In this document: piece by piece, positions 1 through 64,000 of the stretch
Position numbering within the stretch: position 1 is the first letter of the stretch
Layout: the number at the start of each line of letters is the position of its first letter
NCBI GenBank assembly: GCA_030606485.1
Contig: JAUWGH010000010.1
Location: 1-64,000 of the forward strand
Source: Promethearchaeota archaeon
Lineage (GTDB): Archaea; Asgardarchaeota; Lokiarchaeia; Sigyniarchaeales; SOKP01
DNA length: 64,000 bases
Reading direction: 5' to 3'
Notes under the pieces: model-generated
Seen by the model: only the letters and a program-made list of their open reading frames with translations
The model's database searches: none
What the model was told of the DNA's origin: nothing
Position numbers and translations under genes: made by a program

Positions 1-1
1 T

Positions 2-2308
2 ATTTGGAAAACGGTTTTAAATCTTACAATTCCCTTAGATTTTAGTAATGAAAAGCGCATGGGACTGATAGAATATCCTCTTTCTCAAATGGAAAGATTA
101 GCTGCGTTTAAAATGCAATCAAGTCTTTTAGTTAATGATTCCTCCAACCTTGAGTGGTATAATTTTACTTATGAGATCTATAAGGAATCTACCAATGAGT
201 GGGTGTTATGTAATTGGACAGGCAATAAATATTGGGATTTAAGATATTTGGATTTATTCGGAAATTTTAAAGATACTAATCACAGTGGATACAGAAATAA
301 TTATAAATTTTTTAATTTTAGTACAGATTATCGGCGAGACGACATATATCTTATTACCCGAGGAACTTATAATCGGGAATCTGGATTATATTTTAACTAT
401 AACCAAAAAACTACGCTTTCAAATTTCGTAGATTCAAATAAATATATTAAAATTCGTCTAATTATTACAAATGGCAGAGATCCCTTTGAAGTTTCGATTA
501 ATCATTTTGGGATTGGAGCGTTTTATTGGGGATTATTCGGAAACCAATTTGATAACTATTATATATATGATTACGAAGATGATTTCTCTGCTATAAACCT
601 TCTAAATTTGGAGGTGCAAGATATTGAAGTAATTAACGGAACTGGTGATAGATATCTTGATGTAGTAGCGGTAATTGGTAAAGAAGTTGTAAATAATTCG
701 TTCAGTTCGAGATTAAGACTTTTTGACGTGAAAAATCACAAGAGTTTAACGAAATGGAATCTGAACCAAAAGTACATTCCTTATAAAAAAGTAAACATCT
801 TACCGCTAAATAATTCCTTAAATAATTGGATTATAAGCGGTTATTTTCTTAACGGAAGTAAGGAATATTTTGCTCATAAATTGATTCAAGATCCCCATTG
901 GGATGTACATCTATCTTATTTTGACGATTATTCTGATTCAAAAACAGTAATTGATTCTCATTGGTTTATAAATTCAAGTAAATTTGAACTACTTGGAAAA
1001 ACTAAGGTTACAAAAGATGGAAAAATAGGAATTATTTTAGGGAATTACGATCGCTCTGGATCTCTTAATAGTATTCAAATTATTGATATAAACACAAAAA
1101 AAGTTGTCAGCCAAATAGACAACGATCAATTATTCTCATTAAGCGGCAGTATATCCCCTCAAACTACAGATTTCACCGCCGAAGGAGCTGGTCGTAAGCT
1201 TCTAATATCGTACGAGGATTTTAATGGCGATAATTACCTTGATCATGTCGGATATTATGAAAAAAAATATTTAAATCAATATCATCCATATGAAGCTTCT
1301 GAAATTCGGATATATAGCGGGAATTCAAGCGATGATAATTTCAACATTCTATTTAGATATGAAACTCCAACTACAAAAAAACAACGAGAAAGATTAAATT
1401 TTCAGTTAGAGTTAGAAGAAGGATTGAAAGTACCTTTTGCATCTATCGGCGATTTGAACGACGATGGATATTCAGATGGGATTATTGGTCTCCAAATAGG
1501 TATGAATAAATTTTCATCGTACAAAGGAGCTAATCTTACTTATTTTGATATTTCTTCTAGTTCAGAAAATTCCCCAAAAGAGTTTTACGAGAATAGATGG
1601 ATTTTGGAACCTTTTTCCTATATATACGAGTGGGTAACACATATGCCACCGGATTTTATATTCTTTGATCGGGTTGAAAACATTGGAGATTTCAGTGGGG
1701 ATGAAAAAGACGATGTTTTTGTTTCTCGTTTTTTATATGTGAAAACCGGAATAACGGGATGGGAGAATATCTATTATACAGATGAATCCATTTCTGAAAT
1801 TCTCGATCCGTTTAACCAAAAAATACTTTTTAGGTTTAATTTAGATGTTGATTCGTTCTATCCGATCAGCGATGTAAATAGAGATGGTAGAAAAGAATGT
1901 GTATTCTCAAGTGGAGGAACTATATTTTGCGTTAATTCTCAGTTTAATGTCAATATTTCGAATCTTGAAGAGGAGCAAATAATGCAAGCAAACGAATTCG
2001 TGATAGAATGGGAAGGTAATGGAAATTATGACCATTTTGAAGTCTTTATTAACGATAATAAATACAGACCTACAAAATCTACAAATCTCTCCGTTTCTTT
2101 AGGTGCTGGTTTAAAAAAAATAGATATTTTTATGTATAGTCAAAATGGAATGGTTATTACTGCGGATTCTGTAAAAATAATTATTCCAGCTAGTTTTACA
2201 TGTTTTATTTTGACATTTACAATAATGGGCATTGTTGCTGGAATATTTATTACATATTATCTATTCCACAAAAAGAGTCTTAAAAGAATTATAATTGTGA
2301 ATAATTAA
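2..2308 (+). CDS. FG-GAP/VCBS-repeat surface protein, 5' partial
   Basis: The frame is open from base 2, so the gene starts before the window; the first ATG (59) is internal. Four or more Asp-rich loops of the FG-GAP / integrin-alpha type are visible, for example DFNGDNYLD, DLNDDGYSDG, DFSGDEKDD and DVNRDGRKE, which in such beta-propellers bind calcium. After a beta-rich region the protein ends in one membrane helix (about FILTFTIMGIVAGIFITYYL) and a short basic tail, so it is probably anchored with the propeller outside the cell. The next gene, an ABC ATPase, begins 23 bp downstream on the same strand, and a permease follows. One operon is likely, which hints that the protein is a sensor or binding partner of the exporter. 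The ligand is unknown. Confidence 0.75.
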   Translation: MWKTVLNLTIPLDFSNEKRMGLIEYPLSQMERLAAFKMQSSLLVNDSSNLEWYNFTYEIYKESTNEWVLCNWTGNKYWDLRYLDLFGNFKDTNHSGYRNNYKFFNFSTDYRRDDIYLITRGTYNRESGLYFNYNQKTTLSNFVDSNKYIKIRLIITNGRDPFEVSINHFGIGAFYWGLFGNQFDNYYIYDYEDDFSAINLLNLEVQDIEVINGTGDRYLDVVAVIGKEVVNNSFSSRLRLFDVKNHKSLTKWNLNQKYIPYKKVNILPLNNSLNNWIISGYFLNGSKEYFAHKLIQDPHWDVHLSYFDDYSDSKTVIDSHWFINSSKFELLGKTKVTKDGKIGIILGNYDRSGSLNSIQIIDINTKKVVSQIDNDQLFSLSGSISPQTTDFTAEGAGRKLLISYEDFNGDNYLDHVGYYEKKYLNQYHPYEASEIRIYSGNSSDDNFNILFRYETPTTKKQRERLNFQLELEEGLKVPFASIGDLNDDGYSDGIIGLQIGMNKFSSYKGANLTYFDISSSSENSPKEFYENRWILEPFSYIYEWVTHMPPDFIFFDRVENIGDFSGDEKDDVFVSRFLYVKTGITGWENIYYTDESISEILDPFNQKILFRFNLDVDSFYPISDVNRDGRKECVFSSGGTIFCVNSQFNVNISNLEEEQIMQANEFVIEWEGNGNYDHFEVFINDNKYRPTKSTNLSVSLGAGLKKIDIFMYSQNGMVITADSVKIIIPASFTCFILTFTIMGIVAGIFITYYLFHKKSLKRIIIVNN

Positions 2309-2331
2309 AAGAGAAAGGGTGAACAGTTAAA

Positions 2332-3273
2332 TTGATTCAAACTCAAGACGTAGAAATGTTTGAAATATGGAGTAAAGATTTAACGAAAATTTATGGAAAA
2401 GGAGAAAGGGCGTTCGAAGCTGTTTCAAAAATAAATCTATGTGTGGAACCAGGAATTCACGGATTTCTTGGTCCTAATGGAGCAGGGAAAACCACGACAA
2501 TAAATATGTTGGTTGGAGCACTTTCAATAACCTATGGTGAAGCAAAGATAAGAGAAAAGAAAGCAGGTTCGGTAACAGCGCGCAAATTAATTGGATTTTT
2601 ACCTCAAGATCCCGTTTTATATAAAAATATGAGTGGAGAAAAATATTTAATTTATATGGGAAGGTTAGGTGGTTTAAAGCGCAAAGAAGCAAAGAGAAAA
2701 GCCCAAGAGCTATTGCAAGATTTTGACCTTTTAGGCGATAGAAATAAAAAACTTGGGAAATACTCTGGAGGGATGAGACAAAAAATTGCGTTGGCGGGAG
2801 CACTTATTCACGATCCTGAGATATTAATCCTGGACGAGCCAACCACAAATCTAGACGCTGTTGGACGTGCTGTGTTTATAGAGAAAATAAAAGATTTAGG
2901 AAAAAAAAAGAGTATTTTTGTCTCCAGTCATGTGTTATCTGAAATCGAACAAATGTGCGAGGATATTACAATAATAAGCATGGGAAAGATTATTTTAACT
3001 GATTCGATAAAAAATCTTAAGAAGAAATTTTTAGAAAACGTGTTTATTTTGGATACAAATATGAATGAAAAATTATTAGAACAAATAAAACAGAAAGAAT
3101 TTGTTTCAAACGCGTGGATTGACGATAGAGACGGTAAAATTCGCATAATACCAAAAGATCCAGTAAAACTTCGAGAAACAATGTCAAAAATCATATTTGA
3201 AAATAAAGCCGAATTATATCGTTTTGACCAAATTGAATTATCATTACAAGATATTTTTTTGAAATTTGTGTAG
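2332..3273 (+). CDS. ABC transporter ATP-binding protein
   Basis: ATPase subunit of an ABC-2 type exporter. All nucleotide-binding motifs are present: Walker A GPNGAGKTT (about residues 47-55), Q-loop FLPQDP, signature YSGGMRQK (144-151), Walker B ILILDEP and the H-loop SSH (about 200). The roughly 90 residues after the H-loop form the variable C-terminal part typical of the CcmA/NatA class. The start taken is TTG at 2332, after AGAAAGGGTGA; ATG at 2356 is an alternative. The permease gene starts about 25 bp downstream, so the two very probably form one transporter. The substrate cannot be told from sequence. Confidence 0.92.
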   Translation: MIQTQDVEMFEIWSKDLTKIYGKGERAFEAVSKINLCVEPGIHGFLGPNGAGKTTTINMLVGALSITYGEAKIREKKAGSVTARKLIGFLPQDPVLYKNMSGEKYLIYMGRLGGLKRKEAKRKAQELLQDFDLLGDRNKKLGKYSGGMRQKIALAGALIHDPEILILDEPTTNLDAVGRAVFIEKIKDLGKKKSIFVSSHVLSEIEQMCEDITIISMGKIILTDSIKNLKKKFLENVFILDTNMNEKLLEQIKQKEFVSNAWIDDRDGKIRIIPKDPVKLRETMSKIIFENKAELYRFDQIELSLQDIFLKFV

Positions 3274-3298
3274 TGAAATAAAAGTGAACGTTAGAAGA

Positions 3299-4330
3299 AT
3301 GGATTGGATGAATAATTTTAAAATTAAAATGAAGGGTATAAAAACAAGACTTAAAAAAGTAAATATTCCGAAATCTCCACCTATGCTTACTTTAATTGAA
3401 AAAACCTTTTTTGATTTAATCAAGCCTATAAAATTCGTAGTTTCTCTTTTAATAATGCTAATTCAACCTTTAATCTTGATAATGTCTCCATTAATGATTG
3501 GTTTTGGATCTACTACTACTATAAATGTTGATTTCGCTTCTATTTCTGTCGAACATGCAGCATCGATTATAACCATTGTTTTAGCTTATCCACTATTCTC
3601 TTGGACATTTGGCATAATTTTTACTGGTATCTTAGGAATCTTTGGCGCTCCCTTGGTTGCTGAAGAAGTAGACTCGGGAACTTTACTAATTTTAGTAAGC
3701 AAACCTATTAATCGATATAAAATATTTCTCGCCAAATATATTGCGTTATTCTTGTACGGAATACTCTTAAGCTTCAGCATTATATTTCTGGTGGGGTGGA
3801 TTGCTCTAATAAGATATTCTGGGAATCTTTCTCATTTTATTGGGATTTTACCATTCTTATTTTCATTATTTCTCTATGCTATTCTATTGACGCTTATTTT
3901 TACTAGTATAACGTTAGCTTTTTCATCAATATTTAAAAAATCAAGAAATGCAGCTTTAGCAGTTATTCTCATAGTTGTTCTTTCATTTCTAGGATTTCCA
4001 TATATTAAAGCACTACTTCAAGTTAATTACGAAAGGTTTCAAATTTATCATTTTGATATTGGATATCATTTAGGAAATGTATTTGTCTCATTTATAGAAT
4101 TATTTAACGCTATTCCTCCCACAGCAACGTGGCAAATTTATTTCGCTCAAAATTGTGGTGTATTTAAATATGTGGCGTATGTGGATCCCGACCAAAATAT
4201 TAATCTTGGAGGTTTGGAGAAGACGAATTATTACTTGCCAGTAATCTCGTTATTGATATGGATTATTATTGCGTTATTGCTTTTATTCTATGGATTTATA
4301 AGTATAAAGAAAAGAGAGATTTATGAATAA
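3299..4330 (+). CDS. ABC-2 type transporter permease
   Basis: Integral membrane partner of the ATPase just upstream. After a basic N-terminus there are about six hydrophobic spans: roughly SLLIMLIQPLILIMSPLMIG, a stretch near IITIVLAYPLFSWTFGI, YIALFLYGILLSFSIIFLVG, ILPFLFSLFLYAILLTLIF, ALAVILIVVLSFLGFPYI and a last one before a short basic tail. The segment EEVDSGTLLILVSKPINR is the conserved ABC-2 signature region that precedes the second transmembrane block. I start the gene at ATG 3299; the frame is open upstream to a TTG at 3266, but that would overlap the ATPase. Together with the FG-GAP protein this looks like a three-gene export operon. Confidence 0.88.
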   Translation: MDWMNNFKIKMKGIKTRLKKVNIPKSPPMLTLIEKTFFDLIKPIKFVVSLLIMLIQPLILIMSPLMIGFGSTTTINVDFASISVEHAASIITIVLAYPLFSWTFGIIFTGILGIFGAPLVAEEVDSGTLLILVSKPINRYKIFLAKYIALFLYGILLSFSIIFLVGWIALIRYSGNLSHFIGILPFLFSLFLYAILLTLIFTSITLAFSSIFKKSRNAALAVILIVVLSFLGFPYIKALLQVNYERFQIYHFDIGYHLGNVFVSFIELFNAIPPTATWQIYFAQNCGVFKYVAYVDPDQNINLGGLEKTNYYLPVISLLIWIIIALLLLFYGFISIKKREIYE

Positions 4331-4541
4331 TATTTCCGTCAAATTGACTCCAATTTCTTTTAATTTTTTCAATGCTACCGAAGATTTAAGTGCCCTAACA
4401 ATGTTATTAAAACTTCTTTTTCGAAATGGTTACTTTGTATATGTGAGGATTCTAAGTGAAGATATTTATAATTATTTGAACAATTTGAGCGATTATTTAA
4501 TTCTTCGGATTGTAATGGAAGTAAGCAGGTTCTTTGATTAA
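4323..4541 (+). CDS. small ORF overlapping the permease stop
   Basis: A 72-codon frame whose ATG overlaps the end of the permease gene, the arrangement expected for translational coupling. The product has no recognisable motif and no clear membrane span. Its Phe/Leu/Asn-rich composition could also arise by chance in AT-rich DNA. It may be a fourth gene of the ABC operon or a spurious frame. Confidence 0.3.
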   Translation: MNNISVKLTPISFNFFNATEDLSALTMLLKLLFRNGYFVYVRILSEDIYNYLNNLSDYLILRIVMEVSRFFD

Positions 4542-4574
4542 ACCAATTTTTAAAATTTTTCGAAAGTTAATAGT

Positions 4575-4691
4575 TTAAATATTCAGATTGCTATTTTCAA
4601 TAGATGATTCTTGAGTAAATGAATTGATTTCTAAATAAATGTAGTTGTTTTTAAAAAAATTTATCAAATCTATTAGTTCTTTTTCATCCAT
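4575..4691 (-). CDS. possible 38-residue protein
   Basis: A 38-codon minus-strand frame starting MDEKELIDLINFFKNN. Its acidic/amphipathic composition looks more like protein than chance AT-rich sequence, and a weak GAAGAGAT lies about 7 bases before the ATG. No family is recognised. The rest of the 4542-4958 spacer shows only T-rich runs. Confidence 0.25.
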   Translation of the reverse strand: MDEKELIDLINFFKNNYIYLEINSFTQESSIENSNLNI

Positions 4692-4958
4692 ATTTTTTAT
4701 CTCTTCAAAAAAAATAAATCAATTTTTTTACAAAAACCAATCCTTTCAACATTAGCCGATAATTTCAACCATTATATATCCAACTCTCTAATATATTTTT
4801 AGAATTTTTATAACTTTGGTTTTTTAAAGTTTCTCGTTTTTTTTGAGATTAAAAAATTACAAACCCTGCCATAACTTATATTTCGCCATTTTCTGCTTAT
4901 CTCAATACATAATTTTTAACAATCAAATTCAAAATATTTTTATTAAGTGATAAGAAAA

Positions 4959-5311
4959 ATGGTTGAAATTAAGAAAGAATTTTGGGATCTGATGTCAAAG
5001 AAAGGCACCAAGAAGGACAACTTAAAAATGATTTACGGGATTTAAGAGATTATTTCTCAAATGATTTAAATTTACCGAAGGAAGTTTTCCAGAAAGATAC
5101 AGAAATATTAACTATTAAATTTCTCGAACAAGTCGATGAAAAACTTAATATCATATTGAATAATTATGATTTTCTAACAGAAAAGGGACAAGAAGACAAA
5201 AGAAAGAATTTTATGACCAATCTTTCAAATGACCTTTATATGATTTTGGAGAAGGAAAGTATTTTGCTCGCTAAAAGTCCCTCCCTACCGTCTTTATTCA
5301 ATTATTGTTAA
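4959..5311 (+). pseudogene. frameshifted helical protein gene
   Basis: An ATG at 4959 with AAGTGAT about 8 bases upstream opens a frame (MVEIKKEFWDLMSKK...) that stops after 29 codons. A second frame carries the protein on (DLRDLRDYFSNDLNLPKEV..., to 5311). Adding one A to the A5 run at 5024-5028 joins them into one acidic, largely helical protein of about 117 residues. So this is either a recent frameshift or a homopolymer base missed in sequencing. The leader and first codons resemble those at 24431-24475: both read AAGTGA, then ATG, then ...GAAATTAA(A/G)AAAG(A/G)ATTTTG. Function unknown. Confidence 0.5.
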
Positions 5312-5343
5312 ATCATCTTCTCAAATAAAAGATTGACTTGTTT

Positions 5344-6363
5344 TTAGATCAAAATGACCACAGGCTCTCCCAAAAACTTTTTTATATAATTGAATTGTTT
5401 CCTTATAGTTGTAGCACTGAAGTCAGAAACTTCTTCATTTGCTATTATTTTTTGTGTAAAAATTTTTTTATAAGGGCTAATCTGTGCAATATAATATATA
5501 AATCCTGCAGTAAAGGCTTTTATATTAACACTGTTGATAAAATTGTAAGGAATTAGTTTTAATACCTTATAAGCCAAGAGTTGCATTTGAATTTTCATAT
5601 TCTCAAATTTTTCTTCACTTTCAATATAATAACTAACTAAATTATATGGAATTCTGTTTATTTCTCTATTAAATAGAAACTTGATTTGTTCTTTTAATTT
5701 CTTTTCTAATTCTAATTTCAATTGTTTTTTTTCCTTTTTTATGGATTTTAACACATTATCAATATCTTTTTTTTTCTTTACTTTAATAGTAGATACTTTA
5801 ATCAAAGCGTTATTTAACATTTTCTTATTGATTTTATGCCCTATTTCATTACAAATTTCTATATATCTTTCAATTCTAATGTTTGTTGAGTCTTTTATTT
5901 TATCCCAGATAATTGCAAAAAATATCAAAATCATATTTTGAAAGGGTTTTTTAAAGTTCTTCAAATACGATAAGTATTTCCTTTTTATCGATTCAAACTG
6001 AACTGAATCAATTTGAATATTATAGCCTTTAAGTAAATCAATCTCACTTTTTTGACGAGTAAAACTAGTTTTCGAATCTTTATACCATTTGCCGAGTTTT
6101 TTAATCTTATCATATTTTAGTTTTATTATTGGATCTTGTAAAGCTGCTTTATCTAGTTTTTTGATACGATATTCATAAGTCCGTTGCCGATTTTCCAACT
6201 CACTGGAGTATGGGAAATTGTCTTTTAATATTGTAATATCTTCACTTAATATCAAACCACAATCTTTACAAACGATATGACCTCTTTCCCTCACTAAATT
6301 CTTATGAGAACATGAAGTGCTGTCTTTTTGTACCAGATTTAACTTATTGTCTTTTTTTTGCAT
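5344..6363 (-). CDS. divergent transcription factor B (TFIIB-like)
   Basis: Likely a TFB/TFIIB-family transcription initiation factor. The N-terminus carries a TFIIB-type zinc ribbon with ligands C18, H20, C32 and C35 (CSH ... CKDCGLIL). The C-terminal third resembles the second cyclin-fold repeat: hydrophobic helices around KAFTAGFIYYIAQISPY, then TQKIIAN and a helix-turn-helix SATTIRKQFNYIKKFLGE. The middle is Lys-rich, and the first cyclin repeat is hard to see. At 339 residues it is slightly longer than classical archaeal TFB. The unusual Cys-x-His first pair and poor first repeat suggest a specialised paralogue rather than the housekeeping TFB. Confidence 0.7.
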   Translation of the reverse strand: MQKKDNKLNLVQKDSTSCSHKNLVRERGHIVCKDCGLILSEDITILKDNFPYSSELENRQRTYEYRIKKLDKAALQDPIIKLKYDKIKKLGKWYKDSKTSFTRQKSEIDLLKGYNIQIDSVQFESIKRKYLSYLKNFKKPFQNMILIFFAIIWDKIKDSTNIRIERYIEICNEIGHKINKKMLNNALIKVSTIKVKKKKDIDNVLKSIKKEKKQLKLELEKKLKEQIKFLFNREINRIPYNLVSYYIESEEKFENMKIQMQLLAYKVLKLIPYNFINSVNIKAFTAGFIYYIAQISPYKKIFTQKIIANEEVSDFSATTIRKQFNYIKKFLGEPVVILI

Positions 6364-6509
6364 CCTATTATTTAATTTTATTCTAATTGTTTTTATTTTA
6401 AAATAACTAGTTTTAAAATGTATATATTTTTTTATATAAGATATACTCTATATTAATTCTAAAAAAATAATTGCAAAGAAAAAAAAAAATAAAAAATGGA
6501 TTGAAATTT

Positions 6510-6734
6510 ATGGAACTTATGCCCCATGCGAAACATTTTACAATAATTGGTATGATTATTTTAGTTTCTTGTTTTATATATATAGAATTTCTATATCTAA
6601 CTGTTGGTTTATTAATTATCCCAATGGTTATTGCATGTGTGTTAGCTGTATGCGGGATGGTCCTTACAGCTATTGGAATAAAACAATTCATTATTATAAA
6701 AAATTTAGATGAAACAAAAAATTTGAAGAAATAA
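6510..6734 (+). CDS. small two-helix membrane protein
   Basis: About 74 residues from ATG 6510 (MELMPHAKHF...). Two adjacent hydrophobic spans, roughly ITIIGMIILVSCFIYIEFLY-like and IIPMVIACVLAVCGMVLTAI, are followed by a short charged tail ending NLDETKNLKK. It faces the TFB gene divergently. The overlapping minus-strand frame at 6413-6691 is its shadow. No family is recognised, and membrane insertion is the only supported property. Confidence 0.55.
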   Translation: MELMPHAKHFTIIGMIILVSCFIYIEFLYLTVGLLIIPMVIACVLAVCGMVLTAIGIKQFIIIKNLDETKNLKK

Positions 6735-6801
6735 GTGAAAAATTAAAGCATAGGGAATCACTATTTTAATTTCTTTTCTTTTAATTATTCAAAAACACGT
6801 T

Positions 6802-7563
6802 CTAATCCTTATTAACATCCATTAACTTTTGCTTTTCGTTAATATTTGCCATTGTATTAAATAAAACTAATTTTCTACGTGGAATATATTCAGCGTATAA
6901 TTCCAATTTATCAACCATACTTAAAATCATTTCAATTAGGAACTCTTTATCCTTAATTCCAGATTTTTCAGAAAGTTCATCGATTCTTATTCGTTTGAAT
7001 TTTGTTCCAATCTCCATTAAGGATTTCTTTTTTTCTTGAACTTCACTTTTTTCAATAAGCCTATTGATATTAGATATTTTAGAATCAATCATAATAATAA
7101 ATCTTTGAGAAAAACTTTCTTTTAATGAAATTGTTCTATACTCCATTAACTTTTCAATATCTTTTTCTAAATTACTCTTAGTTTTGCTTTCTTTAAATGG
7201 GATTAAATCTAAAAAACTATTAATTTCATTTTTAAGGTTTTCAATTCTTATTTTCTCTTTTAATTCTTCTTGTTTAATTTTTTCTCTTTCCTCTCTCTTT
7301 TTTATTTCTTTTTCTTGTCTTTCTTTCACAATTTTCTCTTGTTCAATTCTTTCTTTTTCCTTTTTTTGTTTCTCTCTCTTAATTTTTTCAATTTCCTCTA
7401 ATTCATTTTTTTTAATTCTTTCTTTTTTAGGCTTTTGAACTTCTGGAATTTCTTCTAATTTTGGTCTCCCAATTACCTTTTTACCACATGATTTGCAAAA
7501 GTCCCAATGTGGTTTAAGTGGTGCTCCACAAAATCTACAAAACTTATCTTTTTTTTCACTCAT
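6802..7563 (-). CDS. zinc-ribbon / coiled-coil protein with PCI-like winged-helix end
   Basis: Start chosen at ATG 7563 (MSEKKDKFCRFCGAPLK): this puts the zinc ribbon at the N-terminus and leaves 28 bp to the upstream giant membrane gene, whereas the longer frame would overlap it. The domains, in order, are a CxxC-x(10)-CxxC zinc ribbon (FCRFCG ... FCKSCG), a long Lys/Glu coiled coil of about 100 residues, a helical stretch, and a C-terminal part (IRIDELSEKSGIKDKEFLIE ... LVLFN) that resembles the winged helix of PCI-domain proteins. It is probably cotranscribed with the giant gene, and a cytoplasmic adaptor role is possible but inferred only. Confidence 0.65.
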   Translation of the reverse strand: MSEKKDKFCRFCGAPLKPHWDFCKSCGKKVIGRPKLEEIPEVQKPKKERIKKNELEEIEKIKREKQKKEKERIEQEKIVKERQEKEIKKREEREKIKQEELKEKIRIENLKNEINSFLDLIPFKESKTKSNLEKDIEKLMEYRTISLKESFSQRFIIMIDSKISNINRLIEKSEVQEKKKSLMEIGTKFKRIRIDELSEKSGIKDKEFLIEMILSMVDKLELYAEYIPRRKLVLFNTMANINEKQKLMDVNKD

Positions 7564-7591
7564 AAATTCTCGTTTCAAATTAAATTCATTA

Positions 7592-10500
7592 TTATATAAG
7601 AATAAAAATTCCAGCAATTTGCAAATAAAGTAGAATCGCTGTTAAAATAATTAAAATGATAAATATTAATGTAGTAAAAAACCTCCATTTTATGGAGATG
7701 CGCCCTCTTTTTTCTTCACGATAAATAAAAAATAATAGAATTGCACCAAAAATAATAATTGAAAAAAGTATTAAAAATATATTTGGTGGAATAAAACCAA
7801 ATAATGTTCCAACAACTGAGCCATAAATAATACAATAATATATCAGCTTTACTCGGAAACTACTTTCTGGGTCTTCACTAGCTAGATCACGCATAATTGG
7901 ATAAGCCAATAAAAATGTAACGACCAAATCAACTGGTAAAGCATGAAACCAAGCTAAATTTAAAGGAGGTATTGCAATGTTTTCTTCTAATAAGATAAAT
8001 ATAACTATAAAAATGATGATAATAATAATCCCCCAAATGTATTTCCAATTTTGCTTTAAAAAATTAACAAGTTTATTATAAGCCTTTAAAATTGCAATTT
8101 TAATAGAATTAAAGAAATTCACAATTTTCATCTTTAACGCTCTGAACTTTATCAAAACATAATCGATAATTTGACCAAACTGTTTTTTTAATTCTTCAAA
8201 AAAGAATATAAATGGATATAGTAGAAGTGTAATAACAAAAAATACTGTACTCCAAATATAGGATAAAGAAAAATAATAAACAATGACACTTAATGATAAA
8301 AAAGTAGCAATCCAAAATGGAAGTGCTAGTAATGAATGCTTTTGAAATGGTTTTATATCGATGGCAATAAAAATTAAAAGAATCAACATAGCAACACTTA
8401 AATTAAATGGCCAATTTGTTGTGTATGGTTGTAGCAAAAGTCCTAAGTATAGAAAACAATTTAAAGAGAGTAAGGATCCAAGAAATAAAAATGAAATTCT
8501 TCTAATTTTTAATCTGGACTTCTCTTTAAAGACTCTGATATTGATATCAAGATAAGATAAAACAAATAATATTATTGAAGAAAAAATAATCAAATTGATG
8601 GTAAATAAAATATCTAAACTCGCGAAATATAAAGGCCAAGATATAAAATTTACGTATAATAAAAATAACAATGATCTTTTAATCTTAGTTTTATTAGTTC
8701 TGATTATTTTTATATTCCGTAATAGATAAAATAGGTAATAGAATTCAATTATAAAGAATATTATTATCAATGGGATAAATACAATTGCAAATGTAAAGAT
8801 CAAATCTAAAAACATTATGGAAGATATCATTATTGATATCCAGGAAATAATTTTGATAGAATTTGACCATTTTGAGAGTAAGAATTTAAATAAATATTGA
8901 TCAATTATCATCATAAGATGAACAGCAATACTTAATAGCATTATTTGATATTCAATTGGTGCTAAACCCAACGCTCTTTGAATAAATATGAATAAAAATA
9001 GATAAAATTTCAATCCTATAATTCCTTGGATGAATAATTTCTTTTCTTTAAGGGTTTCGATTTTTTTATAAAATCTAGACATTATAAAAAATTGTTTAAG
9101 TGTTGAAAACAATGCATAATTGGTATAAAATTGCATTGTAAAAAATAAAAATAAATTAAACCAGAGAAGGTCTGGGTTGTCTATTAAAAATCGGTTTAAA
9201 AATATGAGTAAAAATATAGATATTAACAAATAACTTGTTGTATGAATTAAATATCCATATCTCTTCCTAAAACTCTTTACAATATATAATTCAAATATTG
9301 ATAATATAAAAAGTGTAATTAAAGAAATTAATGAACTCTCAAGGAATCCAAAACTCTCAAATAAACTGTAAATTAATAGTATTAGTTCAATATATAAACA
9401 AAAAGTAATCAATGAATATCCTTTTGCTTTAAAATCAAGATATTTTTCTTTAAAATATAATTGATTTAATAAATATATTGAGTAGAATGAAAATGAACTT
9501 TCAATTAATAATAATAAGCCTATATTGAAAAAATTTAGAAGCAGAAATATCCCAGAAATCGTAATCCAGTAGATTGCAAAAAGAATTTGAATGAAAATAA
9601 AAAATATAAATTCAATCTGGAGAACAAATTTAATTTGAACTATTTTATTATAAATTAAGCTTGAAAAGAATAATAACACAAAGGATAATAATAAGAAAAG
9701 TAATGTTGTTGGAAAACCAATCAATAATACAGTAATACCTGAAATTAAATTGGATATTAATGATGCAAAATATAAAGAATTCATTATAAGAATAGAATAA
9801 ATCAAATAAACCCTCAAGAGGGAGCTTATTTTTTTATATTTTACGTTTATTTGGGATAGAAAATAAGTTGATATCAGATTTAATAGAGATAATGTTAATA
9901 GTAAAAGAAAAATATCCAAATGGAAAAGATATAGATATATAGAAAATAAATTACATCCAACAAACCAAGACCAAAGTATTATCTGATTCCTTATTTTTGG
10001 AATCAAATATTTAAAAAGATACTTATCTACGACGAAACTTTCTAAAAACAAAATACCGCTACCTAATAATGATATAAAAAATAATGAAAACAAAATCTCA
10101 ACCTCAATCTCTATTAGAAAAATCCAAACATTAAGGAGAATAGCGGTTGGAAGAATCCAATATAAGAATAAACTCAATCCATTCAAAAATTTTGTTAATG
10201 GTTTGACTTTTAATTTAATTCCAGATAATTCAATATATTTCAAAGAGCATAATAATAATGCTGACCAAATTATTAAAAATTCAAAAATCTGATTATACCA
10301 AGAAATTGGAGTAAGAACTGAAATCCATATCGAAATAAATAATGAATTAATGATAAAACATACAGAATTTAGAATTCTTAATATGAGATCTTTCTGAATT
10401 ATCTCTAAATATTCATTTTTAATTTTAATTCTTCCTTTTTTAGCCAAATTACTGAATAAATTTATTATAACTTGCAAAAAACTAAAATAGACCATTAACC

Positions 10501-13500
10501 ATGTTATAATTCCAACAGTATGAATTATTGGAATAAATAATAGGAATGCTAGGATAAGAAAAGTTAGAGGAAATGGAACAAGAAACAGTAATACAAATCT
10601 ATACTTATCTAAAAGGGGATAGAAAAATAATATTAACACTGAACTAAAAATGAAACAAATAAACATTGGAGACTCTTGAGTAAATGGAAATAATAATGAC
10701 GTAATTGTTAAAGACGTTCCAAACGCCATAATTGTCCAGGGAATTGCTTTATTGAAATTATAAATCATTTTTTCATATCGATTAAAAACGAAGAAGGTCC
10801 CTCCAAATATTGCAATTGCAAAAAATATAGAAAATAGTTCAAGTCCTGGTATAATATAAAACGAGAAGAATGTTAATAAAGAGAAATTTATAATCAAAAT
10901 AATTGAAATAACAAAATGAGTATATTTCTTGTTTAATTTCAGATATTTTGATGAAAACATGCTAAATCCTAAAATAATAAAGGAAATATTAACAGCGATA
11001 AATGGATTGAGAAGAATTGCATATAAGATAAAATAAATTAATAAAAACATTCCAAGCAAAAATGTTGTATATGAAAAAATAAGTATTGTAATTTTACTTC
11101 TTATCATAGGAAAATATGAATAAATCATTGAAAATAGCCCTATAGCGATAAGAACAATAGATGTAATTATCTCGGGCAACATATTTAAAAACATTAAATA
11201 GAAAATTAAAAATACTATATTGATTCCACTTAAAAGAATCCATAATTTTGAAAGAACCTTCCAATACTTTAATTTGTAGATTATAGGCATTAATAAAAAG
11301 ATTGAAATAATTGTAAAAGAAAGATAAGTGAGAAGAAAGTTCTCTCCAAATATATTAAATGTAATCCATGCAACCAATCCAAAGCTTTCAATCCAGAAGA
11401 ATAATAAAATTTGACCAAAGTGTTCCTTAATTTTTGTGTATAGAACGGGTAAATACAACAATGAAGAAATTAAAATTGAAATAATTAATGACCCGTTAAA
11501 ATCTAATGTTCCAAAAAGTGTAAGTGCATTAGTGTATACATCGATATCAAGGAATATTCTATAGATTATGACAAAATTCACGATAGGAAATATATTCCAA
11601 AGCCACCATCCTGCTTTCCAAATTGCCCAAGATATCTTCCATTTATAAATTCCAATTGAAAGATAAAAAAGAAAAATTCCTAGATTTAATGAGATAATTA
11701 GAGGAAGAGGTTCTTCAAGCGGAATCGGTAAATAATATGTAAATAAGAAATATAAAAAGGTAGGAAGAGATATAACAATTGCAGTTAAAAATGTATAGAA
11801 TGAATATTTTCTATATTTCTCAGGAATTTCATTAAATAATAAAACAAATCCGAATCCTGTTATGCTTAAGGTAAAAGTGAAAATTAAAATATTATTAATT
11901 AAATCATCTACAGGGAGTATAAATAAAAATTGATAAGAAATATAGCTAATTACATCAAAAATAATTAATACAATTAAAGTTTTCTTATACAAATGATAAT
12001 TTTTATCCCCAATACGACGAAGGAAAACTGAATAAAAGAATAAAATTATTCCAAGTGAAATAGTGATATTATATAATAGTAAAATATTAGTGAAAGTCAA
12101 GAAAAAGACAAAAGATATTGCAGAAATTGATCCATACAGAATAAATTTTTCAAGATGGAAATGCTTTTTGAGGTTTAAAATTATAGCAAAAAATAATACA
12201 CAAGATAAAGATACTAAATATTCTATAATAAAAAATCCAAGAGGGATCGGCTCAAAAATAGAGAAATCAAAACCTGAATATATATGAAACATTAAATAAA
12301 ATCTTAAAAATGTGATATAACTAAGTAAGAAAATATTTAAAACTCTTAAAATTAAATTTTCATTTCTAACGCGAAAAATTATAATATAAAGAAGAAAGAG
12401 AAAAATGAAAGAAATAAGGGGCTCTATATAAAGAAGACTAATGAAAAGCAATAAATTGAGAGAAAATAATTCAATTAATCGAAATTTAGATTTTCTTTTT
12501 GAATAATAATTTTTTATGAAACAGTAATTTAAAAAAATAAAAATATTCATACATAGAGTTCCAATTAAAATAATTGGATTTTCATTAAAGAATGAAAAAT
12601 TTATTGCAAAACTCCAAAATATTTCAATAAAAAATACAAGAAATGAACCAATAAATGTAAAAATAGTGATATTTTCTATAAGTATTATATACTTATCTAA
12701 TGAAATTCTTGCTTTCTTTAGATATGAAATGGTTATTGGGAATAAAATCGAGAAAATTGCAATAAAAAATGTGATTTTATTAATAATTGAAAATGGCAGA
12801 TAATCTGAAATCAAGAGAATAAGAAATATTTTTACATATAACCAAGAGCCTAATTCTATAATTTCTTTTGTTTTAAAAAAATCTAATCTAAAAACTGATT
12901 CACTTACCTTAAATAAAACTAAAATTGATGAGAAAAAAGAAATAAAATATAAAAAATAATTCAATACAGCAAGATCTGGTGGAAATATTATTATTAAACT
13001 AATAATATTGTGAAATAACAACATCACTAGGTAAGATAACGTAAAAGTAGAACCAAAAAATATTATATTATAGCAAGTTTTTAAAGAACTACTACTAATA
13101 ATCCCCAGTTTTTGCATTTTTTTTAATGTATAAATATTAAAAACGAAAAAAATCAAAATCGATATTGAAATTAAAAACTCATTTATTATAATTGAAAGAA
13201 AAATTACTGACGTTGATATAGAGATAAAAAACCAAACAAATATCTGTGATTTATTGATTAACCTCTGATTAAGTTCTTTATATTTATAACGAATAGATAT
13301 ATATTCTAATAATTTTAAAAAACCAAATATCAAATATAGCGTACAATTAATACCAATTAAAATTAGAAATATACTAAAAAGAATTAACCCTGTATTTAAC
13401 AGATCCAATATGATAATTGTAGGAAGGATAATAATTGAAACCGATAAAGGGATATTATCTATTGCAATAAACTTTTTATACCAATTTTCATGAATTAATT

Positions 13501-15751
13501 TTTTGTAAAAAATATAATAAATTGGAAGATATAAACTAATACAAGACAAAATCACAGGAACAGTTAATACATAATAAGTTCCATAAAAGAACAGAAAAGA
13601 ATAGTAAAAAATGATAAAGGAAAGAAAAATAAATGCAAAACTTGTGAATTTAATTATAAATTCTCTAGAAAAAAGTTCCTCTTTAAGAGAAAAGATATTA
13701 ATTAACACACAAATAATTGCTGTTGATAAAAATATAGAAATTAATAAAAATGAAACATTTAAAACAAAGACTAATTCAAAAAATATGTAAAATAAGATTG
13801 TAAATAATTCACCAGCAACAATGTATGAATTAAACTTTACATAATTTTGATATTTTGAATTCGAAATTTTTCCTAACTTTACTCCAAATTTTAAAAGATA
13901 ATGAAGTGTAATTGAAAAAAATAATAGGTCTAATAATAGAGCTATAATGTTAAAAAAAACTGAAATAATTGAAATAAAAATTGAAGCAAATAAAAACCAG
14001 GAAGCAAAATAACTATAATTTAGAAAATTTCCCTTAGAAAAGATTCCAATAAGGTAATTTAGAAATGCAAACAAAATAAATAATAAAGGGAATAAAATAG
14101 ATGAAATTATTAAAGAATTAAAAAAGAATCCGGGATCTACAGCAGCTACAAGGAAATAAATTCTGAAATTAATTAAAATAAATAGAAAAATTTCGATTAA
14201 AAATGAGATTATAGTCAAACATGTTTTAAAAAAATTTGATGCTTTTCTCTTAAATCTACTAAAATATAATCTATACAGGGAACTTAAGAGAGCAATTAAG
14301 AAGATTAATGCATTTATGAAAAAATATGAATAAGATATAATGAAAGGATCTGAAGTAAAAACAATATATGCACTAAATATAAAAGGAAAAAATAAATAAA
14401 GAATAAGGAAAAAGCTAGAAATGATAAGAAAATCTTGAACAATCGAAGCATTTCTTTTGTCAAGTAATTTAATCTTTGCAAAAATTTCTAGAACAAAATA
14501 TAAAACTATACAAAAAATAATTAATTGTTCATTCCAATTCAATTCTAAAATTCTGAAACAAAAAGAAGCTAAAATTATAATAGTATTAGTCATATAGAGG
14601 ATTCTATTATATTTCTTATCAGAAAAGCCAGCCCTTTCTTCTAAATAAAACAGTATATTAATAAAAACGAGTGATAAAAATGCAAGAATTGGAAAATCCA
14701 AAAATAATAATAGTGAAAATATACTGGTGATTAATGTTAATGAAAGAATAGAATTGATTTTTTGACGATTTTTATGTCTAATTTGTTCCTTTTTTCTCCT
14801 TTCTTCACTTGCCAGTTCTAAATGGTGTGTATAATGAAAATATACATATAACTCAACTTTAAGAAAGATTATAATCAGGCATAAGATAATTAATGATATA
14901 TTAAATAAGTCTAAACTAGAAAGTGGGGGCATTAATGGACTAAATAGCATATGCAAAAGAATTAATAGAATTGATATACAGAAAAAAAGTCCAATATTAG
15001 AACTAACTAATTTTTGTTTAAATTCAATTAATTCATTTAAAAACTTTCTATTTTCCTTTATTGCATTAGTAATTCTAAAACGAACATTTCTTGTAAATAG
15101 AAGCGTAATTCCATAAAAAAATACATTTAGAATAAATAAATAAAACCAGGATAGTTGAGTATAAGATATAAACGCTAAAAATACAATTTGGATTATGTAA
15201 CTAATTATAAATATGAAATTGTGTAAATTGGTAAATATCGAAGTTATACCAACTATGTGCTTAAATCTTTTTTCTGCATCATCAAATAAATCAACTGGCT
15301 TAAAGTAAAAATAAAACCAAGTGATATTATAAATTACTATAAAAGCAATTAAAGGAAAAAGTCCAAATTTTCCAGTCTGCCATTGAGAAGTAATAAATTC
15401 AACTATTGGCGTTAAAAGAACAGCAGCAAATGTGACAAAATAAGAAATATGAATCCTGGCAACTAAATTGTTTTCTATGTTCTTAAAAAATGGTTTATCC
15501 CGATATCTATCAAAACCTATATAAAAGAAAAATAATGAAAAAGTGAGGGCTAAAAGTGAAAAAGCGATTGCAAAATGAAAATCTGATTGTCCCGTAATTT
15601 GAATCGTTATAAAATCTGTAATATAATAGGTTAATAAAGCACAAGCTATTGGAGCAATAATTAAATAAAAACAAAACCACCAAACTTTCCAAATAAACTC
15701 TGTTGCTCTTCTAATTCTCTCTTCAGAATCATTTGATGATTTTGAACTCAT
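7592..15751 (-). CDS. giant polytopic membrane protein (2719 residues)
   Basis: One uninterrupted frame of 2719 codons, almost entirely hydrophobic helices separated by short Lys/Arg/Tyr loops. By eye I count on the order of 70-80 membrane spans. Only the N-terminus (MSSKSSNDSEERIRRATEF) and a basic helix near the end (about FEELKKQFGQIIDYVLIKF) are clearly polar. Spans recur as hairpins of about 65-75 residues, one loop ending in basic residues and the other short. This suggests growth by repeated duplication, though I see no strict repeat. No known transporter motif, ATPase or enzyme domain is recognisable. The long open frame in AT-rich DNA, with ATG start and in-frame integrity, argues that it is real and expressed. 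A zinc-ribbon protein follows 28 bp downstream. Confidence 0.85.
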   Translation of the reverse strand: MSSKSSNDSEERIRRATEFIWKVWWFCFYLIIAPIACALLTYYITDFITIQITGQSDFHFAIAFSLLALTFSLFFFYIGFDRYRDKPFFKNIENNLVARIHISYFVTFAAVLLTPIVEFITSQWQTGKFGLFPLIAFIVIYNITWFYFYFKPVDLFDDAEKRFKHIVGITSIFTNLHNFIFIISYIIQIVFLAFISYTQLSWFYLFILNVFFYGITLLFTRNVRFRITNAIKENRKFLNELIEFKQKLVSSNIGLFFCISILLILLHMLFSPLMPPLSSLDLFNISLIILCLIIIFLKVELYVYFHYTHHLELASEERRKKEQIRHKNRQKINSILSLTLITSIFSLLLFLDFPILAFLSLVFINILFYLEERAGFSDKKYNRILYMTNTIIILASFCFRILELNWNEQLIIFCIVLYFVLEIFAKIKLLDKRNASIVQDFLIISSFFLILYLFFPFIFSAYIVFTSDPFIISYSYFFINALIFLIALLSSLYRLYFSRFKRKASNFFKTCLTIISFLIEIFLFILINFRIYFLVAAVDPGFFFNSLIISSILFPLLFILFAFLNYLIGIFSKGNFLNYSYFASWFLFASIFISIISVFFNIIALLLDLLFFSITLHYLLKFGVKLGKISNSKYQNYVKFNSYIVAGELFTILFYIFFELVFVLNVSFLLISIFLSTAIICVLINIFSLKEELFSREFIIKFTSFAFIFLSFIIFYYSFLFFYGTYYVLTVPVILSCISLYLPIYYIFYKKLIHENWYKKFIAIDNIPLSVSIIILPTIIILDLLNTGLILFSIFLILIGINCTLYLIFGFLKLLEYISIRYKYKELNQRLINKSQIFVWFFISISTSVIFLSIIINEFLISISILIFFVFNIYTLKKMQKLGIISSSSLKTCYNIIFFGSTFTLSYLVMLLFHNIISLIIIFPPDLAVLNYFLYFISFFSSILVLFKVSESVFRLDFFKTKEIIELGSWLYVKIFLILLISDYLPFSIINKITFFIAIFSILFPITISYLKKARISLDKYIILIENITIFTFIGSFLVFFIEIFWSFAINFSFFNENPIILIGTLCMNIFIFLNYCFIKNYYSKRKSKFRLIELFSLNLLLFISLLYIEPLISFIFLFLLYIIIFRVRNENLILRVLNIFLLSYITFLRFYLMFHIYSGFDFSIFEPIPLGFFIIEYLVSLSCVLFFAIILNLKKHFHLEKFILYGSISAISFVFFLTFTNILLLYNITISLGIILFFYSVFLRRIGDKNYHLYKKTLIVLIIFDVISYISYQFLFILPVDDLINNILIFTFTLSITGFGFVLLFNEIPEKYRKYSFYTFLTAIVISLPTFLYFLFTYYLPIPLEEPLPLIISLNLGIFLFYLSIGIYKWKISWAIWKAGWWLWNIFPIVNFVIIYRIFLDIDVYTNALTLFGTLDFNGSLIISILISSLLYLPVLYTKIKEHFGQILLFFWIESFGLVAWITFNIFGENFLLTYLSFTIISIFLLMPIIYKLKYWKVLSKLWILLSGINIVFLIFYLMFLNMLPEIITSIVLIAIGLFSMIYSYFPMIRSKITILIFSYTTFLLGMFLLIYFILYAILLNPFIAVNISFIILGFSMFSSKYLKLNKKYTHFVISIILIINFSLLTFFSFYIIPGLELFSIFFAIAIFGGTFFVFNRYEKMIYNFNKAIPWTIMAFGTSLTITSLLFPFTQESPMFICFIFSSVLILFFYPLLDKYRFVLLFLVPFPLTFLILAFLLFIPIIHTVGIITWLMVYFSFLQVIINLFSNLAKKGRIKIKNEYLEIIQKDLILRILNSVCFIINSLFISIWISVLTPISWYNQIFEFLIIWSALLLCSLKYIELSGIKLKVKPLTKFLNGLSLFLYWILPTAILLNVWIFLIEIEVEILFSLFFISLLGSGILFLESFVVDKYLFKYLIPKIRNQIILWSWFVGCNLFSIYLYLFHLDIFLLLLTLSLLNLISTYFLSQINVKYKKISSLLRVYLIYSILIMNSLYFASLISNLISGITVLLIGFPTTLLFLLLSFVLLFFSSLIYNKIVQIKFVLQIEFIFFIFIQILFAIYWITISGIFLLLNFFNIGLLLLIESSFSFYSIYLLNQLYFKEKYLDFKAKGYSLITFCLYIELILLIYSLFESFGFLESSLISLITLFILSIFELYIVKSFRKRYGYLIHTTSYLLISIFLLIFLNRFLIDNPDLLWFNLFLFFTMQFYTNYALFSTLKQFFIMSRFYKKIETLKEKKLFIQGIIGLKFYLFLFIFIQRALGLAPIEYQIMLLSIAVHLMMIIDQYLFKFLLSKWSNSIKIISWISIMISSIMFLDLIFTFAIVFIPLIIIFFIIEFYYLFYLLRNIKIIRTNKTKIKRSLLFLLYVNFISWPLYFASLDILFTINLIIFSSIILFVLSYLDINIRVFKEKSRLKIRRISFLFLGSLLSLNCFLYLGLLLQPYTTNWPFNLSVAMLILLIFIAIDIKPFQKHSLLALPFWIATFLSLSVIVYYFSLSYIWSTVFFVITLLLYPFIFFFEELKKQFGQIIDYVLIKFRALKMKIVNFFNSIKIAILKAYNKLVNFLKQNWKYIWGIIIIIIFIVIFILLEENIAIPPLNLAWFHALPVDLVVTFLLAYPIMRDLASEDPESSFRVKLIYYCIIYGSVVGTLFGFIPPNIFLILFSIIIFGAILLFFIYREEKRGRISIKWRFFTTLIFIILIILTAILLYLQIAGIFILI

Positions 15752-16377
15752 ATTTTTGGTAAAACACCTAAATAGAATTTAAATTCTTAAAAAAAATTTT
15801 CGGTTGGAGGGCTCCTATTAGAATTTAATTTTTATTAGAAAATAATTATATCATTATACCAAATAATTCTTTCTCTTTTATTAGTATTTAAAAGATTTTG
15901 AGACCAATATTTGTCACAGAAAATAATTAAATATTTCAATTTTTTAATAAAACTGTTTGAGGATATTTTCAAATTTATAAATTAACTTAATTTTTAAAAA
16001 TTTTTGATTCTATTCCGATAAAAATTTTTATTATCTCTTTTTAAATTCTATTAAGTTTTTCTGATGATTTCCCTTAATTTTAAAAAAAATCAAACCAATT
16101 AAGTCGATTCAAGGAAGCCATATGTAATGCAGTACAAAATCATGTAGAAATTATTTTTCCACTCTAGAACGTATTGGGAAAATCAATTAAGAAAATAGGG
16201 TTTTAGCGTTATTAAAACTCATAAGCAAGGACATATTATTGAATCTATAGCAAAAAAAGCAATTAAATCTAATGAATAAAACATAAATAAATTAATAAAA
16301 TATATATAAAATTTTAAATATTAACTATTTACATGAATAGCGAGAAGATGTCAGCAAACGATATTCGAGGGGATACA
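15752..16377. other. intergenic, AT-rich
   Basis: The upstream region of both the giant gene (minus) and the Cys-rich membrane gene (plus). Around 16105-16155 a short frame (KEAICNAVQNHVEIIF) looks like a gene relic but has no start and ends quickly. A TATA-like stretch (AATATATATAAAATTTTAAA) lies near 16300-16318, suitably placed for the gene at 16378. Nothing else is supported. Confidence 0.45.
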
Positions 16378-16980
16378 ATGAGTATTTGTAATCAACCTCT
16401 TTCAGAATGTAATGATTGTGGTCTTGGCGAAGTTCTAATGTGTAAGTATGAAGTTAAGGATACTATCATCTTTTTGATACCCTTTCTTATTGCTTTCATT
16501 CCTGCCATTATTGGAATTATTTTATCGGGCAATAGCTTGTGGCTCATTGCATACTTCGGATTTTTAATATTCTTTTTTATTATATGGGAAAACCGGATAC
16601 TATGTAGTCATTGCCCATACTATGCTGAAGAAGGGAAAACTCTCCGTTGCCACGCGAACTATGGCTTACCTAAAACTTGGAGCTATCACCCAGAACCGTT
16701 GAGTCACTCCGAACAAATTCAATTCCTAATAGGAGTATTGATTATAGTTGGATTTCCTATGCCTTTCTTGATTATTGGAGAACAATATTTGATGTTGATA
16801 ATCTCAGTAGTAGGGATAATATTCTGGTTATGTGTTTTACAATTAAGAGCCTGTAAAAAATGCATAAATTTTTCTTGTCCCCTAAATCGCATTCCTAAGA
16901 AAATAGTAGATGAATACCTCAAGCATAACAAGGTTATGAGAAACGCGTGGGAGAAAACAGGGTATAGAATTGCAGATTAA
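16378..16980 (+). CDS. Cys-rich four-span membrane protein
   Basis: Start chosen at ATG 16378 because GAGGGGAT sits 5-6 bases upstream; an in-frame ATG at 16333 has no such site. The protein has an N-terminal Cys cluster (CNQPLSECNDCGLGEVLMC), two membrane spans, a cytosolic loop with ILCSHCPYYAEEGKTLRCHA, two more spans, and a last cluster LRACKKCINFSCPLNRIP before a charged tail. All cysteine clusters would lie on the same side of the membrane, so metal binding is plausible. I do not recognise a named family. Confidence 0.7.
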   Translation: MSICNQPLSECNDCGLGEVLMCKYEVKDTIIFLIPFLIAFIPAIIGIILSGNSLWLIAYFGFLIFFFIIWENRILCSHCPYYAEEGKTLRCHANYGLPKTWSYHPEPLSHSEQIQFLIGVLIIVGFPMPFLIIGEQYLMLIISVVGIIFWLCVLQLRACKKCINFSCPLNRIPKKIVDEYLKHNKVMRNAWEKTGYRIAD

Positions 16981-17240
16981 TCTACTTTAATTGGATGTGC
17001 AAAATTCCTGTAAGAAATGATTTTGAAACCAATTTTTTTGACAAAAAAATTAATTTTTTCAATATTTTTTAAAAAACTAAGAAATCTTATCACTCTGTAA
17101 TATTATAGAATTAAAGGAAATAATTATTGTAATTAATAAATCAATGATTTTTTTTTCATAACAGTAATATTTATATTAAATTGACTTGTTGGTTTCATAA
17201 AAACAGATGCTGTTTTTTATTTTCTGAATACACATAAAAG

Positions 17241-17540
17241 ATGCCAATAAAAGTAAAATTGTATGGAGATTTAAGAGAAAAGGCACCTCAACATAATTCC
17301 AATGCAGGTGCTCCAAGCACATTGAATCTTGAAGATAATGAAATAGAAACGGTATTTGATATTTTAAAGAAATTCAACATAAAAGAAACCGAAATTAGCC
17401 ATATATTTGTAAATCATAAATACAGCAAGTTACAGAAAGAAGTCAAAAATGGAGATAGAGTTGGATTATTCCCAAAGAATATGGGATTAATTTTTGTGGA
17501 AATAATCCACAGTAATTCACATTTTAATTCTGAAAAATAA
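17241..17540 (+). CDS. MoaD/ThiS-like beta-grasp protein without C-terminal Gly-Gly
   Basis: Beta-grasp fold of the MoaD/ThiS superfamily: a first strand IKVKLYGDLREKA, a helix (VFDILKKF), and the typical ending VKNGDRVGLFPKNMGLIFVE. Sulfur-carrier members end in Gly-Gly, which is adenylated and thiocarboxylated. This protein lacks that end and instead runs on with a polar tail, so it may be a non-conjugating ubiquitin-like protein. It is a stand-alone gene; a TATA-like box (TTTATATTAAAT) lies near 17170. No partner E1-like enzyme is in the window. Confidence 0.7.
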   Translation: MPIKVKLYGDLREKAPQHNSNAGAPSTLNLEDNEIETVFDILKKFNIKETEISHIFVNHKYSKLQKEVKNGDRVGLFPKNMGLIFVEIIHSNSHFNSEK

Positions 17541-17627
17541 TTGATAATCCTAATTAATATTATTATAGCATAAATTATGAAATAAAGTAAAAAAATATAG
17601 GAATAAATTGATAATTATATTTGAGGG

Positions 17628-18509
17628 GTGAAGAAAATAAGACTTAAATTATTAGAATTTATATGCTGTCCAGATTGCCATAGTGAATTATCTTTAACAG
17701 AAAAGATAACGGAAGAATTAATTCAAGAAGGACATCTTTACTGCAATAAATGCAAAGATTATTATCCAATTATAGATGGCATTCCTATTCTCTTTAAAGC
17801 AAAATATTTAACTGGAAGTAGATTTAAAGAATCTTTTGAGAAATCAGGCACTTATTGGACTGATTTAAATGCAAAACTTTATGAAAATTTTAGAGCAAAG
17901 TTAGTAACACGTCTTTTTGGAGGCAACATTTTTACATATGATTATGTCAAAGATGCAATAGAACCAACTGCAAACCTTCTTGATATCCAAAAGGGTGATA
18001 CTATTTTAGATATTGCCTGTGGCACAGGACTATTAACAAGACCTTTAGCAAGGAGAGTCGGCGATAGTGGTAATATAGTTGGTCTGGATATTTCATTTGA
18101 TATGTTAAGATATGCTAAAAAATATGCTGAAAGAGATGGTCTATATAATATTGATTTAATAAAAGGAAACGCTGAGTATTTACCATATAAAAATGATTAT
18201 TTTAATGGGGTAGCTTCATCTGGAATATTCCCTAGCGATCTAAATCCAAGTAAAACATTAGATAAAATGTATAGAGTTTTGAAAAAAGGTGGGAAACTCT
18301 CACTTGGCGCTGGTGTTCAATGTAAATACCAAGGTCTCAAAATCAGATTAGTAAGAAAAATTCTAGATATATTAACCAAAATATTTAATATGAGAATTAA
18401 ATGGATTAAACAAGATGAATTAGTTAGATTAGTTGAAACTGCTGGATTTAAAAATGTTCAATATTTGCATCTTGATGGAATTTTATGTATTGTAAAAGGA
18501 AAGAAATAA
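17628..18509 (+). CDS. SAM-dependent methyltransferase with N-terminal zinc ribbon
   Basis: Residues 1-50 form a Trm112-like zinc ribbon (CCPDCHSEL ... YCNKCKDYYPIIDGIPIL). A class I methyltransferase domain follows, with motif I ILDIACGTGLLTRPLA, motif II acidic residue in VGLDISFDML, a motif III region KGNAEYLPYKNDYF and the late strand GGKLSLGAG. This architecture matches UbiE/Methyltransf_11 enzymes such as the rRNA methyltransferase RlmA-like group. The substrate is unknown. The start is GTG 17628, directly preceded by an in-frame TGA; no ATG is available at the proper position. Confidence 0.85.
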   Translation: MKKIRLKLLEFICCPDCHSELSLTEKITEELIQEGHLYCNKCKDYYPIIDGIPILFKAKYLTGSRFKESFEKSGTYWTDLNAKLYENFRAKLVTRLFGGNIFTYDYVKDAIEPTANLLDIQKGDTILDIACGTGLLTRPLARRVGDSGNIVGLDISFDMLRYAKKYAERDGLYNIDLIKGNAEYLPYKNDYFNGVASSGIFPSDLNPSKTLDKMYRVLKKGGKLSLGAGVQCKYQGLKIRLVRKILDILTKIFNMRIKWIKQDELVRLVETAGFKNVQYLHLDGILCIVKGKK

Positions 18510-18525
18510 TATGGCTTAAAACAAA

Positions 18526-18540
18526 TTTAAATATTTATAA
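18526..18540 (+). promoter_or_regulatory. TATA-like box upstream of the beta-helix gene
   Basis: TTTAAATATTTATAA lies 40-54 bases before the ATG at 18580, which would place transcription start about 15 bases before the gene. It matches the archaeal box A in composition, but such strings are common in this AT-rich window. Confidence 0.35.
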
Positions 18541-18579
18541 TAGATCTTAAATCATAGATTCTCAAATTATAGATTTGAA

Positions 18580-20148
18580 ATGCTGAATAACAAAGAATCG
18601 AGAAATTATATTTTATCTTTAATTTTAGCGATTTTTTTATTGTTCCCATTTATTTCCATCCAGAAAGCAATAGATTATCAAGAAATTAATGAAGATGAAC
18701 AATTTGATTTGTTTAATCATAAAAATAATCTAATATATTCTGGTTATAGGAATCTTCCCCATAAAATACATATTAATAATAATTGGACTGTAACAAAATC
18801 TACATACGATTGGTGTTCCGGATCAGGAACTTGGAGCGACCCTTACATTATCGAAAATGTGATTATAAACGCCGGTAATTCAGGAAGTTGTATATTAATT
18901 GAAAATTCGAATGTTTGTTTTAAAATCAAAAACTGTATTTTAAAAAATTCAGAATGGGCAAACTCTCATGCAGGAATCAAATTAGCTAATACAAAGAATG
19001 GGCAACTTATTGATAATGATTGTTCTAATAATAATGGCTATGGAATATCTTTATTGAAAAGTGATAATAACACTATTTCAAATAATATTGCTAATTTCAA
19101 TAACGGTAATTCAATATATTTGGAGGATTGTGATAATAATACCATCTCCGAAAATACATTAAATTATAACGGGTGTGGAATGTTCTTATGGAAGATAAAT
19201 AATAATAAAATCTCAAGAAATATTGTAAATTACAATAGAGAAGGAATGGTTTTAAGTGATGGCAATAAAAATTATATCTCTGAGAACACCGTGAGTTACA
19301 ATGAAGAACGTGGAATACGTATTTCTTTTTGTGATTATAGCACAATCACAAGAAATAATGCAACTAATAATGAACATTCTGGTATATCTACAACTAATGG
19401 AGACAATAATGTCGTTTCAAATAACACCTTTAATATGAATAACGATGGGATTGTAATCGGGTGGTGTCAAAATAACACTATTTCAAGAAATACGGCTAGT
19501 AAAAATAAGAGATATGGAATACTTATATACGAACAGGCTTATCAAAATAGTATCTCAAATAATTCAATGTATGAGTGTAGCGTAGGAATCTTTGCGGATA
19601 TCGACCTAATTTCTGGAAATAATATTGATAATTCAAATTTAATAAATGGAAAGCCCTTATATTTTTATACCAATGAAAAATCTTTAGGATCCAATAATTT
19701 TACTAATGCAGGGCAAATAATTCTAATCAAATGTAATGATTCATTAATATCAAACTTAGAATTATCCAAAGGATCAAAAGGAATTTCCTTATATCATTGT
19801 AAAAATATCTTGATCTCAAATAATAGTGTATCAAACAATATTTTTTGTGGTATATTTATAAAACATAGTAATAATAATACAATTTTGGATAACACTATAA
19901 AAGACAATTACTATGGAATATGTTTATGGTTTAGTAATTATAATAATATATCTGGGAATATATTGATAAATAATCTTTTTGGTATAGATGAATCTGATAG
20001 TTCGGGGAATATAATAGAAAATAACCAATTTATTCCTACAATACCAGGATATAATGTTTGCATTCTAATCGCTGCAATTTTCGTTATTTTAATAATCATT
20101 ATTATTAAAACACGTTTTAAATTTGATTCCAAATTAATTTTTATTTAA
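18580..20148 (+). CDS. NosD-like parallel beta-helix surface protein
   Basis: Secreted and membrane-anchored. The N-terminus has a signal-like hydrophobic stretch (YILSLILAIFLLFPFISI). A short conserved region (ND-W...GSGTWSDPYIIENV) then leads into many copies of the about 22-residue PbH1/NosD repeat, with the recurrent pattern NTISxNxxxxNxxGI. The C-terminus is a single membrane helix (CILIAAIFVILIIIIIK) plus a basic tail. The GSGTWSDPYIIENV-type entry segment is characteristic of archaeal periplasmic/surface copper-binding-like (NosD) proteins. The function is probably surface carbohydrate binding or adhesion, inferred only. The gene stands alone between unrelated neighbours. Confidence 0.85.
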   Translation: MLNNKESRNYILSLILAIFLLFPFISIQKAIDYQEINEDEQFDLFNHKNNLIYSGYRNLPHKIHINNNWTVTKSTYDWCSGSGTWSDPYIIENVIINAGNSGSCILIENSNVCFKIKNCILKNSEWANSHAGIKLANTKNGQLIDNDCSNNNGYGISLLKSDNNTISNNIANFNNGNSIYLEDCDNNTISENTLNYNGCGMFLWKINNNKISRNIVNYNREGMVLSDGNKNYISENTVSYNEERGIRISFCDYSTITRNNATNNEHSGISTTNGDNNVVSNNTFNMNNDGIVIGWCQNNTISRNTASKNKRYGILIYEQAYQNSISNNSMYECSVGIFADIDLISGNNIDNSNLINGKPLYFYTNEKSLGSNNFTNAGQIILIKCNDSLISNLELSKGSKGISLYHCKNILISNNSVSNNIFCGIFIKHSNNNTILDNTIKDNYYGICLWFSNYNNISGNILINNLFGIDESDSSGNIIENNQFIPTIPGYNVCILIAAIFVILIIIIIKTRFKFDSKLIFI

Positions 20149-20196
20149 TAATGGAATCTAATTAATTATTTGCCATATAAAATGATTATATAAGTA

Positions 20197-20508
20197 TTAA
20201 GAATTAATATCTCTTATTATTCTAGTTCTTATTATTGTATAGATACAAATGATCAGAACAACACACATAGTTATAATAACTGATAAATTAAACACAAACA
20301 TTTGAAAGTAGAATGTTCCATCATATCTATAAATATAAGGTATATATGAAATCAACATAAAAATTCCATTAATTAATATCATTGGGGTAAAAATAACTCC
20401 TATTAAAGCCAAAATAAATATAAATAACATTTGTTTTTGATTTAGAGTAAATCCAAACCATGTAGCTTTTTTGCTGGTTTTGTTCCTATCTGAATTTTTT
20501 TCAACCAT
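20197..20508 (-). CDS. small two-span membrane protein
   Basis: 103 residues with a polar basic N-terminus (MVEKNSDRNKTSKK), then two hydrophobic segments (about MLFIFILALIGVIFTPMILI and VFNLSVIITMCVVLIICIY) and a basic tail. A strong AAAGGAG lies about 9 bases before the ATG. The neighbouring broken gene at 20799-21222 has a near-identical leader (AAGGAGTTA...ATG) and a similar polar, Ser/Lys/Asn-rich start, so the two may have been a pair. No named family. Confidence 0.65.
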   Translation of the reverse strand: MVEKNSDRNKTSKKATWFGFTLNQKQMLFIFILALIGVIFTPMILINGIFMLISYIPYIYRYDGTFYFQMFVFNLSVIITMCVVLIICIYTIIRTRIIRDINS

Positions 20509-20798
20509 GCAATTAACTCCTTTCTGTAATCTTTAAATAAATTATTCTTTAAATATACTTCTTTCTATCCTTACTTTAATTATATTACTATTTAAATATT
20601 TAAATCATCGCTAGAATAATAGTAATTAATTCTTCAAATGAGATATACATCGCTGAGAATACTAACCATCCCGATAAAGATCTTCAGAGTAAATTTTTTT
20701 TTAAATATAATAGTTTAGGTGTTTCACAAAGAAAGCTCCAACACTTATGGAGTAATAATTTTTGCTAAAAATTATCTACAGTCACTCAAATTTTAATA

Positions 20799-21222
20799 CT
20801 AAATATTAAACATTCTATAAGGTACACCGAAGAAGATTTCACCCCCAATGATACTCTTAATTTTATTCCGAGTAGTAATTGTATCATAATAAATAAGTAA
20901 TTTTCCCTTTCCATCACATGGTTTATTTATTTCAACCCAAACAAATCCAGGACTTGTATTTTCAATGGATGTAATAATATCCTGATGTTCTTCAATTGTT
21001 TTTCTCACAGCCCAATACTTGGAAGTTCTTCACAGGAAGGCCCTAAATTATTAGCATAAATCATATAAGGCCCATAGAACAGAATAATAAACGACATACT
21101 TCCAAATACAATTAAATGTATTGTTAGGGTATAAAAAAGCGTTGTTTTTTTCTTCCCTTTGAAGATTTATTATTTTGAAAAAGAGGATTTAAATGTGATT
21201 TCTTTGAAGAATCTTCAGACAT
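20799..21222 (-). pseudogene. membrane-anchored protein gene broken by two single-base shifts
   Basis: An ATG at 21222, preceded by GGAAGGAG, opens MSEDSSKKSHLNPLFQ..., which stops after 32 codons. The next frame gives a membrane helix (LIVFGSMSFIILFYGPYMI) ending LGPSCEELPSIGL. The third frame (20799-21008) gives the C-terminal domain (IEEHQDIITSIENTSPGFVW ... GVPYRMFNI). Adding one base to the T7 run at 21145-21151 and one to the CCC at 21011-21013 (plus-strand letters) restores a single protein of about 140 residues with one membrane span. Either real decay or two homopolymer sequencing errors. The family is unknown. Confidence 0.6.
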
Positions 21223-21319
21223 ATAACTCCTTCCTAGGTTAAAATTTTCGAAAAAGCCATAAAATAGAAGATGGATTGAATAGTACCAATATTTAAGTAA
21301 TACAACAATAAAAATTTAC

Positions 21320-21502
21320 TCAATTATTCTTTTTTACTTTCACTTTCTCATAAATGGTAAGAAAATTCAGATGATATATAAGTGCTTTTAAGAATTCTTT
21401 CCGTTCAAGTTTAATTACTCCCAAAGTAAAGTATAATAACCCAAAATTTGGTTCTATTTTTGTTGCTTCTAGAATAGATTTTAAATTAAAAGAGAAATAC
21501 AC
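21320..21502 (-). pseudogene. fragment of a TPR-protein gene
   Basis: The 60-codon frame contains LEATKIEPNF, YFTLGVIKLERKEFLKAL and YHLNFLTIYEKVKVK. These match residues in the intact TPR protein encoded at 56733-57761 (LEATKIDPNF, YFTLGVIKIERKEFLKAL, YHLKFLTVYEKAKVK). Only about one and a half repeats remain, with no neighbouring TPR coding sequence, so this is a relic of a duplicated copy. Confidence 0.7.
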
Positions 21503-21670
21503 TTTTGGGATCGATTTAATTTGATTAATTTAATATTAAGACTTAAATAAATTAAATTATTTTCTTTTGATAAAAATAATTTGGAAATTAATATTCCTTT
21601 GTGTATTTATTTTAAATTTAATCCTATAAAAAATTGTGGTGTTTTTTGTTCTACTTTTCTATTTAATAAT

Positions 21671-22021
21671 TTAAAAATCTAAATTATGATTAAAAGTGGG
21701 AAGAGATATACTAGTTAAAAAAAATGGTGATATGAAATAAAGGAATTTCGATTTGTCGTTCATTTTTTTACCGTCTCTCGCTATCCTGCCAAGGAGATTA
21801 TGCTTATACAAATCACTAACTGAATTATCCAAGATATTTTCATTAATATTAATTCCTTTTATGAAAGACATTTCTCCATTTACATTCAATTTAAAGTCTT
21901 GGTTTATCTCCCTACTAGATGCTCGATATAACGGATTTATGTCATAAACTTCATTGAATTTTAATAAAACTTTAAGCTTAGGGGTGAGGGATAAATGCAT
22001 TCTTATTTTTTTTTCACTCAT
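21671..22021 (-). CDS. hypothetical protein, unknown family
   Basis: Starts at ATG 22021 (MSEKKIRMHLSLTPKLKVLL) and encodes about 116 residues. The central part (NGEMSFIKGININENILDN...) looks like ordinary globular protein. The final 30 residues (KFLYFISPFFLTSI...) are hydrophobic and could be a real tail or an out-of-frame extension. No motif is recognised. It lies between gene relics, so it may itself be decaying. Confidence 0.4.
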   Translation of the reverse strand: MSEKKIRMHLSLTPKLKVLLKFNEVYDINPLYRASSREINQDFKLNVNGEMSFIKGININENILDNSVSDLYKHNLLGRIARDGKKMNDKSKFLYFISPFFLTSISLPTFNHNLDF

Positions 22022-22405
22022 TTTAGACAAGATCCATTTTTTAAAAAAATTATAAAATAAAGGTATTTAAATAAAAAATATTGATCGGATACAAAATTCA
22101 GTGATGACTGACAGGTTAATTCAATTGAAAATTAGATCTCGAACAAACGATTAAGGAAATTTTAAATTAATCCAATAAAAATTTTAATAAGAAAAATAAT
22201 TTTCTATTTGTTCTGAAGATGGATTTAAATATGCCTTCCATGAAGGAGAAATATTACCCTCAATTATTTATAAATTTTAATCTTTTTATCAAGGGATTCT
22301 CTGAATTCACAGACATTTTTGTAAAGATTGATTAAATTGAATTCGCCAAAACCAGTCTCTTTATCCAAGTTAGGAAATAGAATATTTAAATAATTAATTC
22401 CCTAT
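22022..22405. other. intergenic with a possible relic
   Basis: Mostly AT-rich. At about 22203-22280 two overlapping plus frames are protein-like (SICSEDGFKYAFHEGEILP and MDLNMPSMKEKYYPQ), suggesting a frameshifted gene relic too short to assign. No promoter or RNA structure is evident. Confidence 0.3.
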
Positions 22406-23179
22406 ATGATCCATAGCATGTTCCAAATCTTTATTTTGGACGTTCAATTGGAGTTCTTATCGTTTCTTATATTCATTGCATTATTAACCGGAGAATTTTT
22501 AATTCTTTTTATATATTATGTTAAAGGAGGATTTCAAAAAGAAAATACAAAATCTGGCCTAAATTTTTTAATTTTGATTTTTTATTTTATTTATTTTGGT
22601 CTAAGTTTCATAAATCTATTTATTTTTATAATATCATTTAGTATTACCTTTTATTGGACCTCTTATATCTATGTAAAATCCGAATTTTCAAATAAAAATG
22701 ATGGTTTATTGCAAATTAATTATTATTGGTCTTTGGTTTTCTTTTATATGCTTTATCTTTATTTTAAAATTTTTAATTCTAATACTCCTAATGAACTTAT
22801 ATTCTCTTCAATTATTCAAATGATGTTTGTACTAACGGGCTATTATCTGTTTAATCGTTATTTATTTAATAAAAAAAAAGCAGTTTCTTTTAGAAACAAA
22901 GCTCGTGAAGAATTAGGCAAAAAAAAATATGAAGAGGCATTAAATTTCCTTAAAGAAGCAGTTCAGGCTTCAAATAATATAATCGGCATAACAAAACTAG
23001 AGACTCAACTGGAGATAGAATTTAAAAATATGGAAACTACTATTAAAGAAGGTAATTTTAAAAATCTTGAAAACATATTACCTGAAATTATTAATCAGAA
23101 GACTCAAATTTTAGCATATTTTATTATTTGTTCTATCTTAACATTTTTAATAAGTTTTTTTCTAATTTTCATTTTTTAA
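22406..23179 (+). CDS. membrane protein with a helical repeat domain
   Basis: 257 residues. Four or five N-terminal membrane spans are followed by a cytosolic helical segment (FRNKAREELGKKKYEEALNF ... EAVQASNN) that resembles one TPR-like helix pair. A second amphipathic region (ENILPEIINQ) and a last membrane span (AYFIICSILTFLISFFLIFI) close the protein. The start is the ATG at 22406; an in-frame ATG follows at 22418. The gene stands alone and its function is unknown. Confidence 0.6.
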   Translation: MIHSMFQIFILDVQLEFLSFLIFIALLTGEFLILFIYYVKGGFQKENTKSGLNFLILIFYFIYFGLSFINLFIFIISFSITFYWTSYIYVKSEFSNKNDGLLQINYYWSLVFFYMLYLYFKIFNSNTPNELIFSSIIQMMFVLTGYYLFNRYLFNKKKAVSFRNKAREELGKKKYEEALNFLKEAVQASNNIIGITKLETQLEIEFKNMETTIKEGNFKNLENILPEIINQKTQILAYFIICSILTFLISFFLIFIF

Positions 23180-23479
23180 CTATATTTAACTATATTAAAC
23201 CCCATCATTGGATTTTGTAACCACCCCAAAGTTTATATAAACAATACATCTTCACGTTTAAGCAATAAAATAAATTTATCTATCCATTAGAAGTAAAATA
23301 TAAACTAGGAATAGTAGCACTGTTTTTTAAGATATCCAATAAAATACTTGAAAAGAGATAAATCTTGGATTATAATTTTTTATTAAAAAATGATATACGG
23401 AGTTAATTTATTCCAATATATAATAAATAATTCATTATAATGAAAATCAGAAAAACAATACGGCTTAAATAATTGAAAT
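23180..23479. other. intergenic, nothing recognised
   Basis: Convergent 3' ends lie on both sides. The sequence is AT-rich, with no frame, repeat or hairpin that I can support. Confidence 0.5.
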
Positions 23480-24286
23480 TTAAATTTCCTTTTCTTTTTT
23501 AAAAAGAAACGCAATAACAATTCCAATTGCCGGGATTAAGAATAGCAAAACTATAAAACCAATCATGTTTAAAAGAGGATCAATCAATGCTGGCTCATAA
23601 ATTATCACACCAGCAGCGTAAAAGATTAAGGCTGTAGCTATAAGTAAAGGTAAAACCATCAATTTAAAAATAACTTCAAATAAAAAGAAGCTACCAGCAT
23701 AAGTAAGAAATCCATCCTTATTTTTTATGCCATGAATTATTAAAAAAATTGCTGAGACTAAATATGGTATGCCCCAGACGAGATAATATATGGTAAATAG
23801 TATAGCTATAATATTTACGCTAATTCCTCCAAAAACAAATAAAAATGTAAATAATTCACCATTCCAGAAAATGGTGGTTAATATGTTGCTAAAAGTCCAT
23901 AAAATTCCTACAATTATCAGGTAATTTCTAAAATGTTCTCGATTTTCCTTTCCAAAAATTATAAAAAAAATTCCATAAGTCATAATGGCGGGTATACCAA
24001 ATAATAATGATCGAAAAATCTGATAACTTAGAAAAAATTGATATTCTACTGCATAATTAAAATTTATATCAGTCATAGAGATATTAGGGATTAAATATTT
24101 TATAATCTCGCAACAAATATTAATTTTTCCTGCTAATATTAATAATTTGGAGAATCGCACTTCATCTGATTGGTTCATGCCAGATTTAATTATAAATAAA
24201 TTAATTATAATTAATATAAATGTAGGTAAAGTATTTTGAAATGATAAAATGTTAATAAAATTAAATGTAATAGTTATTTTTTCCAC
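23480..24286 (-). CDS. polytopic membrane protein, about 7 spans
   Basis: 268 residues with hydrophobic spans such as LPTFILIIINLFIIKSG, ILFTIYYLVWGIPYLVSAIF and MIGFIVLLFLIPAIGIVIA, joined by short polar loops, and a Lys/Glu C-terminus (FLFKKEKEI) that is probably cytosolic. ATG start; no strong ribosome-binding site. No family motif, neighbour or fusion gives a function. Confidence 0.65.
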   Translation of the reverse strand: MEKITITFNFINILSFQNTLPTFILIIINLFIIKSGMNQSDEVRFSKLLILAGKINICCEIIKYLIPNISMTDINFNYAVEYQFFLSYQIFRSLLFGIPAIMTYGIFFIIFGKENREHFRNYLIIVGILWTFSNILTTIFWNGELFTFLFVFGGISVNIIAILFTIYYLVWGIPYLVSAIFLIIHGIKNKDGFLTYAGSFFLFEVIFKLMVLPLLIATALIFYAAGVIIYEPALIDPLLNMIGFIVLLFLIPAIGIVIAFLFKKEKEI

Positions 24287-24473
24287 CCAAAACTATATTT
24301 ATAATCTTATTTTTCTCTTCTTAAAAAAGTAAAAATTATATATAAAATTTTTTGTTAGATGTTTTTTTGTTAGATTTAGCTACAAGATAAAAATGATTCA
24401 AATTAAAATTTTCTTTCAGGCTTACTGGAAAAATATTTTAAGTGAAAAAAATGAATGAAATTAAAAAAGGATT

Positions 24474-24947
24474 TTGAATGAAAAGGAAAATAATGTGAAA
24501 GAAAGGAATAAGAAAGAAAACCATAAGAGTTTTTGGAAAAACTATAAGAAAAACTGGATATGGGTTAGTATTGGATTTTGTATATGCAATACATTCATGC
24601 TATGGCTGTTATTTTTTCTTATGATTATTGATTTGATACTAGCGCTCTTTTTTACAGTTTTATTTCCTTTAATGATAATTTTAGTTTATTATGGTAGAAA
24701 ATCAATACACCAAAGGACTATATCTAAAATTATGTTGATAGGATGTGGTGGATTTGGTTTCGGTGTTATTATATGGTTTATTACCGGCTATTTACTTATT
24801 ACTGCTCCTTGGGCACCCTTACAAGCTTTACCTCCAGTGCTAAGAGGTAGAATTTTACTCCTACTTCTACTACCTTTATATGGAATTGCAGCCTATATCA
24901 TGTATAGAATAGGCAAAAAGAGAGAATGGATTCCTTATAATTACTAA
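24474..24947 (+). CDS. small membrane protein, paralogue of 39262-39798
   Basis: Two spans near the start (CICNTFMLWLLFFLMIIDL and LFFTVLFPLMIILVYYGR), then two more separated by the conserved APWAPLQ. The C-terminus MYRIGKKREW matches the protein at 39262-39798 almost exactly, and so does the N-terminal FWKNYKKNWIWV (FWKEFKQNWLWV there). The frame opens at TTG 24474, but an ATG at 24450 with AAGTGA upstream reads MNEIKKGF and would join the frame if the T4 run at 24473 had one more T. The true start is therefore probably 24450 with a one-base shift. The other copy lies next to the halocin-like genes; function unknown. Confidence 0.65.
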   Translation: MNEKENNVKERNKKENHKSFWKNYKKNWIWVSIGFCICNTFMLWLLFFLMIIDLILALFFTVLFPLMIILVYYGRKSIHQRTISKIMLIGCGGFGFGVIIWFITGYLLITAPWAPLQALPPVLRGRILLLLLLPLYGIAAYIMYRIGKKREWIPYNY

Positions 24948-25035
24948 TTTAAAATATTTAAATATTTTTTTTTTTTAATATTTGTTATTAACTTTATACA
25001 TACAAAATTTTCTTTAATTCGCCCCGATAGTGTTT

Positions 25036-25998
25036 TCAAAATTCTTGCTTTGCTCTTTCTTTAAACCATTCCATAAATTTAGTGAATCTATTTTCATCTA
25101 TAATATCTTTTACTTTATATAAATGAAGATAACCATATCTGGAAAAATATATACCTAATTTTTTTATTTCGTTTTGTGATGGCATATCAGCAATTCCTCC
25201 AATTCTATATAGAGTATAATAACCAATTAATTGATTGAAATAATCTCTGTGCATTTGAAGTTTTTTTGTAGTTTTTATATCAATTAATTTATCATCAATA
25301 ACTAAATCTGCATCAGCCCCTCCAACTAGTTTTGAAGCTTTACCAAATGTCGGATTTAGCAAACATATTTCATTTGCTTTGAAAAAATCTGGATTAACTA
25401 GAGAAATAAGATTATTTAGATCCTCAATATCTTTACCATCAATATTATAACTTTTTGTTATATGACTCACCCTATAAATAGGATCTAATTTAGCAAGCAA
25501 TAATGTAGATTTTATCAGATTGTCATTTATTTGACCGTTTTTAAGAAATAAAAAATAATTTTTCTTGGCGTTTGAGATTATTTTTATTGCTTTTTGATAA
25601 TGTTTTTTGATGATTTTTATTTTTTGTTTATGATTTTTTATTGCATAACGCTTTTCTATTAATTTAAGCATTTTAAACAATTTTTCTACAACTAATTCTT
25701 TATTAACAAAAGTAAGATTTTTTAATGGTTTTCGCTTCTCTAACAATTCATTTACTTCAAGTACTAGTTCAAGCAATTTAAGTGAGCCTTCGGCAACCCA
25801 TTGCTTAGTAATAGCTTTTGTATTTAAATATTTTATATAAAATCGTAAAAGATAATCAAAAGATGTTCCAACCAATCCGTAATCTTGAGTTAAGGGGGGA
25901 CATAATATCTCTTTTTTTATATCAAATCTTGGTTTAGGATATTCTTCTCGAAATTTTTCTCTTACATCTTTTTTATTCAAAAATGAAGTTAAACTCAT
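25036..25998 (-). CDS. RecB/Cas4-like PD-(D/E)XK nuclease
   Basis: The C-terminal third carries a PD-(D/E)XK core: GGADADLVIDDKLIDIKTTK provides Asp231 and the Asp240-x-Lys242 pair, followed by QLIGY (Gln256-x3-Tyr260), the QxxxY motif of RecB and Cas4 family nucleases. The N-terminal 200 residues are mostly helical and Lys-rich, with no helicase motif and no Cas4-type Cys cluster visible. It is the last gene of a minus-strand row of four small genes, with an AbrB-like regulator divergent at the far end, as in defence islands or integrated elements. No cas genes are present. A structured RNA candidate lies in its upstream spacer. Confidence 0.7.
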   Translation of the reverse strand: MSLTSFLNKKDVREKFREEYPKPRFDIKKEILCPPLTQDYGLVGTSFDYLLRFYIKYLNTKAITKQWVAEGSLKLLELVLEVNELLEKRKPLKNLTFVNKELVVEKLFKMLKLIEKRYAIKNHKQKIKIIKKHYQKAIKIISNAKKNYFLFLKNGQINDNLIKSTLLLAKLDPIYRVSHITKSYNIDGKDIEDLNNLISLVNPDFFKANEICLLNPTFGKASKLVGGADADLVIDDKLIDIKTTKKLQMHRDYFNQLIGYYTLYRIGGIADMPSQNEIKKLGIYFSRYGYLHLYKVKDIIDENRFTKFMEWFKERAKQEF

Positions 25999-26036
25999 AA
26001 TTAAATCATCATCTCTTTTTATTATTTTTAAAGGTG

Positions 26037-26136
26037 GGACTCCTGCTACATAGAGGGGTATAGAGGGGGAGGGCGAAATGGTGTAGATTTAATTCCACAT
26101 CAACCAAAAGACAAAAATCCAGAGTAGCAGGAATCC
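26037..26136 (+). ncRNA. structured RNA candidate, copy 1
   Basis: Arms GGACTCCTGCTAC (26037-26049) and GTAGCAGGAATCC (26124-26136) pair over 13 bp with one mismatch. The enclosed core GGGGGAGGGCGAAA ... GTGTAGAT ... CAACCAAAAGACAAAAATCC is nearly identical to that at 55750-55812, while the closing arms are entirely different there yet still pair. A T-rich run directly follows the 3' arm on the plus strand, which suggests that orientation. The element lies between two minus-strand genes. Confidence 0.5.
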
Positions 26137-26146
26137 TTTTTTAATT

Positions 26147-26365
26147 TTATTTTTTGTTTTGAATTTCCTCTAATTTGTCTATTTTATATTTCATTTCCAT
26201 TAAAAAATTATTAATTTCGCTTAATTCCTTATCGGAAAGATATTTTATTGCATTTTCAAATTCTGGATATATTTTTCCAGATAATTTCCTCATAGTTGGA
26301 ATTATGTTGTAAATTCTAAAACTTAGATTAATTTGTTTATTATCTTTTGAATTATTTTCATTCAT
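26147..26365 (-). CDS. small helical protein in nuclease island
   Basis: 72 residues, polar and largely helical (FENAIKYLSDKELSEINNFL), with no membrane span. It sits between the nuclease gene and another small gene on the same strand, separated from the next start by about 20 bp, so cotranscription is likely. No family recognised. Confidence 0.55.
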   Translation of the reverse strand: MNENNSKDNKQINLSFRIYNIIPTMRKLSGKIYPEFENAIKYLSDKELSEINNFLMEMKYKIDKLEEIQNKK

Positions 26366-26388
26366 TTAACTTCAGAATTTTCCCTTTC

Positions 26389-26634
26389 TTATTCATTCAA
26401 TACATTTTCGCAGATTTCTAAGGCTCTTTTGAAATTTATATCACTCTCATCAATTGAATTAAAATCAATCTCACCGTAGTTAATATATTTACCTTTGATT
26501 TTATCTAAAATCTGAAAATAGATTTTATGCTTGTATTGTATTATTTCTCCCTCAATTCTTTCAATTGTTTTTATGTTTAATTCTTTAAAATCCGTAATAA
26601 TGTAAAAAAACACATTTTTTCTTTTATTTTTCAT
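26389..26634 (-). CDS. small protein in nuclease island
   Basis: 81 residues beginning MKNKRKNVFFYIITDF, with alternating strands and an acidic helix near the end (DINFKRALEICENVLNE). GGAAGAT lies just upstream of the ATG. It is second in a row of three small minus-strand genes upstream of the nuclease. No motif gives a function. Confidence 0.55.
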   Translation of the reverse strand: MKNKRKNVFFYIITDFKELNIKTIERIEGEIIQYKHKIYFQILDKIKGKYINYGEIDFNSIDESDINFKRALEICENVLNE

Positions 26635-26674
26635 AAAATCTTCCTTATTTTAATTCCTAATAAAAAAAGATATA

Positions 26675-26989
26675 TTAAATTAATGATTCTACAAATTCTA
26701 ATAAAATCTTACTTGTTTTATGTTCTTCCCCTGATAGAATAGAAGAATCTAATAAATTTGTTAAAGCTTTTCTTATTATTTTAAATTCTTTATCGTCAAA
26801 TAATAGATTTCTCCTATCATAGACAATATAATTTTTAGTTATATCCGATTGAATGTCATTTATTTGTATTTTGATATTATTTTTAATAATTTTCGATTGA
26901 ATATCATTTACTTGGTTTTTTAATGCAATAAACATTTTATCTATTTTTTCACTTAATATTAAGCAAAAATGGCTCATTGATTCGGGCAT
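26675..26989 (-). CDS. small helical protein in nuclease island
   Basis: 104 residues, mostly helical, with an internal near-duplication around VNDIQSKIIKNN and INDIQSDITKNY. First gene of the minus-strand row and divergent from the AbrB-like gene, whose ATG lies about 120 bp away, so the two promoters share this spacer. Function unknown. Confidence 0.55.
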   Translation of the reverse strand: MPESMSHFCLILSEKIDKMFIALKNQVNDIQSKIIKNNIKIQINDIQSDITKNYIVYDRRNLLFDDKEFKIIRKALTNLLDSSILSGEEHKTSKILLEFVESLI

Positions 26990-27106
26990 ATTTTTACACT
27001 TTTATTTTCTGTTATAACAATTATTATAATATTTATTATATCATTATCGAATCTTTTTAAAAAGGATGATGGTTTTTTTTATTTAATTAAAGGCGAAATT
27101 TAAAAA

Positions 27107-27280
27107 ATGAATGGAAAAACAACTAAATATTATAAATATAAACATTCTGGCTCTGGAACGATAACTATACCTATTTCTATCGCTGAAGCTTTAAATTGGA
27201 AACATAAAGATGATGTTAATCTTGTTATTAAAAACATAGATGGTAAAATAGGATTATTTATGTATAAAAAAGAAAAATAG
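27107..27280 (+). CDS. AbrB/SpoVT-type DNA-binding protein
   Basis: A 57-residue protein with the swapped-hairpin signature: SGSGTITIPISIAEALNWK, a polar turn, then VNLVIKNIDGKIGLFMY. Members of this family bind DNA as dimers and often act as antitoxins or local regulators. A purine-rich AAAGGCGAAA lies about 10 bases before the ATG. It is divergent from the small-gene/nuclease row, so control of that row is a reasonable inference. Confidence 0.75.
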   Translation: MNGKTTKYYKYKHSGSGTITIPISIAEALNWKHKDDVNLVIKNIDGKIGLFMYKKEK

Positions 27281-27313
27281 AATATAAAAAGAAAATTAAA
27301 GAAGAGAGAATAA

Positions 27314-27445
27314 TTGAATAAAAAGGATAAGGTGGCTGAAAAACCTAAAAAAAAAAATTTTTAGAAGAAGTTGCAGATAACAACAAAAGAAATTCTGGAG
27401 CTTAGAAAGGTTAGACAAGAATGGGATAAGAGAAGATTGGAATGA
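27314..27445 (+). pseudogene. small charged ORF split by an in-frame TAG
   Basis: From TTG 27314 the frame reads LNKKDKVAEKPKKKNF, meets TAG at 27362-27364, then continues KKLQITTKEILELRKVRQ ... WDKRRLE to TGA at 27445. The second half looks like a real basic helix. It follows the AbrB-like gene by 33 bp and could be its toxin-type or partner gene, now broken. Stop readthrough has no support here. Confidence 0.35.
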
Positions 27446-27457
27446 ATTCCAATTAAA

Positions 27458-28993
27458 TTATTCCTTAGGAGTAAAAATTAAATTATATTCACATATTCGA
27501 CCCCCATGTCGAAGGATACACTTTTTTAATTCTATTTGGTAATCATATTTTGGGTCAAATTTTTTTAGAAATGCAATTGTATAAGGAATACAGATAATTT
27601 CTATAAATTTTGAACCTCTTGAGGGATTAGACTCACCGCCAATCGGACAAAATTCGGAAGAATGTTTAACTCTTACATTATATTCATGTTCGTTCACTTT
27701 TTCTATTTTTGGTTCTGCCCCTAATACTTTATACATCTTCATTAAAGCGGCTTCTAAATTTGTTATGCCCCGACTTTTATATACTTTCGCTAAATTCCCT
27801 CCCAATAGGGTGGATATACTCCGAGGTAAATTTTCTCCACCAAAACTTATCATCTCATCTATATATGCATGAAAGAATTTTGAAGGAGTTTTTATTTCCG
27901 TTATTCCCTTTATAAATTCTTCCGTCAATCGATATGCTTCATCATCAGAATATTGTACTGGAGGATGTTTTGTAAAATATGCAGAAGGATAATATAAAAC
28001 ACCACCCTCATTTCTATCAAGTGCTAATTTACAACACCTTATTGCATCTATTACAATTCCTGCAGAATTCGGGGAATCTTCTACCGAAAGGCGTAATTCG
28101 AGGTTTATAGGAATGTCTCCAAAAATCCTACCTTCCATTCGAATGAAACAAATTTTATTATCTTTTTGCCAAGCTACCCAATCACTTGGGCCAATATGTA
28201 TATTTTCATCTTTCAATCGAATTGCCGTTTGTGATTGGACAGCTTCAGTTTTAGATATTTTTTTAGAAATTAGACGATTTCTATCTAGCATATTAAGAAA
28301 ATCAGTATTGCCTCCTGTATTAAGCTGATATGTACGCGTAAGCTTTACTCCTCTTTTCTTAAAAAGATTAGTTAAAATTCGGTGCACAATAGTAGCTCCA
28401 AATTGAGATTTTATATCATCTCCGATAATTGGAATTCCCTTTTTTTCAAATTGACTACTCCACTCAGGATTACTGGCAATAAAAACAGGGATACAATTTA
28501 TAAAGCCCACTTTTGCTTCTAAAGCACATTCAGCGTAAAATTTGGCGACTTTTTCAGAACCAACTGGGAGATAATTTATGAGCATATCCGTATTAGATTC
28601 TTTAAGTTCTTGAATTATTTCTTCCTTGCTTGATTCTTTTTGATTTGATAAAACAAATCTATATTTTTCATCATAATTATTCATATGATCTGCAAAACTA
28701 TCTAAAACTTTTCCCATTTTAACGATAACACCAGTTTTTGGAATATTATTGCAAAATATTCTAGTACAATTAGGTGGTTGAAAAATAGCCTTTGTTACAT
28801 CCTTTCCAACTTTCCTATAATCTATATCAAATGCAGCAACTACTTCAATATCACCTGGTTTATACCCGCCAATATCCCAATGCATTAATCCAATACAATT
28901 ATCATCATTTTTATTTTTATAATATTCAATACCTTGGATTAATGAACAAGCACAATTACCAATCCCAGCAATAGCAATTTTAATTTTCCGTAT
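27458..28993 (-). CDS. myo-inositol-1-phosphate synthase, apparent AUA start
   Basis: Converts glucose-6-phosphate to inositol-1-phosphate with NAD, the first step towards archaeal inositol phospholipids. Family signatures are GIGNCACSLIQG (Rossmann glycine loop), GLMHWDIGGYKPGDI, NTGGNTDFLNM and SVEDSPNSAGIVIDAIRCCK. The first ATG (28885) would delete the glycine loop. The frame is open upstream to an in-frame TAA just before ATA 28991-28993, which is preceded by GGAAGTGA at good spacing. No ATG, GTG or TTG lies between, so ATA appears to serve as the start, or it is an ATG with a base error. I annotate from ATA, giving about 511 residues. An Ldh2-type dehydrogenase gene lies just upstream on the same strand. 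Confidence 0.88.
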   Translation of the reverse strand: MRKIKIAIAGIGNCACSLIQGIEYYKNKNDDNCIGLMHWDIGGYKPGDIEVVAAFDIDYRKVGKDVTKAIFQPPNCTRIFCNNIPKTGVIVKMGKVLDSFADHMNNYDEKYRFVLSNQKESSKEEIIQELKESNTDMLINYLPVGSEKVAKFYAECALEAKVGFINCIPVFIASNPEWSSQFEKKGIPIIGDDIKSQFGATIVHRILTNLFKKRGVKLTRTYQLNTGGNTDFLNMLDRNRLISKKISKTEAVQSQTAIRLKDENIHIGPSDWVAWQKDNKICFIRMEGRIFGDIPINLELRLSVEDSPNSAGIVIDAIRCCKLALDRNEGGVLYYPSAYFTKHPPVQYSDDEAYRLTEEFIKGITEIKTPSKFFHAYIDEMISFGGENLPRSISTLLGGNLAKVYKSRGITNLEAALMKMYKVLGAEPKIEKVNEHEYNVRVKHSSEFCPIGGESNPSRGSKFIEIICIPYTIAFLKKFDPKYDYQIELKKCILRHGGRICEYNLIFTPKE

Positions 28994-29113
28994 TTATATT
29001 CACTTCCAAAAATTTTTAAGTCTTTTCATTTAATTCCTAGATTATTTAATTATTGGAATTTTAATAAGTATAATTTTAATTAATATTCCAATACATTTTA
29101 CGGTTATTGTTAT

Positions 29114-30217
29114 TTAAAAGGGAAAATTATATTCCTTTAACCCTAATTCTTCTTGCATTATTTTTATATCTTGTTGGAGATTCTCATTAATCGGAATTCC
29201 TGTTTTATGTCTTTCCATTTTTGCTTCAAATTCTTTTTCTCCAGCGGTATATATCCTATCACAACCTGGGACTTTTTTGGAATTTCTTAAACCTTTCATA
29301 ATGTTTCCAGTAATCTTTCTAAAAGTATCCAATGGAATAAAATTTTCAATATTAATTGCTAAAAAGAAATGTCCAACTTTTAAATATTTTTTACCATTCT
29401 CCTCAATTCCAGCTGTATCTTTTAAATAAATGCCATCTTGTAATGCTGCTGATAATATTTCTACTAATGTGGCATATCCATAACCTTTATGGCCGCCATT
29501 TTCTTCTCCCTTTTTGCCAAATGATAATAAAGCCGCTGTATTATTACCTAAATTATTTAAAATTTTAGCTGGATCTATTTCAGATTCTTCTTTATTATTT
29601 ATAACTAATCCTTTAGGAAGTGTTTTCTTAAGGCGGTTGTATACTTCTACTTTACCTCTTTGGATTATTGAAGTTGCACAATCAATAAGAAATGGAAAAT
29701 TTTCATCGGTTGGACAACCAGCTGTTAAAGGATTAGTTCCTAACATAGGTTCTACTCCAAAAATTGGTGGTACAGAGGGTCTTGTATTTGTAACAGCGAT
29801 TCCAATCATGCCTTCTTTTATTGCCATTAGTGAATAATAGCCTGCAATTCCAAAATGAGTAGAATTTCTAACAGCCACTGCCCCGATACCATATTTTTTA
29901 GCTTTCTCAATTGCTAATTTCATTGATTTATAAGCAATAACATGACCCATTCCAAGTCCTCCATCTATGACGGCTGTAGTAGGACTTTCTTTAATAATCT
30001 TAATTTCCGTCCTTGGATAATATATACCCGCTTTAATTCGATCATAATACATTTTCATTCTTTGTATTCCATGGGATTCAATTCCTCTTATATCCGAGGT
30101 TATTAAAACATCTGCACAAATCTCTGCGTCTTCTTTAGGGACATCCAATCCAATAAAAACATCCTTTATAAAATTTTTGAGTGTCGTTGCATCAATATAT
30201 ACTATTTTATCAGACAT
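29114..30217 (-). CDS. Ldh2-family NAD(P)-dependent malate/lactate-type dehydrogenase
   Basis: Soluble 2-hydroxyacid oxidoreductase of the Ldh2/ComC family, which includes L-sulfolactate, ureidoglycolate and malate dehydrogenases. Motifs are SDIRGIESHGIQRM, VRNSTHFGIAGYYSL, GTNPLTAGCPTD and GGHKGYGYATLVEILSAAL. At 367 residues it has the family's usual length. GGAAGTGG precedes the ATG by about 6 bases, the same kind of site as in front of the neighbouring inositol-phosphate synthase. The exact substrate cannot be told from sequence. Confidence 0.87.
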   Translation of the reverse strand: MSDKIVYIDATTLKNFIKDVFIGLDVPKEDAEICADVLITSDIRGIESHGIQRMKMYYDRIKAGIYYPRTEIKIIKESPTTAVIDGGLGMGHVIAYKSMKLAIEKAKKYGIGAVAVRNSTHFGIAGYYSLMAIKEGMIGIAVTNTRPSVPPIFGVEPMLGTNPLTAGCPTDENFPFLIDCATSIIQRGKVEVYNRLKKTLPKGLVINNKEESEIDPAKILNNLGNNTAALLSFGKKGEENGGHKGYGYATLVEILSAALQDGIYLKDTAGIEENGKKYLKVGHFFLAINIENFIPLDTFRKITGNIMKGLRNSKKVPGCDRIYTAGEKEFEAKMERHKTGIPINENLQQDIKIMQEELGLKEYNFPF

Positions 30218-30749
30218 TATTCCACTTCCATAAAATTTTAATGCTAGTTAGATTTAGTGATATTAAATCTCGAATTATTTTCATTAAAAAGTCTTGATAT
30301 TTTAAACTCTTAATAAATGATTAAATCAAATATCTATTTTTTTATAAACCTCTATTTAATTAAATAAAAACTTAATTTAGTTTTTAATATTTAAACTTTA
30401 TACGAATTTTGAGATTAGTATAAAAAGGAATTTTTTTATAACATTTTTAAAAAATGGAGATAAAATAAAGTAAAGATTAGAATTTTTGTATAAGTGGGTT
30501 TCCCTAATTTATCAGAGTGGGGAGGAGTTAAAAGAATTATTGAATGAATTTTTAGCGGAGATTCATTCCGAGATGGATTCAGGGTTGAATTTATCAGATT
30601 TAGATGAAATTACCCCAGAATAAATTTCCTTTTTTGAAATTAATTTATTTTGTTTTATCAGTCTTATTAGATTAAAAAATAAGTAAGTACTAAGTTTTTT
30701 GATCCTTAATTATATTATCAAAATCGAAACATTTAAATCTCCTAGATAA
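30218..30749. other. intergenic with one doubtful micro-ORF
   Basis: AT-rich and without clear genes. A 45-codon plus frame (TTG 30486 to TAA 30623; ends LAEIHSEMDSGLNLSDLDE) is protein-like in its second half but lacks a good start. It may be a relic. A TATA-like AAACATTTAAATC precedes the GC-rich islet near 30728-30740. Confidence 0.3.
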
Positions 30750-31100
30750 GACGGTCAAGGAAGAGTCGAGTCACGAAACAATACCAAAAAAAAGAGGGCG
30801 CCCCGCAAGCAGGAACAACTGAGCGTGGAACAAGTGGAAACCTTGAAGGCGCGCTACGAGCAAAACATCAAAAGCGTCAATCAAGCCGTTCGGTTGAGGG
30901 CATTTTTCAAGGCTCCTTTCAAGCACACGGTTCTTGGCTGGAAAACGGACAAGTCCAAGCGGTTAACGGCTGAGGAAGCGGAAGAAAAGTTAAGGAAATT
31001 AGTTCGCGACTTACGAGAAGAGGCCTCTACACTCATCAATTCTGATATTTTTTCCCCTTTTGTTTTTATCTCATTATCCTTTAACGTCTACTCCATTTAA
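30750..31100 (+). pseudogene. GC-rich gene fragment, foreign composition
   Basis: An open frame from a stop at 30747 to 31100. The first 290 bases are far richer in G and C than anything else in the window, with codons such as GCG, CGC and AAG. They encode a basic, helical stretch (KKRAPRKQEQLSVEQVETL ... RLTAEEAEEKLRKLVRDL). At about 31045 composition drops abruptly to AT-rich and the last 16 codons look random, so the original gene is probably truncated. The first usable start is GTG 30825. No family recognised; recent horizontal acquisition is inferred from composition. Confidence 0.5.
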
Positions 31101-31216
31101 TGCTTTCTACATTATTTAAATAATATAGCGCGAAATATATTTGCTAAATTCCAAATTTATTAAAGATATGAATTGATAATGATTTTTGTTGATACAAATT
31201 TTAATATAATTCTAAT

Positions 31217-31381
31217 ATGGGGGTTTTAAAAATTAAACTTGAAATTGATTTACCTGAAAAAAAATTTAAAAATTTAAAAATAATTTTTGAGATGTTCAAT
31301 CAAGACTTAACTGAATCGTTAGAAAAAATAGCGATAAATTTCATTAAAAGTTCTCTTAAAGAAATTGAATTTATGCTTTAG
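31217..31381 (+). CDS. small amphipathic protein (54 residues)
   Basis: ATG 31217, MGVLKIKLEIDLPEKKFKNL ... SSLKEIEFML. A short strand followed by two helices is reminiscent of small ribbon-helix-helix or antitoxin-like proteins, but no diagnostic residue is seen. Protein-like composition supports it as a gene. It lies in the relic-rich 30-33 kb stretch. Confidence 0.45.
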   Translation: MGVLKIKLEIDLPEKKFKNLKIIFEMFNQDLTESLEKIAINFIKSSLKEIEFML

Positions 31382-31500
31382 GTTATTCAAACAATCTTTT
31401 TAAAAATTTGTATAGGAAAACTTGATAAATCATTTCTTGAAAAGGGAAAAGAAAAATCATCTGGCTCCAAGTTTTCTATTATAATCATTATCTTTCAAAT

Positions 31501-31626
31501 TAATTTCCGGGGTGTCTTTTACCGAAAAATGAGAATTATGAATTAGTGCAAGAACTTTTCACTATACTCGGTATAAGGATTGAATCAGAATAAGAAGAAA
31601 TAAAAGAGGTTGAGGTAATAGAGATT
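31501..31626 (+). pseudogene. relic of a 60667-61044 type gene
   Basis: The stretch GTCTTTTACCGAAAAATGAG through AAAAGAGGTTGAGG aligns closely with 60831-60947 inside the intact gene (there encoding PENENYEIVQDLFVTLGKK and EGIKEVEAME). Reading frames are broken, and the rest of the gene is absent. Confidence 0.65.
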
Positions 31627-31668
31627 AGGAATGGATGAGAAATAATGTTTTTTTGAAGATTTTTTATG

Positions 31669-31812
31669 TTATTCTACTGTTTCTTTGCAATGTTCAAATT
31701 TCATTTCAATTTTAATAAGATCTAACCAGAAAGTATCTTCATAAACCATAATTTCTTTTAATTCTTTTATTAATTTTAAGAAATTATTTAACTTTTTAAT
31801 CACTTCATTCAT
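31669..31812 (-). CDS. small helical protein (47 residues)
   Basis: ATG at 31812, preceded by GAGGAAATTACAAA, encodes MNEVIKKLNNFLKLIKELKE followed by IMVYEDTFWLDLIKIEM and a polar end. Regular heptad-like spacing of Leu/Ile suggests a helix or short coiled coil. No family known. It lies just upstream of structured RNA candidate copy 4. Confidence 0.4.
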   Translation of the reverse strand: MNEVIKKLNNFLKLIKELKEIMVYEDTFWLDLIKIEMKFEHCKETVE

Positions 31813-31839
31813 TTTGTAATTTCCTCTATTTTTAAAAGG

Positions 31840-31946
31840 TGACTCCTATCACAAATCAAGGGCTAAAAGAAGAAAGTCGATTTATATAAAGTAAATTTTT
31901 TTTATAGCACATCTAAGAGCTAAAAATTCCAATGTAATAGGAGTCA
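31840..31946 (+). ncRNA. structured RNA candidate, copy 4 (divergent)
   Basis: Perfect 10-bp closing arms TGACTCCTAT (31840-31849) and ATAGGAGTCA (31937-31946). Inside are GGCTAAAA and GCTAAAAATTCCA, which resemble the GGCGAAA and GACAAAAATCCA core pieces of copies 1 and 2. Its 5' arm (GGTGACTCCT) resembles that of copy 1 (GGTGGGACTCCT). A T-rich run follows the 3' arm. Membership of the same family is less certain than for the others. Confidence 0.4.
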
Positions 31947-31973
31947 TAGTTTTTATTTCTCTAACTATTTAAA

Positions 31974-32180
31974 TTATATTTCTTCCTTTAATTGCTTTCC
32001 AACATTTTTACAATAATCTTTAACTTCAGAAAGGGCAACCGAAACAATTGCATGCCCCCTATGTTTTCCTTCAAATAATTTAATTAATTTTTGATTATTT
32101 GGATCATTTGGATTAATAATCACATATTCTTTACAACGAAGAATACATGCTCGCACCCTAACGAATGACATATCAATCAT
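31974..32180 (-). CDS. small hypothetical protein
   Basis: 68 residues with a strong AAGGAGGT just before the start region, so it is very likely translated. ATG 32180 lies only 3 bases from that site and the next ATG (32171, MSFVRVRACILRCKEYV) about 12 bases away, so either may be used. The compact alpha/beta sequence (GKHRGHAIVSVALSEVKDYC) has no family I recognise. Confidence 0.6.
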   Translation of the reverse strand: MIDMSFVRVRACILRCKEYVIINPNDPNNQKLIKLFEGKHRGHAIVSVALSEVKDYCKNVGKQLKEEI

Positions 32181-32529
32181 TAACCTCCTTTTTTACAGCT
32201 AAATCCCTGTATTATTCTGAAAATGGTGCAAATAAAAATACCTGATCCTAATTTAACCATTATTCCCTTGTATTTTTCATATTTCTTATCTGAAATAAAT
32301 AATTTCTGATACGACATCTCCCTATCCTTTCTCTGCGATGTTGTTATTATATCTTAATTTTATTTCGAGATATAAAGGTTTATTCTAAAACATTTTTAAA
32401 ATTATTGGTATTGTAAATTTTAATGGAGATTTTAATTAATTCATTAAAGGAAAATAAGAATCAAATTATTTCTATTAAATAATATATTAATTAAAAAAGC
32501 AATATTAATATCGTAAAAAAACTCCAGAT

Positions 32530-32552
32530 GATCAGATCAGATCAGATCAGAT
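32530..32552. repeat. short tandem repeat of GATCA
   Basis: Four exact GATCA units followed by GAT, about 33 bases before the micro-gene at 32585. Probably slippage; no function is implied. Confidence 0.85.
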
Positions 32553-32584
32553 TATTTTTATTCAAAAAAGAGAAATAAAATCAA

Positions 32585-32737
32585 ATGAAAGAGAAAAATA
32601 GTGTAGAGCAATTAAAAAGAGAACTAGTTGAGGAAATAGAACACTATATTAAGGAAATGAGGAAAATTTGCCCTATGTGTAGAATAAACATCCCCATTAA
32701 CTCTCTCTTTTGTCCATATTGCGGAAATAAATTATAA
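32585..32737 (+). CDS. 50-residue zinc-ribbon protein
   Basis: MKEKNSVEQLKRELVEEIEH is a charged helix, followed by a zinc ribbon CPMC-x(13)-CPYCG at the C-terminus. The ATG lacks a strong ribosome-binding site. Similar one-helix plus zinc-ribbon micro-proteins are common in archaea and often bind nucleic acid or other proteins; here the role is unknown. Confidence 0.6.
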   Translation: MKEKNSVEQLKRELVEEIEHYIKEMRKICPMCRINIPINSLFCPYCGNKL

Positions 32738-32849
32738 TTTTTAATTTTTTTATTAAATACTCTACACTATATTAGATGTCTTGATTTTGATAATTTTCTT
32801 TTTAATATAGAAATTTCAAACAATAATATCTAATATTTAATTTACGATA

Positions 32850-33128
32850 TTACAGAAAGAATAGACCTCCTTTATTTTGGGGCAATTGGACAGTGACGGC
32901 AATTGTATGAGCAAGATTAGTCTTTCCAGATTTAAATGGTCTAAATACTTCAGTGAGTTTTCCTGTGGCAATTCCTCCGCCGAGAATTCTATTTAAATCA
33001 GCAGAACCTGTAGTAATATACTCGGTATTTTCATCCATGTCTCCAGCAGGTACAAACTCAGTCATTCCTAATGAACTATGCACGTTCCATATTAGTTTTT
33101 TAGCTGTTCGTTGGTGCAGTTGAACCTC
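32850..33128 (-). pseudogene. RadA recombinase gene fragment
   Basis: The frame reads [20 protein letters not shown] and [20 protein letters not shown], then [14 protein letters not shown] and [17 protein letters not shown]. This is the linker and Walker A region of archaeal RadA/Rad51 (the Walker A of intact RadA is typically GEFRTGKTQ). The frame then runs into LFFL and a stop, where RadA should continue to Walker B. The start and most of the ATPase core are missing, so it is a relic or a truncated duplicate; the functional radA must lie elsewhere. Confidence 0.8.
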
Positions 33129-33173
33129 TCATTGGAAAAGTCCATGTGGCATTTTCCGATATATTAAAAGCAG

Positions 33174-33227
33174 AACTCTTTTATATATTGCAAAAATTGT
33201 AAGTTCTTGGTCAGTTTAACTAACTGA
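33174..33227 (+). pseudogene. relic of the duplicated zinc-ribbon gene
   Basis: The plus strand encodes NSFIYCKNCKFLVSLTN and a stop, matching the C-terminal end NPFIYCKNCKFLVSLTD of the protein at 59565-59834 almost base for base. Upstream coding sequence is lost. It abuts the RadA relic. Confidence 0.75.
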
Positions 33228-33244
33228 TTCCTCAATTTGAGAAA

Positions 33245-33682
33245 TCATAGAAAAAAAGTTATAACAAAAATTACCAATAGGATAATCACAAAAACAAACC
33301 AATAAATCTGTATATTCCTACCAAATCTTATTAGTCTATTTTCTTCATTTTTGGTTTTTCTTAAAATTCTTATCATTCCATATGTAATTTCAGGACAACT
33401 AAAATATGCAATTATGGATATACTCTGAAGTATTATCATCATAAATGACAAAAACCTCATTTCATAGAAATAAATTGCTCGCACACCAGGTTCAGGACCA
33501 AAAAAAAAAGTCAATAACAATAAGAAAATACCAGTAAATAATAATATTATACTCCAAACCAAGTAAAGTCTTACGTCTTTTCCTTGTATAAATTTTTTTC
33601 CGGTCGCTTGTTTTGCTCCACAATATTCGCAAATCACTGCATTTCTTTTAATTTGTTCCCCACAGTTAGTACAATTTTTTAT
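33245..33682 (-). CDS. zinc-ribbon membrane protein, apparent AUA start
   Basis: The conventional frame from GTG 33637 contains only half of a zinc ribbon. Extending upstream adds NCTNCGEQIKRNAV in front of ICEYCGA and completes a four-Cys ribbon. The extension begins at ATA 33680-33682, with AGGGGGCGA about 6 bases before it and an in-frame TAG at 33695-33697; no ATG, GTG or TTG is available. After the ribbon come two or three membrane spans (LVWSIILLFTGIFLLLLTFF, FLSFMMIILQSISIIAYF) and a C-terminal span (IYWFVFVIILLVIFVITFFL). The function is unknown; the zinc_ribbon plus membrane layout is common in Asgard and other archaea. Confidence 0.65.
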   Translation of the reverse strand: MKNCTNCGEQIKRNAVICEYCGAKQATGKKFIQGKDVRLYLVWSIILLFTGIFLLLLTFFFGPEPGVRAIYFYEMRFLSFMMIILQSISIIAYFSCPEITYGMIRILRKTKNEENRLIRFGRNIQIYWFVFVIILLVIFVITFFL

Positions 33683-34008
33683 TTTTTTCGCCCCCTAATT
33701 TTTTTACATTTTATTTAATTCTAAATTCATTATAATTTTTAATTTAAATATTTCCTAATTTTTAACCTTTTAAATGAAATTAAAACTCACATTTTTATTC
33801 AAGCCGTTTTTTATATTCGAAAAATGGTTAACTGGGTAATCAGGCTTTGCACGTTTATAACATCCAATAATTATTAACAACAACAATTAATAACAACAAA
33901 AGAAATTTTATATACTTATTGAATCTTTACCTTGAATATTCCAATTCTTTTGAGACGGCGTATTTTTTTTGTGAATTCTGGAAATTTTATTAAATATTAT
34001 AAAAAATA
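33683..34008. other. intergenic, AACAACA-rich patch
   Basis: The region upstream of the zinc-ribbon membrane gene. Around 33866-33900 short AACAACAA direct repeats occur. No ORF or hairpin of note. Confidence 0.45.
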
Positions 34009-34737
34009 TTATTGATTACAAAGTAAAACAAAATTATTTATAATTTCTTCACCTATGGTCATAGTTTTATTAATTATTTTCTTATCATAATTACCTGAAT
34101 AATTATAATTGATGTTATGAGTTTCTGGATGAAATTGAACTGAGAAAATAGGTCTTTTGATGTGACGCATATATTGTATAGCTTTAAAGCCATTTATTTC
34201 TGAAGTAACTATTATATCGAAATTCTTTTGGATGCTATAATCATCAGGTGATATATAATCACGATGATGAATGTTTACTGGGATTTTACTATAAGGTATC
34301 AATTCATCAGTTTTCTTTAGCGAGATGGAAATAATCCTGCTATCTCTACTTGGAATCTTCATTCTCTGTACTTTTCCTTTAAATGCAAAGGCAGTTAAAT
34401 GAAGTCCATAACAAATCGCTAAAATAGGTTTTTGTTTTGCTTTTTGAATTAACTTCAGTTCTGATCTAAATTTCTTCTCTAAATCCTTATTGTTATAAAA
34501 TTCAGAAACATTTAAGTTAGAACCTGATAGAATTAATCCAATACTAGTTTTAAGGAGTTTAAAATCAATTTGAGAGTAAGGTACAGTTTTTAATTCGATA
34601 TTTGGATTTTTTTCCTGAATAATATTTACAATCCTTTCTATACGTTTAGTTTGGAAGCTACTTGAATAATTATCTATAAGGCATATCTGTTTTTTTTTAT
34701 TATTAGAAACTTTTTCTTCACTCATAATTTTTTTCAT
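34009..34737 (-). CDS. class I glutamine amidotransferase-like protein
   Basis: Single-domain GATase1: the nucleophile elbow PILAICYGLHL places Cys109, and FSVQFHPE supplies His203 and Glu205, completing the catalytic triad. An oxyanion-loop-like LILSGSNLNV precedes it. Stand-alone members hydrolyse gamma-glutamyl amides or serve as the glutaminase subunit of a synthetase such as GMP or carbamoyl-phosphate synthase. The usual partner is not in the window. The start may be ATG 34737 or the in-frame ATG 34725; the first residues are low-complexity and Lys-rich. Confidence 0.82.
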   Translation of the reverse strand: MKKIMSEEKVSNNKKKQICLIDNYSSSFQTKRIERIVNIIQEKNPNIELKTVPYSQIDFKLLKTSIGLILSGSNLNVSEFYNNKDLEKKFRSELKLIQKAKQKPILAICYGLHLTAFAFKGKVQRMKIPSRDSRIISISLKKTDELIPYSKIPVNIHHRDYISPDDYSIQKNFDIIVTSEINGFKAIQYMRHIKRPIFSVQFHPETHNINYNYSGNYDKKIINKTMTIGEEIINNFVLLCNQ

Positions 34738-34898
34738 CTTGATTATTATAGGACTGAATCAATGAGTGTTTTAAATGGATAATAAACATAAGCAATGTTT
34801 TACATTGAAAATTTTTACATTTACTTTTACAGAATTTCTCATTATACTTTCTTCAAATTTATTTATTAAATTTTTCTTCTTGTTCATCTAATATTTTT

Positions 34899-36551
34899 TT
34901 ATTTCTCTATAATTGCCATAACGCTTAATTTCTTCTTATAGTTTAATTTATTATTTTCGATAAAAGGGTTTTTTATTGCCAATTGAATAGAGAAATTCGC
35001 TTTTCCTGCCGTCTTTCCTGTTAATTCGATTTCCCATTCCAGTTTTCAATTCAAATCCTTGTGGTTGGGACTTTTAATTATCTTGAGAGCAATCCTATTT
35101 TTTGGTTTCATAACAAGATCTAGTGTGACATCTTTAAGGACAATATCGGAGTGATTAAAGACATCTAAATTAAATATTTTATTTTCATTGAGTTTAGTAT
35201 CACAGAAGAATTTAGAATCATATTTTATTTCAATGCAATAATTGAATATGTAGGATTTGAACATATCTTGCAATAATTTTTGAAAGTTAGAGATATTGTT
35301 ATCTACGTCTGTTTTATTACTAAAATATCCAATTGTGCTTGATAATTTATATTCTGGAAGAAGAAATAGCATTCTTAAGGACTCATCTTCATTTAGAACA
35401 GGATACTTAGATTTAAGTTCTCTGATATAATGAAATTCGCCACCTAAAATGGAAAAAATAATAATTAAATAAGTCAGTTTTAAGAAATTTCTATAACGGT
35501 TCGGATCATTCTTAATCTCAGATAAACTCTTTAGAGTTTTGGGAAGGAAATATTTTTGATAAAAGATAGAAAAGAACAGATCTCGAAGAATAATAATCAA
35601 TTCCTTAGCCATTACTTTTTCAAGGAGAATTGGAGTATTTAATTTCTGAAATCCGTAATAAAAATATTTAAAGAGCGACAGGAATTCTTCAGAATTAATT
35701 AAAATCTTATATTTATTTAATATATCTAACGTTGAAAATATATTTCCTATGAATATTTTTAACTCATTTTCCGTATATATTTCATTTATTAATTTTAAAA
35801 TTTGGTCCTTATTTTCCATAAGGTTGAGTTCATAATTTTTTATATTCCACACTGGTGATACAGTTTCCCATAATTTGAATATCTGTTCTGCTTTTTTACC
35901 TCTTAATAACATTGCAGTAAGAAAATAACAAAAATCGTACATTAAATTTTCATTTTTCGGAATGATTCCCATTTTGCTAAGAAAATAAGTAATTAATTCC
36001 CGGTATGCAATTACATCAAATAAAGGCGTTTTATAATACTTAACATCGACTTTTAACAAGTTAATATCCTTCTGGACGCATAATTCTCTTTCATTAACCT
36101 CTTTCAAGCCCTTTACTGCAACTATTGAGAGTAGATATTTAATGTTTAATTCAAACTGATTGTTTAAGAGTTGTTGTGCTTTATTGAACTGTTCTTGATA
36201 ATGAGTAGAGATATCACCGATTGTCAATTTTGGTGGTTCTTTAGGTAGTGTGTATTCCTTTACCGTCCCTTTTTTCAATATTTTAAGCAATCTTTTCGTT
36301 TTTTCGAGATTTTCTCCACCTAACAATACCCCGTTGGATGTAAAAAAATAAATTCGAAAGAAATATTTGTAGTCAGCAACCACGAGATATTTTGCTCCTT
36401 TTCTTTGTTTTATCATCATAGATGGTAGAGATCCTATCGTTAGCACTGTTTTACTTTTTACTCGACATATTTCTAAAGTAAGGGGCTTTTTTTCATTAAA
36501 TTCTCTTTTGCCAAACTGTATTATTTCCTTTAAAACTTTTCTCAGACTCAT
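34899..36551 (-). pseudogene. large unknown-family gene with in-frame TGA, paralogue of the gene at 63479
   Basis: ATG 36551 opens a 501-codon frame that stops at TGA 35046-35048. The same frame continues for 48 codons (KLEWEIELTGKTAGKANFSI ... SVMAIIEK) to TAA 34899-34901. The pieces before and after the stop look like one beta-sandwich domain: LDVFNHSDIVLKDVTLDLVM, then EWEIELTG. The N-terminal 170 residues closely match the partial gene at 63479-64000 (KVLKEIIQFGKREFNEKKPL against KVLKGIIQFGKREFKEKKPL; GVLLGGENLEKT against GVLLGGQNLEKT). Between lie about 250 mainly helical residues. The TGA may be a nonsense mutation, a base error (TGG to TGA) or tolerated truncation. I see no redox motif to support selenocysteine. 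Family unknown to me. Confidence 0.65.
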
Positions 36552-36661
36552 TCTTACAGATTTTTTACATCCATTTTTCAGTAATCATATAATAGTTAAA
36601 TAAAAATAAAAAATGTTATAGTCTCTAAAAGAGGGTTAAATCTCAAATCATATTTCATATT

Positions 36662-37522
36662 TTAGGCTTTTATATTCTCCAATGTATTTACAATATTCTC
36701 TTCGACTGAATTACAATCAAAAAACTCTGAAATCAATTCATTTTCAAAAAAAAATCTGGTTGTTAAAGATATGAAATATTTATTAGGAATATCTCCATCA
36801 ATTCTAAACAACTTTCGCTTATGTCGTCTTTTAATATTATTGAATGTAAATATAAGTGGATTATAATTTTCCTTTTCAAAAAGCAAAGCTTTGCCATCAA
36901 TATGTATAAAAAATCCTGAATTTATATCATAATAGGCATGAATACTTCTATTTAAGACAGAATCTTTACAATAATTTTTAGAAAATTCATACATATTGAA
37001 ATTTACTAAGTTTTGGTCATTTTCTAAATTAATTAGGATTTTTAATCCTATACCAGATGGTTTAAAAAATGCAGATTTGATCGAATTATGATTTTTTAGT
37101 AATTTTTGAATTATTTCACCGTTGATAATATCAAAAGGTACTCTATGACTTTTTATCCAAGATTTAGAGGGAATTATATTCATATGATCCAGCAACTTAT
37201 CCTTTGTAAGTATTAGACAATCATCTTCGAGTGCTTCCATTATGATAATGATATCTGCTTTGATACTTGGAGGAGATTGCAAAATAATACCTCGTTCTAA
37301 GTAATATTTGTAAGACCTAAGATCATCAATACAATAATACAGTTTCCGATCAGCTATACCGATAATCCAATATGAAGACTTTAATGCATTGAACATCAAA
37401 TCAATGTACTTTATTTTAGGGGGGAAATTATTATCATAACCGGCGATATTAGAAATATCTGAGATTATATGTGGTTTTATTTTTAACACCTTTAGAGAGT
37501 AATAATTGCAGAGAGACCCCAA
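36662..37522 (-). CDS. NYN/PIN-type ribonuclease domain protein
   Basis: The first 150 residues fit the NYN / Zc3h12a-like PIN fold: ISDISNIAGY (Asp22) at the end of strand 1, IGIADRKLYY (Asp58), SIKADIIIIMEALEDD (Asp90) and CLILTKDKLLDH (Asp108, Asp112-His113). This is the acidic metal-binding set of these RNases. The C-terminal 130 residues are beta-rich and unassigned. The start is uncertain: TTG 37522 has AAGAGAT upstream, and GTG 37489 would begin just before the domain. It lies immediately upstream of, and on the same strand as, the TGA-split family gene, so the two may work together. Confidence 0.65.
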   Translation of the reverse strand: MGSLCNYYSLKVLKIKPHIISDISNIAGYDNNFPPKIKYIDLMFNALKSSYWIIGIADRKLYYCIDDLRSYKYYLERGIILQSPPSIKADIIIIMEALEDDCLILTKDKLLDHMNIIPSKSWIKSHRVPFDIINGEIIQKLLKNHNSIKSAFFKPSGIGLKILINLENDQNLVNFNMYEFSKNYCKDSVLNRSIHAYYDINSGFFIHIDGKALLFEKENYNPLIFTFNNIKRRHKRKLFRIDGDIPNKYFISLTTRFFFENELISEFFDCNSVEENIVNTLENIKA

Positions 37523-37540
37523 ATTAAAATCTCTTTATTT

Positions 37541-37693
37541 CTAAATTAACCTAAAACTCACGCACAAATCTTAATAACTACTTCTCACGCACTTAAATCT
37601 TATAATCTAAAAATAAGCACAAAACACTTACTATACAAATATTCTACCTACTCCCTACTCACAACAAGCTGAACACTTACTAAACATAAAACT
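37541..37693. other. strongly G-poor tract upstream of the NYN gene
   Basis: For about 150 bases the plus strand contains only about five G residues, while C is frequent (CTCACGCAC twice; CACTTACTA-like units several times). The tract is thus made of A, C and T with degenerate short direct repeats. It ends at TGGGG near 37695. No ORF fits it. It may be an untranslated leader or a repeat remnant. Confidence 0.6.
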
Positions 37694-37925
37694 GGGGCCA
37701 ATGCAATAGGTCTTAATATTTGACCTATTATTAAAGAAGTAAACTGAACATTTATTTTTTATGGGAGATTACAGTTTTGTGTCAGATAAAAAACTTTAAA
37801 TAAAACCTTAACCAACTGTATCATGTAATACAATAATGCTTCTAAAGGAAAAAATTCGCGTGCATTTGTAAGCGAATTTAATGAATAAAGAAAGGAGCTT
37901 TAAAAGACTTCAAAAAGGTGTTATA

Positions 37926-38336
37926 ATGCAGTTAACTTATAAAAATTCAAATCTAGCTGCATTAGTTATAGCTATTATAATTTGTATAACTTGGATTGTT
38001 TTGGACTATACACCTTTTGTTTGGGGAGTCTTAATTCTGAGTATAATACTTTTTATCGGGTGGTCATTTTTCGAGAACAAGCCAGAAAGACCTTCTAAAT
38101 TTGAAGTTATAGCTCCTTATGTTTCTGGAATAATCTTATTGATAATTTGTTTATTGTTTAACTCCTTGACATATCTTTATATCCCTCTTATATCATTATG
38201 TTGGGCAATATTGTACCATATCACTTTCAAAAAACAAGAGAAGGTAAAAGAAAATAAACCTAGCGAGATAAAACAAGCAGATCGTAAAACAATTACCCCA
38301 AACACTAAAGAAAAGGTGTTAAAAAAAAATATTTGA
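37926..38336 (+). CDS. small four-span membrane protein
   Basis: Start chosen at ATG 37926 because AAAGGTGT lies about 5 bases upstream; the in-frame ATG 37881 has no such site. Four hydrophobic spans (for example AALVIAIIICITWIVLDYT and VSGIILLIICLLFNSL) precede a polar Lys-rich tail (KKQEKVKENKPSEIKQADRK) that should be cytosolic. It resembles small archaeal 2TM/4TM proteins, but no family motif is visible. Convergent with the halocin-like fragment gene. Confidence 0.6.
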   Translation: MQLTYKNSNLAALVIAIIICITWIVLDYTPFVWGVLILSIILFIGWSFFENKPERPSKFEVIAPYVSGIILLIICLLFNSLTYLYIPLISLCWAILYHITFKKQEKVKENKPSEIKQADRKTITPNTKEKVLKKNI

Positions 38337-38356
38337 TTTATTTTATTTATATTTGT

Positions 38357-38869
38357 TTAATAAATCTCTAAACACCAATCAATGCATTCTTCCAAAGTCA
38401 TGGAACCTAATCCCCCTTCACATATAACACCATATACGAATTCACACCCTAAAGCAAAAATGAAAGCCCACCCACCAGTCAAAGCGAGTATCAATATAAT
38501 CGTACCGCAAAAAAAACCAGCTATAAGTGCACATCCAAAGACTTGTATAAACCAACATACTGCTATACAATCAGTTTGTCCAAAATCCATTAATTTTGCT
38601 GAACTCTCGATAATCTGTAGGTCGTATTTTGGGAGTTGTTGTTTAACTAAAATGGAGAGAATCCTAATTTTATCCTCCATAATGAAGTAATTTTGAGCCA
38701 GCTGTGCGATACTTTTATCTTCAGAAATTTTATAAGATTTATCGTAGATTTTCCCAATCTTTCTCGCAACTTTACCCAAAATGTTATACATTTCCGATAA
38801 TTTAAAGATCGAATTAAACTCAATCCGTTCAAAAGTATTTATCTTCTTCTCTGTTGGAGTAAATATCAT
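38357..38869 (-). CDS. halocin C8-like Cys-rich module, N-terminally truncated paralogue
   Basis: 170 residues in two parts. The first (FKLSEMYNILGKVARKIG ... LVKQQLPKYDL) parallels residues 315-385 of the protein at 39817-41205. The second, residues 99-170, is a hydrophobic Cys-rich module (TDCIAVCWFIQVFGCALIAG ... ALGCEFVYGVICEGG ... LEECIDWCLEIY) with eight or nine Cys, like the end of that protein and like halocin C8. Minus-strand homology to the longer gene continues upstream to about 38975 (TLLTILNPLNSEFYNKSS) but with a frameshift, and the signal peptide and rhodanese parts are gone. It may be a surviving short gene from ATG 38869 or a decaying copy. Confidence 0.55.
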   Translation of the reverse strand: MIFTPTEKKINTFERIEFNSIFKLSEMYNILGKVARKIGKIYDKSYKISEDKSIAQLAQNYFIMEDKIRILSILVKQQLPKYDLQIIESSAKLMDFGQTDCIAVCWFIQVFGCALIAGFFCGTIILILALTGGWAFIFALGCEFVYGVICEGGLGSMTLEECIDWCLEIY

Positions 38870-38900
38870 TAATGTGGATGATTTATTATAGAATTCTGAA

Positions 38901-39326
38901 TTGAGAGGGTTAAGGATTGTTAAAAGAGTAAAATTATATTCATCATTTCAACATCTTGAGCACGGATTTAGCAGGCAAAAACAAGCGATTTTCAATGGAG
39001 TTGCGAAAGGCAATGTCAGTCATATAGTTGTGATCCGTGGAGAAGATTGTTTAAAACTAAAGCATTGTAACGCTGAAGAATTAAATACGGATATTGTGGA
39101 GGAATATTCTGAAGAGGTCGTTAAGAAATTCAGAACTAAATTAAAAGTAGATATTAAAGAAAGAACCAGAACTTGGCGCACGAGGAGCCAACAATATAAA
39201 GATATAAATTTGGCAGTAGATATATATTATCAATGGAATAATAAAAAAAAAGAGGTCGCAATTATGTCGGGTGAGATGAATTTGCAACCTCATATTTTTT
39301 TTTTTCCTTCCCCCCCAAATTATTAA
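38901..39326 (+). CDS. uncertain plus-strand ORF
   Basis: The first 25 codons overlap, in reverse, decayed coding sequence of the halocin-like copy and are probably not meaningful. The middle (NVSHIVVIRGEDCLKLKHCN ... KDINLAVDIYYQWNNKK) is protein-like, with balanced charge. The last 20 codons overlap the gene on the other strand. This could be a remnant of an inserted gene rather than an intact one. No family recognised. Confidence 0.3.
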   Translation: MRGLRIVKRVKLYSSFQHLEHGFSRQKQAIFNGVAKGNVSHIVVIRGEDCLKLKHCNAEELNTDIVEEYSEEVVKKFRTKLKVDIKERTRTWRTRSQQYKDINLAVDIYYQWNNKKKEVAIMSGEMNLQPHIFFFPSPPNY

Positions 39327-39798
39327 GTGGAGGGGAGCTCCAAGTGGAAGGGAGTCTCCATTCTCTTTTTTTTCCTACTCTATACATTATATATGCTCCG
39401 AGTACATATGAAGACACCATAAGTAGGAGATGAATTCTACCTCTTAACACTGCATCCAAAACCAAAACTTGTAAGGGTGCCCAAGGGGCAGCAATAAGTA
39501 CATAGGCGAGAAAAATCCATATAGGACAACCTATACCCCATCCACCAAATCCTACCAATACTATCTTAATAATAATCTTTTGGTGTTTTGATATCCGACC
39601 ATAATACGCTAAAAATATCGCAAATGGGTAAAAAACTGTTAAAAGGATTGCTATCACCAAATTTATAATTCCAAGAGAAAATAACAGCCAAAGCATGAAC
39701 GTTGAGAATATACAACCTCCAATATTAACCCATAACCAGTTCTGTTTAAACTCTTTCCAAAAACCCTTGATCTTTCCTTTTACATTCATTACAATCAT
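39262..39798 (-). CDS. small membrane protein beside the halocin-like gene, paralogue of 24474-24947
   Basis: Four hydrophobic spans with conserved FWKEFKQNWLWV at the N-terminus, AAPWAPLQ in a loop, and MYRVGKKREW after the last span, all shared with the protein at 24474-24947. The paralogue ends a few residues after REW. Here another 28 residues (LPSTWSSPPLNNLGG...) follow, over DNA that looks like a junction, so the true end is unclear. It lies 18 bp after the stop of the rhodanese/halocin-like gene on the same strand. An immunity or export helper is conceivable, but only by position. Confidence 0.65.
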   Translation of the reverse strand: MIVMNVKGKIKGFWKEFKQNWLWVNIGGCIFSTFMLWLLFSLGIINLVIAILLTVFYPFAIFLAYYGRISKHQKIIIKIVLVGFGGWGIGCPIWIFLAYVLIAAPWAPLQVLVLDAVLRGRIHLLLMVSSYVLGAYIMYRVGKKREWRLPSTWSSPPLNNLGGKEKKKYEVANSSHPT

Positions 39799-39816
39799 CT
39801 ATTTACGAATATATCA

Positions 39817-41205
39817 TTAGCAACAACCTAGCATCTGACAAGCAATATAAGTACTTCCAGTCATAAGAAAATATTCTAATCCAAGAATACAGAATGCACC
39901 TGCACCAGGCACAAAGATAATTAAAAGTACACATGCTATGAATCCACCTGCAGCAACAGCAAGTTCACACAAAACACAGTCCCAGAAAGGGTCACCGCCA
40001 AAGCAGCCACCACCGCCAAGGAGGCCACCGCCACCGCCACCATTGGGTGTGTATGCATCAATTATAATTACTGAATTTTGTTGAATTGGTAAATCATATT
40101 CAGAAAGACATTTTTTTACAAGATATGAAAGTTCCTCAGCTTCTTTGTTCATGACCTTATAGTTGTTGGAAAAACCTTTTAACGAATCATCTTCACTATA
40201 TTTATATACTTCTCCAAGTTCTTTAGCTACTTCTCCTATAATATGGTATTGTTGTGATAATTTAACAGGCGAATTGAACTTTACGATCTCCATCGATGTA
40301 ATAGACTTTTCGTCGGCAGGGATATATCTTAAAATCGTGGAAGAACCATTATAGATTTCTGAATTGAGGGAAGTAAGTCTCGTATAAAAAGTCAAATTAT
40401 ATTCTTCATGTTGAGCTAGATAGTTTAGTTCATAAAATTGCGTGGACGTGTCTCCTGTAATGATTTCACTTGAAATGAAAGAAGCAGTTCTTTTGATTTC
40501 ATTTGTGATCTCATTATAACTCCATAGTAAAGTATTGATAATAGTAAACTCATAGGTTATACCATCAAACTCGTATGTTAGGAGAATTACAATATGATTA
40601 TCGTCTTGCTCTAACACTGTGGACGTGATAGTTATGGATTCACTGTTATCTGGGCATTCCTGATTACTGGTGCAGCATGGACAACCTGTCAGATATAGAA
40701 GTAGAGGTTCTATTTGAAGTTTTGGTTTTTCTATTCCATCTACTGTAACATAGTGATAAGTTGTCCAGATCGGGTATTTAACATCTATCCATGCTAGAAT
40801 GCCGCCAAGCATATTGTTGATTTTCGTAAAGCCATAGTTAACTAGGATTTCTGATGCTAATTGACTCCTGTCTCCAGCCTTGCAGTATATTATAATCTCA
40901 TGATTTACGTGATCTTCAATTTCGCTAATTCTTTTTTCAAGTCCATCGTAGGGTATTAAAATGGCATCGTATAAATGACCCTTCTTATACTCATACGGGG
41001 TTCTAACATCCAAAATTATAAGGTTTGGATATTTATTTTCTTTTTTTATCATGTTATAGGCAGTATCCACAGTAATGTTTTGAAAGGTTTGTTCTTCAGC
41101 AGCAACCGTTATTATTAAACTGAAAGATGGTAGCAAAAAGGCAACTATAATGAGCAGAGCTATTGTTTTACGACTTGTATATTTTAAATTAGTTTTTAAT
41201 TTCAT
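39817..41205 (-). CDS. secreted rhodanese protein with C-terminal halocin C8-like module
   Basis: The domains, in order, are: a signal peptide (IALLIIVAFLLPSFSLIITV); a rhodanese domain, residues about 45-150, with LDVRTPYEYKKGH and the active-site loop YCKAGDRS (Cys108); a short Cys segment TGCPCCTSNQECPDN; a beta-rich domain; a helical region (about 315-385); a glycine linker; and a Cys-rich hydrophobic end (401-462) with DCVLCELAVAAGGFIACVLL, FVPGAGAFCILGLEY and IACQMLGCC, eight Cys in all. In haloarchaea the halocin C8 precursor has an N-terminal immunity protein, and its C-terminal peptide contains a similar CxxxxAGGFIC...PVAGLSCLGF pattern. I infer a related antimicrobial or membrane-active peptide precursor fused to a rhodanese. 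An in-operon membrane protein follows. Upstream lies repeat region A. Confidence 0.72.
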   Translation of the reverse strand: MKLKTNLKYTSRKTIALLIIVAFLLPSFSLIITVAAEEQTFQNITVDTAYNMIKKENKYPNLIILDVRTPYEYKKGHLYDAILIPYDGLEKRISEIEDHVNHEIIIYCKAGDRSQLASEILVNYGFTKINNMLGGILAWIDVKYPIWTTYHYVTVDGIEKPKLQIEPLLLYLTGCPCCTSNQECPDNSESITITSTVLEQDDNHIVILLTYEFDGITYEFTIINTLLWSYNEITNEIKRTASFISSEIITGDTSTQFYELNYLAQHEEYNLTFYTRLTSLNSEIYNGSSTILRYIPADEKSITSMEIVKFNSPVKLSQQYHIIGEVAKELGEVYKYSEDDSLKGFSNNYKVMNKEAEELSYLVKKCLSEYDLPIQQNSVIIIDAYTPNGGGGGGLLGGGGCFGGDPFWDCVLCELAVAAGGFIACVLLIIFVPGAGAFCILGLEYFLMTGSTYIACQMLGCC

Positions 41206-41220
41206 TTTTTCACACTTTTT

Positions 41221-41464
41221 ATATTAAATTTTTTATTATAAAATTTTCCGTTTGTATTTTCCATTAAGTGGATATTTAAATATTACTGACAAAATATGAA
41301 TATAAAGAACCTACTATGAAATCTTCACAAGGCAAGATCAGAAAATTTTAAATGACTGGAAATTCATAATTAAATGTTTAACTACATTTAAAAACAGAAT
41401 TATTATAATATTTTAATGAACGAACATCAGAAACTTTTATTTTTTTGATTTATGATATGGCAAC
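41221..41464 (-). promoter_or_regulatory. duplicated upstream region A
   Basis: Homologous over about 240 bp to regions B and C. Shared blocks include TATAAAATTTTCCGTTTG, GATATTTAAATAT-ACTGAC, GAATATAAAGAACCTACTAT and AATTCATAATTAAATGTTTA. It lies directly before the rhodanese/halocin-like gene. ATATTTAAATAT makes a plausible TATA box 60-70 bases before the ATG. The far end carries ATATGGCAAC (41455-41464). Confidence 0.7.
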
Positions 41465-41823
41465 TTTTTTGATATTTAAAATTAGGTCTTTAATTTATAT
41501 TTATACTAAAGAAATGCAACATTTTCTAAATGAGCTGAACTCAATCCTAAAAAGATACTCATCTCACTTCCCGCAAAAATTTCTTCAGCTAACGTTACTA
41601 TAACGCTATTATCTTTCTCATTATAGTTTTTAGATTAATTTTTTCTTTGCCTTGACATTTCTTTTTCCAGACCCTCATTTTGATTTTTTTTTCTCTTCTT
41701 TTTTACTAATTTCCATTTTAGCTGATAAAATATCTTTGTCTATTGGTCCCTCTTCTTTCATTTCTTCTGATGCGATTGAGAAAGGAGCTTCTGGAGCTAT
41801 TACCTTTATTCATTTACCTTTCA

Positions 41824-42117
41824 TTATCTCTTTTTTCTTTTCGGAATAACAATTTTACCTTTGAGAGCTTTTGATTCCTTTAAATCGACTATAATATTTG
41901 GAACTAGATTTTCCTTTTTTCCTTCTTTTTGTTCTAATTGCTTTCTAACTTCGGGTGAAATGGTAATGGAAATTTACGTTTCGACGGTAAGGCCTGCTCC
42001 TATTGGGAGTAATTGCGAAAAAAATCTTTCGGGATCTTCTGTAAATCGCTTTAAAAGTTTTTCATCTATTCCTTCTAACTCCTTGGGAACTTTTTTTTTG
42101 GATTTTTGAGATTCCAT
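41824..42117 (-). pseudogene. decayed gene with internal stop
   Basis: ATG 42117 opens MESQKSKKKVPKELEGIDEK ... FFSQLLPIGAGLTVET, followed by TAA at 41974-41976. The same frame continues ISITISPEVRKQLEQKEG ... IVIPKRKKR to TAA 41824. Further minus-strand pieces down to about 41507 (APEAPFSIASEEMKEEGPID; LAEEIFAGSEMSIFLGLSSA) look like later parts in shifted frames. The gene is therefore broken several times. Family unknown. The plus-strand frames over this stretch are shadows. Confidence 0.6.
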
Positions 42118-42257
42118 ATAACAACCTCAATTTTAAATTGAATTATTACACCTTTTTAAATTTAAATTATATTTACATTTTCAATTAATGATTTTGGAAC
42201 ATAAATGAATATTTAAATATAGATGGTTAAAAAAAAATACAACAAAAATACTATGAG

Positions 42258-42340
42258 AGCTATGGATCATAGGATTATGAGCTTTAAAAAACTAATACTT
42301 GTGAATTCATAGATTTAACAACATTCTAAAAGCAAAATAT
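42258..42340. repeat. repeat shared in inverted orientation with 51880-51965
   Basis: TACTATGAGAGC ... ATTATGAGCTTTAAAAA ... CATAGATTTAACAACATTCT aligns with the reverse complement of 51880-51965 (TACTATGAAAGC ... ATTATGAGCCTTAAAAA ... TATAGATTTAACAACGTTC) at roughly three in four bases. Both lie in leader regions of plus-strand genes (42433 and 52027). The function is unknown. Confidence 0.6.
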
Positions 42341-42432
42341 AATATGAATTAAATATATGAATATTTTAAAACATTATTTTTTTAATTGTTATATGCCAAA
42401 AATATTTATGTTTCTCTGAAAGATATTATAAT

Positions 42433-43518
42433 ATGGTATCTAGAAGAAATTTATCTAAGAAAAAAATTTCGTCCCAAAACATTTCTGTATCTCCTTACCT
42501 TAGAGATTGGGTCGAAAGGTATGTCAAGATGGAACAGAAAAAGAACCCTAACGATAAAAGAGTTAAGAGTATATCCTCCTTTTACAATTATGTAATGGAA
42601 TCTGTTCTAAAAATTTTCGAAAAGGGAAAAACCCTAGATGATTTAGAAATATTTGTGGATAAAAAAGTTCAGAATTTCTATGATAAAATCACATTTAGAG
42701 CGCTAATACCCTACTATGAGCAGATAATCAAAATAAACAAATATCAACCAATAGAATTTGATTGTTTAATAGATCTATTCTTAAAATATAGAAGTTTTCT
42801 TATCGGTAAAAATGAGCCTAGTGATGAGATCGCACTGAATATGATAGAAAGATTTAAAAATTTTATGCTCGCTAATAAATTGACCAAGGATTTCAAGATC
42901 GATATTATAAATAATTCTTATATCATAGAATATTCTGGATATTACCCCAATATACATTATGATCATTCGAAATGGATAGCTGGATTAGCTGGGCTTCTAG
43001 GTCTAAAGATAAAGAATTTGATCATATCTAATAACTTTTTAAGATTATCTCTTGAAAAGACTTCTCTGTTTAAAATTCGAGATTTGGAGATAGAAAGGAG
43101 AAGAGAGCTATTTTATTATAATGTTAATAAATTTACGAACTGGTACAGAGTTATAGATGATCAAACTCAACATCTATGGCTAAAAATGTCAAATAATAAA
43201 GATATAATCATTAATTTCAAGGATGTTACAAGTGGTCTTGAGTTTATAAATTCAATAATAAGAGACTTGGTGGAATATGCCAAAACAGAGAACTTAGTTT
43301 TAGATATTTTAAAATTATTTAGATATTTCCGCTGGATTGACATTGATAATTTTGAAAAACCATCATTTCACTTTTGTGTTGAGGATAAGCACCATCACAT
43401 TATAAGGGAGATGGTCTTTAATATATTACAAAAAATGAAAGTAATAATAAAAGAAGAAAATGAAATATTTTATTTAAACTTGAAACAAATCTCTTGCATT
43501 GACTATACAGTTCTCTAA
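42433..43518 (+). CDS. unknown-family helical protein, possible DNA-binding N-terminus
   Basis: 361 residues. A basic N-terminus (RRNLSKKKISSQNISVSPYL) precedes a helical region (SISSFYNYVMESVLKIFEKG) that could resemble a ribbon-helix-helix or adaptor domain. The remainder mixes helices with a repeated-looking alpha/beta part (IIEYSGYYPNIHYDHSKWIA; HFCVEDKHHHIIREMVFNIL). The start at ATG 42433 fits the spacing after a short leader. Its last 45 bases overlap the convergent radical SAM gene. I do not recognise the family. Confidence 0.6.
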   Translation: MVSRRNLSKKKISSQNISVSPYLRDWVERYVKMEQKKNPNDKRVKSISSFYNYVMESVLKIFEKGKTLDDLEIFVDKKVQNFYDKITFRALIPYYEQIIKINKYQPIEFDCLIDLFLKYRSFLIGKNEPSDEIALNMIERFKNFMLANKLTKDFKIDIINNSYIIEYSGYYPNIHYDHSKWIAGLAGLLGLKIKNLIISNNFLRLSLEKTSLFKIRDLEIERRRELFYYNVNKFTNWYRVIDDQTQHLWLKMSNNKDIIINFKDVTSGLEFINSIIRDLVEYAKTENLVLDILKLFRYFRWIDIDNFEKPSFHFCVEDKHHHIIREMVFNILQKMKVIIKEENEIFYLNLKQISCIDYTVL

Positions 43519-45027
43519 TCTTATCTCATATTTTTTATTCATTTCACTTTCCATTCTTGGTTTAAACAACTCAAAGTTCATTTCGCTTATTTTTATCAAC
43601 GAACGAATTAAATTTTTGGCATATGGAGAGGAGGTAGATACGGGCGATTTAAGAAGTGCTTCCACAAATCTAGAATATACATCTAGAATCTTCTTTTCAC
43701 TTTCGTGATATGCTTTAAATGCGTATTTTAATGCGGAAAATCCTTTCCCTAGATTTTTATGCTCGAATGGAAAGAAACCTTCATGATATACGAATTCAGA
43801 TGGAAGATCATCTCCAAAAATTCTTCCCTCACTTTTAAGTTGTTCGTAAAGTGGCGTCATTGGAAGCGGTTTTAGAGTAGATATGAAATACCAGAGGGAG
43901 TCATATTCTAAATTTCTTTGTATATCAATTTCAATTGTCTTTTTATTATGTATCGGCAACCCAAGAATAAAGTTGTGATTCGTTATAATACCCATATCAT
44001 TAAGCGACTTAATAAAATTGTTATTTAAACCCTTATTCTTTTCGTATTTTTGAAGAGTGGATTCTATTCCATAGTTGACTAACATGAATTTGATAGCAGA
44101 TTCTTCTTGAATTTTTTTAAGGTTGAATGTTTTCAAATGAGAAAGCGAAATTAAACAAATGATATACATATAATTATTATATCTGCTCTTATTTTCAATA
44201 AAATAATCAAATACCTTTTTCCACACACTCTCTGGAAAGCAAGCATTTGGTTCACATAAATACAATATCATATCACCATCATTTGAGGACATTATTTTTT
44301 CTAGAAGTTCTATTATCTTCTTATGATTACTAAACGGATTGTACTGATAAATTGCGGAAGTAATACAGAAATCACATCTAAATGGGCAACCAATCTGGGA
44401 GACCATATAGGCGGTTTTCATATTTGTTAGAAAACTAAATTGATCAGATATAATTGTCGGCATTTTAAAACCTTCCCTGGAAATGGTAGGGAGGTTGAAT
44501 TTTTTACGAAGCCAGTTAATTCCATTCCCAATACATATGTTTTGCGGTTTAATCAATTTTTGTATATAAGGAAATAATACTCCGATACCGCCCGTGTATA
44601 TTTTTTTGTCTGGATAGTCTCTTTGAATCATATTTATCACATCTACGACTTTATTCAACCCATTTGCATAAGTACTTAATCCAATATGTGTAATCTCATC
44701 ATCTTTATCTAGAATATTCTGAGCATTTTGCACGTTGCACACATCATCAATCACAACAGAGTCAATCTCAGGCAGGTTTTCTGCTAGAAAGTGGCCCTCA
44801 ATATTAGGTGAGTTTAATATATTTGCATAAATAGCAGCATTAAAAGGATTTAATTTGTATCCATATTCGTCGAATGCTCTCTGTATTTCCTCCTTATCAA
44901 CATATTGGGGGTAATCATCATATTTTGGATCATTCAAAACTTCCAGAGCAAGATGCTCCGTCGGTTTTAATTCCTTTGAAAGAGTTTTTAAGAATAAAAT
45001 TTTTGGTTTTCTCAATAATAGCACCAT
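43474..45027 (-). CDS. radical SAM enzyme with B12-binding-like N-terminal domain
   Basis: The N-terminal 190 residues resemble a cobalamin-binding Rossmann domain (THIGLSTYANGLNKVVDVIN; KIYTGGIGVLFPYI). The radical SAM core follows with the [4Fe-4S] motif GCPFRCDFC (Cys214, Cys218, Cys221). Later strands include YIICLISLSHLKTFN and NHNFILGLPIHNKKTIEIDI. B12-type radical SAM enzymes methylate, rearrange or crosslink unreactive carbons, including in peptides. The classic B12 His motif is not evident, so the cofactor is inferred. Its stop-side overlaps a convergent gene. The GNAT-like gene 4 bp upstream is surely cotranscribed. The substrate is unknown; nearby Cys-rich peptide-like genes make a peptide target worth testing. 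Confidence 0.8.
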   Translation of the reverse strand: MVLLLRKPKILFLKTLSKELKPTEHLALEVLNDPKYDDYPQYVDKEEIQRAFDEYGYKLNPFNAAIYANILNSPNIEGHFLAENLPEIDSVVIDDVCNVQNAQNILDKDDEITHIGLSTYANGLNKVVDVINMIQRDYPDKKIYTGGIGVLFPYIQKLIKPQNICIGNGINWLRKKFNLPTISREGFKMPTIISDQFSFLTNMKTAYMVSQIGCPFRCDFCITSAIYQYNPFSNHKKIIELLEKIMSSNDGDMILYLCEPNACFPESVWKKVFDYFIENKSRYNNYMYIICLISLSHLKTFNLKKIQEESAIKFMLVNYGIESTLQKYEKNKGLNNNFIKSLNDMGIITNHNFILGLPIHNKKTIEIDIQRNLEYDSLWYFISTLKPLPMTPLYEQLKSEGRIFGDDLPSEFVYHEGFFPFEHKNLGKGFSALKYAFKAYHESEKKILDVYSRFVEALLKSPVSTSSPYAKNLIRSLIKISEMNFELFKPRMESEMNKKYEIRLENCIVNARDLFQV

Positions 45028-45031
45028 AATA

Positions 45032-46039
45032 TTATTTATTTAATTTGTGAATTTTTGTTATTCCCATTAGTATTGCATCCTTTCCATTCAAATAAAATGG
45101 CAGGAATCCATAATATCTGATATTTAGGTTTAGAAGTAAGCTCTGTAATTGTCTATCATTAATATCAATTACAAAGGATAACGAATTAATTTCATCGGTG
45201 TAATAGAAATCGTTTACAATTTTTTTAATTATCTGATATTTTAAATCTAACGGGATATCATTTATGAATCGAAAATCATACCAAGATTTATGGTATTCAT
45301 TCTCGTATAATTGTGCGCATATACCTCCTTTGTTCATTACAAAATTTTCAGTTCGGATTAGAATCTCATATGGAAATCGATCTTCTATCTTTTCTATTTT
45401 AATTTTATACATTTTTTGAGTAGGAGTCGTTGGTAAAAATATTGGCTGAGCAACGATAAGTCGCTTTAAACCATTTTCTTTGATTGTTTTATAGAGATAT
45501 TTGCAAAACGCTATGTATGGAGTTATAAGTTTCCATTTAAAATCATATGATACCCTCCCAAAAATAATAAACGACTTATTTTTATCATGCATAGGAGTGG
45601 TCCCCAGTTTTACAAAATTATGATTTGTAAGTATTTTTAATATTGGAGTATTAGTGCTACTTACAAATGCATATATACATTTAAGATCAGATTCATTCAA
45701 ATTATTTAATACTTGTTCCATATGAAAACTTATGAGTGTCATAACACCTATGCCTTTGTATTTTTGATTCCCCATTGTCAGCTTTAAGAATGCTACGCCA
45801 TGCTTTATTACACTTAGCATCTGTGCGATTAATTTCCCCTTGTAAAAACCCCCCTTCCAAAAAACGTTATTTTTATCAATGTTATCCTTTATATAACTAC
45901 TAATAATTGCTCTTTCGTAGAACTCCTTCTCTGGATACTCATTCCCATATATTTCCTTAATTAAATTAATAATTTCATCTATATCTTCATAGATGATATC
46001 CCTTACTTCGACTTCTCTCAGAATTTTATATTTTTTCAT
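45032..46039 (-). CDS. GNAT-like acetyltransferase, partner of the radical SAM enzyme
   Basis: The first 170 residues have GNAT features: a beta start VEVRDIIYEDIDEIINLIKE, the central strands KGKLIAQMLSVIKHGVAFL, the pyrophosphate-loop-like GNQKYKGIGVMTLISFHME and the final CIYAFVSSTNTPILKILTNH ... FVKLG. The C-terminal half (about 165 residues) is another alpha/beta unit ending FYLNGKDAILMGI, possibly a second degenerate GNAT. Four bases separate it from the radical SAM gene downstream, so the two enzymes very likely share a pathway, the GNAT acylating an amine on the same substrate or product. Confidence 0.7.
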   Translation of the reverse strand: MKKYKILREVEVRDIIYEDIDEIINLIKEIYGNEYPEKEFYERAIISSYIKDNIDKNNVFWKGGFYKGKLIAQMLSVIKHGVAFLKLTMGNQKYKGIGVMTLISFHMEQVLNNLNESDLKCIYAFVSSTNTPILKILTNHNFVKLGTTPMHDKNKSFIIFGRVSYDFKWKLITPYIAFCKYLYKTIKENGLKRLIVAQPIFLPTTPTQKMYKIKIEKIEDRFPYEILIRTENFVMNKGGICAQLYENEYHKSWYDFRFINDIPLDLKYQIIKKIVNDFYYTDEINSLSFVIDINDRQLQSLLLNLNIRYYGFLPFYLNGKDAILMGITKIHKLNK

Positions 46040-46440
46040 ATTTGTTAAAAAATTTCTTTTATAAAATAATTATAAAATCTTACATTTTTATAAAAAAAGA
46101 CCCATGAGAATTACTAAAGTTCAATTTTTACTTATAAGCGCTTCTCTCTCCAAAAAGTTTTAAAATTTCTTTTTTCGTCGATTTTTTGTCGGTCTTATAT
46201 TTAAATAAAAATATTATGATAATAGGGTTGGTCTAATTTCTTAGAATAGCTCAAATGTTAGTTTTAAAAATTATTAAGAAAAAATAAGAATTAATTTATC
46301 TGAATATTATTGAATTCCTATAAAAAATTCTTTCCAATTCAACAACATTCTGAATTTTGAATAGTTTATTGACCAGCTTTGAAATTTTTTTCAATCATAA
46401 TAAATGTTAATTAAAATTGATAATTTTGAGACAAAAAATG
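46040..46440. other. intergenic, divergent promoters
   Basis: Lies between the GNAT gene (minus) and region D (plus). AT-rich, with a TATA-like ATATTTAAATAAAAATATTA near 46197. No ORF, hairpin or repeat that I can support. Confidence 0.45.
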
Positions 46441-46683
46441 GTTGCCATATTATAAATCGAAAAATGAAAGTTATATTACCATTTCATCTAAAAATTTTAT
46501 TATAAAATAATAATAAAATAAGGTTAAAAATTTTAAGGTATTTTTAAAATCTTTTAAATTTGTGGGATTTAATCTTGTATAGGGTTTAACATAGTTTCAT
46601 TGTGATTAAAAATTGTCATATGTATTTAAAAAGGAAAATCTACTGAATGTTATTATCGAAAATTATAAGAAAAATAAATTAAT
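46441..46683 (+). promoter_or_regulatory. duplicated upstream region D
   Basis: About 240 bp homologous to region E at 50397-50642, with shared blocks CCATATTATAAAT, AAAATTTTATTATAAA, AGGTTAAAAATTTTAAG, TTTTAAAATCTTTTAAATTT and GTCATATGTATTTAAAAAGG. It precedes the gene at 46709. It begins with GTTGCCATAT (46441-46450), the reverse complement of the ATATGGCAAC at the far ends of regions A and C. TATTTAAAAA near 46622 is a candidate TATA box. Confidence 0.7.
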
Positions 46684-46708
46684 GTAAAAATATTTTGGGG
46701 TGAAATTC

Positions 46709-47431
46709 ATGAGTGAAAGAATTTATGGGAAAATGCCATTAGATTATAGTGAAATTAAGGAATTGAAAACAATTGCCAAAGTAGAATTAGGATGGGATAA
46801 GGTAATTGGAGAACTGTGGGATTCCTCAAATGCACTTCTTAGAACTGAAATTGCCAATAGAGGAAAAAATAGAGCAAAAATTTTGAAAATGAAGGAAAGG
46901 GAGAAAACTTACAAAAGACGGGAGAAATCATACCATATACTGAGTGTGGGACATCTAAAGAAAACGTTAGAATTGATAGATGAATCAGTAAAAACTCTAG
47001 GAGATGAAAAAATTAACGAGCTAGAAAAAGTAAAAGAAAATGTAGCTCCACTACGTAATGAAGCGTTGGATTTTATTAAAGAGTCTTTGTTGGAAGAAGA
47101 TATTGAACCTGAAATACCAGGTGAAATTGTAGATATTTATGAAGAATTAGTAAAAGTTGTAGAAGCTGATGGTTTTAAGGGATTAGTTAATAATATCAAG
47201 AAAAACCTGAATGAATTAATTGAAATTCGTTCTGATGAATCAAAAAATAGGGGACGTGACGAAAAACATTCTCCACTTCTGTGGTGGAAATGGCTTATTG
47301 TCGCAGGAATTGTTGGGGCGGGAGTGGCTGTACTTATACCGTGCTTGATATGGCATAAATGTTCATGGTTAATAGCAATTGCCAGTAGGGTTGCTTATTG
47401 GATTATTGAAGTTATTAAAACGGGTTGTTAA
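46709..47431 (+). CDS. helical protein with C-terminal membrane and Cys segment
   Basis: Start chosen at ATG 46709 (MSERIYGKMPLDYSEIK) since GGGGTGA lies 5 bases upstream. About 190 residues of charged helices (KTLELIDESVKTLGDEKINE; EIVDIYEELVKVVEADGFKG) are followed by a membrane segment LLWWKWLIVAGIVGAGVAVL and a Cys-containing hydrophobic end (IPCLIWHKCSWLIAIASRVA ... VIKTGC). The layout, a soluble helical head plus a short Cys-bearing membrane tail, parallels the protein at 52027-52857 and loosely the halocin-like genes. A large beta-sandwich protein gene lies nearby in both cases. Toxin or pore-former is possible, but no family evidence exists. Confidence 0.65.
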   Translation: MSERIYGKMPLDYSEIKELKTIAKVELGWDKVIGELWDSSNALLRTEIANRGKNRAKILKMKEREKTYKRREKSYHILSVGHLKKTLELIDESVKTLGDEKINELEKVKENVAPLRNEALDFIKESLLEEDIEPEIPGEIVDIYEELVKVVEADGFKGLVNNIKKNLNELIEIRSDESKNRGRDEKHSPLLWWKWLIVAGIVGAGVAVLIPCLIWHKCSWLIAIASRVAYWIIEVIKTGC

Positions 47432-47552
47432 ATAACAGCTCTTAGGATATCTAGAATTTTAATTTAATTTTTTTTTCTAATTTATCTTTAATATATGAAA
47501 TCTTTATTTGTAAATTATCTAAGAAGCTATACTCTGGAATATGTTCTGTGTC

Positions 47553-47681
47553 TTAATGTTCTCTAATTCGATTATGTACACTTGAATTTAAAAAATCTAT
47601 ACTCATCCTAAGTAAATTTAAATAATTACCTAGTGAATCTCCTTTCAATTGATCTTCTTTCTTAATTTCTTCTCTCTTCAT
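47553..47681 (-). CDS. micro-protein, second gene of a coupled pair
   Basis: 42 codons (MKREEIKKEDQLKGDSLGNY ... VHNRIREH). Its ATG overlaps the TGA of the upstream micro-gene by ATGA, the hallmark of translational coupling, which strongly supports both. Acidic/basic helical composition; no membrane span; no family. Confidence 0.55.
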   Translation of the reverse strand: MKREEIKKEDQLKGDSLGNYLNLLRMSIDFLNSSVHNRIREH

Positions 47682-47815
47682 ATAGATAATAATGCGTTAG
47701 ATTGTATAATTCTAAATATGCTTTTGCCCTCATAAGCAGTCATGCTGGGAATATCATATCTTAAAATTGGTACTGAAGCATCTTTCTCAAATTTCATTAA
47801 AGGTTCTTCTGACAT
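47678..47815 (-). CDS. micro-protein, first gene of a coupled pair
   Basis: 45 codons from ATG 47815 (MSEEPLMKFEKDASVPILRY ... AYEGKSIFRIIQSNALLSI), with GAGATGAT about 7 bases upstream. It is followed by an ATGA-overlapping second micro-gene. Repeat region B, homologous to the upstream regions of the rhodanese/halocin-like gene and of the beta-sandwich gene, begins about 80 bp upstream, so it is probably expressed under the same control. Confidence 0.55.
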   Translation of the reverse strand: MSEEPLMKFEKDASVPILRYDIPSMTAYEGKSIFRIIQSNALLSI

Positions 47816-47892
47816 ATAATATCATCTCTACTCTTAATTAGATTTCTCTATAATATGGAATTTTACTTTAATGAAAATAAAGTAAAAATCAC

Positions 47893-48170
47893 TCTTTTCA
47901 ATATACCATTTCATTTTTTTATCAATTTTCTAATATCTTATACATTTAAGTCAAATTTTTAACTATAAAATTTTCCGTTTGCATTTTTCATTAAGTAGAT
48001 ATTTAAATATAACTGACAACATATGAATACAACGAATCTACTATGAGATCTCCACAAGGTAAGATCATAAAATTCTAAATAATTGGGAATTCATAATTAA
48101 ATGTTTAACTAAATTTAATAATTGAATTATTATAAAAAATTAATGAATAGATGTCAGAAACTTTTATTTT
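47893..48170 (-). promoter_or_regulatory. duplicated upstream region B
   Basis: About 280 bp in register with region C (49649-49930) and with A. Shared blocks include ACTCTTTTCAATAT-CCATTTCATTTT, ATAAAATTTTC, TATTTAAATATAACTGACAA, GAATACAACGAATCT and TTAATAATTGAATTATTATA. It lies upstream of the coupled micro-genes (start 47815) and directly after the stop of the beta-sandwich gene. It lacks the terminal ATATGGCAAC. Confidence 0.7.
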
Positions 48171-48180
48171 ATCTGCTTAC

Positions 48181-49539
48181 TTATCTAATATTCATAGTAT
48201 GCCAGGTGTAATCTGTTCTGGTGTGGGCTCCATCGCTAATTATCGTCTTATCGCTAACAGATAATCTCAACATGTATGGACCTTTACTTAATCCACTAAT
48301 GTTCCAGATTCCAAGTTGACCGTTGATTACAGGTGTGTGGTTTCCTGTAGGAGGATAAGAAATTCCAGCATTGGTCAATTCCGTTTGGCTGCATCCTACC
48401 CAATGGAGATTATAAGCCATAAAATAGTCGTCAGAAGCAGTGCCTTGAATTTGGATGCTCGTCCCATCAGCTTTATTGAGAATTCCACACGATGCGGGAG
48501 TAGATATTTCGGCTGGTGGAGTAATGGGTGTATTGTGCAGAAATACAAGTTGAGTGTCTTGGAAAGTATTTTCATTTTCATCCCATACAACCAGAATGAC
48601 CGTGTGGATACCTTCTATGTTTTGTGTGTTCCATTTAGCAATTGAGCCATCCCAAACCCGATTTGTTCCTTCTGCAATGGTGGTAAATGGATCAGAACCG
48701 CTCTGACCTAACCGAGGATCGCTGGAATCGATAAATCCTATGCCATAGCTAAGTCTCCATTTAACGACCTTTGCACCCCAAATTCTACCAAATATTGTAG
48801 TATTGCCTCCAAAAGGTCGATCATCGATCCCTCCATAGGAAGCTAGTCCAGATGCTTTAATATCGGCGATGGGTACAGGTCCAACCTTGTTTATTGCAGC
48901 TGTAACATAATCGATCTCTATTGTATACTCCTTTCCTCTGTGATAACAATAGGGAGGACAATCATGTGGGATCCCCCACACATCTTGATCTATTTCAGTC
49001 TCGTGAATGACCACGCCTTGAGGATTTCTGACAGTAAAGATTACATCTGGTAGTGGTATGAAATATCTTATTCTTTCTGGTTCATCTCGATCGAAGTCTG
49101 TATCATCAAACCAAATGTTGAATTCGCCAGCCGCGTCAGTAATATCCTCGTCCAATGGATCTTTATACTGTCCGTCACTATCAAACGCCTTAACAGTTAA
49201 TCCTTGTAAGGGTTCACCACTCATTTTATCTAGAACTCGACCCTTGAGATGCCAATCTTTAGGCGATGGAATGCAGATAACTATCCAATCTGCCACATCT
49301 ACAACTGTACCAACCATAACACCAATTTCTTTGGACGACAGGATAGTGTTTCGATAGGACATTTTGATAAATCTAGGCTTATGTTCAGAACCGCATTCGA
49401 AGTCGAAATTCCCTTGTTTATTTGAGACGGCAGAACCAAGAAAGGTTCCCTTTTCATCGTACGCTTTTACTTTTAACCCTTCCAATGGTTTATCTTTTTG
49501 TCCTAGAATTCTACCTTTAAATCGGTATTTTATATCCAT
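48181..49539 (-). CDS. beta-sandwich protein with carboxypeptidase-regulatory-like repeats
   Basis: GGAGGG six bases before the ATG supports the start. Two N-terminal transthyretin/CarboxypepD_reg-like repeats are visible (FKGRILGQKDKPLEGLKVKA ... NKQGNFDFE; LKGRVLDKMSGEPLQGLTVK ... DAAGEFNIW). A region with IDDRPFGGNTTIFGRIWG follows, the same DRPFGG...WG element as in the protein at 52988-55597, and then an Ig-like end (HTVILVVWDENENTFQDTQL). There is no signal peptide or membrane span. Repeats B and C flank this gene as direct repeats. A structural or binding role is likely; nothing indicates an enzyme. GC content is slightly higher than that of neighbouring genes. Confidence 0.7.
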   Translation of the reverse strand: MDIKYRFKGRILGQKDKPLEGLKVKAYDEKGTFLGSAVSNKQGNFDFECGSEHKPRFIKMSYRNTILSSKEIGVMVGTVVDVADWIVICIPSPKDWHLKGRVLDKMSGEPLQGLTVKAFDSDGQYKDPLDEDITDAAGEFNIWFDDTDFDRDEPERIRYFIPLPDVIFTVRNPQGVVIHETEIDQDVWGIPHDCPPYCYHRGKEYTIEIDYVTAAINKVGPVPIADIKASGLASYGGIDDRPFGGNTTIFGRIWGAKVVKWRLSYGIGFIDSSDPRLGQSGSDPFTTIAEGTNRVWDGSIAKWNTQNIEGIHTVILVVWDENENTFQDTQLVFLHNTPITPPAEISTPASCGILNKADGTSIQIQGTASDDYFMAYNLHWVGCSQTELTNAGISYPPTGNHTPVINGQLGIWNISGLSKGPYMLRLSVSDKTIISDGAHTRTDYTWHTMNIR

Positions 49540-49648
49540 TTGGTTTCCCTCCTATAATTTAAATAAGCTTGATTTGTTCGCTCAACGTCATAGAGGTTAA
49601 TTCCCATCAATTTATAAGTAAGTATATCCAATATTTTTTTGAGTTTCT

Positions 49649-49950
49649 CGCTCTTTTCAATATGCCATTTCATTTTATTATCAATTTTTTAATATTTTAT
49701 ATATTTAAGTCAAATTTTTTATTATAAAATTTTCAGTTAGCAACTTTCAGTAAATTATTATTTAAATATAACTGACAAGAAATGAATACAACGAATCTGC
49801 TATGAGATCTTCACAAAGCAAGATCACAAAATTTTAAATGACTGGGAAATCATAATTAGATGTTTAACTAAATTTAATAATTGAATTATTATAAAAAATT
49901 AATGAATAAATATCAGAAAATTTTATTTTTTTGATTTCTGATATGGCAAC
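49649..49950 (-). promoter_or_regulatory. duplicated upstream region C
   Basis: Homologous to B and A over 240-280 bp, upstream of the beta-sandwich gene. It contains TATTTAAATATAACTGACAA and ends distally with TTTCTGATATGGCAAC, as region A does (TTTATGATATGGCAAC). A second TATA-like run (TTAAATATATAAAATATT on the minus strand) lies near 49681-49698. Confidence 0.7.
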
Positions 49951-50396
49951 ATTTTAAATGTTTTAGATTGGGTGCATAATTTATCTTCATATTAAAGATT
50001 TTATACTCAATATGAAGAATTTATTTAATTAATGAAAAAATTAGAAATTAAATTAAAAGTAAGCTAATCGAGTGAAACTAAAATGTACACTAAATGAATT
50101 TTTTAGCTAAGCTAAATTTGTTAATTAGAAACTCAATAGAGAGAAAATATATAATACATTTCATAATTTAATTCGAAATCTCGATTTTTAGCAATTTCAC
50201 TGTATCGATATTTTTTCAGTTTGATTTAAATATCATATTATAATTATGGGAGTAATACATCACAAAAAATTTCTATATTTCTCCCATATTATCTCTCTTC
50301 TAATTTATTATCTTTCTTAGTTTCTTGAGAATCTTTTCAAATAAATATCTGAAATTCATTTTTTTTTATGATTATTAATTTCGAGATATAAAAAAA
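49951..50396. other. intergenic between divergent regions C and E
   Basis: AT-rich spacer separating the minus-strand upstream region C from the plus-strand region E. I see no ORF or structured repeat. Confidence 0.5.
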
Positions 50397-50642
50397 GATG
50401 CCATATTATAAATAGAAAAATAAAAGTTATATGACCATTTCAGCTAAAAATTTTATTATAAATTAATAATAAAACGAGGTTAAAAATTTTAAGACATTTT
50501 TAAAATCTTTTAAATTTGTGAGATTTAATCTTATATAAGGTTTAATTTAGTTTCATTTTGATTAAAAATTGTCATATGTATTTAAAAAGGAAAATGTACC
50601 ATGCGTTATTATTGAAAATTTTAAGAAAAAAAATAATTTAAT
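50397..50642 (+). promoter_or_regulatory. duplicated upstream region E
   Basis: Homologous to D over about 240 bp (TGCCATATTATAAAT at its start; GTCATATGTATTTAAAAAGGAAAAT near its end), upstream of the membrane protein gene at 50673. Differences are mainly point changes, so the duplication is fairly old or the sequence is under selection. Confidence 0.7.
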
Positions 50643-50672
50643 TTATAATTACAAATTAATAGGTTATTAAAT

Positions 50673-51128
50673 ATGGGAGAAATGGAAATGGTGATTGGAC
50701 GACGGATTAAGATAACTTGTATTCTTGGAGATATTCTAATCATAATTGGCTGGTTTACTCCTTATTTCTATGGTTTGATTTTGGAAATTCATACCTACCA
50801 ATGGATGTGGGGGTTTAAATCAGCTAATGGTGTTATGGAGATGTTACCATTGGAAGGGGATATTTTAACGTTGTTTATACTGGCTATAATCATTTTGATA
50901 TTGGTCATTATAAACTTGATAATTTGTTTCCTTATGAGAAAACTAAAAGATAAAAGGCTAATGGGCATTCTAAAGATAATAATAGGAGTTATTATAATTA
51001 TTTTAGTAATATTACCTCTTATAATTACTCCTACGCTATTAACAAACTATACTCTTTTCGTGGGATTCTATCTAATGATAATTGGTGCTATTTTCGTAAT
51101 CATTGTTGGCGTACGTGTTATTAGGTAA
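50673..51128 (+). CDS. four-span membrane protein
   Basis: 151 residues. A span near the start (LGDILIIIGWFTPYFYGLIL), an extracellular-type loop (HTYQWMWGFKSANGVMEML), then three spans (LFILAIIILILVIINLIICF; LKIIIGVIIIILVILPLIIT; LFVGFYLMIIGAIFVIIVGV). Several in-frame ATGs lie within the first 16 bases; I take the first. The gene sits behind upstream region E, the counterpart of D. No family recognised. Confidence 0.6.
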   Translation: MGEMEMVIGRRIKITCILGDILIIIGWFTPYFYGLILEIHTYQWMWGFKSANGVMEMLPLEGDILTLFILAIIILILVIINLIICFLMRKLKDKRLMGILKIIIGVIIIILVILPLIITPTLLTNYTLFVGFYLMIIGAIFVIIVGVRVIR

Positions 51129-51480
51129 TGATAAAGAATTTAATATATTAAAACTTAAATCTAAATATTTTTTTTCAATTCTTTTTTTATTAGTTTTTAT
51201 AAAAAAAGAAAATGAGTATCGTTTGATTGTTACATTCCCTACGATTGAAATTGATGTTTATTTAATTACACCTCATAACTATGAATTTATCGAAAAAGAT
51301 ATTGATTTAGAAGTCTTTAATGATGAAGATTGTACAGTAAGAAATTACAAAGAAGAACGGCGTTTAAAAAGAAATCTTTTTAAAATTAAAAGTAACTATA
51401 TGCTCCGTTTATCTTTTTTATTTCCTAAAAAAAATCATCATTATAAAATTAAATTTAATACTCAAAAAATAGTGATATAA
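51115..51480 (+). CDS. small protein with N-terminal hydrophobic segment
   Basis: The frame overlaps the end of the preceding membrane protein gene; GTG 51115 is the likeliest start, with TTG 51103 also possible. A hydrophobic stretch (YFFSILFLLVFI) is followed by a beta-rich domain (YRLIVTFPTIEIDVYLITPH; DIDLEVFNDEDCTVRNY; YMLRLSFLFPKKNHHYKIKF). It could be anchored or secreted. Overlap suggests coexpression with the gene before it. Unknown family. Confidence 0.45.
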   Translation: MLLGNDKEFNILKLKSKYFFSILFLLVFIKKENEYRLIVTFPTIEIDVYLITPHNYEFIEKDIDLEVFNDEDCTVRNYKEERRLKRNLFKIKSNYMLRLSFLFPKKNHHYKIKFNTQKIVI

Positions 51481-52026
51481 AATATTAAAAACATAAAAGT
51501 ATTTCATAGTAAAATATAATAAATGAGTAGAGACATTATATGGAATAAATAATTTCTTTGAGGAATTTCCTTTAATAAGATCTTAAATTTTTATGAGAGG
51601 GATTTTACAATCCCCATAAATATAGAATAAGGTTATTAAAATGGAAGAAAATTTTATATTCGATATTTTAACTAACGCTTTTTTCTATTCTTTCTTAATA
51701 TATCTTTCGACCTAATCTTTAAGATAAAGAGATATGGAAATATTTTAGGAGGTAGATTATTTCCTAGATAAAATTCTTCTGAATACCATATTATAAATTT
51801 TTCAAAAAAATAATGTCATATTACAACTAAAAAAATAAAGCTTTAAAATATTTATATATTTAATTTTTCCATTTAATTTATTTTTTGAACGTTGTTAAAT
51901 CTATAAATTTATGAATATATGCTTTTTAAGGCTCATAATATTGAGGTGCAAGGCTTTCATAGTAATTTTATAATATTTTTTTTTTGTCATATATATTTAA
52001 ATAAAAAAATAAATAAAAATCAAAAT
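51481..52026. other. intergenic with duplicated leader elements
   Basis: Contains ACCATATTATAAATTTTT near 51785, resembling the starts of regions D and E, and the inverted repeat partner of 42258-42340 at 51880-51965. The frame upstream of 52027 is open but low in complexity and is probably leader, not coding. Confidence 0.45.
51880..51965. repeat. repeat shared in inverted orientation with 42258-42340
   Basis: The reverse complement of GAACGTTGTTAAATCTATAA and AAGGCTCATAATATTGAGG aligns with the plus-strand copy at 42258-42340. It is located just before the gene at 52027. Confidence 0.6.
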
Positions 52027-52857
52027 ATGAAATCAAATAAACTTCAAAGAATAGGGAAATATAAATCTGAGAGTGGTGGCGTCATACGCTTTATTATTGA
52101 CATTGACCACGCTAAAGAATACGAATTGGATGAAGCCTTGAGTTTTTTTATTTCAGCTACCAATGATTTTGCAAGAGGTAAGGATCATTGGTTTAATGCA
52201 GATAAAGCGAAAATGCTCAAAAAGCCTGAAAAAGAAACAAAATTTAAAAAGCTATTAATGGAAGACAACGCAAAAGGCTTGGAGAAAGTTAAGAAAGCTA
52301 AAATGCTGATAAAAAAGCCACTTGACAATTTTAAAAATATTGAAAAAAAAATGAAAGTATCACATGAAGAATTTAAAAAAAACATGAACAAACGTGAAGC
52401 AGAGCTTAAAGAAAATTTAATGGTTGCAAATTTATCTCTCGATGAAATAAAAATTATCTTAGAAGAATTTACTAAGAGTAGAAAAATATTTGAAATTGAA
52501 GGAAGACAAGGACTTATTAAACACCTGAGCAATCAATTCGAAGAATTGGAGGAACTTTGCTCTGACCCTAGTAAAGGTTGGAAACGTGCTAGTGTTACAT
52601 GTGTTATTTGTATAATCATCCTGTTAATTTTAGCCATCGGTTTTATCGTGACAACAATTATTATTATTTCGTATATAGTCAACTGGAATACGAAGGAAAT
52701 TCATGATCTGAAAAATGAATCCCCAGCATGTAAAATCGATGAAATGACACCTGAGGGTAAAGAATATTTTAAAACTTTCGAAGAAGCAGACCATTACTTT
52801 AAAAATAAAGGATTTAATGGATGTGCGTGGTGTATGCCCCAATATCATACTGATTAA
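52027..52857 (+). CDS. helical membrane protein with Ada-like C-terminal Cys module
   Basis: Start taken at ATG 52027 (MKSNKLQRIGKYKSESGG); the longer frame to 51919 is AT-rich leader. A head domain (VIRFIIDIDHAKEYELDEAL) precedes a long Lys/Glu coiled coil (about residues 65-170), one strong membrane span (TCVICIIILLILAIGFIVTT) and an exposed end. There SPACKIDEMT, YFKTFEEADHYFKNKGFNGC and AWCMPQYHTD form a Cys...CxxC pattern like the Ada metal-binding module. It pairs with the large beta-sandwich gene 130 bp downstream, just as the protein at 46709 sits near a related beta-sandwich gene. Function unknown. Confidence 0.65.
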   Translation: MKSNKLQRIGKYKSESGGVIRFIIDIDHAKEYELDEALSFFISATNDFARGKDHWFNADKAKMLKKPEKETKFKKLLMEDNAKGLEKVKKAKMLIKKPLDNFKNIEKKMKVSHEEFKKNMNKREAELKENLMVANLSLDEIKIILEEFTKSRKIFEIEGRQGLIKHLSNQFEELEELCSDPSKGWKRASVTCVICIIILLILAIGFIVTTIIIISYIVNWNTKEIHDLKNESPACKIDEMTPEGKEYFKTFEEADHYFKNKGFNGCAWCMPQYHTD

Positions 52858-52987
52858 ATTCAACATCAAATTATTTAATGCTGAGTTGAGAAAATAAATT
52901 ATAAAATATATAGTACTATCAAAAAAAAATCGATTTTAATTTATTAAAATATTAAGGAGGGTAAAAAAACATAAAGAGGGATAAAAA

Positions 52988-55597
52988 ATGGATGTAAAAA
53001 AGAAAGGATTTATAATTTACGGAAAAGTCTTAGGAAAAGTAAGCAAAAAAGGGATTACTAGCTTGACAGTTGAAGCATTGGATAAAGATCTATTATTTGA
53101 TGATCGTTTGGGCACTGCAATTACTAATAAAGATGGTAATTTTGAAATTCTGTATGATAAAGAAGATTTTCAAGAACTTTTTCTTGATTTAAAACCAGAT
53201 ATATATTTAAGGGTGAAAAATCCAAAGGGAGAAATCATATATACCACAGAAGACAAGATCAAATATGGGGTTATAGGGGTAGAAGAGTTTAATATAGTTA
53301 TTTCAGAAAAATTGATCGAAAAAATAGAAGTTGAAAGCGAAAGGCTACAATTTAAGAAATTAACGGATATCAATCCTAATTACTTTGGAAATATAATCGA
53401 TAAGAAACTCGCAATTCAATATCTCCCTGTATATGAAATGACAAATAATGTTAAATACGAAGAGTTAGTATGCGTGGGTTCTTATCCTGAAGATAATATA
53501 CTAATGGCTATTATTGAAGTAAAATTGCCTTATGGTTATAAGGGATCACTATGTAAAGCAGGTAGCAAGGAATATGTAGGTTTTTATATTGATTACAATG
53601 ATGGCGTCGGTTTTGTAAGTGTGGGCGCAATAACAGAGGTAAATGTTCATGATATTTCTTTTGTTGATGGAGGACATCTTTTTTATGCTGTACGCAAATC
53701 TTTCATTCCCAAGGATTATTTTAAATGCAATAAATCACAAATAGTTAAAGTGAGGGCGATTTTATCTTGGGAACAATTACCAACGGGTCCTAATTTCGAA
53801 CCAGTATGGGGAAATGTTGTTGATACATGGATTCAGATTAAACCAATATATCCAATTTTTTATTCTATCCCCCAATTTAAACTTTTACCAGAAGTAGAAA
53901 TAAAACCTATTGGATTAATTCCTTCTGTTGAAAAGTTTGTAATTGCAGGGGATAAAGAAGAAATTATAGAATTAATAAATAAATCCATCGAAGCGGAAAA
54001 GAGAATAAAAGAAGAAGGAAAAGTTGAAGTAGAGCGGCTTGAATTTAAGAAGATGATTATGAAAAATCCAAATTACTTCGGCTCGATTACTGAATCTACA
54101 GATAAAAATAAGATTTTCAGAGTGATACGCCATCTTCCCCCAGATACTATCAAAATTTTACTCCCTAAACTTACAATTGATCCTAACATGCTTGTACCAG
54201 TAAAATTTTATATTCTGAAAACAATGTATGAAGAATTAAAATGTATCGGACTCTATCCTAATGGTGATCTTTTGGAAGCAGTTATAGAGATTAAATTGCC
54301 GTACGGGTTTAATGGTGATTTATGTACTCTAGGTAGTAAAGAGTATGTTGCTTTTTATATCGATTGGGGTTCAGGTTATAAGCATGTAGCTACATCGACG
54401 GTGGGAGTTCACGACATCCCCGTTGTAAATGATAAACATCTTTTCTATGCCGTAAAGGCAAAAATTCCTAATATAAAATCAAAATTGAAAGATTGTCCTA
54501 TTGAAAATATTGTAAAAGTCAAGGCAATATTATCTTGGAATGAAGACCCAACCCCCTATGGGCATATTTATAAACCAACATGGGGAAATGTATTAATAAG
54601 GAATATCCAGATAAGGCCAAAAGATGGAGTAAGCGTTAAATGTGATATTGAAATTGTCAATGAAGTGCATATTGATGAAATAAGTCAAAGTGGTATTAAT
54701 GAAGGGCTTGCCATTAAGATTGATGCGTCAAACAATGCAGTTCCATTGATATATGATAGACCTTTTGGAGGTATCATTGCATGTTGGGGGAATATAAATG
54801 TTTGGGGTGCAGCATATTACAGATTTAGATATAGCAATGATGAGGGTATTACTTGGAAAAATATTACGGATGAGAGGAAAGCACGTAATACATTTCCTTT
54901 GTTACCTGTTATCACAAGAACTCCAGATAGTAATGGATGGTTTAGTAAGAGTGAATATGATACTGATATAGATAACTATAGTCTTGCTCCCTTGGTACAT
55001 TGGAGGAGTTATGGAAAGGATAATAAATATTTGCTAAAGCTTGAATTAGCAGATGCAGAGAAAAATCCACTTCCTGGACAAACAACTGATGTCTCACTTA
55101 TACTGGATAATAGAGAACCTGAACTTTTTACGTTTGGTGGAACTCCACCCCCAACACTGCCTACTAAAGGTGTTACTGTCAAAGATAGCGAAGGAAATTA
55201 TAAAAAATGTGATGCATTTATCGGAAATAAGGACTGGGAAGTATCTTTAATCTTTATCTATGGTAATTTCAGAGATGACTATTTTAAAAAATTTCGATTA
55301 AAAATATTTGGAGGAAATATTTCAGAGTCTGGTGAACAAATAGGTGAAGAAGTTCGATATGATGATCCAATTCCAGGTGTTGATGAACAAGGCATTATTG
55401 GTGCCATCGATGGAGGACTTGGTCAAGAGATTGGAAATTTAAATTTATGTCCTGATAAAATAAAGTGCGCTTACGGTATAGAACTCACGATTTGGGATAG
55501 ATCGATTGTGGGCTCTGTTAGAGGATATGAATTTAATACATATAATCACGGAAAAGATGCTTTTGTAACCTTTGATTGGGACCCCAAAGGTTGTTAA
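52988..55597 (+). CDS. large beta-sandwich protein with internal duplication
   Basis: 869 residues with GAGGGAT upstream of the ATG. The N-terminus is a transthyretin-like repeat (IIYGKVLGKVSKKGITSLTV ... NKDGNFEILYD). Two copies of an about 200-residue domain follow: YEELVCVGSYPEDNILMAII with EVKLPYGYKGSLCKAGSKEY, and YEELKCIGLYPNGDLLEAVI with EIKLPYGFNGDLCTLGSKEY, each ending in a VHDI...HLFYAV motif. A third part has YDRPFGGIIACWGNINVWG, shared with the gene at 48181. There is no signal peptide, membrane span or catalytic motif. Probably a scaffold or binding protein working with the membrane protein encoded just upstream. Confidence 0.7.
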   Translation: MDVKKKGFIIYGKVLGKVSKKGITSLTVEALDKDLLFDDRLGTAITNKDGNFEILYDKEDFQELFLDLKPDIYLRVKNPKGEIIYTTEDKIKYGVIGVEEFNIVISEKLIEKIEVESERLQFKKLTDINPNYFGNIIDKKLAIQYLPVYEMTNNVKYEELVCVGSYPEDNILMAIIEVKLPYGYKGSLCKAGSKEYVGFYIDYNDGVGFVSVGAITEVNVHDISFVDGGHLFYAVRKSFIPKDYFKCNKSQIVKVRAILSWEQLPTGPNFEPVWGNVVDTWIQIKPIYPIFYSIPQFKLLPEVEIKPIGLIPSVEKFVIAGDKEEIIELINKSIEAEKRIKEEGKVEVERLEFKKMIMKNPNYFGSITESTDKNKIFRVIRHLPPDTIKILLPKLTIDPNMLVPVKFYILKTMYEELKCIGLYPNGDLLEAVIEIKLPYGFNGDLCTLGSKEYVAFYIDWGSGYKHVATSTVGVHDIPVVNDKHLFYAVKAKIPNIKSKLKDCPIENIVKVKAILSWNEDPTPYGHIYKPTWGNVLIRNIQIRPKDGVSVKCDIEIVNEVHIDEISQSGINEGLAIKIDASNNAVPLIYDRPFGGIIACWGNINVWGAAYYRFRYSNDEGITWKNITDERKARNTFPLLPVITRTPDSNGWFSKSEYDTDIDNYSLAPLVHWRSYGKDNKYLLKLELADAEKNPLPGQTTDVSLILDNREPELFTFGGTPPPTLPTKGVTVKDSEGNYKKCDAFIGNKDWEVSLIFIYGNFRDDYFKKFRLKIFGGNISESGEQIGEEVRYDDPIPGVDEQGIIGAIDGGLGQEIGNLNLCPDKIKCAYGIELTIWDRSIVGSVRGYEFNTYNHGKDAFVTFDWDPKGC

Positions 55598-55708
55598 AAG
55601 GAAGAAGAAATATAAAAAATATTGTCATAATATAGCAACTAAAAAAATAATGCTTTCATATTTAAGTAAAAAATAGATGACAAAAATGAAGTTCTATTAA
55701 ATAAGGGA

Positions 55709-55844
55709 GGATAAAGTCTTTAATGCTTCTCCGCCCATCAATAAATAGGGGGAGGAGGAGGGCGAAAATAAGTGTAGATAAATACTACACCAACCAAAAG
55801 ACAAAAATCCAGTATGGGGGGAGATGCAACCTTTGACTTTATCC
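55709..55844 (+). ncRNA. structured RNA candidate, copy 2
   Basis: The outer helix GGATAAAGTC (55709-55718) / GACTTTATCC (55835-55844) is perfect over 10 bp. A second helix pairs TGCTTCTCCGCCCAT with ATGGGGGGAGATGCA (two mismatches). Inside are the core GGAGGAGGGCGAAAA, the perfect hairpin GTGTAG-ATAAATA-CTACAC, and CAACCAAAAGACAAAAATCC. The core matches copy 1 (26 kb) while the outer helix matches copy 3 (58.8 kb). It lies between convergent genes, so it is not a leader. Orientation is assumed from copy 1. Confidence 0.55.
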
Positions 55845-55925
55845 TTACCAATATTATCTAAAAATTAACTATAAAAAGATTTCTATTCCTTTTTTTTGTT
55901 TAAAAAGGTCCATTGAAATTATCAT

Positions 55926-56201
55926 TTAAAAACTATCATTTAATACTGAACCTACTTGTATCGCAAGATAATTTAAGATAACATCGTAATCTTCAGGTGT
56001 TATTTCCTTGGTCCTAAGAACAAACTTTTTAATACTATTAATACATGAGAGTTGGTTTCTAATTTTTTCAGATTGGAATTTATTCTGGAGATAAGATTCT
56101 TGATTCTTAATTTCACATATTAACTTATCTCTTAATTCCTCAAATTGTGCATTAAATGCAATATTGTCAATTCCCATGTTATTAATTCTAAAATTCATCA
56201 T
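55926..56201 (-). CDS. small helical protein
   Basis: 91 residues, mostly helical (AQFEELRDKLICEIKNQESY ... NSIKKFVLRTKEITPEDYD), with no membrane span. ATG start; no clear ribosome-binding site. A four-helix-type small protein such as HEPN-like is conceivable, but no R-x4-H motif is seen. Unknown. Confidence 0.5.
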   Translation of the reverse strand: MMNFRINNMGIDNIAFNAQFEELRDKLICEIKNQESYLQNKFQSEKIRNQLSCINSIKKFVLRTKEITPEDYDVILNYLAIQVGSVLNDSF

Positions 56202-56328
56202 TATAATTTCAGATTAAATTCTAATTATTTAAATAAAAAAGGAGCGGTAAGATACTATTAAAGAAAGAGATATAACTAAATTATTAAGACTATATTTTCA
56301 TAAAATAAAAAAAAATAAGATAATACAC

Positions 56329-56406
56329 TTATCTTGAAAAGAAATATTCTATAAGGGCTTTTGTGAAACCATCCAGCCACTCGTTATTAATCTCGGCCCA
56401 CTTTAT
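56329..56406 (-). CDS. micro-ORF with perfect ribosome-binding site and AUA start
   Basis: An ideal AGGAGGTGA is followed after 6 bases by ATA and 24 sense codons (KWAEINNEWLDGFTKALIEY FFSR, ending TAA 56329). An adjacent ATC could also initiate, and no ATG, GTG or TTG opens this frame at a sensible distance. The peptide is amphipathic. The strength of the ribosome-binding site is the main evidence. The rest of the 56202-56732 spacer shows nothing else. Confidence 0.4.
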   Translation of the reverse strand: MKWAEINNEWLDGFTKALIEYFFSR

Positions 56407-56732
56407 GATTTTTCACCTCCTGTAATTTTTTATTCAAAATTTGAAAAAATTGAATTGAATCATATTTTTAATGAAGATATATAAAGAAAAAATGAGAACC
56501 AAAAGAGATTAAATTGAATAAAACTTACTTTCTCTCTAAAAGAATTATTGTTTTATATCAATTGGGACAATATAATCATGAATTATGTAATTTTAGTTTG
56601 TTTCCGATATGATTACACTTTAATTCTATATTTAAAGAAAGAAAATAATTGTTGAAAGAATTTTTTCTCTTTAAATAGATTTATTTTAAGAAAAGTATAA
56701 CCATTAATTTTCTATAAAAATCGGAATTTATT

Positions 56733-57761
56733 ATGAGTAAAATCAATCGAAGGAAAAAAAATAATAAATGGAATACATCAGAAAATGAAGAAGTAAAAAG
56801 ATATTATTTATTGGGTAATAAATTTCTTGAACAAAGAAATTTCCAAGAAGCAATAATCTATTATAAAAAAGCATTAGAAATTGATCCTCAAGATATATTA
56901 ACACTTTCTAATTTAGGCCGAGTATACCATCATTCCTATGTTCTGCAATCATCAACTAAAGATCTGAGTTTATTGGACAATTCTGAAGCTTGTTATCTAG
57001 AAGCAACAAAAATAGATCCCAATTTTTGGTTATCATACTTCACTTTGGGAGTAATTAAAATTGAACGGAAAGAATTTTTGAAAGCACTAACATATCATCT
57101 GAAATTTCTTACTGTTTATGAAAAAGCGAAAGTAAAAAACTTCAAAATGTATAATCATGCAACCAATTATATTGTAGAATCCATTAAAAAAGGAAAAATT
57201 TCTGTAGAATCATTCAAAAAATTATTAAATATCTCAATTTCTAAAGAAATATGGACACTATTGGGATACGGTTTGCTACATAGTCAATTATATGAATCTG
57301 CCGAATTATGCTTTCTTAAAGTAATCGAAAAACACCCGGATTATTCTAGTGGATACATTGATTTGGGAAATGTGTATATTGAGATGATTAAAAATATTCC
57401 CGATTATTGTCCTAATTTTAATAAAATTAAAAATTATCTTAAAAAAGCCGTCGAGCTTGACACTAACAATGAAATTGCATGGAATAATCTTGGAACATAT
57501 TACACATTTGTTGATGATTTTGAAAAAGCGAAATTTTGTTATAAAACATCAATCAAACTCAAAAATTACTGCATAACTCCATGGTATAGTCTTGCAAGTA
57601 TTCTGGTCAAGAAGGGTTTATATAAAGAAGCAATAAAATGCCTAAAAAAAGTCGTTCAAATTGATCCAAATTATACCCCTGCTAAAGAAGCGTTGGACAT
57701 ACTTAAGAATAATACTAAGGAACAATTATCCAGGAAAAGAATTGAATTAAGAATAAATTAA
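56733..57761 (+). CDS. tetratricopeptide repeat (TPR) protein
   Basis: 342 residues with about seven TPR motifs. Clear ones are KRYYLLGNKFLEQRNFQEAI, LYESAELCFLKVIEKHPDYS, AWNNLGTYYTFVDDFEKAKF and PWYSLASILVKKGLYKEAIK, each followed by IDP/LDT-type turns. The N-terminus is basic. No other domain; cytosolic. TPR proteins scaffold protein complexes; the partner is unknown. A fragment of a second copy lies at 21320-21502. A zinc-ribbon relic begins directly after the stop. Confidence 0.85.
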   Translation: MSKINRRKKNNKWNTSENEEVKRYYLLGNKFLEQRNFQEAIIYYKKALEIDPQDILTLSNLGRVYHHSYVLQSSTKDLSLLDNSEACYLEATKIDPNFWLSYFTLGVIKIERKEFLKALTYHLKFLTVYEKAKVKNFKMYNHATNYIVESIKKGKISVESFKKLLNISISKEIWTLLGYGLLHSQLYESAELCFLKVIEKHPDYSSGYIDLGNVYIEMIKNIPDYCPNFNKIKNYLKKAVELDTNNEIAWNNLGTYYTFVDDFEKAKFCYKTSIKLKNYCITPWYSLASILVKKGLYKEAIKCLKKVVQIDPNYTPAKEALDILKNNTKEQLSRKRIELRIN

Positions 57762-57762
57762 A

Positions 57763-57860
57763 TCAATCAGTTAAACTAACCAATAACTTACAATTTTTGC
57801 AATATATAAAAGGATTATGAACCTTTAATTGTAAAGGAGTTTCACATTTGGAAGATACTA
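57763..57860 (-). pseudogene. relic of the duplicated zinc-ribbon gene
   Basis: Minus-strand coding reads SSKCETPLQLKVHNPFIYCK and NCKLLVSLTD before TGA, matching the end of the protein at 59565-59834 nearly base for base (CSKCETPLQLKVHNPFIYCK there). The first Cys of the pair is already lost to Ser and the N-terminal ribbon is absent. Confidence 0.75.
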
Positions 57861-57861
57861 C

Positions 57862-57882
57862 CTTTAGGACACCCTCCTAAAG
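57862..57882. terminator. perfect 8-bp hairpin between convergent genes
   Basis: CTTTAGGA-CACCC-TCCTAAAG lies between the TPR gene and the nucleotidyltransferase gene, whose 3' ends face each other. The position suggests a transcript-end structure, though archaeal termination mainly uses T-runs and none is adjacent. Confidence 0.4.
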
Positions 57883-57904
57883 AGTAATAATAAAGTCTCA
57901 TAAA

Positions 57905-58585
57905 TTATAATAAAATTTTTAATACTTTATCAACACTCGATTTATTTTGCTTTAATCTCCCTGAAAAATAAGTAATTAGGTGATATACACATTCCGAAAG
58001 GGTATTGTAATTAAAAGTAAGGCAGGCAAGCTCAACTTCATAACTTGCGATATGCTTCTGCTTAGCTTTATCAAGAGCGTATTTTGCTAGCTTTATCGTA
58101 TTTTTATGTAATGGTCGTAGCTTTTTAATTTGAGCAATTTTCTTTTTCTCCTGTTTAAATTCCTGATTTGTAAGGTATACAACGTCAACATAACATTTGG
58201 GATTTAAAAAATCTATATGGACAGCCTTGTCCCCCATATGCACTTTAGAATTCTTCTTAAATCCTTTTTTAGCCCTCTCTAAAAGATCCTTTCGAATAGT
58301 ATTCTTATTTTGATCTTTGCCAGTACAAAAAATTATGTCTAAATCGCTCTTCCTAATATCTGTTCGCTTCCCTCGTGATCCACCTTCCTTTATCGCTGCG
58401 ATTTTAAAACCTGTAGTCTTTCGTAGGAAGTTCATAACTCGGTTTAATTTCGAATCATATAATGTCTGGGTTTGAGGATCGGTATTAATTTTCTTTAAAA
58501 ATTCTTTAAGCTTTCTATTCTCTAATTTCTTAAGACTACTCGTTTTTTCCACCTTTGTATATTTATTGAAATAGTATTTTAACAA
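57905..58585 (-). CDS. OAS/CD-NTase-like nucleotidyltransferase
   Basis: The core of the DNA-polymerase-beta-type nucleotidyltransferase fold is present: EGGSRGKRTDIRKSDLDII gives the GS motif (Gly69-Ser70) and the metal pair Asp81-x-Asp83. The third acid is Asp134 in CYVDVVYL after the strand VHIDFL. The GTDxRxxSDxD-like loop and the trailing helical part (SYEVELACLTFNYNTLSECV) match the OAS/cGAS-like branch better than CCA-adding enzymes. At 226 residues it is shorter than typical CD-NTases (about 300-400), so the C-terminal domain is reduced. A cyclic or linear oligonucleotide signalling role is inferred. No classical CBASS effector is next to it; an unknown 175-residue protein is upstream, with RNA candidate copy 3 between. 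Confidence 0.6.
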   Translation of the reverse strand: MLKYYFNKYTKVEKTSSLKKLENRKLKEFLKKINTDPQTQTLYDSKLNRVMNFLRKTTGFKIAAIKEGGSRGKRTDIRKSDLDIIFCTGKDQNKNTIRKDLLERAKKGFKKNSKVHMGDKAVHIDFLNPKCYVDVVYLTNQEFKQEKKKIAQIKKLRPLHKNTIKLAKYALDKAKQKHIASYEVELACLTFNYNTLSECVYHLITYFSGRLKQNKSSVDKVLKILL

Positions 58586-58766
58586 GAAAATTCGACTATT
58601 TAAATTTATCTTACTTTTTAAGGATCCTTGTTATGGATATCCTTTTGATATATATTCTAAAACTAGATTTTTGTTTTTTCTTAATGTTAGATATTTTGAT
58701 AGTCTGATTTACATGAAATAGAGACATCGTTATTTTTAATAAATTTCCAAATTTTAATCAAAAAAG

Positions 58767-58866
58767 AAGGATAAAGCCCGTTGGTATTTATTTCCTCTAA
58801 AAAACGAGGTTAAGGGCATTGGCGAAAACATTTCGAATATAAATACCGATTTTTGACTTTATCCTT
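58767..58866 (+). ncRNA. structured RNA candidate, copy 3
   Basis: Outer helix AAGGATAAAG (58767-58776) / CTTTATCCTT (58857-58866), perfect over 10 bp; second helix GGTATTTAT (58783-58791) / ATAAATACC (58839-58847), perfect over 9 bp. Two inner hairpins are CCTC...GAGG and CGAAA-ACA-TTTCG. The outer arms and flanking TTTGACTTTATCCTTAC match copy 2, while the inner part is different apart from GGCGAAAA. It lies between two minus-strand genes; transcribed strand unknown. Confidence 0.5.
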
Positions 58867-58938
58867 ACAGAAACAATTGATAAATATGTATAAAAAGATC
58901 ACAATTTTTCTTCGCTCTCTCAAATTTTTTAAGGGGTA

Positions 58939-59466
58939 TTAAGAAGAAATTTTCATTTCAGCGATTCTTAGCGCAGCCTTTAGAATGGGCATTATTTTTT
59001 TTTTAATTTTATGTCGGGTTAACTTGCTTTTAAGGCATTCAAATTTATCCTCTTTTTCCTCGTTTTCTTCGCAACATTTTCTAGCTTTATCAAAAATGAA
59101 CAGAAATTGCTCGGAATATGGTTTATCTTTCTGAAATTGATAACTAAAAATCTCATCATCATCAAGGGATTTGAAAAACGCTAAACAAGGAATTTTTGTA
59201 TAACTAATGCCTAACTCTTTCATTAAACTAAAAATCTTGACTGGGGGATTTGGATCTTTTAAATCGTCTAAAATAAAGACGAATACGTCCTCACCGGACA
59301 TGTCGTCTAAAATATTGTAGGATTGGATGACGTAATTTCTTAATTTCTCATGATCCTTATTATATAACAGTAAAGCATATAAATTCCTCCAAGAATTTTT
59401 GATTTCCCCCCAATATTTGTATAAGTCATTAATGTCCATAGTTGGTTTAACAAATATTGCTGCCAT
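58939..59466 (-). CDS. unknown alpha/beta protein, resembles 62599-63303
   Basis: 175 residues: a helical start (LYKYWGEIKNSWRNLYALLL), then DDMSGEDVFVFILDDLKDPN and IFSLMKELGISYTKIPCLAF with FKSLDDDEI, an alternating strand/helix pattern. The same order (VVVIFANNLKAEEI ... LIKKLKLKPADAPYMIFSRK with PLDEI) occurs in the protein at 62599-63303, so the two are probably distant paralogues. A Lys-rich helix ends the protein. No catalytic motif recognised. Upstream neighbour of the nucleotidyltransferase on the same strand, 350 bp apart. Confidence 0.6.
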   Translation of the reverse strand: MAAIFVKPTMDINDLYKYWGEIKNSWRNLYALLLYNKDHEKLRNYVIQSYNILDDMSGEDVFVFILDDLKDPNPPVKIFSLMKELGISYTKIPCLAFFKSLDDDEIFSYQFQKDKPYSEQFLFIFDKARKCCEENEEKEDKFECLKSKLTRHKIKKKIMPILKAALRIAEMKISS

Positions 59467-59564
59467 TTAAATCGCTCTATTGTCATGAAATGCTAATAAT
59501 AAACTATTGTTTTTGATCTATTAAAAATATTTTGACACCCAAGTCGACACTTGAAATTAAAGAA

Positions 59565-59834
59565 TCAATCAGTTAAACTAACCAAGAACTTACAATTTTT
59601 ACAATATATAAAAGGATTATGAACCTTTAATTGTAAAGGAGTCTCGCATTTGGAACATATAATATTTCTTTCAGGAATAAGACCTACTATAAACTGACAT
59701 TCACCGCAATAGACAAAGGGCTTTTGAACCTCTAATTCGAAGGGCTTATCGCAAGCCGGGCATCTAGCACTATGCTCATGAAAAATAGTTTCAATCCCTT
59801 CTACATTGTAAATATTCATTACTTCCGAATACAT
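59565..59834 (-). CDS. double zinc-ribbon protein
   Basis: Start at ATG 59834 (MYSEVMNIYNVEGIE), since a related frame at 61228 also begins MYSEV. Two tandem ribbons follow: ARCPACDKPFELEVQKPFVY with CGEC, and IICSKCETPLQLKVHNPFIY with CKNC, so the protein binds two zinc ions. One intact copy, one truncated copy (61007-61228) and two relics (33174, 57763) occur in this window, so it duplicates readily. Role unknown; the copies near 59-61 kb flank small unknown genes. Confidence 0.7.
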   Translation of the reverse strand: MYSEVMNIYNVEGIETIFHEHSARCPACDKPFELEVQKPFVYCGECQFIVGLIPERNIICSKCETPLQLKVHNPFIYCKNCKFLVSLTD

Positions 59835-59985
59835 TTTCCATATCATTCTTTTAGTTAATATTCTGTATTAGGGATTTTAAAATACGCATATTTAAAGAAA
59901 AAATTTGAAGTGATTTGAATTGAGAGAATTTTTTTATTTAAATATCATGAGTTAAAATTACCATTAAAACAAAAAATGATGTATC

Positions 59986-60276
59986 GTGAAAAATGAAAAA
60001 AAAGAGATCTACACTACCACTTGGAGAAATAAATGGATAACGTCTAATGCAGGTACTATTGATGATTTTATTTCGATATTTGAAGAATTGACAGAGATGT
60101 TTCGAAGATGGAAGAAAGCAGGGATTAAGCTCGATTCTAATAGTGGAATTGGGGATGATTATGCTGATTTTTATACTGAGGATAAGGAGGTCGCAATTAG
60201 AGAAGATTTTGCGTGCAAGTATGAAGATGGAAGAGAATTCCTTCCTACTCGATCGGGTAATGAAGTGTTTCTTTGA
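59986..60276 (+). CDS. small unknown protein
   Basis: 96 residues from GTG 59986. Polar, mixed alpha/beta (YTTTWRNKWITSNAGTIDDF; EELTEMFRRWKKAGIKLDSN; DYADFYTEDKEVAIREDF). No transmembrane span. The next ORF starts at its stop, so the two are likely cotranscribed. Sequence quality (balanced charges, Trp residues) supports a real gene; family not recognised. Confidence 0.6.
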   Translation: MKNEKKEIYTTTWRNKWITSNAGTIDDFISIFEELTEMFRRWKKAGIKLDSNSGIGDDYADFYTEDKEVAIREDFACKYEDGREFLPTRSGNEVFL

Positions 60277-60278
60277 AT

Positions 60279-60527
60279 ATGATGTATGACGCTAGGGACG
60301 ATATTCAGGAATATATCGAGCAGAAAATTAGAGAGCTATTAGAAGAACCGATGAATAAATATCAGGATCCAAACTGGGTACAAGCAGTTACTCTCTTCGA
60401 ACAATTGATAGTACCATTGGACATTTATATAATGGATAAATGCTCCAAGGATTATACCACTAAAATTAGTTTTATCCAAATATCGGAAAAAATTTATGGG
60501 CTCAGTATATTTATTATATCCATTTGA
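60279..60527 (+). CDS. small helical protein
   Basis: Starts at ATG 60279, two bases after the previous stop. About 82 residues, helical (ARDDIQEYIEQKIRELLEEP), with a hydrophobic final stretch (YGLSIFIISI) that may be partly random. Probably coupled to the gene before it. Unknown function. Confidence 0.5.
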   Translation: MMYDARDDIQEYIEQKIRELLEEPMNKYQDPNWVQAVTLFEQLIVPLDIYIMDKCSKDYTTKISFIQISEKIYGLSIFIISI

Positions 60528-60666
60528 GAATTTTATAGGGAGTACAATTTTTAACAATTTTAGAGAAATAAAAGGGTACTTCTTTAATCATTAAAAATAT
60601 TCAATATCTTTTTCTTTTAAATATGCGCATTTTATAAGATTGCAAATAAAAATCATAGTGATAATT

Positions 60667-61044
60667 ATGAAAAAAAAAGAAGTTAAATTTATACAAGGAA
60701 ATTATGAACGGATTAAAGAAATAAGCAATTATTCTGGAGTTTCTTTCGATAAAGTCCTTAACGTCTCGTTGCTATCTGGAATTAAAGAATATTGGGGTAA
60801 AATAGTTAAAATCGTAAATAATTTTCCCGGATGTCTTTTGCCGGAAAATGAGAATTATGAGATAGTGCAGGACCTATTTGTTACACTCGGCAAAAAAATT
60901 GAATCTGAATATGAAGGAATAAAAGAGGTTGAGGCAATGGAAAGAGAATTTGATGAGATATATCCTGTTGGATATTTTGGAGATTTAGAAATAAGACATG
61001 AAGAATTCATAAAATTTTTAGATAGTACCAAAAAACGGTCATAG
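60667..61044 (+). CDS. unknown protein with a relic copy at 31.5 kb
   Basis: Start taken at ATG 60667 (MKKKEVKFIQGNYERIKEIS). The first 45 residues have a helix-turn-helix or ribbon-helix-helix feel (IKEISNYSGVSFDKVLNVSL). An acidic helical region (IESEYEGIKEVEAMEREFDE) and an alpha-helical end follow. A decayed copy of its centre lies at 31501-31626. The 3' end overlaps the minus-strand truncated zinc-ribbon frame by 38 bp. A regulator is possible but not shown. Confidence 0.55.
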   Translation: MKKKEVKFIQGNYERIKEISNYSGVSFDKVLNVSLLSGIKEYWGKIVKIVNNFPGCLLPENENYEIVQDLFVTLGKKIESEYEGIKEVEAMEREFDEIYPVGYFGDLEIRHEEFIKFLDSTKKRS

Positions 61045-61228
61045 AGATAATGGTTAATACATATTTAAAATATATATTCTCTTGAAACTTGCATTCGCTA
61101 CAATAAATAAATGGCTTCTGAGTCTTTATTTTGAATGGTCTCTCACAAACCGGACATTTAGCCTTATAATCTTCAAAAAGAGAATTAATACTTTCAATAC
61201 TGCTAATAATCACTACTTCTGAATACAT
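61007..61228 (-). pseudogene. truncated zinc-ribbon paralogue
   Basis: MYSEVVIISSIESINSLFED, then KCPVCERPFKIKTQKPFIYC with SECKF, match the N-terminal half of the protein at 59565-59834. After SECKF the homology stops and 25 hydrophobic residues follow (YFKYVLTIISMTVFWYYLKI), lying over the end of the plus-strand gene. The second ribbon is lost, so this is a truncated copy, possibly still translated as a single-ribbon protein. Confidence 0.6.
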
Positions 61229-61392
61229 TTTACTTACTCATTTTAGTTGATGTTCTTATTGTTAATAATTTAAAATAGACATTTATAAAGAAATAAATAA
61301 AAAAAAAGCCTGAAGTTGAAATTTTTTCTTTTTTATTTATAAATGTTTAGTTGAAAAATATTTTAAAAAAATAATATTTGGAGATGAAGAAT

Positions 61393-62412
61393 ATGGAAAT
61401 TGTAGAATATGAGTTTAAAAAATATCATGTAGAAGATTATAGAGATTTCTTACGAGACTTCTGGAACGAATCAGAATTTGAAGGTAATATCTATTACGAG
61501 TATGAGAGAAGGAGATATGGTCGAACTGAAGCGTATTGTAAAACCTTTCTTCCTAAAATTGGAAAATTGGAGAAAATAATTCTTCGAAGCTTTCCGGAGA
61601 TTAACATTCATAATTATGGTTTAATTGATCACGATATAGAATTTGTAGGTGATGAGGGAAAAATTCACTGCGGAGAGAATTTTTATTGGGGCTATAAAGG
61701 TGGTGGTCCTGGTGATTTTCATACCTTATTAGAACTGCTTGGTCTAGATATTACATATGATGAGATCGCAAATATACCACAAGAACTTAAAAAACCTTTT
61801 GAAATTCACTTAAAAGAAAAGAAAAAATACTTTATTGAAGATCCTGATGACCATTGGATCTGGATGTATACGAAAAGTAGTATAAATTATTGCAGGCAGA
61901 ACCTATCAAAGATCGGAAAAATTAGTAAAGTTGTCCTTTCGATTCCACCAGATATCACTTGGGGCTATGAAGGTACGAAAATAATCGGAGAGAATGGTAT
62001 AATTTTTTGTTTCGGTTTCGGTTGGGGATTGGATTATTTCAAATCAAGGGCTTTACTCTGGCTGCTTAAAACACTAGGTTTGGATGTTGATATGGGTTAT
62101 ATTATCAAGCTTCCTAAACCAGAAATTGGGGTACCATTTACTCCGATAATCATAGATATACCAGAAGAAACCGTTTTTGAGAAGTTAATTGGTATTCCAG
62201 ATTGTCCTATTTGCGAATCAAGCAGAATTTATTTTCAATCAGCAACTAATAAATGCCGATGCAAAAGGTGTGGGAGCATTTTCTCTAAGAATGGCACATT
62301 AATAAATAAGAGAGAATTGCCAGCATGCCCTGAATGCTGGAATGTTTATACCGTTTCTTATGATATTTCTAATGGTCGTCATCACTGTTGTTATTGTGAT
62401 ATTAAGTTTTAA
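61393..62412 (+). CDS. duplicated alpha/beta domain plus C-terminal zinc ribbons
   Basis: Start chosen at ATG 61393 because GGAGATGA lies 5 bases upstream. An about 130-residue unit occurs twice: KIGKLEKIILRSFPEINIHN ... LLELLGLDITYDEIANIPQE, and KIGKISKVVLSIPPDITWGY ... LLKTLGLDVDMGYIIKLPKP. Two zinc-ribbon-like segments follow: DCPICESSRIYF with CRCKRCGSIF, and ACPECWNVYTVSY with HHCCYCDIKF. The ribbons suggest nucleic acid or protein binding. No catalytic motif found; the gene stands alone and its family is unknown. Confidence 0.65.
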   Translation: MEIVEYEFKKYHVEDYRDFLRDFWNESEFEGNIYYEYERRRYGRTEAYCKTFLPKIGKLEKIILRSFPEINIHNYGLIDHDIEFVGDEGKIHCGENFYWGYKGGGPGDFHTLLELLGLDITYDEIANIPQELKKPFEIHLKEKKKYFIEDPDDHWIWMYTKSSINYCRQNLSKIGKISKVVLSIPPDITWGYEGTKIIGENGIIFCFGFGWGLDYFKSRALLWLLKTLGLDVDMGYIIKLPKPEIGVPFTPIIIDIPEETVFEKLIGIPDCPICESSRIYFQSATNKCRCKRCGSIFSKNGTLINKRELPACPECWNVYTVSYDISNGRHHCCYCDIKF

Positions 62413-62598
62413 ATAAAAACATACTTTAGCTGCAGATGAAATGTTGAATAGACAATGTGATTTAAAATAATTAAGGGCTTTTAAATCTTGATTGGGTGTT
62501 CATTTGACTAAAAATGTCTTCTACGCAAATGAAAAACATTAAAAATAGAAATAATCAATCTATTATTATCCTTAATATTTTTTTTAAGAAATCCAAAT

Positions 62599-63303
62599 AT
62601 GAATGATAATAAAATGAAAGAAAGAAATGGGAAAAATCGCAAATATAATCTGCGAAAAAGTAACAAAATGGTAAAAAAAATTATGTCCCTGATTGATAGA
62701 AATATTTTAATGGATTCACATGTATATTATTCTTATGTGATGGTCCCTGAAAGTATGAGAACAGGTGAATCAATGATGATTTATGATGGAGAACCTATTA
62801 GTGAGGATGAAAAACGAAGAATTAAACTTTATATTACTTTTTTATTTACAAAATATGGATATACCGAAGAAGAAAAAAAAATAAACAATAGGCTAATAGC
62901 AGCATTTTATCTATTCGGAGAAAGAATTGGAAAAGAATCAGTAGTAGTAATATTTGCAAATAATTTGAAAGCAGAAGAAATTGATTTTAAAAGGAATTTA
63001 TATTTAATAAAAAAACTTAAATTAAAGCCGGCTGATGCTCCGTATATGATATTCTCTCGAAAACCACTTGATGAAATAATTGACCCCAAAGAAGAGGATA
63101 TTCTTGAGTTATCGTTTAATATAAAAGATGAAGAGAAATTTTCCAATTTGATAAAAGAGGTTGAAAATGATGTATTATATGGAGAATATCCTGGAAGATG
63201 GATTAAAATAAAAGTGTGGTTAGAGCAAGATCATCCTTTTCTTGAAAAAATTTGGAAAGGTCTTAAGGAAGCAACAAATTTATTAAAACCTTTCATAAAA
63301 TAA
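62599..63303 (+). CDS. unknown alpha/beta protein, resembles 58939-59466
   Basis: 234 residues: a basic N-terminus (KERNGKNRKYNLRKSNKMVK), a helical section (RRIKLYITFLFTKYGYTEEE), then SVVVIFANNLKAEEIDFKRN and LYLIKKLKLKPADAPYMIFS with RKPLDEI, and an acidic helical end (IKDEEKFSNLIKEVENDV). The central strand-helix-strand arrangement parallels the protein at 58939-59466. No membrane span or active-site motif. Function unknown. Confidence 0.6.
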   Translation: MNDNKMKERNGKNRKYNLRKSNKMVKKIMSLIDRNILMDSHVYYSYVMVPESMRTGESMMIYDGEPISEDEKRRIKLYITFLFTKYGYTEEEKKINNRLIAAFYLFGERIGKESVVVIFANNLKAEEIDFKRNLYLIKKLKLKPADAPYMIFSRKPLDEIIDPKEEDILELSFNIKDEEKFSNLIKEVENDVLYGEYPGRWIKIKVWLEQDHPFLEKIWKGLKEATNLLKPFIK

Positions 63304-63478
63304 ATAATAATTAAGATCAATTAAACAATCTTGATCATATAAAATCGAGTATCGCACAAAATTATCCGAGTTAAACTATTATAAAGTAATTTTAGATTAA
63401 AATTATAATCAAAGATTCTTATTTTTCTTAAGATAATAAAATAACTTGATCTATCAAAAGAAAATTTACTCTCTTAGA

Positions 63479-64000
63479 ATGAGTCAGAGAAAAGTCCTAA
63501 AAGGTATAATACAATTTGGCAAGAGGGAATTCAAGGAAAAAAAACCCCTCTCTGTGGAGATCTTAAGAGTAAAAAGTAAAACGATTCTCACGAGAGGAGT
63601 TTTACCATCTCTTTCTATAAAACAAATTAAGGGAGCTAAATATTTAGTGGTCACAGATTATAAAGAATTCTTTAGAGTCTATCCATTTTCTTCTTCTGGG
63701 GTATTATTAGGCGGACAAAATTTAGAAAAGACGGCAAAATTATTGAAAGCATTGAAAAAAGGTACTGCAAAGGAATACACATTACCTAAAGAACTGCCAA
63801 AACTAACATTAGGAGATCTTTCTGTTCATTATCAGGAACAGTTTTATAAAGCACAACAAAGCCTAAATGATGTATTTGGATTAAATATTAATTACCCACT
63901 TTCGATTGCTGCCTTCAAAAATTCAAAGAAGGTTAATAAAAGAGAATTATGCGTTCAGAGAAATAAAACATTTTTAAAGATTGATATAAAATATTGGAAA
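63479..64000 (+). CDS. unknown-family protein, 3' partial; paralogue of the gene at 34899-36551
   Basis: ATG 63479 (MSQRKVLKGIIQFGKREFKE) opens a frame still unbroken at the window end (174 codons). It matches the N-terminal part of the minus-strand gene at 34899-36551 along its length: VKSKTILTRGVLPSLSIKQI, KGAKYLVVTDYKEFFRVYPF, GGQNLEKTAKLLKALKKGTA and LPKLTLGDLSVHYQEQFYKA. Both are preceded by the same GAATGAGT start context. The visible part is a beta-rich head followed by helices. No function is recognised. Confidence 0.8.
   Translation, partial: MSQRKVLKGIIQFGKREFKEKKPLSVEILRVKSKTILTRGVLPSLSIKQIKGAKYLVVTDYKEFFRVYPFSSSGVLLGGQNLEKTAKLLKALKKGTAKEYTLPKELPKLTLGDLSVHYQEQFYKAQQSLNDVFGLNINYPLSIAAFKNSKKVNKRELCVQRNKTFLKIDIKYWK

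Follow-up and report, generated by a model that had tools for sequence, protein, structure and literature searches.

Comparative genomics has brought to light several orphan families of structured noncoding RNAs, for example GOLLD, HEARO, and OLE. Pseudoknots are present in HDV-like ribozymes, where the pseudoknot is nested and the catalytic segment is J4/2, and in the omega RNAs of IS200/IS605 elements, which are noncoding RNAs linked to the transposon and to TnpB. Sm-like rings bind RNA at a single-stranded site with the consensus RAU(4-6)GR. Little is known about the noncoding RNAs of Asgard archaea, the relatives of eukaryotes.

The window analyzed here, a stretch of 64,000 nucleotides from a genome of Lokiarchaeia (3.75 Mb), contains copies of an RNA family that has not been catalogued previously and that is near-universal and multi-copy in one taxonomic family of Lokiarchaeia. 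We consider it likely that the copies represent a family of independent small noncoding RNA genes restricted to this lineage, which are predicted to be transcribed from the minus strand and to act in trans.

Copies of the RNA in the window

The evidence supports a fold built on a three-way junction that is closed by the helix P1 and bears the hairpins P3 and P2. Strong conservation marks two strands of the junction, J1 (GGAUUUUUGUCUUUUGG) and J2, in which a variable part comes after CGCCCUCC. An identical core of 20 nt, CAACCAAAAGACAAAAATCC, is shared by the copies at 26037 and 55709 (positions 26101-26120 and 55791-55810). Shuffled windows yielded 0.03 core matches at up to three mismatches, and none of 100 shuffles contained two. 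The closing helices of the two copies are unrelated in sequence and pair well, as the sequence-only reading had claimed, with GGACTCCTGCTAC/GTAGCAGGAATCC in the copy at 26037 and GGATAAAGTC/GACTTTATCC plus CTCCGCCCAT/ATGGGGGGAG in the copy at 55709.

The core domain of the first copy (copy a) occupies positions 26037-26136 of the minus strand (68.2 bits, E 2e-15). Its P1 arms, at 26124-26136 (5' in the RNA sense) and 26037-26049 (3'), form 13 uninterrupted pairs on the minus strand and contain an A-C mismatch on the plus strand. J1 (RNA GGAUUUUUGUCUUUUGG) lies at 26104-26120, and P2 is missing. The leader of copy a (26164-26180, minus strand) falls within the terminal (3') part of a small ORF upstream and comprises a pseudoknot strand (RNA UAGAGGAAA, 26164-26172) complementary to its own J2 and a strand called H5 (RNA AGACAAA, 26174-26180) that, as read from the sequence, is complementary to its own J1. 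Copy a and locus L005 were duplicated jointly with a small ORF.

Copy b, also on the minus strand (55709-55844, 69.1 bits), possesses an extra outer helix, P0 (55709-55718/55835-55844), in addition to P1 (55728-55738/55814-55824), the P3 hairpin (55772-55790), and J1 (55794-55810). A TATA-like box (CTTTTTATAG, 55869-55878, minus strand) is situated ~25 nt upstream of its 5' end and is kept both in a second copy of b on contig C10 (G000:C10:79007, 92% identical) and in an element at 58767. Copy b and its C10 counterpart lie in a segmental duplication of 2,048 bp (window positions 55713-57756), which starts at the 3' end of the RNA and extends through a TPR gene. A direct repeat of 97 nt (57761-57857 and 59563-59659, 95% identical) is found at the right end of the duplicated segment and has related copies on C10.

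The sequence-only reading had united four copies in one family. This applies to copies a and b, whereas the other two are less clear. The copy at 31840 (copy d, 31841-31945, minus strand) has the perfect arms ascribed to it (P1 at 31937-31945 and 31841-31849) and a J1-like strand, GGAAUUUUUAGCUCUUAG, and the claimed similarity of its inner pieces is weak (21.9 bits, E 0.04 in its own genome), so that it is a probable divergent relative. The element at 58767 (element c, 58769-58864, minus strand) does have the outer helix of copy b, GGATAAAG/CTTTATCC, around a different interior, as had been noticed, and the shared sequence extends a further ~50 bases to the right, where the minus strand resembles a promoter. 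Element c has no covariance-model match, its full-length close matches are confined to its own genome, and its membership in the family is uncertain. A neighboring ORF (57905-58585, minus strand) has a sub-threshold Pfam match to SMODS (CD-NTase-like; 25.5 bits, cut-off 26.5). The window also contains dispersed direct repeats of 282 nt (41162-41443, 47889-48170, and 49648-49929) and 244 nt (46434-46677 and 50390-50633), which show 76-89% identity and are unrelated to the RNA.

Distribution and covariation of the family

The genome encodes five strong copies of the RNA, and the core occurs five times with no more than one mismatch; its 16S rRNA gene is represented only by a truncated copy at a contig end. 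With the copy at C10:236720 as query, BLAST gave matches in 61 of 97 relatives, nearly all of them members of the same taxonomic family. The covariance-model search of the genome and its relatives that had been suggested as a check confirmed this distribution. A first model, built on 25 copies (A2, R1), detected up to 11 copies per genome in 62 of the 65 genomes of the taxonomic family. A second model (R2), built on 103 copies, was again positive in 62 of 65 and gave no match in the 162 other Asgard genomes of the phylum, with the reservation that large searches of this kind filter more strictly and lose weak matches, that the genomes are MAGs of varying quality, and that related copies are not independent of each other.

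Records with an exact core are assemblies of Lokiarchaeota/Lokiarchaeia, apart from one bin labeled Patescibacteria (L225); its RNA copy looks genuine, with compensated P1 and P2, and the label is probably the result of mis-binning. Two exact core matches in viral contigs are located within an ORF, lack the fold, and are attributed to chance. The window has no match in Rfam 15 at the gathering threshold, and permissive thresholds gave only chance matches for copy a and three strong homologous loci.

The compensatory changes among the copies exceed those in shuffled and slid-partner controls, which identifies the element as a structured RNA under selection, as the sequence-only reading had proposed. 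Among 98 distinct copies, 93% of the cells in the three core helices pair, and 20 of the 21 pairs (every pair of P1 and P2, and all but one of the seven in P3) change on both sides, compared with 12.9 in shuffles. Double changes were observed in 256 cells of an alignment that had been fitted to the covariance model, as opposed to 66.8 after shuffling and at most 53 with the partner slid; a MAFFT alignment that was not fitted to the model agrees (31 vs. 10). In P2, for instance, GACCT/AGGTC alternates with GACGC/GCGTC and GATGC/GCATC. J1 is exact in 92 of the 98 copies, and an 18-nt segment remains nearly letter-for-letter constant while its surroundings drift with compensation. Length variants of J1 exist among the copies.

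The region originally delimited around copy a covered the core and left out the 5' leader. The leader is predicted to pair with both of the most conserved internal strands. In the flank to the right of the core, a leader strand upstream of P1 (PK) is complementary to the J2 segment AATAAAATAGGG. The two strands can be unrelated between copies and still match within a copy (e.g., CAAATTATAAGGAGG/TTTTCTTATAATTTG and AATTATGAGGA/TCCTCATAATT). J2 pairs more stably with its own leader (-12.28 kcal/mol) than with the leaders of other copies (-10.67 kcal/mol), and none of 5000 permutations was as good. The covariation of PK with J2 supports the presence of a pseudoknot, although some copies have a weak PK or none, and in a few, such as L170 and L162, PK and H5 have changed places.

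The second leader motif, H5 (AAGATAAAAAT), is complementary to J1. The invariance of J1 puts this helix beyond the reach of a covariation test, and own and swapped leaders do not differ significantly (p=0.18). In the pairings found, H5 varies only between A and G opposite U and between U and C opposite G, a pattern that is supportive but not proof, because the pairings were picked for complementarity. In four loci of one genus (L115, L120, L122, and L167), the motif AAGATAAAAAT is present in two tandem copies ~41 nt apart, the first of which carries the TATA box.

Coding strand, promoters, and genomic neighborhood

Among the imperfect pairs of P1 and P3, A-C outnumbers G-U on the plus strand by 51 to 16, and by 32 to 17 if identical contexts are collapsed and only internal positions are counted. 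Every A-C on one strand is a G-U on its complement, which makes the minus strand the most likely coding strand of the RNA; the initial reading had used the plus strand.

Many copies have been inherited vertically, as indicated by their distribution over syntenic groups. Of 75 non-redundant copies, 23 adjoin the same membrane protein of 132 aa, and 18 adjoin a radical-SAM protein close to the tetraether lipid synthase Tes (432 bits, cut-off 450); the remaining copies fall into smaller syntenic groups, with orthologous positions kept across genera. A search for a function shared by the neighbors found none except at the Tes-like and HHH-protein loci, and the 74 other flanking proteins have no function in common. 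Conserved synteny combined with such functionally unrelated neighbors favors a stand-alone gene.

At the Tes-like locus, which is the ancestral one, a TATA box precedes the H5 motif AAGATAAAAAT by 29-30 nt in nearly all orthologs, and conservation drops off past the P1 arm, after ACCTTT. In L105 and its orthologs, the RNA is separated from the Tes-like gene by a conserved dyad (ATAATATCGATAATACTATAGATATTATT) and a TATA-like region, probably the operator and promoter of that gene. A promoter at a fixed distance and sharp ends, the hallmarks of a stand-alone gene, are thus present at the Tes-like locus but not visible for copies a and d. Like L005, these copies lie between closely spaced ORFs and have no obvious promoter themselves; they could be cis-acting or arise by processing of mRNAs. 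Judging from the sequence, transcription would start at AAGAUAAAAAU, ~30 nt past the TATA box, the 5' end (H5) would pair with J1, and the 3' end would fall right after P1, at ACCUUUU, which would yield a transcript of ~150-250 nt.

In 53 of 70 copies, the gene past the 3' end of the RNA has the same orientation as the RNA, and the gap to the next ORF measures ~34 nt for copy a (ORF start at 25998) and ~28 nt for copy d (a small ORF). This would be expected of a riboswitch or attenuator in the form of a structured 5' leader of the gene that follows, with P1 and the U-tract as expression platform. Such a role in cis is unlikely, because a distance of 100-400 nt usually separates the RNA from the downstream gene, which lies on the opposite strand in one quarter of the copies, the neighboring genes are diverse and share no function, and the conserved TATA-like region and operator-like dyad of the Tes-like locus come after the RNA. 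It is very improbable that the element acts at the level of DNA or termination, as a bidirectional terminator or a protein-binding cruciform. The T-rich stretches past both ends of P1, each on its respective strand, and the intergenic location would agree with such an element, but the pseudoknot co-varies, the internal 18-nt segment is invariant, G-U and A-C are distributed asymmetrically between the strands, and the spacing between TATA box and 5' end is conserved on one side.

The multiple copies with inverted-repeat ends, some of them within segmental duplications, and the contigs of relatives that break at the core are reminiscent of a non-autonomous (MITE-like) transposable element whose arms fold by chance. 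This interpretation is barely credible in view of the co-varying internal hairpins and pseudoknot, the outer arms that differ among copies, the orthologous positions kept across genera, and the inclusion of neighboring genes in the duplications. No target-site duplication is visible at the one boundary examined, that of the duplication of copy b, and transposase families are absent among the Pfam matches listed for the 74 flanking proteins. The sequence-only reading had been right to argue against a transposon end.

Possible function and relation to known systems

As the product of an independent gene family, the RNA would act in trans, in the form of an RNA-protein particle. The invariance of J1, whose partner drifts within the rules of base pairing, suggests that something else binds J1 as well. 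The most plausible candidates are an Sm-like protein and a target RNA, with which the RNA's own 5' end would compete for J1 as a switchable partner. Within J1, GAUUUUUG resembles an Sm/U-tract site; GAUUUUUGU is invariant, although it does not match the final purine of the consensus. The genome encodes three LSM genes. By this resemblance, J1 is possibly a binding site for an Sm-like protein, which we put forward as a proposal. That this Asgard small RNA, with an invariant Sm-like site maskable by its own 5' end, constitutes a switchable Lsm-bound particle with a regulatory or catalytic role in one family of Lokiarchaeia is a speculative idea that we consider improbable. If true, it would bear on the diversification of Sm-ring RNPs before eukaryotes. 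The predicted ends and structure define a specific molecule that is directly testable with metatranscriptomes and by in vitro probing.

Two other roles were considered and rejected. An anti-Shine-Dalgarno action of the C-rich strand is unlikely because GGAGG-type sites are rare; the 40-nt stretches preceding 272 starts contain GGAGG only seven times, with no clear peak. A conserved peptide (AUG-ACU-CCU-GCC...) is contradicted by the lack of the AUG in about one third of the copies and by the J1 length variants, which shift the frame.

Archaeal Lsm proteins have been reported to bind sRNAs (PMC10779274). The RNA described here would resemble such sRNAs in its U-rich segment AUUUUUGUCUUUU and in its co-occurrence with LSM genes; it differs in that its own 5' end can occupy the U-rich strand. 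With HDV-like ribozymes it shares only the topology, i.e., the strand order PK 5', P1 5', hairpin, PK 3', hairpin, P1 3'. An assignment to this class was rejected because the counterpart of J4/2 is not conserved, the conserved strands are located elsewhere, and there is no Rfam match. An H/ACA-type pocket was dismissed because the pairing strands come in the opposite order. The omega RNAs of IS200/IS605 elements are likewise noncoding RNAs of ~150-250 nt with a pseudoknot, whereas the present RNA is closed by the long-range helix P1, has no recognized conserved guide position, and shows no linked transposon or TnpB in the examined flanking proteins. Although it differs from orphan families of the GOLLD, HEARO, and OLE type in that it has no match in Rfam 15 at the gathering threshold and none that is convincing at permissive ones, it resembles them in its strong covariation, its intergenic location, its restriction to one lineage, and the presence of neighbors that do not reveal its function.

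What the first reader, a model, noticed from the sequence alone, without database searches (positions are those of the whole stretch)
39817..41205. Halocin C8-like Cys-rich module fused to a secreted rhodanese
Seen: signal peptide, rhodanese domain with active-site Cys108, glycine linker, then 62 residues with eight Cys and the pattern AAGGFIACVLL...VPGAGAFCILG. Known: haloarchaeal halocin C8 is released from a precursor and has a very similar CxxxxAGGFIC...PVAGLSCLGF pattern. Inference: an archaeocin-like precursor outside the haloarchaea in which a rhodanese replaces or joins the immunity part. A thiol-handling domain beside a disulfide-rich peptide is mechanistically suggestive.
Basis: partly seen in the sequence, partly recalled or inferred. 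Interest (0 to 1): 0.8.

Follow-up and report, generated by a model that had tools for sequence, protein, structure and literature searches.

The report
Asgard swappable toxin-like protein carrying rhodanese
A Lokiarchaeon secretes a protein whose front half is a sulfur-handling (rhodanese) domain and whose cysteine-rich tail is swapped between related genomes together with a neighbouring membrane-protein gene, the pattern expected of a toxin and its immunity gene, in a group of archaea for which the papers searched describe no such weapon.

Summary
The reading of the sequence is right: 462 aa, signal peptide, rhodanese with active-loop Cys108, Gly linker, 62-residue tail with eight Cys. The name is not: neither this tail nor any relative reaches the halocin C8 profile cut-off, and profile comparison with haloarchaeal halocin C8 does not beat Cys-preserving shuffles. 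What is there is more interesting. The gene has relatives with the same head-plus-tail architecture in several Lokiarchaeia and distant Asgard lineages. The head (rhodanese + beta domain + helical stalk) is conserved, up to 97% DNA identity between two genera over long stretches, and the tail is different (33%). The tail travels with the next gene, a ~150-aa four-helix membrane protein: tail and membrane-protein similarity correlate (rho 0.84, p 0.0014, six loci), head and membrane protein do not, and the two trees conflict. Tails without a head, membrane proteins without a tail, and tandem membrane-protein arrays also occur. This is the anatomy of a polymorphic toxin/immunity system. Best reading: a secreted, modular, archaeocin-like effector with a dedicated membrane immunity protein. 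The rhodanese is a conserved carrier of unknown chemical role, not the immunity part. Toxicity, processing and disulfides are inferred.

The parts
39817..41205 (-). Modular secreted precursor, 462 aa
   Evidence: same architecture in G063, G002, G023, G017, G022, G218, G083
41098..41205 (-). Sec-type signal peptide, residues 1-36
   Evidence: sequence reading; hydrophobic segment 14-32
40786..41064 (-). Rhodanese domain, residues 48-140
   Evidence: PF00581 E 5e-15; solved rhodaneses E 5.5e-19
40864..40884 (-). Rhodanese active loop CKAGDRS, Cys108
   Evidence: Cys kept in 9 of 9 rhodanese-bearing genes, Arg in 8 of 9 (G063 has CKSGVIS)
40273..40644 (-). Conserved all-beta middle domain, about residues 188-311, no known relative
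   Evidence: low-confidence model
40051..40269 (-). Helical stalk, about residues 313-385, kept in orphan tails
40006..40044 (-). Glycine-rich linker, residues 388-400 (Pro-rich in relatives)
39820..40005 (-). Variable Cys-rich hydrophobic tail, residues 401-462, 8 Cys
39262..39798 (-). Four-helix membrane protein, putative cognate immunity protein
   Evidence: adjacent to the precursor in 7 genomes; covaries with the tail
38357..38869 (-). Orphan stalk plus different Cys-rich tail, without signal peptide or rhodanese
   Evidence: 39% identity
37881..38336 (+). Convergent membrane-protein gene; possible partner of the orphan tail
   Evidence: shares a 1,050-bp, 97% identical block with the orphan tail in another genome
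37743..38791 (.). Block shared with G003 at an unrelated site, ends abrupt: moved cassette
24474..24947 (+). Solitary paralog of the four-helix membrane protein (orphan immunity)
   Evidence: 59% identity

Best explanation
A polymorphic-toxin-like secreted effector of Asgard archaea. Shown by sequence: a conserved secreted head (signal peptide, rhodanese, beta domain, helical stalk) joined by a flexible Gly/Pro linker to a short, hydrophobic, Cys-rich tail that is replaced between genomes together with the next gene, a small membrane protein. Inferred: the tail is the active peptide, folding as disulfide-linked membrane-seeking helices and inserting into the membrane of close relatives, either after proteolytic release at the linker or while still attached; the membrane protein protects the producer. 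Headless tails with stalk sequence are stored cassettes that recombine into the expressed gene through the shared stalk, and solitary membrane proteins give protection against neighbours. The rhodanese is a conserved part of the carrier; it may hold or transfer persulfide/thiol on the tail cysteines until export, but this is a guess.
For: Same architecture followed by the same membrane protein in different genera and in a distant Asgard lineage. Tail-to-membrane-protein distance correlation rho 0.84, p 0.0014; head-to-membrane-protein 0.16, p 0.33; head-to-tail -0.13 (six loci); with ten pairs 0.38, p about 0.02. Membrane-protein tree groups G023, G017, G022a, G218 (bootstrap 90), exactly the four with GC...C...FC..C type tails, while the head tree puts G017 with G001/G002 (98) and G218 with G083 (85). 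G002 vs G017, two genera: codon identity 0.82-0.98 over residues 96-365, then 0.33 in the tail. G002 vs G001: head dS 0.05, tail 0.41, membrane protein 0.09. Orphan tails, a moved orphan block, solitary and tandem membrane-protein genes; the membrane protein is in 31 of 228 genomes. A different tail type (G083) is followed by an unrelated small membrane protein.
Against: No toxic activity, processing or disulfide is shown, and no known toxin profile matches. Tail and membrane-protein gene are adjacent, so joint inheritance by linkage alone could produce their covariation. With G218 added, head-to-membrane-protein correlation rises to 0.49 (p 0.08) and tail-to-membrane-protein falls to 0.46 (p 0.03), so the Mantel contrast rests on few loci. 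No export or maturation gene is conserved next to the locus. One relative (G063) has lost the active-loop Arg, and orphan tails lack the rhodanese. Structure models have low confidence.
Confidence: 0.62

Rival explanations
1. Kin-recognition or signalling pair: the variable tail is a surface or released ligand and the membrane protein its matched receptor, without killing.
For: Covariation and hypervariability fit a ligand-receptor pair as well as a toxin-immunity pair; the authors of the Thermococcales VARTIG study raise the same alternative for a similarly organised module (PMC8416519).
Against: Tandem arrays and solitary membrane proteins in genomes without a precursor fit stacking of immunities better; the membrane protein has no signalling domain or sizeable soluble part.
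Confidence: 0.17
2. Secreted housekeeping rhodanese with a C-terminal membrane anchor: the tail only tethers the enzyme to the outer face of the membrane, and the membrane protein is its partner.
For: Strongly hydrophobic tail (segment 423-441) and predicted helices; catalytic Cys kept in 9 of 9.
Against: An anchor needs no invariant Cys and no replacement together with its neighbour; tails exist without rhodanese; the gene is patchy, 12 of 228 genomes.
Confidence: 0.12
3. A true halocin C8 family member fused to a rhodanese.
For: Similar size, Cys content, hydrophobicity and net charge -4; three of 18 family tails have TIGR04449 as best NCBIfam match at 9-16 bits, against 0 of 36 shuffles.
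Against: Cut-off is 24 bits and the window tail does not match at all; 16-19 bit matches to TIGR04449 elsewhere in Asgard genomes look like chance; hhalign 4-10%, within Cys-kept shuffles, and 0.2% for the second tail type.
Confidence: 0.09

Closest known systems
Polymorphic toxin systems (CdiA/CdiI, Rhs, and archaeal counterparts)
   Same: Conserved secreted N-terminal part, variable C-terminal tip, immunity gene directly downstream, orphan tips and extra immunity genes, recombination at the tip boundary
   Different: Head is a rhodanese with a new beta domain, only about 400 aa, no known delivery or toxin domain; tip is a ~60-aa Cys-rich hydrophobic peptide rather than an enzyme; the putative immunity is a four-helix membrane protein
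Halocin C8 / TIGR04449 (ProC8)
   Same: Secreted precursor with C-terminal hydrophobic Cys-rich peptide of 60-76 aa after a non-toxic N-terminal part
   Different: Profile not met; Cys spacing differs; Sec rather than Tat signal; halocin C8 immunity is the N-terminal part of its own precursor (PMC11509114), here probably a separate gene; no rhodanese in the halocin C8-like precursors read here
VARTIG modules of Thermococcales (PMC8416519)
   Same: Archaeal locus with a secreted protein of hypervariable C-terminus, shuffled by recombination and followed by small membrane proteins
   Different: Immunoglobulin domains instead of rhodanese/beta/stalk; no Cys-rich tail described; another archaeal phylum
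PspE/GlpE-type single-domain rhodaneses
   Same: Rhodanese domain match and C-[KR]-x-G-x-R-S active loop
   Different: Part of a multi-domain secreted precursor with a replaceable C-terminus

Membership tests
Halocin C8-like domain (TIGR04449) | Score above curated cut-off of 24 bits | tested here: not met
   No match for this tail; best relative tails 15.9 and 15.2 bits; 0 of 228 Asgard genomes over cut-off
Halocin C8-like domain (TIGR04449) | Profile-profile relation to haloarchaeal halocin C8 beyond Cys pattern | tested here: not met
   hhalign 4-10% probability; shuffles keeping Cys columns reach the same score; second tail type no signal
Halocin C8-like domain (TIGR04449) | Antimicrobial activity of released C-terminal peptide, N-terminal part as immunity | not testable with these tools
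   Needs bench work; genomic evidence points to a separate immunity gene
Polymorphic toxin system | Conserved N-terminal part with variable C-terminal tips | tested here: met
   G002/G017 head 77% aa identity, tip 27%; DNA identity drops from 0.94 to 0.33 across the linker
Polymorphic toxin system | Cognate immunity gene directly downstream, matched to tip type | tested here: met
   Adjacent four-helix gene in 7 loci, covarying with tip; trees conflict with head. Protection itself untested
Polymorphic toxin system | Orphan tips and extra immunity genes | tested here: met
   Orphan tips in window, G022, G063, G002, G003, G172; solitary or tandem immunity-like genes
Polymorphic toxin system | Tip is a known toxin domain, or toxicity shown | tested here: not met
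   No Pfam or NCBIfam toxin match for any tip; toxicity not testable here
Rhodanese | Domain match and active-site Cys loop | tested here: met
   PF00581 E 5e-15; CKAGDRS; enzyme activity untested

The most novel reading that the evidence does not exclude
A previously undescribed class of polymorphic toxin confined to Asgard archaea, in which a secreted rhodanese acts chemically on the toxin itself (for example persulfide protection or transfer on the tail cysteines), so that sulfur chemistry controls the arming of a swappable disulfide-rich membrane peptide that is exchanged between Asgard genera.
Probability: 0.2. Interest if true: 0.88.

Novelty: new variant of a known kind. Interest (0 to 1): 0.63.

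Why it matters
Asgard archaea are the closest known prokaryotic relatives of eukaryotes, yet the full-text searches made here found no description of an antagonism system of this kind in them. This locus gives a concrete, small, testable candidate: matched pairs of a 60-aa tail and a 150-aa membrane protein with natural swaps as built-in controls. It also documents exchange of gene segments between Lokiarchaeial genera, and a rhodanese in an unexpected place, opening the question whether sulfur transfer is used to arm peptide toxins.

Tried and rejected
Halocin C8 membership: NCBIfam scans of 18 tails and Pfam scans of 14, TIGR04449 over 65 and 228 genomes, hhalign with shuffles and a shuffled-sequence control; rejected. 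The TIGR04449 matches in other Asgard genomes that I opened (L110, L112, L048) fall in unrelated reading frames or genes and look like chance. Structure search: two AlphaFold models with only 7 sequences, mean pLDDT 49.6 and 54.5; Foldseek against PDB gave nothing with E <= 0.001; not used as evidence except that the tail is predicted helical (pLDDT about 55-76 in the full-length model, lower in the second). Middle domain against solved structures: no credible match. Viral contigs: no relative, so no sign of a viral carrier. A role for the radical-SAM gene at 43474-45027 was considered and dropped: it is not seen next to the relatives. The convergent gene 37881-38336 as second immunity type: only one recent shared block, and its other homologues sit without tails, mostly at one conserved chromosomal site; left open. 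The 2019 survey of archaeal antimicrobial peptides and polymorphic toxins (mBio e00715-19) is not held in the library, so prior mention there could not be excluded.

Full report
OBSERVATION. The ORF at 39817-41205 on the minus strand encodes 462 aa. It has a Sec-type signal peptide (residues 1-36), a rhodanese domain at 48-140 (PF00581, E 5e-15; closest solved chain 6mxv, E 5.5e-19) with the loop CKAGDRS and Cys108, a middle region, a Gly linker at 388-400, and a 62-residue tail with eight Cys. Background Cys in the window is 1.38%, so eight in 62 residues has P 2e-6 per stretch, and several of these Cys are invariant in relatives.

WHERE IT IS. The window lies in a 3.75 Mb genome, contig C3. 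The closest public relatives are all Candidatus Lokiarchaeota MAGs; contig lengths identify G002, of the window's genus, with isolate 2R3_4, so this is a Lokiarchaeial (Asgard) genome. No relative was found in the viral contigs.

RELATIVES. Searching 65 genomes of the family with the C-terminal third gave nine genomes with matches. Rhodanese + beta domain + stalk + linker + Cys-rich tail recurs in G063, G002, G023 and G017; two copies in G022 are cut by contig ends after the stalk, and G001 is cut at the other end. Across 228 Asgard genomes the family is also in G218 (44% GC locus; rhodanese loop CRSGYRS), G083 (loop CKTGARS), G222 (truncated head) and G172 (orphan stalk plus tail). The rhodanese Cys is kept in all nine rhodanese-bearing genes and the loop Arg in eight (G063 has CKSGVIS). 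Distribution is patchy, 12 of 228 genomes.

THE NEIGHBOUR. In the window the stop of the precursor is 18 bases from the start of a 178-aa protein with four hydrophobic segments. The same family follows the precursor in G063, G002, G001, G023, G017 and G218. It also occurs alone (window 24474-24947), in tandem arrays (G001:C115, G017:C49, G047:C4, G036, G058) and next to headless tails (G022:C35, G001:C76 at a contig end, remnants in G063 and G059); 31 of 228 Asgard genomes have it. In G083, with a very different tail, an unrelated 118-aa membrane protein takes this place.

SWAPPING. Pairwise identities: G002 and G017 share 77% of the head, 27% of the tail and 39% of the membrane protein; window and G063 share 39% of the head but 56% of the tail. 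A Mantel test on six loci gives tail vs membrane protein rho 0.84 (p 0.0014), head vs membrane protein 0.16 (p 0.33), head vs tail -0.13. With ten pairs including headless tails and G218, rho is 0.38 (p about 0.02); adding the outlying G218 to the six gives tail vs membrane protein 0.46 (p 0.03) and head vs membrane protein 0.49 (p 0.08). By alignment score G218's tail is nearest to G023, G017 and G022a in that order, and so is its membrane protein. The membrane-protein tree groups these four with 90% support, while in the head tree G017 is with G001/G002 (98%) and G218 with G083 (85%). At DNA level G002 vs G017, two genera, are 0.82-0.98 identical over residues 96-365, dropping to 0.68 at the linker and 0.33 in the tail. 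G002 vs G001 has dS 0.05 in the head, 0.41 in the tail, 0.09 in the membrane protein. These look like recombination mosaics with a breakpoint at the stalk/linker.

ORPHAN CASSETTE IN THE WINDOW. 38357-38869(-) encodes a stalk plus another Cys-rich tail, 39% identical to the main gene, with no signal peptide or rhodanese. Together with the convergent membrane-protein gene 37881-38336(+) it forms a 1,050-bp block 97% identical to G003 at an unrelated chromosomal site; the flanks do not align. In this pair the tail has more replacement than silent change (dN 0.08, dS 0.02; few sites).

MECHANISM. Best explanation (0.62): polymorphic-toxin-like secreted effector. Shown: modularity, replacement of tail with neighbour, orphans, extra neighbour copies. 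Inferred: the tail is toxic, it acts on membranes (hydrophobic, GRAVY 1.5, predicted helices, partner in the membrane), the neighbour is immunity. Not known: whether the tail is released; linkers are Gly- or Pro-rich and vary in length without a conserved cleavage motif. The rhodanese is retained with its catalytic Cys, so a chemical role is plausible (persulfide or thiol protection of the tail), but one copy lost the Arg and orphan tails lack the domain. A caution: tail and neighbour are adjacent, so linkage alone gives part of the covariation.

HALOCIN C8. The tail resembles halocin C8 in size, Cys content and charge but fails the family test: no TIGR04449 match here, relatives at most 15.9 bits against a cut-off of 24, hhalign 4-10% and within Cys-kept shuffles. 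The mature halocin C8 sequence used as query was recalled from memory; the search with it found annotated halocin C8-like proteins at up to 58% identity, which served with it as the comparison set. Three of 18 tails have TIGR04449 as their top NCBIfam model and 0 of 36 shuffles do, so a remote kinship is not excluded, but matches of 16-19 bits elsewhere in Asgard genomes look like chance. It may work like an archaeocin; it is not shown to be a halocin C8. In halocin C8 the immunity is the N-terminal part of the same precursor (PMC11509114); here the evidence places immunity in a separate gene.

PRIOR KNOWLEDGE. No paper in the held library links Asgard archaea with halocin C8, and searches on Asgard with bacteriocin or polymorphic toxin, and Lokiarchaeota with rhodanese, listed none whose title or abstract describes such a locus. 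The nearest described archaeal arrangement is VARTIG of Thermococcales, also likened to polymorphic toxins (PMC8416519). The 2019 survey of archaeal peptide toxins is not held, so prior listing of single members cannot be excluded.

Noticed in passing
window 46700-47431 (+): 243-aa protein, long charged helical part then one hydrophobic C-terminal segment with three Cys (LIPCLIWHKCSW...IKTGC); superficially like another tail-bearing precursor but without signal peptide.
   Followed up: no
window 51919-52857 (+): 312-aa protein with charged helical part, one strong membrane segment and a Cys-containing C-terminus, between two larger proteins at 48181-49539 and 52988-55597.
   Followed up: no
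window 43474-46039 (-): Radical-SAM protein of the HpnJ/BchE type (weak matches) and, directly upstream on the same strand, a 335-aa protein with no family match; two-gene unit near, but not conserved with, the precursor.
   Followed up: partly
window 7592-15751 (-): 2,719-aa protein that is almost entirely hydrophobic, with very many membrane segments.
   Followed up: no
L101 2653-3129 (+) (G001:C115): Very Cys-rich C-terminus (GCGVPGAVVYVLTCGSICGPSGPGFPVCAVICGTICAAMV...) upstream of three tandem four-helix genes; another possible tail type.
   Followed up: partly
L020 (G002:C359), 227-490 of the reverse complement: 88-aa hydrophobic reading frame with nine Cys upstream of a four-helix gene; possible further tail type.
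   Followed up: no
L068-L078: Homologues of the convergent gene 37881-38336 sit at a fixed chromosomal site between conserved genes in several genomes of the genus, some with internal stops; the cassette copy may derive from it.
   Followed up: partly
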